Shown one piece after another: positions 1 through 33,274 of a stretch of DNA of 33,274 bases. Each line of letters starts with the position of its first letter. Positions within the stretch are counted from its first letter, which is position 1. Position numbers and translations under genes: made by a program. A model generated the notes under the pieces. The model had not been told where the DNA came from. It was given only the letters and a program-made list of their open reading frames with translations, and made no database searches. The stretch is taken from the IMG/VR virus record IMGVR_UViG_3300044961_000843, positions 1-33,274 of that record, one strand, 5' to 3'. Source of the stretch: a virus.

Positions 1-500
1 GCTGGCTCCTGGAGGTAGCCCACCACAGCCCGAGGCCGGCCTGGCTCTCCACCGCCCTCACCCAGGCCGAGCGCCTCGAAGCGCAGGCCGTGACCGCCTG
101 GAACCAGACCCGGGAAGCGAGGCCTTCGAGGCGGAGGACCCGTTCCTCACCGCGCTCTTCGGCTACCTGGAGGACAAGGGCGGCGAGGGCTTCGCCTGGA
201 AGACCACCGCCGAGCAGCTCCTCAAGACCCTCACCGGCCACGCCTACCCCTCCGACCAGCGGGAGCGCCCCCCGTCAGGGTGGCCCCAGTCGGGTCGGGG
301 GGGCCCGGGCCCGGCTGGACCGGAGCGCCGCCGCCCTCCGGGCTGGTGGGGTGGTGGTGTCCTACACCCAGGAGGGGCACGCCAAGACCCGGACGATCAC
401 CCTCACCCGGCAATCGTCCGCAACCGCCGGGACCGACCGCCCGCAAGAAAACGCTGGAAATCAAGCCAAGCCGGACGGTGCGGACGATGCGGACGGTTGA
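1..500 (+). pseudogene. Broken 3' end of a probable phage replication (primase/helicase-type) gene
   Basis: The window opens inside this gene. Convincing coding sequence runs in three pieces: frame 3 from base 3 to about 110 (with a HHSPRPAWL segment), frame 2 from about 107 to 300 (DPFLTALFGYLEDKGGEGF, then TTAEQLLKTL), and frame 3 again from about 300 to the stop at 500 (LDRSAAALRAGGVVVSY, then TRTITLTR). The pieces read in order like the C-terminal winged-helix-like tail of DUF3631/DUF3987-type phage primase-helicases. That family call is from memory of such tails and is tentative. The second frame change coincides with a run of seven G (297-303) next to the palindrome GGGCCCGGGCCC, so a sequencing or assembly error is as likely as real decay. 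The very C-terminus is encoded by the 9-bp repeats that follow. Confidence 0.45.
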
Positions 501-579
501 AAAGGAAGAACTACATCGGCGAGGTCCCCCCCCTCGGGATGCGGGACGGTGCGGGCGGTGCGGACGCGGGCGGTTGCCC
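473..579. repeat. 9-bp direct repeats, GGACGGTGC type (left clusters)
   Basis: Two clusters with a 9-bp period. The first is three units at 473-481, 482-490 and 491-499 and encodes the end of the broken gene. The second is four units of decreasing fidelity at 544-552, 553-561, 562-570 and 571-579. The unit consensus is GGACGGTGC. The same unit appears reverse-complemented at 682-717 and, more loosely, at 766-795. Tandem short repeats of both orientations around an AT-rich core resemble an iteron-type replication origin or a large foldback structure. Neither function is shown. Confidence 0.75.
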
Positions 580-636
580 TTCGGGGGATTCGTGCGTCCG
601 GTGGCGGGCGGTTGGGGGGCTTTTTGGCCCTCCAGC

Positions 637-680
637 TTTCTTACTTTCTCTTCTCTCCACCCTAAGAAAAAAGAATATAG
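637..680. promoter_or_regulatory. AT-rich core between the repeat clusters, possible promoter or unwinding element
   Basis: This is the only AT-rich stretch in the first 2 kb. It holds a 7-bp inverted repeat, TTTCTTA at 637-643 and TAAGAAA at 663-669, separated by 19 bases, then a purine run leading to AATATAG at 674-680. AATATA at 674-679 could be a -10 element for the genes from 857 onward, with only a weak -35 candidate (TTCTCT, 651-656) at 17 bp. It could equally be a DNA-unwinding element flanked by the iteron-like repeats. The rest of 501-856 shows no convincing gene. Confidence 0.25.
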
Positions 681-681
681 G

Positions 682-795
682 GGTTCGTCCGCACCGTCCG
701 CACCGTCCGCGGCAGCATCAAAACGGCTCCAAAAGTGCGGGCGGACGGTCCAAACGTCACTTCGGGCAACCGTCCGCAACCTCCAACCGTCCGCA
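682..795. repeat. 9-bp repeats in reverse orientation, GCACCGTCC type (right clusters)
   Basis: Tandem units GCACCGTCC at 691-699 and 700-708 are flanked by degenerate units at 682-690 and 709-717. One unit in the left-hand orientation (GGACGGTCC) lies at 743-751. Looser units follow at 766-775 and 785-795 (AACCGTCCGCA). They are the reverse complement of the repeats at 473-579, so the two blocks can pair to form a stem around the roughly 100-base AT-rich middle. The density and strict 9-bp phasing within clusters exclude simple base-composition bias. Confidence 0.7.
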
Positions 796-856
796 GCCCC
801 CCTCACTTCGCAGGGGGTCCCCTCTGCGGTCGGAGGGGGACGGGGGAGGGCGGCCC

Positions 857-1174
857 GTGGCTGATCCCGTCGACGTCCTGGACCTCATCAGCGGCCCCCC
901 AGCGGGCCCACCACGGCCCGGCTGGACCTGCCGGTGGCCTGACCCCCGGACCTGCGCCACGGGGCCTCTCCCAGCCCGTCCTGACGAGGACGACTCCGCG
1001 GAGGCCTGGGCCGTCGCCGGCTCCCCCTGGCATGCCGCCGCCGCCATCCGGAGGGGACAGCGCGCCCAGGCGAAGGCCAAGCAACTCGGCAGAGAGCTGG
1101 ACGCCACCCGGGAGGAGGCCGCGGCGCTCGCCGCCGAGCTTCACGCCCGAGACGGGGGGTGCCCCGATGTCTGA
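857..1174 (+). CDS. Small hypothetical protein with C-terminal coiled coil
   Basis: The gene encodes 105 residues and starts at GTG 857, preceded by a purine-rich GGGGGAGGG run at 843-850 that can act as ribosome binding site. The open frame extends further upstream, but that part is built from repeat DNA and has no protein-like character. Residues 1-50 are rich in proline, tryptophan and cysteine (GWTC, then TCATG), which could be a small structural or metal-binding region. Residues 65-100 are charged and alanine-rich with heptad-like spacing, suggesting a coiled coil. Its 3' end overlaps the RusA-like gene by 8 bases, so the two are probably translationally coupled. I recognise no family, and the start is uncertain. 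Confidence 0.5.
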   Translation: MADPVDVLDLISGPPAGPPRPGWTCRWPDPRTCATGPLPARPDEDDSAEAWAVAGSPWHAAAAIRRGQRAQAKAKQLGRELDATREEAAALAAELHARDGGCPDV

Positions 1175-1658
1175 CCTCGCCGAACAGCTCGCCCAGGTCA
1201 CCGCCGAGCGCGACGCGCTGCTCCTGGAGCTGGACCAGGTGGCCCCGCGCTTCCGCCTGCTGGCAGACGTCACCTTCGAGATCTTCACGGTCTCGGAGGC
1301 CAACCTCAGCGAGCACCACATGGCCCGCGCCAAGCGGACCGCCCGGCAAAAGGACGCCACCCTCGCGGCTCTCGCAGCGAGGTTCGGCGGGACCGCCGGC
1401 CCCCAGCTCCTCGCCCAGCATGGGCGCCTCCTGGTCTCGCTGGTGCGGCTCGGCGCTCAGGCCCTCGACGACGACAACCTGGCAGGGAGCCTCAAGCACG
1501 TCCGCGACGCCACCGCGCGCTGGCTCGGCTGCGACGACAACCCGGGGGCTCCGGTGCGCTGGTACCCGACCCAGGAGCCCCACAAGCGCCACAAGCTCCG
1601 CCCCGCCGTCCGCGTGGAATTCCACGTCCTCGCCCCTCGACGAAAGGCCACCTCGTGA
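1167..1658 (+). CDS. RusA-like Holliday junction resolvase
   Basis: The protein has 163 residues. The C-terminal two thirds carry the RusA signature: DDDN at 101-104, K110, D114 and DD at 123-124, in the order and spacing of the DxDN...K...D...DD metal site of E. coli RusA. RusA enzymes are dimeric, magnesium-dependent endonucleases that cut four-way DNA junctions. Phages use them to resolve recombination or branched replication intermediates before packaging. Residues 1-30 are an extra N-terminal stretch of charged heptads (EQLAQVTAERDALLLELDQV) not present in the roughly 120-residue RusA, probably a coiled coil. The basic segment HKRHKLRP near 140 could bind DNA. It sits in a run of overlapping small genes upstream of the terminase, which suits a late-replication or packaging role. 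Confidence 0.75.
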   Translation: MSDLAEQLAQVTAERDALLLELDQVAPRFRLLADVTFEIFTVSEANLSEHHMARAKRTARQKDATLAALAARFGGTAGPQLLAQHGRLLVSLVRLGAQALDDDNLAGSLKHVRDATARWLGCDDNPGAPVRWYPTQEPHKRHKLRPAVRVEFHVLAPRRKATS

Positions 1659-1852
1659 CCCCTGACTACCGCGCCCTCTACCTGTCGCTGATCCGAGACG
1701 CGCTCGTCGCGCTCCGCTGGCACGACGACCCCCACGCCCGCGGCACCCCCCCGCCGTGGCCCCGGTACCTGGCGGCGTGGGTCGTCGCGGGCGCCGAGCA
1801 GGCGCTTGGACTGAGCCGCGAGGAGCTGGAGAGGAGGGTGGGGGGCAGATGA
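1655..1852 (+). CDS. Small hypothetical protein
   Basis: The gene encodes 65 residues and starts at GTG 1655, overlapping the TGA of the RusA-like gene in a GTGA junction. It ends in an ATGA overlap with the next gene. The sequence is mostly helical, with a tryptophan-rich middle (PPPWPRYLAAWVVAG) and a charged C-terminus (SREELERRVG). No signal peptide or clear membrane span is present. Its place in a chain of overlapping frames supports expression. I recognise no family. Confidence 0.6.
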   Translation: MTPDYRALYLSLIRDALVALRWHDDPHARGTPPPWPRYLAAWVVAGAEQALGLSREELERRVGGR

Positions 1853-2037
1853 CCCCAGAAGAACGCCGCCTCGCCGAGCTGGAAGGTCAGGTCGCCGGTC
1901 TCCTCTGGCTCCAGGCAGAAGAAGACAAAGAGGCCTTCGAGGTGTGGGCCGCAGAACACACCTGGGCCCGGCGGTGGAAGCGCCTGGCCAAGCGCCTCTG
2001 GCGCATTCGTGGGAAGGTACGTGATGCGGTCCGATGA
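1849..2037 (+). CDS. Small charged helical protein
   Basis: The gene encodes 62 residues and starts at ATG 1849 after a strong purine-rich site (GGAGAGGAGGG, 1828-1838), overlapping the previous stop by ATGA. The N-terminal 30 residues are acidic and leucine-rich in heptads (EERRLAELEGQVAGLL), probably a short coiled coil. The C-terminal third is strongly basic (RRWKRLAKRLWRIRGK) and could contact DNA. It overlaps the next gene by 14 bases. The function is unknown. The layout fits a small accessory protein of the packaging or replication genes next to it. Confidence 0.6.
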   Translation: MTPEERRLAELEGQVAGLLWLQAEEDKEAFEVWAAEHTWARRWKRLAKRLWRIRGKVRDAVR

Positions 2038-2647
2038 CGAGGACGAGGTTGACCACGGGCGCGCAGGCGCGCGCGCGCGAGGTTTCTCGGAGAAGGCCCC
2101 CAAGGCGCCCCCCTACGAGGACCCCGCGGACAGGCAGGCCCGGGAGGCGGAGAGCGTTGACGACCGGATCCTGGCCATCGCTTTGCTTATGGCACAGGGG
2201 CGCTGGTCCAAGGTCAAGGCGCTCCAGTACGGCAACCTGTGGGCGGTCTCTCCCGAAACTGTAAAAGGCTACGCGGCCCAGGCCAACCGCCTTCGTCGCC
2301 ACCTCTCCGGGAGCCGAGGGCTGAAGGACGCCGCCCGCATTACCCTCGACCAGCTCCAGGCCGCCTACGAGCTGGCGATGAGCAACGGGGACGCAAAGGG
2401 CGCCGTGGCTGCCGCCAAAACGATGGGCGAGATCCGCGGGGCGTTCCCCAGCAAGGCCGTCGGGAAGGGGCAGCCGGAGCAGCCCCAGGCGATCAGGATC
2501 CCCTCGCAGTTCTCCGAGTTCGTCGAGGACGAGCGGTTGCTCCGGTTCTGGTCCCTGACCGGGCGCCGCCCAACGCCGGAGCAGAAAGCCCGCATCCTCG
2601 CGGGGGCCTCCCCCGAGGACGTGGCCCGGTCCGTCGAGGCGAGCTGA
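2024..2647 (+). CDS. terS: Probable terminase small subunit
   Basis: The protein has 207 residues. I chose ATG 2024 because GGAAGG (2012-2017) lies 6 bases upstream. GTG 2021 and GTG 2009 are also in frame. Residues 40-90 look like a helix-turn-helix region (GRWSKVKALQYGNLWAVSPETVKGY, shown in part as GRWSKVKAL and VSPETVKGYA), followed by a long helical part typical of TerS oligomerisation domains (LDQLQAAYELA, GAVAAAKTMGEIRG). TerS recognises the packaging site and regulates the large subunit. The assignment rests on this layout and on the large terminase lying downstream. There is no sequence signature as firm as for TerL. Confidence 0.6.
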   Translation: MRSDDEDEVDHGRAGARARGFSEKAPKAPPYEDPADRQAREAESVDDRILAIALLMAQGRWSKVKALQYGNLWAVSPETVKGYAAQANRLRRHLSGSRGLKDAARITLDQLQAAYELAMSNGDAKGAVAAAKTMGEIRGAFPSKAVGKGQPEQPQAIRIPSQFSEFVEDERLLRFWSLTGRRPTPEQKARILAGASPEDVARSVEAS

Positions 2648-2663
2648 GGGTGAGCTTTGGCTC

Positions 2664-2683
2664 AAACTGTGCCAAACTGTGCC
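2664..2683 (+). promoter_or_regulatory. Tandem TGTGCC operator/promoter motif, site 1
   Basis: A perfect 10-bp tandem duplication, AAACTGTGCC twice, fills most of the 38-base gap between the small terminase gene and the next gene and ends 2 bases before the ATG at 2686. It is one of three exact TGTGCC-N4-TGTGCC sites in the window. The motif takes the place where a Shine-Dalgarno sequence should be, and no such sequence is seen within 15 bases of this ATG. Confidence 0.6.
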
Positions 2684-2685
2684 GC

Positions 2686-3066
2686 ATGTCCGACGAAGCC
2701 GCCCCCTCCCTGGCCCACGCCGCCTCCCAAGAGCCCCCGCCTCCGGCACCGAAGACCGCGAAGAAGGAGCCCGCTCCTCCGGAGAAGCCCGACATCCGCA
2801 AGGGACTCCTGGAGCTTGCCAGGAGCAGGGGCCTCGTCGGCCTCCCGCTGCTCCAGGCGGCGGCGCAGCTCAACATCCCTGCCCCCTGGGGGGTCGCCTT
2901 GAGCCGCGTCGCCTTCGCGGTCAACACCGGCCTGGCCGGGCACAAGGCCGCCGAGGGCCTGCGCAAGAGCGGCGCCGAGGGCACCGTGAAGGTCGTCGAG
3001 TCCTGCCTCGAAAAGGACGAGCCCGACGTGGTGGCGTACCTCAGGACGCAGTTCCCGGAGAAGTGA
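2686..3066 (+). CDS. Hypothetical protein with proline/lysine-rich N-terminus
   Basis: The protein has 126 residues. Residues 1-40 are low-complexity proline, alanine and lysine (EPPPPAPKTAKKEPAPPEK), probably disordered. Residues 45-126 look like a compact helical domain (RKGLLELARSRGLVGLPLL, then PDVVAYLRTQF). It starts 2 bases after the tandem TGTGCC motif with no visible ribosome binding site, which would suit a leaderless transcript. It ends in a TGATG overlap with the next gene. It is the first gene of the run leading to the large terminase and so may be the first gene of a late transcript. No family is recognised. Confidence 0.65.
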   Translation: MSDEAAPSLAHAASQEPPPPAPKTAKKEPAPPEKPDIRKGLLELARSRGLVGLPLLQAAAQLNIPAPWGVALSRVAFAVNTGLAGHKAAEGLRKSGAEGTVKVVESCLEKDEPDVVAYLRTQFPEK

Positions 3067-3467
3067 TGGGCGTCCCGGCTGTCGTCGTCCTGGTGCTCCT
3101 GGCGCTGCTCCTTGGGGCTGCGCTCGGGGCCTGGTACGCCCAGCCTGTCCCGCTCTCCCTCGACGGACCGGAGCCCCCGCCGACGACCTCCGAGCCTGAG
3201 CCCCTGCCGCTTCCTCCCGGACTCCAGGGGCGGTTCCTCCCGCTGGGAGAACGGGTGGCTGCGGCGCTGGCGGAAAAGCCCCTCGACGAGAACGGAATGG
3301 CACAGCTCGTGGCTCACCTCGCCGCGGAGGGCTGGCAGCTCGGGGTGAGCGACCTGCGCCAGCAGCTCGTGGCGGGCTCGGGGCTCTCGCCAGCGCTCAC
3401 CGACCACCTCGCCACCCTCGCGATCGTCGCCCTGGAGGCTCGCCATGGCGCGACGAGCCCTCGTTGA
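3066..3467 (+). CDS. Small protein with one N-terminal transmembrane segment
   Basis: The protein has 133 residues. ATG 3066 overlaps the previous TGA, and GGAGAA sits just upstream. Residues 4-22 are a strong hydrophobic span (VVVLVLLALLLGAALGAWY) that could be a membrane anchor or uncleaved signal. A proline-rich linker follows (PEPPPTTSEPEPLPLPP), then a helical soluble domain (residues 60-130). The 3' end overlaps the large terminase gene by 23 bases. A membrane protein between terminase subunits is unusual. It could be an exclusion protein, a lysis accessory protein or a moron. The sequence does not decide. Confidence 0.6.
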   Translation: MGVPAVVVLVLLALLLGAALGAWYAQPVPLSLDGPEPPPTTSEPEPLPLPPGLQGRFLPLGERVAAALAEKPLDENGMAQLVAHLAAEGWQLGVSDLRQQLVAGSGLSPALTDHLATLAIVALEARHGATSPR

Positions 3468-5235
3468 GCACGGCCTGACCGTCGAGGAGCGCCAGGACCT
3501 GGTGCTCCGGCTCATCCAGCAGGACACCCTGAGGGCTCGCGAGGACGTCAACGCCTTCGTTGAGCTGTGCGCTCGCAACGATCAGGACCCCTGCATGCCG
3601 CCCTTCGAGCAGCAGGGATTTCACCGCGAGTGGCAGGCGGCCTGGTCGACACAGTCCATCGTCGTCATCCACGGCGCCACCGGTTTCGGCAAGACGGAGC
3701 AGGTGATTTACCACCTGATCTGGCGCATGGGCCGGATGCCCACGATTCGCGTCCTGCTCCTGGGAAAACAGCAGGAGAACGCGAAAAAGCTCCTGCGGAA
3801 AATCCGCCGCCAGATCGAGAGCAACCCCATGGTCCAGGCGGTGTTCCCGGAGCTGAAGCCTGGACTGCCGTGGACCGATGACCGGATCCGCCTGGCCGGT
3901 GCTGGCATCGACACCACCAGCGACACCGTCGAAACCTACGGCCTCGATAGCAGCCCCCAGGGCACCCGCGCCGATATCGTTCTCGCCGATGATGTTGTGG
4001 ATTTTGAGAACAGCCTGACGGAGCACCAGCGCAGAAAGCTGATCGCGTTCATCGACCTGGCGATCCGTACTCGCAAGACCACGCGAGGCCAGTTTTTCAT
4101 GCTCGCCAACGCCTGGCATGAGAACGATGTGGCCTTCGAGTACAGCCGCCGCGCTGGCGTCTGGTACAAGGCGTATCCCGCCATCGACGAAACAGGAAGG
4201 CTGCTCTGGCCTTCGTTCCGCTCGCAGGCCTGGCTCAACACCGAGCGCGAGTCGATGCCACTCGCCTCCTTCGAGCGCATGTACCTGTGCCGCCCGCGGA
4301 GTGACGCGACACGCATCTTCCAGTCCGCCTGGTTCGCGGCGGCACGTCAGCGCGGCGCCGGGCTACGTCCCCAGCGCACCGTGCGCCACGACTTCGACCG
4401 TCAGGGCAACCTGTTGCGCCCGGAGCACCTGGAGCTGATGGGTGTACTGATGGCCCAGCGGCTCCGCGTGGCGATCGGCGTCGACCTGGCGACAGGCAAG
4501 ACGGAGAGGAAGCGGAAAACCGACCAGACCGTCTTCTTCGTCCTCGGCATCCACCCCGACGGCTCCCGGCAGGTGCTCTGGATCGAAAAAGGCCGCTGGT
4601 CCTTCGATGTGGCGCTCGAGCGCCTGAAGCTCCTCGATGACCGGTACCGGCCGGATCTTTTCGTCGTCGAGGACAACGGCGCTCAGGTGGCGTTGGCGCA
4701 GTTCGCTCGCGCGGGTGGGCTGGAGACGCCCATCCTCGATTTCTCCACGACCTCGCAGAAATGGCACGAGAGCCTCGGAATCGAGGGCATCGGCGCCGAA
4801 ATGCGCGCCGGTCGCTGGATCATTCCAGCCCCCTCCGCCAGCGACAAGGAAGCCGACTATCGCGTGCGCCTCGCCCCGGACGAACTGGAAGCCTACCTCG
4901 CCATCCGCGACTGGGAGGCGCACCTGTTGGACTTCTCCCGCGTCGGGCACACCCCCGATGACGTGATGGCGTCGTATTTCGCCAAGCAGGGGGCGCTGGT
5001 CCTGGCCGGTGGCCAGACCTTCACCCACGACCAGGCCGCGGCGATGGCGACGCCCCCTCCGGAGCACCGCGACGCCCAGGCCTTCGGGGCATGGGCAACG
5101 ACCATGGCGATCTTCCAGCCCGCAGCCCCGGCCCCGTCGGAGCGCACCCCGGCGCCACCTCCCGCGCCCCCACCTCCCTCTCCCGCCCAGGCGCTCCCGG
5201 ACCACCTCCGGAGGCTCCTGGGCCTCGCCGCGTGA
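3445..5235 (+). CDS. terL: Terminase large subunit (packaging ATPase and nuclease)
   Basis: The protein has 596 residues, and ATG 3445 is preceded by GGAGG (3432-3436). The N-terminal ATPase domain has Walker A GATGFGKT (77-84) and Walker B IVLADD (178-183). The C-terminal RNase H-like nuclease domain has the expected acidic residues: D347 in AIGVDLATG, E409 in VVEDNG and D505-D506 in HTPDDVMASY. It pumps DNA into the empty head through the portal and cuts the concatemer. The last 40 residues form a proline-rich tail (PPPAPPPPSPAQ) that is probably disordered and ends in a short leucine-rich helix. It overlaps the upstream membrane-protein gene and is followed after 6 bases by the portal gene. 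Confidence 0.93.
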   Translation: MARRALVEHGLTVEERQDLVLRLIQQDTLRAREDVNAFVELCARNDQDPCMPPFEQQGFHREWQAAWSTQSIVVIHGATGFGKTEQVIYHLIWRMGRMPTIRVLLLGKQQENAKKLLRKIRRQIESNPMVQAVFPELKPGLPWTDDRIRLAGAGIDTTSDTVETYGLDSSPQGTRADIVLADDVVDFENSLTEHQRRKLIAFIDLAIRTRKTTRGQFFMLANAWHENDVAFEYSRRAGVWYKAYPAIDETGRLLWPSFRSQAWLNTERESMPLASFERMYLCRPRSDATRIFQSAWFAAARQRGAGLRPQRTVRHDFDRQGNLLRPEHLELMGVLMAQRLRVAIGVDLATGKTERKRKTDQTVFFVLGIHPDGSRQVLWIEKGRWSFDVALERLKLLDDRYRPDLFVVEDNGAQVALAQFARAGGLETPILDFSTTSQKWHESLGIEGIGAEMRAGRWIIPAPSASDKEADYRVRLAPDELEAYLAIRDWEAHLLDFSRVGHTPDDVMASYFAKQGALVLAGGQTFTHDQAAAMATPPPEHRDAQAFGAWATTMAIFQPAAPAPSERTPAPPPAPPPPSPAQALPDHLRRLLGLAA

Positions 5236-5241
5236 GCCCCC

Positions 5242-6837
5242 ATGACCAGCCTCGACGCATTCCTCGATCTCGCCAAGAACGACCGCCTCCAGCACACGCT
5301 GCGCGCCCAGCGCCTCGCGGAGCTGGAAGCCTACTGGCGTGGGTCGCAGTACGAAAACCGTCCCCTCGACGCGAGCGGGTACAGGAAGAGCTCCCCCGGG
5401 GTCTACGGATCCGGCTGCCGCACGCCTGGTTGGGACGAGCGGGATCCCGGGTGCGTGTGGAACCTCCGAGGCGAGGTGGTTTCCGAGCTGACCGACTGGA
5501 CGCTGGGAGGGGATGCCTGGTGCCGTCTGACCGTCGAGGACGACAGGGACGCTGAAGACTGGCTCGCCACGGTGGCGAGCATGACCAACCTCGCCGACGT
5601 GATCGCCCGGGCCCGGGATTTCGGCGGAGCCATGGGGACCGCCGTGGTGAGCTTCGCCTTCCGAAACGGCCATCCTGTCGTCCAGGATCACAACCCTCGC
5701 TTTTGCTGGCCGCTGGCCTGGCGCGACGAGCATGAACACGTTCCCTCGTTGGTGGCGAAGGTGTACCTGGGGGACGAGCCGCTGGCGATGCGCCCGGAGG
5801 ATCGACCGCTCCTGGCTCGCCTTTGGAGCGAGACGGACGAGGTGCTCCTGAGGCGCGACAAGGCTCCCAGTGGTAGCCGCGACCCATGGGTCTGGACGCT
5901 GCTGGAGCGTGTGGAACACGGGCTGGGCTTCTGTCCCGTCGTCTGGCACCCGCAGTTCAGCGACGGCGGCCACGACGGCGCTCCCGACGGGGAGGGAACG
6001 GAAGGGGAAATCGACGAGGTGAACGAGCTGTTCGCCGCCGCTGGCGCCACCACCAAGCGCAACGCCGACGACACTGTGGTCATCCGCGAAGATCCTGCGC
6101 TCAACCCGGGAACCGTCCGCAAAGGAGGTTTCAACACCATCTTCGCCCGCGGCGGCGCGGAGTATCTCTCGCAGAGCGGAGAGAGCGCCGAGGTGTGCAT
6201 GCGCCTCGCTGAGCGCCGGGCGCAGCACGTCTACCGGCAGAGCGGGGTCGTGGTGGTCGACGCCGAGACCCTCAAGGGAGCGACCTCGGGAGAGGCCCTC
6301 AAGCGACTGTTCCAGCGTACCCTCAAGAGCGCGGCGAGGCTCCGGCGAGACTACGCCAAGGGGCTGATCGTGCCCCTCTGTCAAAAGCTTCTGGACGCCG
6401 CACGGATTCTTTTGAGCCGACGTTTCGCACTGGCGCTCCCCCCTCGAGTCACCCGAGGCGAGGGTCGTGAGGTGATGGTCGAGCCGAGGGCCCCGGGAAA
6501 GAGTCGATTTGTTCAGTGCGTGTGGCCTGACCTGTTCGCCCCCACGCCGACGGATTTGCAGGCGATGATCACCGCGGCAAGCCTGGCCACCGGAGGCAAG
6601 CAGGTGCTCAGCCGTCGCACCGCCGTCGCCTGGCTCGCAGGCACCCCGCTGCCGATCTCCAACGTCGACGACGAACTGCGCGCCATCGAGGCGGACGAGA
6701 TGGCTGGCGCCGAGCGAGCCGCCGTCGCCATGGGCCTCCAGGAGCTCCCCGAGGGCAAGGCAGGGGCGGTCGAAGACGGAGACGAGGAAGAAGCGCCGGC
6801 GAGCGAGAAGCCGGAGAAGGAAGAGGCTGCGGCGTAA
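5242..6837 (+). CDS. Portal protein
   Basis: The protein has 531 residues and the ATG lies 6 bases after the terminase stop. It forms the dodecameric ring at the head vertex through which DNA passes and on which the tail is built. Its size and position between TerL and a MuF-type protein are typical. The segment ATSGEALKRLFQRTLKSA followed by a long helix (LRRDYAKGLIVPLCQKLLDAA) resembles the stem/clip helices of SPP1 gp6-like portals. The N-terminal half has the aromatic-rich YWRGSQYENRP start common in this family. The C-terminus is strongly acidic (GDEEEAPASEKPEKEE). The stop codon overlaps the next start (TAATG). Confidence 0.85.
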   Translation: MTSLDAFLDLAKNDRLQHTLRAQRLAELEAYWRGSQYENRPLDASGYRKSSPGVYGSGCRTPGWDERDPGCVWNLRGEVVSELTDWTLGGDAWCRLTVEDDRDAEDWLATVASMTNLADVIARARDFGGAMGTAVVSFAFRNGHPVVQDHNPRFCWPLAWRDEHEHVPSLVAKVYLGDEPLAMRPEDRPLLARLWSETDEVLLRRDKAPSGSRDPWVWTLLERVEHGLGFCPVVWHPQFSDGGHDGAPDGEGTEGEIDEVNELFAAAGATTKRNADDTVVIREDPALNPGTVRKGGFNTIFARGGAEYLSQSGESAEVCMRLAERRAQHVYRQSGVVVVDAETLKGATSGEALKRLFQRTLKSAARLRRDYAKGLIVPLCQKLLDAARILLSRRFALALPPRVTRGEGREVMVEPRAPGKSRFVQCVWPDLFAPTPTDLQAMITAASLATGGKQVLSRRTAVAWLAGTPLPISNVDDELRAIEADEMAGAERAAVAMGLQELPEGKAGAVEDGDEEEAPASEKPEKEEAAA

Positions 6838-9011
6838 TGGTCGCCGTTGTTCCCAAGAGCTTCACACGCCCCGTGCCAGCATCCCGGGCGCGGTCGCAGA
6901 TCCAGGCCCAGCTCGACGCCAGCCGGGCCCGGGTGGAGCGTCTCAACGAGCGGGCGAAGCGCCAGCTCGTGCGGCAGCTCCTGGAGCTGGAGCGTGAGCT
7001 GCGGGACCGCCTCGACAGGATGCAACGCGAGGGCCGGGGAGACACCTGGACCGCTGCCGACACCGAAGCCACGCTTGTCCAGGTCCGCGAGCTGCTCGGG
7101 AGGCAGGGGCGCGCATTCCGGGCGCTCTTGGCGGAGAACGGCGCTCGGGCCCGGGAGCTGGGGGCGCGTGGTACCGTGGGGGTCTTGCATCACTTCGAGG
7201 GAGCGACCGGAGGACCGATCCGTCCCCTCGCCCTCGCTGCTGCTGTTGCCGCGCAGGAGCCGCTCCTTGAACGCTACGCAACCAGCGTGGCCCGCTACGG
7301 GCTGCGAACCATCGAGCGCATCGCCGGGGTGATGCAGCGTGGACTTCTGGAAGGCGCCACCTTCGACGAGGTAAAGAGGCGCCTCACCTCCGGCCCGGGC
7401 CCCCTGGTCCAGTCCGCCGGCGATGCCGCCAGGATCGTGCGGACGGAGGGGATGTTTGCCTACAACGCTGGGGCGCATGAGGAGGCTCTGGCGCAGCGCG
7501 CGGCGAGGTTCCCGGACCTGCAAAAGAAACTGATCGAAACCTTCGATGCCCGCACTGCGGACGACAGCCGGGCGGCCCACGGGCAGGTAAAGGACCTCGA
7601 GGATGTGTTCGTCGACGGCGCCGGGCGTCGCTACCTCCACCCCCCAGGGCGCCCCAACGACCGCGGGGTGCAGATCCCCTGGCGTGCCGCCTGGGAGGAT
7701 GGCGCAGAGGTTCCTCGTTCGATCCAGGCCTCGCCACCGGCTCCCGTGGTCGCTCCGGCCCCTGTGGTGGCGCCGCCTGTGCCCCCTCCCGCACCGCCTC
7801 CACCCCCCCCGGTGCCACCCCCGCCGGCCTTGCCCCCGGACCAACTCGCGGCCCTCGCCCACACGCTCCGGGGAAGCGCCCCGGTCTCCCCCTGGCGCCT
7901 GGGGCTGATGGCCCTCAGTCAGCGGGAGCCATTCATCGAAGCGCGGCGCTTCGTCGACCTGACCCGGGCGGGAGCCCCGGAGAGCGTGCCGCGAGGGTGG
8001 CTGGCCCTGAGCGAGCGCCACACGTTCACGCCGGAGCAGCTCCAGGCCGCGGCCCTGGAACTCGCCGCCGGTCGATCTGCGCCGCCGGTCCTGGTGAGCC
8101 GGGGAGGACGGTACCTCCCGGCCAGCGACGAGGACGCGCTGCGGCTGATGGCCTCCGCCGCGCTCCGCGACGCCCAGGGGGCCGCGAAGGAGATCCCGGC
8201 CCGGGTGATCCGGGCGGCGCATGCCACCGACCCGCGGGCGTTCGCCGTTGAGCTCCAGGCAGCGCTTGCCGAGCGGGCGACCGACAACGGTGCTCGGGTC
8301 CGGAGGGTGCTCCGGGACGTGATCGAGGCCCACGGCGCCCGTAGCGTGGACGTGGTCCAGGGGCGCGCCCAGGCAGAGGTCTACGAAGAGAAAGTCCAGG
8401 GTATCCTCGGGGCCCATGCGGATCACAGCTGGCACGGCAGGGTGCGTGTGTCCCGAGAGCGCTCCGTCGAGGCCCAGGTGGCCATGCAGGCGATGGCCCG
8501 GGGGCAGACGGAGTCCTCGATCCCTCGCCAGTCCCTCAACGCGCTGCGGACCTTCTTCCACGAAGAATATCACGGGGCCTCGCCCATCTCGCCAGGGGCC
8601 TACCGGACCTTCGGGAAAGGCCTGGAAGAAGCCGGGACGGAGATTCTTGCCCGCGACACCGCGGCGAAGCTCCTGGGGGTCACCACCCCCTCCGGGGGCC
8701 ACCCCTACGCCCTGCCCACGGTGCGGCGTAGTCGGAGCGGGGAGATCGTGACGTTCGCCGCGAACAGCTCAATCTCCTCCTACAACCACTACGTCGAGCC
8801 GCTTGTGGCCCACACGGCCCGCGCCATCGACACCCCCGAGGACGCCCCGCGGCGTCTGGTCGAGGCGTTTCGGCGCCTCCGGTCGGTCGACCGACCCGCG
8901 ATCAGCACCCCCGAGGCGCACCTGGACGCCCTCGCGGACGCCCTGGACCTCGCCGGCGAGGCTCGACGCCGTTTCGTGGATGCCGTAGCCTCCGACCGGA
9001 GCCTGCGATGA
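6837..9011 (+). CDS. MuF-type minor head protein fused to an HExxH metallopeptidase-like domain
   Basis: The protein has 724 residues, about twice a plain MuF/SPP1 gp7 head protein. Residues 1-290 are the head-morphogenesis part: a coiled coil near 35-65 and the MuF signature at about 229-275 (TFDARTADDSRAAHGQ, then HPPGRPNDR and PWR). Residues 302-336 are a proline-rich linker. Residues 340-724 form a separate domain with H575-E576-E577-Y578-H579, followed by GLEEAGTE at 595-602. This is an HExxH zinc motif with a candidate third ligand at E598, as in gluzincin metallopeptidases. MuF proteins enter the head with the DNA, and C-terminal enzyme domains of such fusions can be injected toxins or effectors. 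An alternative is a head maturation protease, as no separate one is seen. Confidence 0.8.
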   Translation: MVAVVPKSFTRPVPASRARSQIQAQLDASRARVERLNERAKRQLVRQLLELERELRDRLDRMQREGRGDTWTAADTEATLVQVRELLGRQGRAFRALLAENGARARELGARGTVGVLHHFEGATGGPIRPLALAAAVAAQEPLLERYATSVARYGLRTIERIAGVMQRGLLEGATFDEVKRRLTSGPGPLVQSAGDAARIVRTEGMFAYNAGAHEEALAQRAARFPDLQKKLIETFDARTADDSRAAHGQVKDLEDVFVDGAGRRYLHPPGRPNDRGVQIPWRAAWEDGAEVPRSIQASPPAPVVAPAPVVAPPVPPPAPPPPPPVPPPPALPPDQLAALAHTLRGSAPVSPWRLGLMALSQREPFIEARRFVDLTRAGAPESVPRGWLALSERHTFTPEQLQAAALELAAGRSAPPVLVSRGGRYLPASDEDALRLMASAALRDAQGAAKEIPARVIRAAHATDPRAFAVELQAALAERATDNGARVRRVLRDVIEAHGARSVDVVQGRAQAEVYEEKVQGILGAHADHSWHGRVRVSRERSVEAQVAMQAMARGQTESSIPRQSLNALRTFFHEEYHGASPISPGAYRTFGKGLEEAGTEILARDTAAKLLGVTTPSGGHPYALPTVRRSRSGEIVTFAANSSISSYNHYVEPLVAHTARAIDTPEDAPRRLVEAFRRLRSVDRPAISTPEAHLDALADALDLAGEARRRFVDAVASDRSLR

Positions 9012-9205
9012 CCGCCGAGACCCCACCCACCACCGATCTGGATCGCAACGACATCGAGGGCGCCCTCGCGGTCCACCGCTGGTACCGGGAGCGGGGGCAG
9101 ACGATCCCGCCGGACATGGCCCACGTGCTGCTGATGCTTCAGGACGACGACACGGAACTGGTGCGACGCCTGGAAGAGCAGTACCGCGCTTCGGAAAAAT
9201 CCTAA
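9008..9205 (+). CDS. Small acidic protein after the MuF fusion; candidate immunity protein or head accessory
   Basis: The protein has 65 residues and its ATG overlaps the stop of the MuF fusion (ATGA), so translation is probably coupled. It is acidic and helical (DRNDIEGALAVHRWYRERG, then LQDDDTELVRRLEEQY) with no membrane span. A small acidic protein directly behind a gene with a candidate toxin domain is the usual place of an immunity protein. Small head-accessory genes also occur here, so the role is an inference from position only. It is the last gene before a 105-base gap and a gene on the opposite strand. That gap holds only weak hairpins, with no T-run terminator. Confidence 0.6.
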   Translation: MTAETPPTTDLDRNDIEGALAVHRWYRERGQTIPPDMAHVLLMLQDDDTELVRRLEEQYRASEKS

Positions 9206-9310
9206 TCGTGGTGTCGTCGAGGGGCTCGATAACGCTTTCGGCGAAGGCACCGAATACCGCGACTCGCGGCCCGTGCGAAGGGCGGTGTTGGCGAAGACCT
9301 TGGTCGCCCC

Positions 9311-9505
9311 TCAGAGTTTTCCGAGATCCGGCGTGGGAAACTCCTCACGCGCCCTCCGCGCCACCTGCCGCAAGGCGTACCTCACCAGGTCGCTGTTGCT
9401 GCGGATTCCGGTGACCTCTCGGGCCCGGGCGAGGTCCTGGCGAAGCTGCTCGTCGAGCAGCACCCGCAGGGTCTCTTTTTCCGTCTCTTTCTCGGCTTCG
9501 CCCAT
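9311..9505 (-). CDS. Ribbon-helix-helix (CopG/Arc-type) DNA-binding regulator
   Basis: The protein has 64 residues from the ATG at 9505 (in-frame ATG 9514 is an alternative). It fits the ribbon-helix-helix pattern: a strand near residues 11-17 (ETLRVLL), a first helix at 18-31 (DEQLRQDLARAREV), the turn GIRSNS, and a second helix from SDLVRYALRQVARRA. Such proteins dimerise through the strand and insert it into the major groove, usually binding repeated half-sites. It is the only regulator seen and the only minus-strand gene between 1 and 24600. An exact tandem TGTGCC motif sits immediately upstream of its start, which suggests autoregulation. The opposite-strand reading frames over it look like shadows. 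Confidence 0.82.
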   Translation of the reverse strand: MGEAEKETEKETLRVLLDEQLRQDLARAREVTGIRSNSDLVRYALRQVARRAREEFPTPDLGKL

Positions 9506-9507
9506 GA

Positions 9508-9525
9508 GGCACATCTTGGCACAGT
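9508..9525 (-). promoter_or_regulatory. Tandem TGTGCC operator/promoter motif, site 2
   Basis: On the minus strand this reads ACTGTGCCAAGATGTGCC, two TGTGCC half-sites 10 bp apart, ending 2 bases before the ATG of the ribbon-helix-helix gene. The geometry relative to the start codon matches site 1, and again no Shine-Dalgarno sequence is visible. It lies in the divergent gap between this gene and the head gene that begins at 9568. Confidence 0.6.
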
Positions 9526-9567
9526 AGCCGAAGGACAGCCATCCTATGGTCATTACAGGACGGTCAA

Positions 9568-10329
9568 GTGGCCAACGATTCCAAGCAGTTGCGCCAAGTT
9601 GTGCCACGGGGTCAAACTACCCGTGTGACCGCCACCCTCGCCCTCGCCCTCGGGATCACCACCCGTGACCCTTCCCGCCCTGGCGCAGGCTGCGAGGCGA
9701 GCGTCCGCGACGCGGCAGCCACCAGCCACGACTACGTCGACCCGACCCCTCGCAACGTCAGCACCGCGGGTGGGGTCGGGGCGGCCTTCGTGCAGCTCGA
9801 AACCCCTGTGGCCCAAGTGGAGCGTTTCGTCGCGGACCTGCCCGCTGGCACGGACCTCGTGCTGCGCTTCGGCGGCGCGGTGGCGGAGGTGCTTGGCACC
9901 AGCGCCGCCACGGGCTTCAGTGGCGGCGAGACCGCGGTGCTGGCCATCGACGCCGGCGGCAACGTCACCGTCACTTTCGAGTCCACCGACACCACGCAGG
10001 CCCTCGCGGCGAAGCGGATCAACTGGGCTCTGGGCGCCCAGGTCGCCGACACGGACAGCGACGGCAAGCTCCGCCTCCGGAGCCTTCGCACAGGCGACGC
10101 AGGGGCCGCGGCCAAGGGGTACGCCTACGGGCGCGTCCGGGTGGTGAGCGGCAGCGCGCTCGCGGGCCTGGGGCTCGTGGCGGGCGACACCTACGGCCAG
10201 GGCGACGATCAGCGCGTCGGTTCTGGCCTCTTCGCCAAGACCTTCCCCGCGGGCGCCCTGCCTCGCCGGGTGGAGCTGAGCGGCTCGGCGCAGGGCGCCA
10301 AATTCTGGGTCGCCGGCAAGGCGAACTGA
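9568..10329 (+). CDS. Head-region structural protein with a flagellin-hook-IN-like module
   Basis: The protein has 253 residues. GTG 9568 has AGGA seven bases upstream (9557-9560), which makes it the best start. GTG 9601 and GTG 9625 are in frame downstream. Residues 1-110 are beta-rich and contain VDPTPRNVSTAGG and TDLVLRFGG. Residues 117-204 form a module (FSGGETAVLAIDAGGNV, then INWALG, KLRLRSL and LAGLGL) that matches in order a module of the sheath protein and recalls the IN motif of flagellar FliD. The C-terminus (ALPRRVELSGSAQGAKFWVAG) looks like a compact beta domain. It sits before the scaffold and capsid genes, so a head decoration or vertex role is likely but not certain. Confidence 0.7.
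   Translation: MANDSKQLRQVVPRGQTTRVTATLALALGITTRDPSRPGAGCEASVRDAAATSHDYVDPTPRNVSTAGGVGAAFVQLETPVAQVERFVADLPAGTDLVLRFGGAVAEVLGTSAATGFSGGETAVLAIDAGGNVTVTFESTDTTQALAAKRINWALGAQVADTDSDGKLRLRSLRTGDAGAAAKGYAYGRVRVVSGSALAGLGLVAGDTYGQGDDQRVGSGLFAKTFPAGALPRRVELSGSAQGAKFWVAGKAN
9589..9606 (+). promoter_or_regulatory. Near-match to the tandem TGTGCC motif, site 3
   Basis: The sequence TTGCGCCAAGTTGTGCCA keeps the 10-bp spacing but has one change in the first half-site. It lies in the first codons of the head gene (from 21 bases after its GTG), 64 bases from site 2 and facing the other way. It could be a downstream operator for the head-gene promoter. It also encodes ordinary protein sequence (RQVVP), so chance is possible. 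Confidence 0.35.
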
Positions 10330-10338
10330 AAGGCAACC

Positions 10339-10743
10339 ATGACCCTCAAGGAACTCCTCAACCTCGGCGAGCTCAACAAGCTGGCCGCTGTTTTCCGGTC
10401 GACGCTCCTCGGCGAGCGACTTCACGCGGGCGGCGTCCGCCTCCAGCGGGAGACGCTGGCCGTGGCCTCCGCTGCCGCGACTCCTGGCTACACGGTGCTG
10501 CACCTGCTTCACGCCAAGACCACGGGTACCGGCGCCGCTGGAGAAAAAACCCCGCTGGTCAACGGCGCCACCCCTTCCGCTGGTCAGGCAGCCCCCAACG
10601 CGGGCGGCACCAGCATCGCCTTCAACGCTGAGACCACCGGCGCCGGCACGGTGGACGTGGTCTACCTCACCGCAGATCCGCCCAAGAACGCCGACGGAGT
10701 CGCGGGCAGCGACCTGGCCGCCACCGTCACGGGGATCGGCTGA
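10339..10743 (+). CDS. Possible head decoration protein
   Basis: The protein has 134 residues, and its ATG lies 9 bases after the previous stop. The N-terminal 45 residues are helical and basic (LKELLNLGELNKLAAVFRS). The rest is rich in glycine, threonine and alanine with beta-strand character (GTSIAFNAETTGAGTVDVVYLT) and no membrane span. It lies between a structural protein and the scaffold gene, a place often held by capsid decoration or stabilising proteins in tailed phages. No family signature is recognised, so the call rests on context. Confidence 0.5.
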   Translation: MTLKELLNLGELNKLAAVFRSTLLGERLHAGGVRLQRETLAVASAAATPGYTVLHLLHAKTTGTGAAGEKTPLVNGATPSAGQAAPNAGGTSIAFNAETTGAGTVDVVYLTADPPKNADGVAGSDLAATVTGIG

Positions 10744-10745
10744 CC

Positions 10746-11426
10746 ATGTTCGGTCGTACTCTCCTCGGGCTCGCGCCCTGCCTTGCCGCTGTCGAAGAGG
10801 ACGGTGGCGCTGGTGGGAGCGCCCCTGCGCCTCCCGCTCCCTCGCCGCCACCCAAGACGCCTCCTCCTACCGTCGATCCGGAGAAGGTCAAGGCAGAGGC
10901 CCGTCTCGCGGTGCTCAAGGACCTCGGTTTCGACAGCGAGGACGCCTACAAGGTCCACCTCGACGAGAAGAAGAAGGCCGAGGACGCCAAGCTCTCTGAG
11001 CTGGACAGGCAAAAGAAGCTTTACAACGAAGCCCTCGACGCGCGCGGCAAAGCGGAGGCGAAGTACGAGGCGGAGAAAGCCGCGCGCAAAGCCGCGGAAG
11101 ACGCCCTTGCGCTCCGTGACCGGCTCGACGCCCAGGGCGTGCTCCCTGGCGAACGAAAGTTCGTCCAGGTCGAGCTGAGCGACGCAGAGGCTGCCGCGAA
11201 GAAGGCAGGCCAGGCCTTCGACGAGGCCAAGTTCTTCAAGCAGCTCCGGGAGAGGCGCCCCTACTTTTTCACCAAGGACGCCCCCCAGCCTGCCACCACC
11301 GGCACCAGCGCACTCGGGGGCAACGCCTCCCACGGCAGCAACGGCGCGAGCAACGGCCTCACCTTCGACGCGAGCAAGCTCAGCGCCGAGGAGTGGAAGA
11401 AATGGCGCCAGGAACACAACGTTTGA
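10746..11426 (+). CDS. Capsid scaffolding protein
   Basis: The protein has 226 residues. The N-terminus is followed by a proline-rich disordered stretch (APAPPAPSPPPKTPPPT). Residues 50-135 form a long charged coiled coil (EKKKAEDAKLSELDRQKK, then GKAEAKYEAEKAARKAAED), and a short basic helical C-terminus (AEEWKKWRQEHNV) follows, as in scaffold domains that bind the capsid protein. It lies directly upstream of the major capsid gene. Scaffolds shape the procapsid and leave before or during packaging. No protease domain is fused to it, unlike the protease-scaffold pairs of Mu or lambda. Confidence 0.75.
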   Translation: MFGRTLLGLAPCLAAVEEDGGAGGSAPAPPAPSPPPKTPPPTVDPEKVKAEARLAVLKDLGFDSEDAYKVHLDEKKKAEDAKLSELDRQKKLYNEALDARGKAEAKYEAEKAARKAAEDALALRDRLDAQGVLPGERKFVQVELSDAEAAAKKAGQAFDEAKFFKQLRERRPYFFTKDAPQPATTGTSALGGNASHGSNGASNGLTFDASKLSAEEWKKWRQEHNV

Positions 11427-11442
11427 CCCCTCGGAGTTACCC

Positions 11443-12900
11443 ATGCCCCCTTCTCTGATCCCCGTCGGCACCCCTCCCTCCCTCGCCAACCTGATCCAGC
11501 AGAACGCCCTTGTGCGGATGGCGGACGAAGCTCTCCGTCCCGAGGCGCGGTACCGCGCGGACGCGAGGCGCGAGGAGCTGCCTCCGGGCACCGGCACTTC
11601 TCTGAATTTCTCCCGTCTTGGCCTGCTTGACGTCGATCTGAAGGCCGCCGAGACGCTGGGGGCCACCGACCGCGGCAGCTACGAGGTCGAGCGCTACACG
11701 GCCAACCCCGTGGCGTTTGCCAAGTCCATCGACCTCAGCGCCATGGACGCCTACGTCCAGACCGTCGGGAAGAAGCCCGAGCAGGCCGTCACCCGCCTCG
11801 CCGAGTGGGCCGGGCGCACCTCGTCCCGCATGGCCCGCGGCAAGCTGTTTTCCGGCGCCTTCGCCGGGCACACGGTCATCCGCACCACGCATGCGGACAG
11901 CGCCACCATCCTCGACGTGGACAGCCTCTCCGGCTTCCGCTTCAAGTACGTCGACGGCTTGCCAGTGGCGGTGAGCGCCGCCAACCCGATCAAGATCACC
12001 ATCCGGGCCGCCAGCGACATCACCAACCGCTCTGTCACCGGCGTTACCCCTCGGGATCCCAACTACCCGGACGGACCCGGTACCCTCACCCTCGACGGCG
12101 CGCTCGGCGCCGAGGTCGCCGCGGGGAGTTACTGCTTCGTCCAGCGCAACGCCAGCGTGCCGCTTCAGGCGCCCTTCATCGTGCGCGCCGCCAACCGCGC
12201 CAGCACCCAGGCGATCCTGTCCACTGACCTGCCGACGTACAACGACATCCTCAAGATGCGCCAGCGCCTGGTGGACCGCGGCGTGCGGCCCCACCGCAGC
12301 ACCGGCACCTACCACCTTCACGTCGACGCAACCTTCCGCGAGAAGATCACCCAGGACGCGGCCTACCGCACCGCGTTCCAGGGTGCGGGGATGTCCCCGA
12401 TCTTCGGCGCGGGTTCGTTCTTCAGCGGCGCCGAGGGCATCACCATCCTGGAGAACAACGACTCCCCCGGGCTCGGCAAGGGCCGCGAGGTCTCCTGGAA
12501 GGCCCACGGCAGCAGCGTCCAGATGGAGGACATCGGCCTGCCGCTGGTCAACAGCTCCGGCGTTGCCATCCGCCGCGCCATCCTGACCGGCGAGGACGTG
12601 CTCACGGAAGCGTTCATCGACCACCGCAAGGTGCTCGAAGCGGGCGGCGCGAGGGTCATCCACGAGCTGGGCCAGATGGCTGTCTACGACATCAACGGGC
12701 GTCCCTTCCTCGCGGGCAACCTGGACGGGTGGGTGCTGATGATTCGACCGCCGCTGGACGAGCGGGCGATGGTGTGCAGCATCACCGTGGTCAACTACTT
12801 CGACTTCGTGCTGCCGTCGGACGTCTTCAGCGTGGCAAACGCCAACGACCAGACGCCGTTCAAACGCGCGGTCGGCCTCGAGTACGGCTCCGACTGGTGA
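11443..12900 (+). CDS. Major capsid protein
   Basis: The protein has 485 residues, with GGAG at 11431-11434 upstream of the ATG. It follows the scaffold gene and precedes the neck genes, the standard position of an HK97-fold capsid protein. Features include an N-terminal arm with arginine and alanine repeats (RYRADARREELPPGTG), an early aromatic/charged region (RGSYEVERYTANP, an E-loop-like position), a long spine-helix candidate (AVTRLAEWAGRTSSRMARGKL, about 107-127), and a beta-rich C-terminus ending LEYGSDW. About 150 residues in the middle (AANPIKITIRAAS to the ALILSTDLP region) probably form an inserted domain. No cleavage site can be assigned. Confidence 0.85.
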   Translation: MPPSLIPVGTPPSLANLIQQNALVRMADEALRPEARYRADARREELPPGTGTSLNFSRLGLLDVDLKAAETLGATDRGSYEVERYTANPVAFAKSIDLSAMDAYVQTVGKKPEQAVTRLAEWAGRTSSRMARGKLFSGAFAGHTVIRTTHADSATILDVDSLSGFRFKYVDGLPVAVSAANPIKITIRAASDITNRSVTGVTPRDPNYPDGPGTLTLDGALGAEVAAGSYCFVQRNASVPLQAPFIVRAANRASTQAILSTDLPTYNDILKMRQRLVDRGVRPHRSTGTYHLHVDATFREKITQDAAYRTAFQGAGMSPIFGAGSFFSGAEGITILENNDSPGLGKGREVSWKAHGSSVQMEDIGLPLVNSSGVAIRRAILTGEDVLTEAFIDHRKVLEAGGARVIHELGQMAVYDINGRPFLAGNLDGWVLMIRPPLDERAMVCSITVVNYFDFVLPSDVFSVANANDQTPFKRAVGLEYGSDW

Positions 12901-12907
12901 TGCCTGC

Positions 12908-13333
12908 ATGCCGACGACGAGCTGGAGCGACGAGGAGTACGGCGCGGTGGCCAAGGCCCTGCTCTACCCGGGAAGCCGGGTGGCGGCGGTGGTCGTCGGC
13001 TACTCCGGCGCCGTGCCCATCGCCTGGCAGCTCGACGGTCGGCTCCAGCAGCTCGACCCGGCCACCAAGGCCGACGCCTTGACCCTCGCTCGTCAGATCC
13101 AGGCCGGCGAGGACGCGCTGCTCGCGGGCGCCCTGGGTGGGTGCGGCAGCAACCGCGGGGCGGTGCTCCAGGTCGGGGACATCCGCCTCGACCCGCGCCT
13201 CGGGCGCACGGAGCGCGAAGCGTTGCTCGACCGGGCCCGGGAGCGCCTCGCGGCCTTGGTCGACTTCTGCGTCAACCCCGACCGTCCAAGCCTCGGCGGG
13301 GGGGGTGGCGTCCAGGGGCGGTGGAGCCGGTGA
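12908..13333 (+). CDS. Head-tail connector (adaptor) protein
   Basis: The protein has 141 residues, and the ATG lies 7 bases after the capsid stop. It is mostly helical (SDEEYGAVAKALLYPGS at the start, then ATKADALTLARQIQAGEDALL and EREALLDRARERLAALVDF), as expected of adaptor proteins of the gp6/gp15 type that bind the portal. The final segment is glycine-rich (GGGGGVQG). Position directly after the capsid is the main support. It ends in a GTGA overlap with the next gene. Confidence 0.55.
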   Translation: MPTTSWSDEEYGAVAKALLYPGSRVAAVVVGYSGAVPIAWQLDGRLQQLDPATKADALTLARQIQAGEDALLAGALGGCGSNRGAVLQVGDIRLDPRLGRTEREALLDRARERLAALVDFCVNPDRPSLGGGGGVQGRWSR

Positions 13334-13872
13334 CCGGCGCCACCCCTCCACCCCGGCACCCCCGCACGCTCCACGAGGAGCTGGCGGCGGACGTTGCCTG
13401 CATCCGTGGCGACGTCCACGGGTGGGTGGGGGACCGGTCCTACCGCGTCTTCGTCGTCGTGCGGTCCTGGACCGGCGGCGCCCCCGGACGCGGCGAGGTA
13501 TCCGACGACCGCCGGGTGGAGCTTCGGAGCGGCCCCGGCTGCAATGGCAACCCCACCCCTCCGCGCGTGCTCCTGGAGGGTACCTGGGCTCGCAGCATGC
13601 ACGGCGTCGTGGAACAGGGCCGGGCGGTCCTGGAAGAGCTGGACCCGACCTACACCGAGGCTCAGCTCGTCAACTACGGGCGCTGCGGCGAGGGCGAGGA
13701 AACGTTCCTGGAGATCGTCCAGGACGAGCGCGACGGCCTCGCGGAGCGCCCGGTGCGCCGCTTCTTGATCGACGGCCCGCCGGTGCGCGACACGCGGCGG
13801 TTTCAGTGGACGATGCGGCTGCGGAGCGTCGAGCCCCAGGGGGTGTTCACGCCCGCTCAGGAGGCCCCATGA
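13330..13872 (+). CDS. Neck protein, head completion/stopper-type candidate
   Basis: The protein has 180 residues from GTG 13330, which overlaps the previous TGA. The frame is open upstream to 13141, but that part runs opposite a better-supported gene. The sequence has beta-strand-like stretches (YRVFVVVRSW, RVELRSG, RVLLEGTW) and a charged helical middle (VEQGRAVLEEL). It lies between the adaptor candidate and a gp10/gp13-like candidate, where head-completion or stopper proteins are found. No domain is firmly recognised. Confidence 0.5.
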   Translation: MTGATPPPRHPRTLHEELAADVACIRGDVHGWVGDRSYRVFVVVRSWTGGAPGRGEVSDDRRVELRSGPGCNGNPTPPRVLLEGTWARSMHGVVEQGRAVLEELDPTYTEAQLVNYGRCGEGEETFLEIVQDERDGLAERPVRRFLIDGPPVRDTRRFQWTMRLRSVEPQGVFTPAQEAP

Positions 13873-14402
13873 AGCGCGTCAAGACCACGCCCGCGGGCCT
13901 GGCGACGGCGCTGCGGAAGATGGCCACGGTGGCCCCCAAAGCCCTGGAAGACGCCATGGTCGACGGCGCCATGCAGCTCCAGGGGTCGCTGGTCCAGAAG
14001 GCCATCGCCTCGACGGACCCGCAGCCCGTGGACCAGGGCCAGTACAAGGCCGCCTGGGTGTTCGAGCCCATTTCGGGCGGCGCGCTCGTGGGCAACGCCA
14101 GCAAGCAGGCGCTCTGGATCGAGCGAGGCCGCGCCCCGGGCCCGGTCCCCTACGGCCCGATCCTGGCGTGGGTGCGCCGTAAGGGCTTCGTCAAGGCGCA
14201 GGCCAAGGCCACCGCGAAGGCAAGCCAGCGCCGCGCCACCAAGGTCGACATCGAGCAGGCGGAGGCCAGCGCCGCCTTCGCCATCCAGAAGAAGATCGGC
14301 GAGCGCGGGATCGAGCCCCGGTGGGTGCTCCGCCGCGCCGTCGAGGCCCTGCGCTCCCGCCTCCCACGGCTGCTCCAGGACGCGCTCCGGAGGGCCCTGT
14401 GA
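13869..14402 (+). CDS. Neck/tail-completion protein (HK97 gp10-like candidate)
   Basis: The protein has 177 residues, and its ATG overlaps the previous stop (ATGA). The N-terminus is basic (MKRVKTTPAGLATALRKMA), followed by helices and a WIERGRAPGPVPYGPI segment. This pattern of an 'ERG.RPG..PP' turn after an amphipathic helix is typical of HK97 gp10/Mu gpG-like tail completion proteins, including those that test rings and fit them to the tail tube. The C-terminal part is basic and helical (FVKAQAKATAKASQRR). It ends in an overlap with the next GTG. Confidence 0.6.
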   Translation: MKRVKTTPAGLATALRKMATVAPKALEDAMVDGAMQLQGSLVQKAIASTDPQPVDQGQYKAAWVFEPISGGALVGNASKQALWIERGRAPGPVPYGPILAWVRRKGFVKAQAKATAKASQRRATKVDIEQAEASAAFAIQKKIGERGIEPRWVLRRAVEALRSRLPRLLQDALRRAL

Positions 14403-15109
14403 GGCCGTCAGCGCGTGACCTCCAGGCCCGGGCCCTCGCGGACGCTCGCGGGCTCCTGCCGCTGCCCAACGCCAGCGAACTGGAACCGGAGATGGCCGTG
14501 CTGGTCGCCCTGGCCTGGCACCTGGAGCGCATCGAGGCCCACGTCGAGGGCTCGTCGCAGCCGCTCCGCCCGGCCTACGTGGGCGAGGAGTGGGCGCGGG
14601 GCACGGTGCCCTCCGCCTACCCCTCGCTCGTCGTCCTGGGCCGCACCGTGAGCCAGCGGGACACGATTCTCGCCATTCCCTACGAGGTCGACGGCCAGGA
14701 CGTAATCTCCCTCGACGACGCCTGGGCGCTCTGGCGTGTGGGCGAGGACACCGGCGAGGGCGTGGTGCATGTCCTGGCCTCTCATGCCCCCCAGCGCGAC
14801 GCGCTGGCCAACGCCGTCGCAGACGCGCTCACGGGCAACCTGGATACGCTTCAGGGCATCGGGCTGCCGCTGCCGGAGGCCGCCCTCCCTCGCCCACTCC
14901 AGGGCGTCCTGCCTCCCGAGCGGCTCCCCCTGGCTCGCGTCGCCCTCAGCAGCGCCCCGGTCCCCGTCGACGACGGCGTTGCCGCCGCCGGGGGCGTCTG
15001 GCGCGCGGACGTGACCTTTCGCTGGCAGGCTCCACGGCTCGTGGCCCGCCCCCGTCTCCCCGACCTCCGCGCCGAGGTCACCGTCTCTGTTGCTCCCTCG
15101 GAGGCCTGA
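14399..15109 (+). CDS. Tail completion/terminator-region protein, unrecognised
   Basis: The protein has 236 residues from GTG 14399, overlapping the previous TGA. It begins with a helical part (ARDLQARALADARGLLPLP, MAVLVALAWHLERIEAHVEG) and has a beta-rich middle and end (DTILAIPYEVDGQDVISLD, RADVTFRWQAPRLV). Its place just upstream of the sheath gene fits a tail terminator or baseplate-proximal neck protein such as those that cap sheath and tube. No signature is recognised. It shares its last base with the sheath start codon (TGATG). Confidence 0.5.
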   Translation: MRPSARDLQARALADARGLLPLPNASELEPEMAVLVALAWHLERIEAHVEGSSQPLRPAYVGEEWARGTVPSAYPSLVVLGRTVSQRDTILAIPYEVDGQDVISLDDAWALWRVGEDTGEGVVHVLASHAPQRDALANAVADALTGNLDTLQGIGLPLPEAALPRPLQGVLPPERLPLARVALSSAPVPVDDGVAAAGGVWRADVTFRWQAPRLVARPRLPDLRAEVTVSVAPSEA

Positions 15110-17274
15110 TGTTCATCCGTCGCTTTTCTGCACTCCCCTCCCTTGCCGTCCTCCTCGCCGTGTCCGGTGTGGTGCTGGTCGACGCCCCACCGGCCCGTCC
15201 GGTCAACGCAGCCCCCTTCGGAAAAATCATCGTCGTGGGGGAGTTTGAGGACGGAGAGTTCAACGTCCCTACCGAGCTGCTCACCAGCTCGGACCAGGCC
15301 ACCAAGTTTGGCCTTTTCGGCTACACCTACGGCTCGCAGAAGCACCAGTACCCCTGCGCCAAGCAGAGCGGCGGGAGCGAGCCCTGGAACGGCAACGGCT
15401 GGCTCCAGACCGCGCGCCTGGTGTTTGGCGGGGGCCTGGTGTTCTGCCGGGTCGACAGCTCCATCGGCGAGGTGACCCTCACCCCGCGGGCCTTCGTCGA
15501 GGGCACCCTCAAAGGGCCCTTTGCCCTCGACGATGGGCTGACCTTCCAGTTCAAAATCAACGGAGGCAGCACCGTCACGGTCACCTTCGCCGCGACGGCG
15601 GCGGTGCATACGGCCACCAGCGGCACCTACAACGCCTTCACCGGCGGCGAGGTGCTCGAGCTGGCCATCGACGACGGGGCGACCTTCGAGGTGGTGTTTC
15701 AGGCCGGAGACGACACCCTTGCCGAGATCATCTCCCGGATCAACGCGACCTATGGCGCCACCATCGCCAGCAACGCCAGCGGCGAGCTCCGGATCACCTC
15801 GCTGAGGAAGGGAACCGCCAGCCGTGTCTACGTCAAGGCCAGCTCGACCGCGGCTACCCTGGGCCTCACGTCGGGTTCTTCGTCGCCCGCCGACGACGAG
15901 GACGTGAGCGGCACCGGAGACGCCGCGGACATCTCGCTCATGACCTTCGCCGAGCTGAAGGCCAAGGTGGATGCCGCCGGTCGCGTCATGACCACCGGGA
16001 GCGCAGGGTTCCCCCGGCTGGTGAGCACCGCCGCAGGCACGGGCTCTGTCCAGATCGTCGGCGGTACCGCAGCGGCGCTTCTGGGGTTCGTTGCGGGCGA
16101 CGCGGTGACCGCCGCCCTGCCCTCCGCGATCTCCTTGCCGGCGGGGCTCCGCTGCTCCGACGGCGGCGCGGACGCCACCCGCGTCGTCACCATGCAGACC
16201 AAGAGCGCCGCCGCGGGCAGCACCGCCAGCATCAACGTCAAGGTTCGCCCCGCCGTCGACGACGGTACCTACGCGGGGGTGGCGGCGGACGCCATTGACA
16301 CCATGGAGGACAAGCCCGGCGACCTGGAGTGGAGCGTCACCAACAACGACGCCCTCACCGCGGCGCTCACCGCCTCGCAGCTCGACAGCCGGTACCTCGC
16401 GGCCATCGACGCCACCCTCGGAATCACCAACGACGCCACGAAGAAGGCGAACGGGATCCTCTCGGCCCGGCAATCGAACGCCATCCGGGCCCGTCTGCGG
16501 CAGAACGCCCTCGACGCCAGCGCCAACGGGCATTTTGGCCGGCGAGCGTTCCTCTGCCCGCCCAACGGCACCAGCGCCACGACGATCATCGGCAGCGCCG
16601 CCCCGGGCGTCGGGGCGACCCGCGCCGAGGAGGTAGCCTACGCCGCCGGCGGGGTGCGGTGCTTCTACCAGGAGCTTATCGACGGCGGGCACAGCACCGA
16701 CGGGGTCGCTGTCCGCCACCCGGACGCGCTCCTCGCCGCGCGCTGGGGTAGCCTCACGCCGGGCTACAACCCCGGGCAGCTCCCCGAGGAGCCGGTGCTG
16801 CGCTACTCGCCCTCGCTCTTCCCTGGCCTGGAGACGGTAGCGCAGAGCTGGGATCTCACGACCTACGCAGCCTTCAAGCGGGCGGGAATCTGCGGAGCGT
16901 TCTTCGACGCCCAGAACGGGGTCACCTTCGAGCAGGGGGTGACCTCTGTCGATCCATCGGCGGATCCGTCCCGGGTCGACATCAGCCGCAAGACGCTGGC
17001 GGATTTCATCGGCGACTCCTGCGCGAGCTTTTTGCTTCCGCAGGCCAAGCGCCAGGGGACCGTGGCCCGACGCGAACGCCAGCGCGCCGCCATCGAGGGG
17101 TTCCTGGACAGCCTGGTGGGTGACACCGTCGAGGACTACCAGGTGAGCCTGGTGGACGGCCAGGCCACAGGGGTCCTGCGCTGGGACGTGGCGGTGACGC
17201 CGGTGCAGAGCGACGACGTGATCCTGTTCAACCTCAGCGTCGGCCCCAACGCCGTCGAGCTGAGCCGAGGGTGA
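15109..17274 (+). CDS. Contractile tail sheath protein with extra IN-like modules
   Basis: The protein has 721 residues, larger than Mu-type sheaths of about 500, with GGAGG at 15100-15104. The C-terminal 300 residues show sheath features: a domain with DVAVTPVQSDDVILFNLSVGP at the end, and VTFEQGVTSVDPSADPSRVDISRKTLADFI, where the family has a conserved arm and handle region. The gene is followed by the tube gene, the invariant order in myoviruses. Residues 178-254 contain an IN-like module (FTGGEVLELAIDDG, INATYG, GELRITSLRKG, ATLGLTSG). Half-copies lie at about 137-165 and 279-330. Residues 8-25 are unusually hydrophobic (ALPSLAVLLAVSGVVLV), like a signal peptide, which is odd for a cytoplasmically assembled sheath. 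Confidence 0.82.
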   Translation: MFIRRFSALPSLAVLLAVSGVVLVDAPPARPVNAAPFGKIIVVGEFEDGEFNVPTELLTSSDQATKFGLFGYTYGSQKHQYPCAKQSGGSEPWNGNGWLQTARLVFGGGLVFCRVDSSIGEVTLTPRAFVEGTLKGPFALDDGLTFQFKINGGSTVTVTFAATAAVHTATSGTYNAFTGGEVLELAIDDGATFEVVFQAGDDTLAEIISRINATYGATIASNASGELRITSLRKGTASRVYVKASSTAATLGLTSGSSSPADDEDVSGTGDAADISLMTFAELKAKVDAAGRVMTTGSAGFPRLVSTAAGTGSVQIVGGTAAALLGFVAGDAVTAALPSAISLPAGLRCSDGGADATRVVTMQTKSAAAGSTASINVKVRPAVDDGTYAGVAADAIDTMEDKPGDLEWSVTNNDALTAALTASQLDSRYLAAIDATLGITNDATKKANGILSARQSNAIRARLRQNALDASANGHFGRRAFLCPPNGTSATTIIGSAAPGVGATRAEEVAYAAGGVRCFYQELIDGGHSTDGVAVRHPDALLAARWGSLTPGYNPGQLPEEPVLRYSPSLFPGLETVAQSWDLTTYAAFKRAGICGAFFDAQNGVTFEQGVTSVDPSADPSRVDISRKTLADFIGDSCASFLLPQAKRQGTVARRERQRAAIEGFLDSLVGDTVEDYQVSLVDGQATGVLRWDVAVTPVQSDDVILFNLSVGPNAVELSRG

Positions 17275-17282
17275 GGTAAGCC

Positions 17283-17723
17283 ATGGGCCTTCGATACGCC
17301 GGACAAGAGGGGTCGCTGACCCTGATCAACACCACGACGCAGGACCAGCTCCTGCCGTCGATCGGGCTGGAGTCCACGAGCTTCAGCTTCCCCTTCGAGC
17401 TGACGCAAAAACAGTTCATCGGCGAGATCGGCCCGGACTACCGGGAGTTTGCCAACGGCTGGGAGCTGGAATTCAAGTTCGAGCCCACCGCCGCCGAGGA
17501 GATCGTGGCCTACGTCAACGCCATCAAGGCGAAGGCGGAGGGGACCTCGACGGACGAGTTTGCGGTGCAGCTCCGGTTCGCTTCCCCCGACGGTAGCACC
17601 CTGCAGGTCACCTTCCGGGACGGTCACTTCGAGGGGCTTCCTTTCGAGCTGGGGGGGCGCACCGAATTTCTCACCGGCACCCACCGGATGAAGGGCAAAT
17701 TCTACAAGATTCAGGTGATCTGA
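17283..17723 (+). CDS. Tail tube protein
   Basis: The protein has 146 residues, and its ATG lies 8 bases after the sheath stop. Its length and place directly after the sheath are those of T4 gp19-like and Mu-like tube proteins, which stack as hexamer rings inside the sheath. It is beta-rich with acidic patches (GWELEFKFEPTAAEEI, then FAVQLRFASPDGSTLQVTF) and ends in a strand (GKFYKIQVI). Its stop is shared with the start of the chaperone gene (TGATG). No unusual feature is seen. Confidence 0.8.
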   Translation: MGLRYAGQEGSLTLINTTTQDQLLPSIGLESTSFSFPFELTQKQFIGEIGPDYREFANGWELEFKFEPTAAEEIVAYVNAIKAKAEGTSTDEFAVQLRFASPDGSTLQVTFRDGHFEGLPFELGGRTEFLTGTHRMKGKFYKIQVI

Positions 17724-18208
17724 TGGCTGACCACGCTCCCGAAGTCCCCGGCCTCAAAGGGCTCTCCTCACTGCCGCCCCGCTCGCAGCGCGAGGGCTTC
17801 GCCATCTTCCTCCCCGGCGAGGTGCTGAAGCGCGGCTCGCGCCACTGGACCGACGCCCAGCGCGAGGCCGGGGTGTGGCTGAAGGGCATCTACCTCACGG
17901 CCAGCGAGGAGGAGGAGGCCGTCGTCGAGTCTCATCGCGAGGGCAAGCCTGCGCTGGTGGGGATCTACACCATCCGGAAAACCCTCGTGGCCATCGCGGA
18001 TCCGATGACGGCCCGTGACGAGGAAAACGGGGAGGAGTCCACGGTCCCCGGCCCCTGGCGCCCCATCCCGGCGCTCGAAGTCCGAGCCTACTGGGAGGAG
18101 ATCGGCAGCATGGGCCGTGCGATCTTCTCCCAGGCGTACACCCTGGCTCATACGCCCTCTGCTGCCGCGCGGGCGGTCGCGCTGGCCTCGTTTCGGCAGG
18201 TCACATGA
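17723..18208 (+). CDS. Tail assembly chaperone, short form (G-like)
   Basis: The protein has 161 residues. Between the tube and tape-measure genes, tailed phages encode two overlapping tail assembly chaperones, a short form and a frameshifted long form. They coat the tape measure and recruit tube subunits. This is the short form: a helical, acidic protein (TASEEEEAVVESHREGKPAL, RAYWEEIGSMGRAIFSQAYT). It ends at TGA 18206-18208, while a second open frame without its own start continues in another frame. No catalytic motif is expected or seen. Confidence 0.75.
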   Translation: MADHAPEVPGLKGLSSLPPRSQREGFAIFLPGEVLKRGSRHWTDAQREAGVWLKGIYLTASEEEEAVVESHREGKPALVGIYTIRKTLVAIADPMTARDEENGEESTVPGPWRPIPALEVRAYWEEIGSMGRAIFSQAYTLAHTPSAAARAVALASFRQVT

Positions 18209-18431
18209 CCCGCTCTACGCGCTCCAGTTCGCGCTGCGATTTGCAGCGATCTCGGCGGAGGAGCGCCTGGAGCGGCTCTACGACGATGCCGCCGGGTTCG
18301 TCGAGGCTGGCATGCCCTGGGAGGTGTACTGGAGCTCGACGCGGCTGACCCGAGATCGATTTGCGGACGCGCTCCACCGTCGCGCCGAGCGCCAGCGTCA
18401 AGAAGCGGAGCGCGGCAGGAGACAGAGGTAG
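18195..18431 (+). CDS. Frameshift extension of the tail assembly chaperone (T-like part)
   Basis: The open frame lies one base ahead of the short-form gene and has protein-like sequence (DPLYALQFALRFAAISAEERLE, cited in part as ALQFALRFAAISAEER, then MPWEVYWSSTRLTRDR). It has no ATG, GTG or TTG before a methionine deep inside. It is therefore probably made by a +1 (or -2) ribosomal frameshift near the end of the short form. A candidate site is TTTC at 18191-18194, where a +1 slip from TTT to TTC keeps Phe pairing. The fusion would be about 235 residues. The mechanism and exact site are inferred. The extension ends 3 bases before the tape-measure gene. Confidence 0.6.
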   Translation, partial: GRSHDPLYALQFALRFAAISAEERLERLYDDAAGFVEAGMPWEVYWSSTRLTRDRFADALHRRAERQRQEAERGRRQR

Positions 18432-18434
18432 CCG

Positions 18435-20582
18435 GTGGCCGAAGGAATCCAGTACGACGTGTTCGCGACGCTCAAGGTCGCAGGCGGCGCGAGCTTTGTC
18501 AACGACATGGGCCGCGCGGCCGGCTCCGTCGACGCGCTCCAGGGCGCCTTCGACAAGCTCCACGGCGGCGCCGAGCGGGCCTGGGGAGGGCTCCAGACCC
18601 TCGGCGGCATGGCCGCAGGAGTGCTGGGGAAGTTCGTCGCGGTAGGCTCAGCGGCGGTGACGGCGGCGGCGGTGGGGTCTGCCGCGGCGATGGCCGCCAC
18701 CGGGCAAAACCTCGCCATGCTCGAAGGCAAGAGCATCCAGCTTGCCTCCGTCATCGCCGCCGCCACGGAGCGGAGCTTCGCGAGCGTCCAGGGCGAGACC
18801 GGGGCGTTGTTCGCGCAGTTCAAGATGGACGCGGTGCAGAGCGCCGGTGGGATGGCCGATTTTGTCGACACGGCGAGCAAGATCGTGGCCCCCATCGTCG
18901 GCGCCGGACGGAGCATGGAGGAGCTGCGGCAAATCACCAAGGGCGTGATCGCCACGGCTCCGGCCCTCGGCGTGGAGTTCCAGCAGGCCGGCTCCGACGT
19001 CATGCGCATGCTTCGGGGCAGCGCCGGTGCCGAATTGCCCTTCTTCCAGGCCCTGAAGTCCATCCCCTCGCTGGGGATCGAGAGCGCCGAGGCGTTCAAC
19101 AAGCTCTCTCCCGAGAAGCGCATCGACACGCTGAAGAAGGCCCTGACGAACCCGGCCTTCCTCGCGGCCAGCGACGCCGCCGGGGAGAGCTTCAAGGGGC
19201 TCTGGGCCACGGCGGAAGACCTGATGATGAACATGGGCGGCCTCGCCATGTCGCCGGCCTTCGGCGTGCTAAAGCGCAACCTCGGCGGCATCACCAAGAC
19301 CCTGATCGAGGGCCTCGGGGAAGGGGGCCCGGTCAAGGGGGCGCTGGAAAAGCTCGGCGCCACGGCAGGATATCGGTTCGGGCAAATCACTTCCGAGATC
19401 GGCAAGCTCTTCCCGGACCTGAACGGCTCGATCGAGAGCACCGTGCTGTGGGTCGACCACCTGGTGGACAACGGCCTCGCCCGCGTCGTGTCGGCGACGT
19501 CCTGGGTGGTGAGCCACTGGCCCGAGATCACCAGCGGCGCCAAGGCCTTCGCCGGCTGGGTCTCCGAGTCCGCAGATCGCGCCATCGATCTGGTCCGCAC
19601 CCTCGGCGGCGGTGACCTCGCCAAAGGCATCGAGCGAGCGGCGCTGCTCTACGGAGGTGCCAAGGTCGCCGCCCCCACAGCACAGATCGCTCTTGGCACG
19701 GCGCAGATGGTCCAGGGTACGGCGATGGTGGGCAAGTGGGCCATGGGGCTCTTCAGTAGCGGGACCGCGGCGGCAGGGGCCGCCGAGGCCGCAGCAGGCA
19801 GCGCAGGGGCCGCTGCGGCAGGGGCCTCGGGAAGCTCCGCCGCCGCTGCGGCTGGTGGCACCCTGGGGGGGGCAGGAGCGCTTGCTGGGGGCGCCCTCGC
19901 TGCGGGCTTCGCCGGGTTCCTCGCCACCACGTACCTCGCGATCGAGCAGGATACGTTCGGGTTTGTCCGGTTCCTCAGCGACGAGTGGGACAAGCTCATG
20001 GTGGCCGGCGAGCGCCTCTGGAGCAGCGTCCAGGGGGTCGGGCGCCAGTTCGAGGCCCTGTGGGAAGCCGGCCTGAAGCTCTACGAGGCGATGAAGCCGC
20101 TCCTGGGCCTGTTCGCCAGCCTCTACGCAATCCCCCTCGCGGTCGCGTTCGAGGTCATCGTCACGGGCGCAACCCTCGCCGCCGACGGGCTCACCTGGCT
20201 CGCCCAAACGCTCCAGCTCTTCGCAGGCTACGCCACCGAAGCGATCGGCCCGCTGACCAAGCTCATGGACGAGATCGTGGACAAGCTGGGCCTCAAGAAG
20301 AAGACCCTCGCACCGGTCGACGAAGACCTGATGCGAGCCTTCGACGCAGGCGGCATGGGAGCGCCGATCATCACCACCTCCGGGACCATGGCCGGAGGCT
20401 CGTCGCTCCCGAAGAAGCCCCCCTCGACCTCCGGCAAGCAACAGGTGGAAGTGACGCTGAAGTGGGACCTCGGGGAGGGCAACGAGGAGGCGATCTACGT
20501 CCGCACCCGCCGCGACCTCACCGAGGCGCTTCAGAACGCCCGCTCCTTCGTCCGTAGCGGCCCGCTGCCCGGGAGGTTCTGA
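18435..20582 (+). CDS. Tail tape measure protein
   Basis: The protein has 715 residues from GTG 18435, with AGAGG at 18424-18428. It sets tail length and is ejected ahead of the DNA. The call rests on length, place after the chaperone frames, an alanine/glycine-rich helical composition, and hydrophobic stretches near 60-90 (FVAVGSAAVTAAAVGSAAAM) and 430-500 (long Ala/Gly runs, then LAAGFAGFLATTYLAI) that can insert into the host membrane. The C-terminus is beta-like and polar (QQVEVTLKWDLGEGNEEAIYV). No peptidoglycan hydrolase domain is evident. The tail would be of medium length for a myovirus. Confidence 0.85.
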   Translation: MAEGIQYDVFATLKVAGGASFVNDMGRAAGSVDALQGAFDKLHGGAERAWGGLQTLGGMAAGVLGKFVAVGSAAVTAAAVGSAAAMAATGQNLAMLEGKSIQLASVIAAATERSFASVQGETGALFAQFKMDAVQSAGGMADFVDTASKIVAPIVGAGRSMEELRQITKGVIATAPALGVEFQQAGSDVMRMLRGSAGAELPFFQALKSIPSLGIESAEAFNKLSPEKRIDTLKKALTNPAFLAASDAAGESFKGLWATAEDLMMNMGGLAMSPAFGVLKRNLGGITKTLIEGLGEGGPVKGALEKLGATAGYRFGQITSEIGKLFPDLNGSIESTVLWVDHLVDNGLARVVSATSWVVSHWPEITSGAKAFAGWVSESADRAIDLVRTLGGGDLAKGIERAALLYGGAKVAAPTAQIALGTAQMVQGTAMVGKWAMGLFSSGTAAAGAAEAAAGSAGAAAAGASGSSAAAAAGGTLGGAGALAGGALAAGFAGFLATTYLAIEQDTFGFVRFLSDEWDKLMVAGERLWSSVQGVGRQFEALWEAGLKLYEAMKPLLGLFASLYAIPLAVAFEVIVTGATLAADGLTWLAQTLQLFAGYATEAIGPLTKLMDEIVDKLGLKKKTLAPVDEDLMRAFDAGGMGAPIITTSGTMAGGSSLPKKPPSTSGKQQVEVTLKWDLGEGNEEAIYVRTRRDLTEALQNARSFVRSGPLPGRF

Positions 20583-21781
20583 TGGCCACGGCGCGCCTCT
20601 CCCCGGAACAGCTCGCCGAAGCGGTCATGCGACGGCGCTTCGACCAGCGAGGCAACGCCCTGGTCGTCGAACGGGGGCTCCCGTCGGTAGCCTCTGGCGT
20701 GACGCTGGTGGTCCAGGAGCTGGGCCCCGGGCCGATCACGATCTTGCTTCGGCGAGGCCTCGGGATTGAGGAGGGCGCCGAGTGGACCACGGAGACCAAG
20801 GGGGAGACCCGCACGCCCATGGGGGCTAGCGAGGGGTACTCGAGCGTCACCGGCACCACCTACGACAAGACGGAGATGACCCTCGCCCTGGACCCGGCGC
20901 ACCTGCGTCCCGGGGACCTGTCGGTGGTGGGGACCGTGCCGCCCACCAACGCGGAGCAGATCCTGGCCCTGTTCGAGGCGCTCCAGGCCAGGGCGCGCTC
21001 GTGCCTGGTGCAGCTCGGGCCGCTGACCCGGAGGGGCATCCTGCGGCGCGTGACGGTGCGGCCTGGGCGCGGCGCCAGCGTGGACCTCGGCGGGGGGCGT
21101 GTGGCGCCGAGCTTCGGCTTTGCCCTGGTGCTGACCTGGGAGTGGTCCGGGCTGGGGGAGCCCGTCCCCCGACCCGAGCAGCCCCCCTCCGGCGCGGACC
21201 TCGCCGGGCAGCTCGGGGCCGCCGACAGCGGCTACGGCCTCGCCCTGGCGGAAGCCGGCGACGCCTTCGACCCGGACGCGCTCACGGCGATCCGGGGCGC
21301 CATCGGTCGGGTGCGCGCCGGCGTGAGCCAGCTCCGCCGCACGGTGCAGCAGATCGGAAGCCTCGCCGCCGCCCCGGCCCGCCTGGCCAACGAGGCGCTG
21401 GCCGCCGCCCGGTCCCTGGGGAACGTTCTCCACGACCTGGAAGTGCAGCTCGGCGACACCCGGGACGCCTACCTCGCCGCGGGCAAGGCCGCGCAGGGGG
21501 TCGGGCGAGCGCTGGGCCCCCGGGCGTCCGCGATGGCCAAAGCCCAGCAAGCCAAAGGCGCGATCCGCGAGGCCAACCAGACGGCGATGGATGCGGTCGT
21601 GGCGATCTTCGATGGTCTTGCCCGGAGGCAGGGGCAACGGGTGGCGGTGCGTCCCGGGCAGAGCCTTGCGGACGTGGCCCGAACGGCGCTCGGCGACGCG
21701 GAGCGGTGGCCGGAGATCGCCAGGAAAAACGGCCTCGCGGGGCAGGTGGTGCCGGACGGCGTGCGGGAGGTGGAGGTGTGA
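20582..21781 (+). CDS. Tail/baseplate protein with C-terminal LysM-like domain
   Basis: The protein has 399 residues, and its ATG shares a base with the tape-measure stop. Residues 1-200 are beta-rich with a GYSSVTGTTYDKTEMTLALDP segment. Residues 220-340 are helical and alanine-rich. The last 48 residues look like a LysM domain (QRVAVRPGQSLADVARTALG, then RWPEIARKNGL). LysM-like ends are common in tail proteins located between the tape measure and hub of contractile systems (T4 gp53-like, Mu gpN region), where they link baseplate parts or bind peptidoglycan. It precedes the hub gene with a 4-base overlap. Confidence 0.7.
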   Translation: MATARLSPEQLAEAVMRRRFDQRGNALVVERGLPSVASGVTLVVQELGPGPITILLRRGLGIEEGAEWTTETKGETRTPMGASEGYSSVTGTTYDKTEMTLALDPAHLRPGDLSVVGTVPPTNAEQILALFEALQARARSCLVQLGPLTRRGILRRVTVRPGRGASVDLGGGRVAPSFGFALVLTWEWSGLGEPVPRPEQPPSGADLAGQLGAADSGYGLALAEAGDAFDPDALTAIRGAIGRVRAGVSQLRRTVQQIGSLAAAPARLANEALAAARSLGNVLHDLEVQLGDTRDAYLAAGKAAQGVGRALGPRASAMAKAQQAKGAIREANQTAMDAVVAIFDGLARRQGQRVAVRPGQSLADVARTALGDAERWPEIARKNGLAGQVVPDGVREVEV

Positions 21782-23532
21782 GCGTCGTCCGGGTGGCCTG
21801 CGGGGTGACGCTCCGGGTAGAGCTCTACGACGAGCTGGACGGCCCGGAAGCGCGCCGGGCTGCGGAGGCCGTGAACCTTGCGCTGGCCGTGGCCAACGCT
21901 ACCCGGGCGAAGGAGGGCAAGCCGCCGCAGCCTCTCAACGCCGACCCCTGTGCCTACGTCGAGGAGAGCGGGGCGAGCCGCAAGCGACCCTTCTTCGTGC
22001 TCCTGGACCTGGCGCCGCTGAGCTGGTCGGTGACCTACAACAGCTTCCGCCGCGCCGACGAGTTCGAGTGCGTTTTGCCGCTCGCGGTCCTGCCCGTGCC
22101 CCCGGAGGCGATCCGAGCGATCACCTGCGAGGTGCTGATCCGGCAGCTTTCCGCCGAGGAGTGGGACGAGGGGCTGCGGGTGCCTCGCCTCGCGGACCAC
22201 CGGGACCAGGTGGACTTCGCCGGAATCTGCTCGTCGGAGGCCGTGTCGATCGGCGACGGCTCGCTCCCCACGGTGAAGCTCCCGTTCCGGGATTACCTCG
22301 GGCTGCTGGCGTCGAAGAAGGTTCCAGCGGGGGTGAGCCTGGACCAGAGCCTGACGCTCAGCGAGGCGATCCGCAGGCTGCTCGTGGGCACCCCGGCGGA
22401 GGGCTTGTGCGTGCGGTGGGTCGACCCCACCAGCGAGGAGCCCACCGCCGGGCGCCACGTCCCCAAGGCCCAGAAGAAGGCCGGCAAGACCGCCAAGAAA
22501 CCGACCGGGGGACAGCAGAGCTACCTCGACGTGATCACCGAAGAGGCCGCGCGGCTCGGGTGCGTGGCGAGGCTGCGGGTGACGACGATCGAGCTGAGCA
22601 CCGCAGGCCCGCTCTACGAGGGCCGCGCCAGCACCAGCAAGGCGGCGCTGCTGGTGGGCCAGGTGGTGGAGAGCATCGAGGCAGAACACCAGCTCGTGGG
22701 GGTCAAGAGCCAGTCGGTGCAGGTCGTGGGGTACAACCCCGACACGGGCGACTCCTACACGGCCCGGTGGCCCCCGGACCCGAAGGGCCAGAAGGCGACG
22801 CTGGTCGAGCCCGGGAGGCCCCCGAGGCTGCCCCCGGTGGCGGCGAACATCGGCCTCCCTGGCTACGAGCAGCTCGACGAGAGCGTGCTGCTGATCCCCT
22901 GGGGGCCGGTGGCGAGCAAGGAGCGGCTCCTGGAGGTGGCGCAGATGATCTTCCTGGAGCGCACCCGCCAGCGCGTAAAATACACGATCAAAACCCACGC
23001 CCCGTGGTCCAACCCTCTGGAGCCCGACGCCCAGGGCGGCGACCTGCTGCGGCTACGGGCCGGGGATACGGTGGACTTCGGCTACCTGGCCGGCGGGGAC
23101 AACCCGCTGCTCCCGCCGGAGGTCCAGGCCCTGACGGGGATCGTGAGCGCCGAGGGCATGGCCGGACTGCTCCAGGCCTCCGGGGTGCCAGAGGTCACGG
23201 CGAAGCGCATCGGGGGGCTTCTGGCGTCGGTGCCGCGACTGTCGAAGTTCCGGGTGGACGAGTTGCAGGTGAGCGGCGGCGAGCGGCAGGACGTGGAGCT
23301 GACCTTTCGGCTGGTGAACTTCGTCCAGATCGTCGGGGACTTCCAGGGCGACGTCTTCGCCGAGGCCTTCTCGAAACTCCAGGCGAAGGTGAGCGCGCTG
23401 GCCGCCGGCCCTCTTGAAGAAGCGAAGGCGGCCTTTGCCGCCGCTTACCAGAGCCTTGCCTCGCTGTCGGACGCAGCGGAGGCCCGTGCGGCCCTTGACG
23501 CCCTCTGGCGTCAGGCCAGGAGAGGACCATGA
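21778..23532 (+). CDS. Baseplate hub protein (gpD/gp27-like)
   Basis: The protein has 584 residues from GTG 21778, overlapping the upstream TGA. It lies between the LysM protein and the spike, the place of P2 gpD, Mu gpP and T4 gp27, which form the central ring of the baseplate that holds the spike. It is rich in beta strands (RPFFVLLDLAPLSWSVTYNSF, VKLPFRDYLGLL). A lysine-rich linker (KAQKKAGKTAKKPTGG) near residue 230 joins two halves. The C-terminal 60 residues are helical. Length and order are the main support. It ends in an ATGA overlap with the spike gene. Confidence 0.72.
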   Translation: MSVVRVACGVTLRVELYDELDGPEARRAAEAVNLALAVANATRAKEGKPPQPLNADPCAYVEESGASRKRPFFVLLDLAPLSWSVTYNSFRRADEFECVLPLAVLPVPPEAIRAITCEVLIRQLSAEEWDEGLRVPRLADHRDQVDFAGICSSEAVSIGDGSLPTVKLPFRDYLGLLASKKVPAGVSLDQSLTLSEAIRRLLVGTPAEGLCVRWVDPTSEEPTAGRHVPKAQKKAGKTAKKPTGGQQSYLDVITEEAARLGCVARLRVTTIELSTAGPLYEGRASTSKAALLVGQVVESIEAEHQLVGVKSQSVQVVGYNPDTGDSYTARWPPDPKGQKATLVEPGRPPRLPPVAANIGLPGYEQLDESVLLIPWGPVASKERLLEVAQMIFLERTRQRVKYTIKTHAPWSNPLEPDAQGGDLLRLRAGDTVDFGYLAGGDNPLLPPEVQALTGIVSAEGMAGLLQASGVPEVTAKRIGGLLASVPRLSKFRVDELQVSGGERQDVELTFRLVNFVQIVGDFQGDVFAEAFSKLQAKVSALAAGPLEEAKAAFAAAYQSLASLSDAAEARAALDALWRQARRGP

Positions 23533-24425
23533 GAGCAGATGCAGCGACATCGGGGGCCCTGGCAGAGGCCCTCGACCAGGACCCCAGCGACGGAGGCAGA
23601 CAGCGGTGCTGGAAAGCCCTGGCGAGGGTGGTGGATGAGGAGCCCACCTACGTGTGGCAGGAAGGAGACAGCAACGGGATCACCGTCGCGGCGATGCTGC
23701 TCACGGGGCCGTTTGTCGGCGCAGAGGTGGTGGCGTTGCTGGCGGCGCCCCTCGGCGGGGCGCTCCAGGTGGCGCCGTTCCGCAGGGGACAGCGCATCCT
23801 CGTGGATCTGCTCGACGGGAGGCCGGATGGGCTCTGCGTCGCTACGGCATCGGTCCCCGGCGGCAGGGAAGACCCGATCCCCCCGTCGATTGCGGGTGTT
23901 CCCCTGGACAGCAAGGGCCTGGAAGAGCAGGGCTCGGCGGCGAAGAACAACGCCACGCAGCCCAGGGCGGTGCTCTTCGCGCCCCCCAAGGGGATCGGGC
24001 ACCGCGAGTACTACCGGGGGGCGATCAAGGTGGTGCGCCTCAAGGGACAGCAGAGCGACTTCTTCTCGGGCTTCGTCGTCTCGGCAGACGATGGCACCAC
24101 GATCCAGATGAGCTGGAACGGCGCGACCAACGGCTACGGCGTCCAGATCAAGGACGCGAAGGGGGCGCAGCTCTCCGTGGGCGACGGCGCCGCAGCGCTG
24201 GTGTCCCCCGACGGCAAGAGTCGGATCGAGGTGAGCGACGGGCGGGTGTTCATCACCAGCAACGGGCAGACGCAGGTCTTCGGCTCGCCGATCACCCTCA
24301 ACCACGGGCCCGCGGACGGAGTGCCCACGCTTGCCACCGGGGGCGCGGTGGTGGCGAAGGCCGGGGGGGGCATTGCTGGCGCCGCGGCCATCTCGCAGAG
24401 CGTGTTCGTCGGAGGGGCGAGCTGA
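23529..24425 (+). CDS. Baseplate spike protein (gpV/gp5-like)
   Basis: The protein has 298 residues, with AGAGGA upstream of the ATG. The middle (about 50-115, GITVAAMLLTGPFVGAEVV to RILVDLLDGRPDG) fits an OB-fold. From about 185 on there are short regular beta repeats (DGTTIQMSWNGATNGYGVQI, KDAKGAQLSVGDGAAAL, GKSRIEVSDGRVFITSNG), typical of the triple-stranded beta-helix of gpV spikes that pierce the outer membrane. The final 35 residues are glycine/alanine-rich. The spike-tip candidate follows, sharing a base of the stop codon. Confidence 0.75.
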   Translation: MRADAATSGALAEALDQDPSDGGRQRCWKALARVVDEEPTYVWQEGDSNGITVAAMLLTGPFVGAEVVALLAAPLGGALQVAPFRRGQRILVDLLDGRPDGLCVATASVPGGREDPIPPSIAGVPLDSKGLEEQGSAAKNNATQPRAVLFAPPKGIGHREYYRGAIKVVRLKGQQSDFFSGFVVSADDGTTIQMSWNGATNGYGVQIKDAKGAQLSVGDGAAALVSPDGKSRIEVSDGRVFITSNGQTQVFGSPITLNHGPADGVPTLATGGAVVAKAGGGIAGAAAISQSVFVGGAS

Positions 24426-24622
24426 TGGCTGGGCCGAAGGTGATGACGCCGTGTGGGGAGATCGAGATCCCCCTGCCGTCGTTCGAGATCCCGGGGCTGC
24501 CGAGCCTCGACATTTTTCCCCTGCCGTTCCCGCCGAAGCTGAGCATCCCCCTGCCCGACTGCGACGTGGTGAAGAACGCGATCGGGGCGGCGCAGGAGCC
24601 GCCAGGGGACAGCGAGCCCTAG
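24425..24622 (+). CDS. Small proline-rich protein, candidate spike tip
   Basis: The protein has 65 residues. Its ATG shares a base with the spike stop, so the two are probably coupled. Nearly every fourth residue is proline, with alternating hydrophobic residues (LPSFEIPGLPSLDIFPLPFP) and two cysteines (MTPCGEIEI and LPDCDVV). Small proline-rich proteins directly after gpV-like spikes in contractile phages and injection systems have been proposed as tip proteins taking the place of PAAR proteins. That link is from memory of such operons. It is the last gene of the plus-strand tail operon, and its TAG overlaps a TAG on the other strand (CTAG, 24619-24622). Confidence 0.6.
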   Translation: MAGPKVMTPCGEIEIPLPSFEIPGLPSLDIFPLPFPPKLSIPLPDCDVVKNAIGAAQEPPGDSEP

Positions 24623-24744
24623 AGGCTACCAGAGTCGCAGCAGTAGTAACACTCGCCATTTCCCAGACACGTCTTGAGGTCGCATCCGTTGGAAGCCATC
24701 CACTCGTTCTTCTGGGAGCAAGAGTAGTTGAATTTCTTGCCTAC
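24619..24744 (-). pseudogene. Cysteine-rich C-terminal gene fragment
   Basis: A 41-residue open reading stretch ends at TAG 24619-24621, in a different frame from the neighbouring antirepressor fragment. It holds six cysteines in 28 residues (NYSCSQKNEWMASNGCD, then TCLGNGECYYCC), a density far above chance in this DNA, and codons unlike the surrounding GC-rich ones (AAA, AAT, TAC, TCT). No start codon or plausible N-terminus is seen. It looks like the 3' end of a secreted, disulphide-rich bacterial protein captured beside the phage tail operon. The origin is an inference, and a short artefact frame remains possible. Confidence 0.4.
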
Positions 24745-24904
24745 GCTGCCGCTCGATCTTCGCCCGGATGGCCGGGGCGACCCGGGCCGCGTCGATGGTC
24801 GCCAGCCACAGCGGCAGGGCGTCCAGGTGCAGCGCCATCATCTCGCGGGATTTGCCGTCTTCCGCAACCGTTACGATGGCCGAAACAGTTGCCCAGGTCT
24901 TGCC
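24626..24904 (-). pseudogene. P22_AR_N-type phage antirepressor fragment
   Basis: The reading frame is open from the stop of the minus-strand structural gene (24947) to TAG 24626, and residues encoded by 24904 to 24737 read KTWATVS, TVAEDGKSREM, then LHLDALPLWLATIDAARVAP and AIRAKIERQ. This series matches the middle of the P22_AR_N antirepressor family, where a 'W.T.....DG..R.M..L.L..L..WL..I...RV.P..R.K...Y' pattern is usual. The N-terminal third and everything after KIERQ are missing, and the rest of the frame is unconvincing. A usable start exists only inside (ATG 24841). A decayed remnant is the likely state. Confidence 0.55.
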
Positions 24905-24946
24905 TGGGCCGCGAAAGAGCGCCCCGAGTGGGAGGGGAAGTAGCCC

Positions 24947-26635
24947 TCACGTCACCAGGTCTTCCCCGAAAGGCAGCTTGACCGCCTGGAGCGTTACCAG
25001 GTCGCTCACGAACGTGTTGGTGCTGAGCGTCAGCACGATCTGGTTGAGGTTCGGCCTCCCTGGGGTCACCTGGCGCCGCTCCAGGTCGACAAACGCCAGG
25101 TTCCCGTCCTGGAGCGGCCAGATCCTGCCCGCGTCCTCTCGGCTTCCGGCCACGTCGTAGCCGCTGCCGCTGGCGCCCACCTGGATCAACAGCCTCGCCG
25201 CGTCCAGCGGCAGCGGGACGTCGATGCCTCCGACGGTGAGCTGGGCGAAGCCGTAGGTGCCGCTGGTGTACGTCCGGGGGGAGGCGCTGTTGTTGGCGGT
25301 CATCGAGGGCAGCGTCATCAGCCCCGAGGGATCGGTGGTGCCGGAGAAGATGGCGCTGCCCCTCACCCACCCGTCCTGATCGACGTGCTGCGAGCCCACC
25401 AGCAGCGGCACCCCGTCCACGTCGGTGTACCGGTAGAGCCCGATGCAGATCGCGTCGTCCGGGGTCACGGAGAGGTTCTGGTAGCGGTAGGCCAGGTCGC
25501 CGCGCGCCCAGCCGGGGAGCGTGAGGTTCGCCGAGGGGCGCAGGTCCCAGCGTAGCCCCGACCGGGCCGCCTCGGCGGCGTTCACCCCTGCCCCGATGCG
25601 CGGCGGCGTCGGCGAGAGCACCAGCGCCCCATCTACCTGAACGCCGTCCGCCTGGAGCGTCGGGTGGTGGCCCAGCGGGTAGGCTCCTCGCCGTACCGGA
25701 CGTGGGACGTAGCCGCCGGGTTTGCAGAGGTAGAGCCAGGCAATTTTCGGCGTCGACGGCGAGGCCGTGGCGTCCCAGGTCGCCCCCGGCTCGGCGAGGT
25801 CGCCCACCTGGATCGCGCTGGAGTAGGCCCGGACGCCCAGCAGTTCGTTGCCCAGCCGGGCCCAGGCCCGCCCGAGAAAGATGGTCTGGTTGTAGGTCCC
25901 GCTCAACTGACCCTCGTGGCTGAACTGCCAGCAGCCGCCGATCCGGTTGGGGCCGGGGGCCAGTTCCGGCAGCTTGCGGCAGTCGAAGAACACCGCATCG
26001 GCGAGGTTGGTGGCCCCGGAGGGCACGTAGAGCAGCGCCAGGACGATCCCGTTCGACGGCACCCCGGCGAAATTCGGCGGGGAGTCGACAGAACTCCGGA
26101 GGACGGTGATCGTGAGCTGCTGCTGCTTGACCTTCGCGGCGCTTGCCACGTCGTAGACGCCGGTCCCTTCGTTGAAGACCCGGCGCGCGGTGTCGGTCTC
26201 CACGGTGGCCTCGCTGGCCGTGGCGTAGACGAGCCAGTACTCGTAGCCGGGGAGGGCTCCGCCGGGAGGAGAGGCTGGGGAGACCGTGGCCCCGAGCGGC
26301 AGGATGCCGACGCAGCGCGGGTAGTCGTCGTCCTCGTAGGTCCCGGTCCAGCTCCCGGGCCGGGTCGCGTTGCTCCCGGCGGTCCAGTCGATCAGCATGG
26401 CTCCGGCGGTCACGTCCACCTGCCAGCCCGACGCCCAGACGACCTCCAGGCCGCGGAGGCAGCGACCTCGTATCCTGCCGGGGTCCAGGGAATCGCCGAG
26501 GCCGCTACCGCGGACCCCGAGCGCCCGGCGCATGGCGAACCCCTCGGCGACCCGGGCCAGGTCACGGCGCTGAAATCGCTGCATCAGGTTGAGGTCCAAC
26601 GCGGTGAGGCGCTCGAGCAAATAGCGAACGATCAT
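24947..26635 (-). CDS. Tail fibre/baseplate structural protein, last gene of the minus-strand operon
   Basis: The protein has 562 residues, and its ATG at 26635 overlaps the upstream stop (ATGA). The N-terminal 35 residues are helical (YLLERLTALDLNLMQRFQRR), as in baseplate-attached fibre or capping proteins. The rest is beta-rich with aromatic and glycine/threonine stretches (WSGWQVDVTAGAMLID region, TWTGTYEDDDYP, SANLTLPGWARGDLAYRYQN). Such large beta proteins after gpJ and gpI-like genes usually join the baseplate to fibres. Its stop TGA is followed in the same frame by the antirepressor fragment. No enzymatic motif is seen. Confidence 0.65.
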   Translation of the reverse strand: MIVRYLLERLTALDLNLMQRFQRRDLARVAEGFAMRRALGVRGSGLGDSLDPGRIRGRCLRGLEVVWASGWQVDVTAGAMLIDWTAGSNATRPGSWTGTYEDDDYPRCVGILPLGATVSPASPPGGALPGYEYWLVYATASEATVETDTARRVFNEGTGVYDVASAAKVKQQQLTITVLRSSVDSPPNFAGVPSNGIVLALLYVPSGATNLADAVFFDCRKLPELAPGPNRIGGCWQFSHEGQLSGTYNQTIFLGRAWARLGNELLGVRAYSSAIQVGDLAEPGATWDATASPSTPKIAWLYLCKPGGYVPRPVRRGAYPLGHHPTLQADGVQVDGALVLSPTPPRIGAGVNAAEAARSGLRWDLRPSANLTLPGWARGDLAYRYQNLSVTPDDAICIGLYRYTDVDGVPLLVGSQHVDQDGWVRGSAIFSGTTDPSGLMTLPSMTANNSASPRTYTSGTYGFAQLTVGGIDVPLPLDAARLLIQVGASGSGYDVAGSREDAGRIWPLQDGNLAFVDLERRQVTPGRPNLNQIVLTLSTNTFVSDLVTLQAVKLPFGEDLVT

Positions 26636-28017
26636 GGGTAGCTCCAGGCGGGTAGGTGGTAGAGCTGCACCAGGCAGCCGGCGGGCTTGGCCGCGTTGAC
26701 CGCAGAGAAAAGAAGGCGCCGCACGCGCGCCACGGTGTCCGCGGGCAGGCTGTCCGGCGGATCCCAGCGGACGACGGCTGCCCAGCGCAGGGTGCCGGGC
26801 TCCAGGAGCGCGAGCCCCGGGTTGAAGAACGGGTCCAGGAGGGTGTAGCTGGGGTCCCGGCTCGCCATCCCGTCGGGGGTCTCCGGCGTGCTCATGTCGG
26901 TCGAGTGAAGGTCGGAGATGGCGCCCAGCGCCGCCGGGAAATTGAGGGCGTAGGGGTCGATGCTGTCCGGCGCGTGCGCCCCCAGTTCGTAGATCCGCAG
27001 GTCCAGGCGACCGAACCCCCACGGCGCCAGCGTGCGGATCGCGGCCCGCAGCGCGCCGAGCGGAGAAGGACGCTCGTGGCGCTGGGCCAGGCGGTCTCGG
27101 AGCAGCGCATCCTCCTCGCCAGGACGACGGGGGCGCCCCACCTGCTCGCCCAGCTCGTCGAGGAGCCCGAGGCTGCCCCCGGTCGCCGCGGTGGTGTTCT
27201 CGACGGCGAACAGTTCGTCCCAGGGGATCGCCCGCCAGGAGAAGCCGAACGCGCCCGTGGTCCACGGCACCATCCAGGCGTCGGCGGTCGTATCGGACTG
27301 CTCTCCCCAGGCGTACTCGTTGTCTCCAGCCTCTGCGGCCTCAGCAAAGGAGGCTCCATCGTTGACGGCGGCAATGCGCAGCGCTCGCCCCTCGTTGGCC
27401 TCACCAGGCGCCAGGACCGTGCTCAGCTCGACGTAGCTCCCCACCAGCTCGGCACGGAACGCATGCGGCACCGTGGGGTCGGTTCGCAGGCGCATGGCCT
27501 TGGGCTGGACCATGCCGCCCGGCAGCAGGTCCACCGCGAGCCCGACCCCGCTGAGGCCGTCGGTGGTCTCCCGAAACGCCGTCAGCTCGCCGGCCGGGAT
27601 GTGCTTGTGCCCTGGGAGCACGGCGGTGGCGCCCACGGTCTTCGTCACCCCAACCTCGCCGACGCCCCAGGTCAGGGCGCTGTCGGTGAGGAACACGTGG
27701 CCGTCGGGGGTGGTGACCGCCACGCCGGCGGGCAGGGTGATCGGGCGCGTGGTCTTGAGGGTGCGGCGCAGCGTCACCGCCAGGGTCAGGGTGGCGTAGG
27801 TGGGGCCGCTCGCGGGGTCGGTCTCCTGGGCGCCGTGCGGCACGAGCCAGAGCTGCCCGGCCCGCTCGGCGTCTTCCTGGTCCGCGGCGATCAGCGCGTC
27901 CACGTAGAGGCCCAGCAGCGCCTCGCCGTCGGGGGTGGAGCGCAGCTCCGCCAGCCACCCCCCGTCCACGCGCCCGGCGAGCAGATCCAGGGCCTCGGCG
28001 AAGGTGAGGACGCTCAT
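26632..28017 (-). CDS. Large baseplate wedge protein (gpI-position)
   Basis: The protein has 461 residues. Its ATG at 28017 overlaps the gpJ-like stop by ATGA, and its own stop overlaps the next ATG. Residues 85-200 are beta-rich (TRPITLPAGVAVTTPDGHVFL, then LPGHKHIPAGELTAF) and recall the gpJ-type wedge fold. The C-terminal half has helices and GEEDALLRDRLAQRHERPSPLGAL, cited as GEEDALLRDRLAQ, as in proteins that follow gpJ. It takes the place of P2 gpI but is much longer. Its role in the baseplate wedge is inferred from order. Confidence 0.6.
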   Translation of the reverse strand: MSVLTFAEALDLLAGRVDGGWLAELRSTPDGEALLGLYVDALIAADQEDAERAGQLWLVPHGAQETDPASGPTYATLTLAVTLRRTLKTTRPITLPAGVAVTTPDGHVFLTDSALTWGVGEVGVTKTVGATAVLPGHKHIPAGELTAFRETTDGLSGVGLAVDLLPGGMVQPKAMRLRTDPTVPHAFRAELVGSYVELSTVLAPGEANEGRALRIAAVNDGASFAEAAEAGDNEYAWGEQSDTTADAWMVPWTTGAFGFSWRAIPWDELFAVENTTAATGGSLGLLDELGEQVGRPRRPGEEDALLRDRLAQRHERPSPLGALRAAIRTLAPWGFGRLDLRIYELGAHAPDSIDPYALNFPAALGAISDLHSTDMSTPETPDGMASRDPSYTLLDPFFNPGLALLEPGTLRWAAVVRWDPPDSLPADTVARVRRLLFSAVNAAKPAGCLVQLYHLPAWSYP

Positions 28018-29138
28018 GCGAAGGTCACCAGGTCGGGGCGGGTCCGGTAGATCGTGCTCTTCGACGCAGGCACCAGGTCCACGTCGCCGGGGCTCCCGGG
28101 CTCCAGGCCGTAGGGGGCGGACTCCAGAAACACGAGCCCGGGGATGCGCGCCAGGACCTTCGCCAGGCTGGCCCGAAGGAGCGCGGCGCCGGGCGAGAGC
28201 GCGTTGACGTAGGCCAGGATCGCGGCCTTCGCCTCTTCGCGGACCCGCTCCGCGGCGAAGGTGTCCAGCACCCCGAATTGCAGAGAAAACGCACGGAAAT
28301 CGGGTGTGGTCCCGACAAAGCGAACCTCCTGCCCCAGCAGCCGAAAATCCCGCAGCCTCGCCCGCACCCTGGCCAGGAGCCCCAGCGTGGCTCGGCCCTG
28401 GGCGTCGGCGAGGTAGACGGTGACCGCGCCGGTCACGACTCCGTCGCTGTCCAGATCTTCGACGGCGGCGACGGTGTTCACCCCGGGGACGCTCAGGGCG
28501 CCAGCCGCCAGGACGTCCAGATTCCGGTCGAGCCCCGCGTCCCACAGTGCGTAGCGAGCTCGATACGCCTCGTCCGTCTCGCGCTCGTCGCCCCCGGCGG
28601 AAGGGATGCCGAAGCTTTCCACGATCATCGTGGGGTCGAAAAGGGCGCCCACGTTTTTGAACACCTGGACGTCTGGCGGCACCCCGTTCCCCAGCGCCCC
28701 CAGGGTGAGACAGGTGGCGCTGGTCCGAAACGGCCCGAGCTGTCCGGAGCCGAAGACCACGCTCTCGTCCAGGGTCCAGGTGAGTCCTCCGGCCAGGATC
28801 TCCGTGCCTGCGTCCACCTGCCCCTCGCCCGCGTCCGCGGTGGGTCGAAAGAGGTAGAGGTCGAGGGTCGCCGCGCTGGCGGTCTTGCGAGGGAGGCGCC
28901 CCTTGCTGCGCTCCAGGATCAGCCGGTCCAGGTCCTCGCCGCGAGCCCCGGCCACGGTCTGCGCGGCGAAGCGGGCAGCGCTCCGCGCGTCGAGTTCCTC
29001 CGCGAGCGCCGCAGCGCCGTTGACCAGGATATTGATGGTTGAGCCGGTCTTGTCGACGGCGGCGGGGTCGAGCTGGGCGTCCGGGGTGATGCGGATGCGG
29101 TTGCGGGCGATGCGGGCAAAATCGGCTCTCGTGGCCAT
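28014..29138 (-). CDS. Baseplate wedge protein, gpJ-like
   Basis: The protein has 374 residues. Its ATG at 29138 overlaps the upstream stop. It matches the baseplate J family in layout: a helical N-terminus with GEDLDRLILERSKGRLPRK at about 67, a beta domain (AGTEILAGGLTWTLDES), the conserved 'GG.RETDEAYRARY...' segment at about 185 (GGDERETDEAYRARY), and a C-terminal domain with GQEVRFVGTTPDFRAF and IPGLVFLESAPYGL. gpJ forms the wedge with the gp25/W-like protein encoded just upstream. Confidence 0.88.
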   Translation of the reverse strand: MATRADFARIARNRIRITPDAQLDPAAVDKTGSTINILVNGAAALAEELDARSAARFAAQTVAGARGEDLDRLILERSKGRLPRKTASAATLDLYLFRPTADAGEGQVDAGTEILAGGLTWTLDESVVFGSGQLGPFRTSATCLTLGALGNGVPPDVQVFKNVGALFDPTMIVESFGIPSAGGDERETDEAYRARYALWDAGLDRNLDVLAAGALSVPGVNTVAAVEDLDSDGVVTGAVTVYLADAQGRATLGLLARVRARLRDFRLLGQEVRFVGTTPDFRAFSLQFGVLDTFAAERVREEAKAAILAYVNALSPGAALLRASLAKVLARIPGLVFLESAPYGLEPGSPGDVDLVPASKSTIYRTRPDLVTFA

Positions 29139-29851
29139 CAGGTTCCTCCGGCGGTGAGGCGCTCGACGAAGGCGAAGGGGGGGGCCCCGGCACGGGGCTC
29201 CACCGTCACCTCGAAGCGCACGACGTGGGCCGCCACGAGCTGAGCACTGACGCTGGCGCTCAGCACGTCCGGATCCCGGCGGATCTCGTCGGCGAGGGCG
29301 GTGGCTTCCCGGTCGAGTTGCGCCTGCGTGTAGCTACGCTTTGGCTCGACCCCCCGGCCGAAGGTCTTGGCGTGGGTGAAGGCGCCTCGCCGCGCCCTCA
29401 CCAGCAGCCGGAGCCGCTCCCGGAGCGCATCCACGGGAGTGAGGCCCAGCGGGGCCCCCCGGGGCGCCGTGACGGGCAGGAGCACGTCCGCGTCAGGCTG
29501 CCCCGGGACGGGCCCCGAGCGGGCCCGGGGGGTCCGGGCGTCGAAGGTCACGCTGGCGGTGCTGGTGGGCTCGCCTGCGGCGCTCCGGGTGCCCTCGGCG
29601 AGCCCCAGGGTGTAGCTCTGGCCAGGGGTCAGGGGCCTGTCGAGGTCGAGCCAGAAGGCCGACGGGGGGATCTCCGGCTCCGCTGGCACAACCTGGCGCA
29701 CAAGCGGGGGTGCCTCGCCCCCCAGAACCCACGCGCCGGGGGCGAGGGTGTCCCGGGGGTCCGCCGGGTCCACGGCGTCTCCCGGCACGGCGGTCTGGGC
29801 AAAAATCCGGGTCTCGCTCACTGCGCGGGCCCGGGTTACGGCGTAGTCCAC
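29138..29851 (-). CDS. Baseplate wedge protein, gp25/GpW-like, with N-terminal extra domain
   Basis: The protein has 237 residues from GTG 29851, the first gene of the minus-strand operon. The C-terminal 110 residues are gp25-like: LRERLRLLVRARRGAFTHAKT, then KRSYTQAQLDREATALADE and HVVRFEVTVEP, matching the helical domain and final strands of T4 gp25/P2 gpW, a lynchpin of sheath attachment. Residues 1-110 are extra for this family (gp25 is about 130 residues) and look like an immunoglobulin/Fn3-type domain (SYTLGLAEGTRSAAGEP). It is separated from the plus-strand fibre gene by 45 bases that contain motif site 4. Confidence 0.75.
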   Translation of the reverse strand: MDYAVTRARAVSETRIFAQTAVPGDAVDPADPRDTLAPGAWVLGGEAPPLVRQVVPAEPEIPPSAFWLDLDRPLTPGQSYTLGLAEGTRSAAGEPTSTASVTFDARTPRARSGPVPGQPDADVLLPVTAPRGAPLGLTPVDALRERLRLLVRARRGAFTHAKTFGRGVEPKRSYTQAQLDREATALADEIRRDPDVLSASVSAQLVAAHVVRFEVTVEPRAGAPPFAFVERLTAGGT

Positions 29852-29869
29852 GCCCCCAGGCTACCAGGG

Positions 29870-29885
29870 TGTGCCAGATTGTGCC
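29870..29885 (+). promoter_or_regulatory. Tandem TGTGCC operator/promoter motif, site 4
   Basis: TGTGCCAGATTGTGCC has two exact half-sites 10 bp apart, in the 45-base divergent gap between the baseplate operon (start 29851, minus) and the tail fibre gene (start 29897, plus). It points toward the fibre gene and ends 11 bases before its GTG. Here a possible ribosome site (GGCAGG) lies between motif and start. Confidence 0.6.
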
Positions 29886-29896
29886 ATCCTGGCAGG

Positions 29897-31354
29897 GTGC
29901 CCCAGGTCACCGCCGCTATCGTCATCGCCCAGGCGGACAACCCCGCTCCGGGGGGCTACGTCTCCGGGTCTCGGGACGGTCTGCTGCTGAACAAGCTCGT
30001 CACGCTGACCAACCTGTCGAACGCGGGGGTCACGAGCTGGACCTGGGAGGTGTTCCCGGCGGTGGGGCTCACGGAGGGGGACTACAGCGTGGCCGGGAAG
30101 GCTGCGGCGAGCTGCACCCTGACCCCGCCGGCTTCGACCGGGTACGGCGACCTTGCGGTGCGGCTCACGGTGCGCGGGGATCCGCTCCCGGGAGGGCGCC
30201 CGAATGTCGCCGTCGCGGAGGCGCTCTTGGGCGTCCGGGCCCCACTCGACGGCTACGAAGACGGGCTCCCCCTGGTCCATCCCCACGAGGGCACCCTGGG
30301 GGGGAAATTGGTCCTGTCCGCGGTGCGCGGCGCCCTCGGGCGGATCAGCGAGGCGATTCGTGCCTTCAAGATCGCCGGAGTGGGCGGTGGCGGCCCTCCC
30401 TCCGGCGCTGCCGGCGGCGATCTGAGCGGCACCTACCCGAACCCCACGGTGGCCAAGATCCAGACGATCCCGGTCGATATCAGCGGCATCGCCGTCGGCG
30501 CCTTGCTCCAGTACCGAGGCGGCGAGTTGGTCCCGATCAATCCGGTCGCTGAGGGGGCGCTTCTGGTGTGCTGGCCCGGGGCAGGAGAAGAGATCTTTTT
30601 CTCCGAGGCCCCCGAGGTGAGGGTTACAACCTATTTTGCCAGCTACCGTGGGCATCCGGACACCGGCCTCAGCCTCGGGGCCTCGGACCTTGATGCAGGT
30701 GGCACCGGCACGCGCACCATGCTGACCGAGGAGCTGGTCTGGCACACGATCCGACTGATCGGCGCCCTCACCGGCGATCGCATCCTGATTTTCCCTGCGG
30801 GCGGAGGGCGCGCGCATCACCTGATCAACGCGACCACCGGCGATTTCACCCTCCGCATCCAGGGCCCCTCCGGTGGATTCTGCTACCTGCTCCCGGGGCA
30901 GGGCAAAACGATGTTCGTCGACGACTCGGGTGTGCTGCGCGGCGAGGCCCTCGACGTTCTGGAGCTGGTCCGGACGATCACGCTCACCGGCGACACCGAT
31001 AGCGCCAACGTGGTGCGCGTGCTGTGCAAGCTCCCGCCGAGGGTCATCGTCGAGCGCGTCGAGCAACTGACCCTGGAGGCGGCGAGCGACGCGGGGCACC
31101 TGTCGAGCGTCGGTACGGTGCCGCCCGGGGCAGGGCCGGGGTACGACGACCTGATCGCACGACAGGTGACGCCGGGGACCAGCGACCCTCCGCTCGGGTG
31201 GGCAGCGGCCACGCTGGGGGCAGGGATGAGCACGGAGGGCTCGGCCTATTTCGCCAGCGCGGAGACGGTACGGCACGTCAGCCGACCCGACAGTGGGACG
31301 CTGACGACAGGCCAGGTGCGGATCCATCTGACAGCGAGGTACCTCGGTGAGTAA
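29897..31354 (+). CDS. Tail fibre protein
   Basis: The protein has 485 residues from GTG 29897. Residues 1-130 form a beta-sandwich-like domain (VTAAIVIAQADNPAP, VTSWTWEVFPAVGL). At about 175-186 lies GDLSGTYPNPTV, a short repeat unit common in phage tail fibres and their chaperone-independent trimers. The C-terminal half is beta-rich with glycine loops (DRILIFPAGGGRAHHL, LRIQGPSGGFCYLLPG) and ends in a strand-rich tip (LTTGQVRIHLTARYLG). It opens the host-recognition operon, divergent from the baseplate operon. Receptor identity cannot be read. Confidence 0.72.
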   Translation: MPQVTAAIVIAQADNPAPGGYVSGSRDGLLLNKLVTLTNLSNAGVTSWTWEVFPAVGLTEGDYSVAGKAAASCTLTPPASTGYGDLAVRLTVRGDPLPGGRPNVAVAEALLGVRAPLDGYEDGLPLVHPHEGTLGGKLVLSAVRGALGRISEAIRAFKIAGVGGGGPPSGAAGGDLSGTYPNPTVAKIQTIPVDISGIAVGALLQYRGGELVPINPVAEGALLVCWPGAGEEIFFSEAPEVRVTTYFASYRGHPDTGLSLGASDLDAGGTGTRTMLTEELVWHTIRLIGALTGDRILIFPAGGGRAHHLINATTGDFTLRIQGPSGGFCYLLPGQGKTMFVDDSGVLRGEALDVLELVRTITLTGDTDSANVVRVLCKLPPRVIVERVEQLTLEAASDAGHLSSVGTVPPGAGPGYDDLIARQVTPGTSDPPLGWAAATLGAGMSTEGSAYFASAETVRHVSRPDSGTLTTGQVRIHLTARYLGE

Positions 31355-31484
31355 CGCGAAGAAGAAGGCCGCATGCACGCGGCGCCGACTGGCCAGCGAG
31401 GAGGAAGAGAACCTGCTCACGACCGAGGACGGCGACGACCTCACGACCGAGGACGGCGACGATTTGGAGTGGGAGGAGGCGTAG
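31347..31484 (+). CDS. Small acidic repeat protein
   Basis: The protein has 45 residues from GTG 31347, overlapping the fibre stop by 8 bases. The N-terminus is basic (SNAKKKAACTRRRLAS) and the rest very acidic (EEEEN, then two copies of LTTEDGDD). The two copies are a 24-bp direct repeat in DNA (31416-31439 and 31440-31463). It lies between fibre genes, and no family is recognised. A strongly bipolar charge could suit a small adaptor or chaperone. The short length makes expression uncertain, though the overlap and the next gene's ribosome site inside its end support it. Confidence 0.5.
   Translation: MSNAKKKAACTRRRLASEEEENLLTTEDGDDLTTEDGDDLEWEEA
31416..31463. repeat. 24-bp tandem direct repeat
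   Basis: Two copies of a 24-bp unit (31416-31439 and 31440-31463) differ only in the last base and encode the eight-residue repeat of the small acidic protein. Because the unit is a multiple of three, gain or loss of copies by slippage would keep the frame. Confidence 0.85.
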
Positions 31485-31487
31485 ACC

Positions 31488-32594
31488 ATGGCCAAGAAGA
31501 AGATCAGCGAGCTGACCGCAGCCTCGGCCCCCACGGGCGCCGAGGAGGTGGCCGTGGTGCAGAGCGGCACCACGAAGAAGACGACCCTCGACGACGTGCG
31601 GCCCAGGAGCAACCTCGCCGCCACCACGGATCCGAGTGCCAGCAACGACGGGACGCAGGGCTACCGCGTCGGGAGCGCGTGGATCAACACCACGACGCGG
31701 CAAGAGTTCTGGTGCGCGGACGCATCGACGGGGGCCGCTGTGTGGGTCGCCCGCGGGCAGACCTACCGCTACACGACCGCGCAGACGGGCACGTCCTGGG
31801 CGCTGCCTGCGTGGGCCAGGGCCGTGCATTTCGCGGTCATCGGTGGCGGTGCGGGTGGAGGCGGGGGCGCAAAGCGCGCGACGGGCGCCGCCGGAGGCGG
31901 GGGAGGCGGGGGAGGTGGCGGAGGCTTCAGCGACGGCTGGTTCCCCCGAGACGTGCTCGACGCCGCCGGGTCGATCACCCTCGACGTGGGCGCGGGCGGC
32001 CCGGGCGGCAACGGCTCGACGGGCGACACGGGTAGCGGGTCGGCGGGGACGGCGGGCAGCGCGTCGCGCGTGACCAGCGCCACCAGCGGCGACCTGGTGC
32101 GAGCTGGCGGCGGAGCGCAGGGCTCGGGCGGCAACGCGGCCGGCGGCGCGGGCGGAGCCGGAGGGGTCGGGCAGTTCGCGGGTGGCCCGGGCACCGCTGG
32201 CACCACAAACACCACGCCCTCGACCCCCACGGCGCCGGGGCGCGGAGGAGGGGGCGGCGCGGGCGGAGGAGGCCGGAACGCCAGCGACGCCATCGGCCCC
32301 GGTGGAAACGGGTCACCGCGGGCGCAGTCGCAGAGCACGACCGGCGGCGGCACGGGCGGCGCGGCCACGGGCGAGAACGGCGGCGCGGCCACCGGGGGCG
32401 TCGGCTCGCACGGCGGAGGGGGCGGCGGAGGGGGCGGCGGAAACGGGAGCGCCGGGAGCAACGGCGGCGACGGGGGCGCTGGCGCTGGTCCTGGCGGCGG
32501 AGGAGGGGGCGGCGGGTGCGCCACCAACGGGGCGGGGCGGGGCGGAAACGGCGGGGCCGGAGCCCCTGGCCTGGTCGAGATCACGGTGATCTGA
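31488..32594 (+). CDS. Glycine-rich receptor-binding adhesin candidate
   Basis: The protein has 368 residues, with GGAGGAGG at 31471-31478. Residues 1-40 (KKISELTAASAPTGAEEVAV, then GTTKKTTLDD) are the N-terminal attachment pattern common in phage fibre proteins. Residues 118-360 are dominated by glycine in runs of up to 11, with spaced alanine, asparagine and serine, and the end reads GAPGLVEITVI. Glycine-rich tip adhesins such as Salmonella phage S16 gp38 fold into polyglycine II helical sandwiches, and the ending matches glycine-rich phage fibres. Variable residues between glycine runs would decide receptor choice. The DNA is long G tracts prone to slippage, so length errors in the read are possible. 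Confidence 0.7.
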   Translation: MAKKKISELTAASAPTGAEEVAVVQSGTTKKTTLDDVRPRSNLAATTDPSASNDGTQGYRVGSAWINTTTRQEFWCADASTGAAVWVARGQTYRYTTAQTGTSWALPAWARAVHFAVIGGGAGGGGGAKRATGAAGGGGGGGGGGGFSDGWFPRDVLDAAGSITLDVGAGGPGGNGSTGDTGSGSAGTAGSASRVTSATSGDLVRAGGGAQGSGGNAAGGAGGAGGVGQFAGGPGTAGTTNTTPSTPTAPGRGGGGGAGGGGRNASDAIGPGGNGSPRAQSQSTTGGGTGGAATGENGGAATGGVGSHGGGGGGGGGGNGSAGSNGGDGGAGAGPGGGGGGGGCATNGAGRGGNGGAGAPGLVEITVI

Positions 32595-32604
32595 GAAGGC
32601 GAGC

Positions 32605-32910
32605 ATGACCGTAAAAATGGGCTCCCAGGGCGTGTACGTGTTCCCGGACGGGACAGAGCGCCCCTCGCAGGTAGTCGAACTGCTGGGCGGTGACCTGGCC
32701 GCCGTTGTGGTCACCGTGCTGGCCGAGGATGACGGACGCGTCGAGGTGGCCGAGAGCGCAGCGAATAGCCTCGTCGGGTCGACGGGCTACCTGAACCCCA
32801 CCCCCCGGCTCGTGCAGCGCCTCGCGCTGCTGGTGCCCTGGGAGGAGCGGCTCAGCACCGACGAGCTGCCCGAGGGCGTACAGGGGCGGTGGGCGCAGGA
32901 GGATGCGTGA
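32605..32910 (+). CDS. Hypothetical protein after the adhesin
   Basis: The protein has 101 residues, and the ATG lies 10 bases after the adhesin stop with AGAAGG upstream. It begins with a beta hairpin-like stretch (VKMGSQGVYVFPDGTERPSQ), followed by VVVTVLAEDDGRVEVAES and a mixed C-terminal part (LVQRLALLVPWEERL). It has no membrane span. It lies between the adhesin and a membrane-anchored coiled-coil protein, so a fibre accessory or a pre-lysis gene are both possible. No family is recognised. Confidence 0.6.
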   Translation: MTVKMGSQGVYVFPDGTERPSQVVELLGGDLAAVVVTVLAEDDGRVEVAESAANSLVGSTGYLNPTPRLVQRLALLVPWEERLSTDELPEGVQGRWAQEDA

Positions 32911-32963
32911 GAAGCGGCGCCCTGCGCCCGGTTGCTGCCCCGCCGTGCAGCCGAGGAACGACC

Positions 32964-33274
32964 ATGCCCATCGACCCGTTGGCCAGCGGCCTCCTGTCCA
33001 TCCTCGCCGCGGGCGTCGCCGCGACAGGGACGATCTACCAGCACCTGACGCGCCGCGCGGCCGAGGCGGAGTCGAAGGTGCGCGACGGCGAGCGCGAGGC
33101 TCTGCGCTCGGAGATCGACCGGTTGCGCGACGATCTGGGCGCCATGAGCCGGCGGATCGATGGACTCGACACCGACGCCAAGAGCACGCGCGGACAGGTG
33201 CAAAGCCAGGCGCTGGCGCTGGCGGAACACCGCACGGAGCAGCGCAGCCTGGTGGAGAAGATCGACCGGCTGGA
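32964..33274 (+). CDS. N-terminal part of a membrane-anchored coiled-coil protein, possible lysis accessory
   Basis: The gene runs off the window. ATG 32964 has GAGGAA at 32953-32958. The visible 103 residues have a hydrophobic span at 6-23 (LASGLLSILAAGVAATGTIY), then a long charged coiled coil from about 30 on (AAEAESKVRDGEREALRSE, LRDDLGAMSRRIDGL). An N-terminal anchor with an external coiled coil is the pattern of phage holin-associated and inner-membrane spanin proteins such as XhlA or Rz. The missing C-terminus and neighbours prevent a firm call. A lysis cassette would be expected next. Confidence 0.55.
   Translation, partial: MPIDPLASGLLSILAAGVAATGTIYQHLTRRAAEAESKVRDGEREALRSEIDRLRDDLGAMSRRIDGLDTDAKSTRGQVQSQALALAEHRTEQRSLVEKIDRL

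Follow-up and report, generated by a model that had tools for sequence, protein, structure and literature searches.

Baseplate assembly needs wedge, hub and spike proteins together, and a phage whose wedge genes are opposed to those for hub and spike must therefore coordinate two opposed operons. Such an arrangement appears in the DNA analysed here (the window, 33,274 nucleotides, positions 1 to 33,274 of IMG/VR virus record IMGVR_UViG_3300044961_000843) and raises the question of whether the opposed block is genuine, how unusual it is and how it could have arisen. Our analysis confirms the observation of an opposite-strand baseplate block in this uncultured tailed phage; the arrangement appears unusual in detail, yet resembles module flips reported in Wolbachia phages. 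The block comprises four minus-strand open reading frames (ORFs), 24947-26635, 26632-28017, 28014-29138 and 29138-29851, which overlap by 1-4 bases. Plus-strand genes flank it on both sides, the tail operon ending at 24622 and the fibre-like genes starting at 29897. The genes of the locus, and the remnant that separates the block from the tail operon, are:

21778..23532, plus strand: presumed baseplate hub, in the tail operon, called from its location, flanked by a LysM-like gene and the presumed spike
23529..24425, plus strand: presumed spike (gpV-like), from position and sequence appearance only
24425..24622, plus strand: 65-aa proline-rich gene that ends the tail operon, its allele differing between the window and the related contig G001
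24623..24946, minus strand: decayed cargo, 324 bases (GC 0.63), with a P22_AR_N antirepressor fragment and the C-terminus of a Cys-rich protein
24947..26635, minus strand: gene A, 562 aa, last in the minus-strand unit, fibre- or connector-like by position, called from ORF and codon composition
26632..28017, minus strand: gene B, 461 aa, second wedge-like protein by its phrog_6 match
28014..29138, minus strand: gene C, Baseplate_J (gpJ/gp47) by family matches
29138..29851, minus strand: gene D, 237 aa with an N-terminal extension, gp25/W-like by position directly upstream of J
29897..31354, plus strand: fibre-like gene, called from ORF and codon composition, with no informative family match
31488..32594, plus strand: glycine-rich fibre-like gene (PF21722 Gly_rich_2, E=8.6e-6, above its cut-off)

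The minus-strand ORFs have GC3 values of 0.87-0.91 and codon scores of 0.28-0.46 bits/codon, within the range of the plus-strand genes. In contrast, four plus-strand ORFs tested inside the 24947-29851 stretch score between -0.26 and -0.01. Since codon composition is gene-like on the minus strand and poor on the plus ORFs, we take the minus strand as the coding strand of the block. Coordinates, strands and codon composition thus agree with the initial annotation, which had described a minus-strand unit converging on the tail operon and diverging from the fibre genes.

Sequence similarity firmly places gene C as a Baseplate_J wedge protein. PF04865 (E=4.4e-15, 56.1 bits against a cut-off of 21.1, profile positions 15-252 of 255), phrog_6 (E=5.3e-19) and an hhalign comparison with 13 J proteins from named phages (97.9% probability) all agree with the earlier gpJ call. 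The gp25/W name given to 29138-29851 fared less evenly: gene D does lie directly upstream of J, but family searches and hhalign gave no confirmation. It has no Pfam, PHROG or NCBIfam match, it aligns co-linearly but without significance with 13 W-position proteins (hhalign probability 0.7%), thin and broader gp25/W profiles and PDB sequences returned nothing significant, and its AlphaFold2 model is of too low confidence (mean pLDDT 40). Gene B matches the phrog_6 baseplate wedge subunit over residues 72-168 (E=5.4e-5), with no significant hhalign alignment to J or gpI profiles. Gene A lacks family matches in Pfam and PHROG and aligns with no significance to profiles of annotated homologues. 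The same hhalign comparison was not significant for the presumed hub, which has no significant family match, or for the presumed spike, which matches neither Pfam nor PHROG. The J gene is second within the unit, as the Mu/P2 order W, J, I, fibre predicts, with the identities of D, B and A not firm; D-C-B-A, read in its own direction, presumably equals the W-J-I-fibre order that follows the spike in Mu and P2.

How unusual is the reversed direction? In a small, chosen sample of 13 annotated phages, J lies on the strand of the sheath, tape-measure and hub genes in 12, the exception being phage WO; for phiCD08011, where the stretch shown has none of these genes by name, J was compared with the tail genes just upstream. 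Furthermore, all 10 surveyed phages with an annotated spike/V carry it on the same strand as J. Within the limits of that sample, this synteny comparison bears out the earlier statement that wedge genes usually run in the direction of the other tail genes. Mu/P2-type tails have W and J on the spike and hub strand; here J and the presumed W do not share a strand with the presumed spike and hub. The tail of Mu offers a comparable gene series (sheath, tube, tape measure, N, hub, spike, gp46 (W), gp47 (J), gp48 and fibre S), but all these genes run in one direction, whereas in this phage the direction changes after the spike. In P2, the annotation gives V-W-J-I-H-G an operon separate from that of sheath, tape and D, and marks an activator site between the start sites of P and O, which diverge. 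However, the V and F operons of P2 are codirectional, with V at the head of the wedge genes, and divergence there involves P/Q (terminase, portal) on one side and O with the genes following it on the other.

A further likeness is offered by phage WO (WOVitA1), in which sheath, tube, tape measure and late control D occupy one strand and baseplate W, J and I the other. Module inversions in phage WO (WOVitA1, WOPip4, WOPip5) have been published (PMC3173496, PMC9203015), and the latter paper refers to the modules as reversed in the sr2WO group (PMC9203015). The rarity of the arrangement is thus partly answered. Yet WOVitA1 differs in that V goes with W, J and I and head genes lie on that strand too, whereas in the present phage the opposition is confined to the wedge/fibre part, the presumed spike remaining on the strand of the hub.

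The scans for relatives detect only close ones and may omit records that closely resemble the window. With TerL, sheath, major capsid protein and hub as queries, viral contigs returned one contig (G001) each time. J found no relatives in viral contigs, in phages (E<=1e-5), in genome contigs, or in plasmids (E<=0.1); six weak phage records appeared at E<=1, and the two inspected are both in the strand survey. Neither gene B nor a 22-base pattern across the right junction had a match in viral contigs, sheath and hub had none in phages, and TerL had none in genome contigs. The 25 phage records obtained with TerL are all below 60% identity, and none covers 80% of the query. Thus the scans of viral contigs (J, gene B, right-junction pattern) and genome contigs (J) revealed no relative with the wedge block.

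G001 aligns at 99.9% to window positions 103-24633. Over roughly its first 115 bases the window does not match G001 and appears to have a broken reading frame, so this contig is not faultless. The two sequences differ by three substitutions in 300-24330, 12 in 24331-24622 and a 13th at 24623, so that the strain-distinguishing substitutions set in at 24331 and crowd together from 24532 on, ahead of the 24622/24623 junction. Homology stops after 24633, beyond which G001 carries unrelated minus-strand cargo genes that converge on the same gene, one of them with an HSDR_N match (E=2.6e-11). In the window this place is occupied by minus-strand debris, in which the P22_AR_N remnant (PF10547, E=4.1e-12) spans only profile positions 47-99 of 115. 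The convergent end looks like a natural exchange site.

At the other end of the block lie the divergent gap and a repeated motif, of which one copy adjoins a small ORF elsewhere in the window:

29852..29896, no strand: divergent gap of 45 bases, from GTG 29851 (minus) to GTG 29897 (plus), between the minus-strand unit and the fibre-like genes
29870..29886, plus strand: direct repeat TGTGCCA-N3-TGTGCCA (TGTGCCAGATTGTGCCA), a candidate operator with a 10-bp period
9311..9505, minus strand: candidate small DNA-binding regulator, 64 aa from ATG 9505, resembling ribbon-helix-helix proteins by eye

An in-frame TTG at 29879 is an alternative start of the fibre-like gene; with it the gap would be 27 bases and the 29870 motif copy half inside that gene. 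The pattern TGTGCCANNTTGTGCCA, built from the 29870-29886 site, has five matches in the window at up to three mismatches (itself and four others), against 0.48 expected and a maximum of three across 100 shuffles. With the chosen starts, the copies at 2668, 9507 and 29870 are wholly intergenic, that at 2668 just before gene 2686-3066 and that at 9507-9523 (minus strand) one base before ATG 9505 of the 64-aa ORF. Two of the five matches lie inside reading frames, and the 9507 copy makes a third if that ORF, whose frame is open further up (ATG 9514, ATG 9553, GTG 9607), starts at ATG 9553. The ORF reaches only E=0.12 with VapB_antitoxin, below the cut-off, and its other sequence and family matches are unspecific; its structural model (mean pLDDT 87.8) has two helices without the strand expected of a ribbon-helix-helix fold, and Foldseek returned a single match, at E=4. 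On these grounds the ribbon-helix-helix resemblance stays a guess.

The initial annotation had placed baseplate and fibre transcription under a shared 45-base divergent region containing the motif. Gap and repeated motif are real; shared promoters for wedge and fibre genes may lie in the gap, although a search for sigma-70-type promoters, the only type covered, found none in 23500-33274 (0.3 expected by chance). Terminator-like sites in the same interval number five against 2.3 expected, and were given no weight. The repeated element suggests that the same phage regulator probably ties wedge and fibre expression. If the shared gap does join them, this would be a simple case of host-attachment parts being regulated, and perhaps exchanged, as a package distinct from the remainder of the tail; if not, the locus is another rearranged tail cluster.

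We consider it likely that this tailed, presumably contractile phage has a genuine opposite-strand baseplate operon, turned as a unit and working as a late operon of its own from a bidirectional gap. Read as D-C-B-A (a presumed W, followed by J, another wedge-like protein, and a fibre or connector protein), the block would have kept the Mu/P2 internal order while being reversed as one unit relative to hub and spike, with the break separating the wedge genes from the spike operon, where strains appear to carry differing minus-strand cargo. The wedge genes would then be read leftward from the 45-base gap, which would also serve the fibre-like genes. The 10-bp-period element, which recurs shortly ahead of gene 2686-3066 and ahead of or within the start of the regulator-like ORF, would probably put both under one phage regulator.

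How old the arrangement might be is a question within this explanation, and the likelihoods given to the two are not mutually exclusive. That the minus-strand wedge operon is an old, stable feature of the lineage, with no recent inversion and with cargo gathered at its convergent end, seems to us quite possible, if somewhat short of an even chance. Minus-strand genes occupy the same convergent site in both contigs, the block resembles the plus genes in both codon composition and coding-strand skew, and P2 has several late operons, with P/Q on the other strand from O. Fourfold-site skew is -0.08 in the minus block, -0.13 in the left plus genes and -0.04 in the fibre-like genes; it shows no sign of recent inversion and does not date any such event. 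However, the scans of viral and genome contigs yielded no relative with the wedge block that would show the arrangement to be shared. A bolder reading of the same unit-wise reversal, which we regard as doubtful, is that this phage species is near frozen from packaging to spike and that all the rest, the baseplate wedge included, forms an exchangeable arm, in either direction or with varied cargo, under a small phage regulator acting at the divergent gap. If so, wedge and fibre genes would be swapped and expressed as a single host-attachment package.

Could assembly have wrongly joined the wedge block, or either junction? Only this contig spans the right junction, with no other covering it in a viral-contig scan that may omit records very near the window; the 24-kb core common to both contigs could have acted as a branching point, and the disturbed start of the window, with its apparent frame disruption, adds to the suspicion. 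Nevertheless, we judge such an artefact improbable. Divergence from G001 already begins at 24331, inside the tail operon, and so the junction lies in haplotype-particular sequence; the longest word common to both edges is only 10 bases; G001 independently switches strand at the same place; and the gene composition of the block matches the rest. The look of a natural exchange site at the convergent end makes misassembly of the left junction in particular unlikely.

A recombinase-switched segment flipping the wedge block, in the manner of the invertible G segment of Mu (which holds fibre and fibre-assembly genes only), is very improbable despite the clean, sharp edges of the unit: a flip requires inverted repeats at the segment edges, the longest inverted match between the junctions is 7 bases (equalled in 370 of 387 random region pairs), no invertase gene was noticed in passing in the window, and particles made with baseplate genes off would be expected to be non-infectious. 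Gin-type site-specific inversion was accordingly rejected, there being no inverted repeat above 7 bases between the junctions.

Two minor observations concern the edges of the opposed block and the genes left of it. The 10-base direct repeat AGGCTACCAG occurs at both edges (24623 and 29858) and nowhere else in the window; we place no weight on it, because 41 of 387 random region pairs share an equally long word. The fourfold-site skew of the presumed hub (+0.14) and spike (+0.11) is unlike that of most other plus-strand genes.

Strands, coordinates and codon composition agree on a wedge unit opposed to both the tail operon and the fibre-like genes, as the initial annotation had proposed, and within the limits of the data the opposed wedge operon is genuine. 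The layout is as follows:

21778-23532, plus strand: presumed hub, named by position, near the end of the tail operon
23529-24425, plus strand: presumed spike, named by position, near the end of the tail operon
ending at 24622, plus strand: 65-aa gene, last of the tail operon
24623-24946, minus strand: decayed genes, a P22_AR_N antirepressor fragment and then the C-terminus of a Cys-rich protein
24947-29851, minus strand: wedge block, genes A (24947-26635), B (26632-28017), C (28014-29138) and D (29138-29851)
from 29897, plus strand: fibre-like genes

The 65-aa gene and the first minus-strand gene are separated by 324 bases, the four genes of the block overlap one another by 1-4 bases, and a 45-base gap precedes the fibre-like genes. 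GC3 in the minus-strand genes is 0.87-0.91, and their codon scores, in bits per codon, are 0.28-0.46; plus-strand genes score 0.20-0.63 (a range that excludes entry g1, at -0.59, whose coordinates were out of frame) and the four plus-strand ORFs tested opposite the block -0.26 to -0.01. Since the block scores like real genes and the opposite ORFs score low, the minus strand is the coding strand.

The earlier naming of gp25/W and gpJ genes stands for gpJ: gene C is a Baseplate_J protein (PF04865, E=4.4e-15; phrog_6, E=5.3e-19; hhalign 97.9% against 13 J proteins from named phages). In contrast, gene D is W by position alone, and profile comparisons of genes D and A, hub and spike gave no significant match, so that these names are positional. 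An AlphaFold model of gene D was of too poor quality for use as identity evidence. Gene B matches a wedge family weakly (phrog_6, E=5.4e-5). Followed along its own strand, the block gives the order D, J, B, A, which would fit the W, J, I, fibre order behind the spike in Mu and P2.

The record, complete at 33,274 bases and possibly a fragment of the virus genome, encodes a terminase large subunit (phrog_38, E=2.7e-54), with weaker matches to head morphogenesis (E=9e-11), major head (E=6e-6) and portal (E=1e-4) proteins. Gene order and the J protein point to a contractile tail; the presumed sheath matched solely a PHROG of unknown function (E=1.8e-12). Terminase matches were found in 25 phage records, every one below 60% identity, and sheath, hub and J had no match in phage records at E<=1e-5. 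Judged by these searches, the phage is remote from the records covered.

That wedge genes usually run with the other tail genes was borne out by synteny in a small, chosen sample of 13 annotated phages: Mu, P2, WOVitA1, HGTV-1, RR1-A, BalMu-1, phiHugo, TJ1, B23, SfV, phiCD08011, X29 and PLPE. Three were picked by name, eight came from the matches listed (30 of 111 records) in a Mu gp47 search, and the last two were among six records found in a weak search with J. In 12 of the 13, J is encoded on the strand of the genes for sheath, tape measure or hub, counting phiCD08011, whose inspected stretch names none of these and whose J runs with the tail genes immediately upstream; J is also on the strand of the annotated spike/V in all 10 phages having one. 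The exception is WOVitA1, whose V, W, J and I oppose its sheath, tube, tape measure and D. Module inversions in phage WO are published (PMC3173496, PMC9203015), the second paper calling these modules reversed in the sr2WO group. Tail-module flips are therefore already known, and the present case is a variant of this kind of rearrangement, new, as far as our sample and literature searches on inverted or opposite-strand baseplate modules show, in its break between spike and wedge genes.

The left junction can be compared with G001 (IMGVR_UViG_3300045902_000819, 37,642 bases), a sister contig and the sole relative found, which aligns to window 103-24633 at 99.9%. The 23 differences comprise five within 108-297 (two substitutions, three gaps), three in 300-24330, all substitutions, and 15 from 24331 onward (12 substitutions as far as 24622, where the stop codon of the 65-aa gene lies, one more at 24623, and two gaps), with substitutions dense from 24532. 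The first ~115 bases of the window (1-115) diverge from G001 and seem to throw a replication gene out of frame; this start may be a chimeric contig end or a diverged strain. Homology stops right behind the 65-aa gene. Since the strains differ already before the junction, from 24331, the junction sits in haplotype-specific sequence, which argues against a misjoin there. No second contig was found across the right junction, in a scan that may omit records very near the window.

Past the homology, G001 carries minus-strand cargo (L005, a stretch of G001, 1-3354): a presumed lipoprotein rich in Cys and glycine (so judged by eye); an HSDR_N protein (E=2.6e-11); and a third protein, whose Bro-N match is below threshold (E=0.006). 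The lipoprotein style is, we presume, reminiscent of Myxococcota. Near the contig's other end (L006, also of G001, 12868-17642) are ORFs named by eye as helicase-like (847 aa), glycerol-3-phosphate-dehydrogenase-like and a second Cys-rich presumed lipoprotein. At the same site and strand the window has its P22_AR_N fragment (E=4.1e-12, profile 47-99 of 115) adjoining the Cys-rich remnant, at a GC of 0.63 versus about 0.70-0.72 in the surroundings. The convergent end thus has the look of a cargo-exchange site. No J match at E<=1 was found in G001; as that contig ends 3.3 kb beyond the junction, the phage itself may nonetheless carry a J gene.

On the best explanation, the wedge cassette was probably reversed as a unit at this strain-variable site, and its operon would start from a gap that also serves the fibre-like genes. 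The opposed arrangement may have arisen recently or may be long established in the lineage; composition gave no sign of a recent flip. The 10-mer AGGCTACCAG occurs in the window only at 24623-24632 and 29858-29867, a direct repeat at both block edges; a word as long is shared by 41 of 387 random region pairs. A Gin-type switch would require inverted repeats at the edges; the longest one there measures 7 bases, a length also reached by 370 of 387 random pairs.

The divergent gap (29852-29896) does contain the repeated motif noted initially: it holds TGTGCCAGATTGTGCCA, two TGTGCCA words spaced 10 bases, and the pattern built from it, TGTGCCANNTTGTGCCA, has five matches in the window at <=3 mismatches (itself and four others) versus 0.48 expected, with a maximum of three in 100 shuffles. 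Three of the five (2668, 9507, 29870) are wholly intergenic with the chosen starts, which holds for just 534 of 32,090 positions; start choice matters, as ATG 9553 places the 9507 copy within its ORF and TTG 29879 leaves the 29870 copy half inside. The matches at 9590-9606 and 29684-29700 lie in reading frames; as both encode Arg-Gln-Val-Val-Pro, their likeness to the motif may be a coincidence of coding. Searched for in the remaining G001 sequence, a strict form of the motif gave no copies beyond the three of the shared core. A scan of 23500-33274 for sigma-70-type promoters gave none, with just 0.3 expected by chance.

The copies at 2668 and 9507 stop one base ahead of an ATG (2686 and 9505). 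The latter opens a minus-strand ORF of 64 aa (9311-9523 region), whose frame stays open upstream of that ATG. It lies within the head cluster of plus-strand genes and by eye looks like an autoregulated small DNA-binding protein; tests of a by-eye reading as a small ribbon-helix-helix regulator gave no confirmation. This ORF may have a parallel in Vibrio phage X29 (L020, a stretch of that phage, 1-92), where a gene annotated as an Arc-like repressor lies inside the structural cluster.
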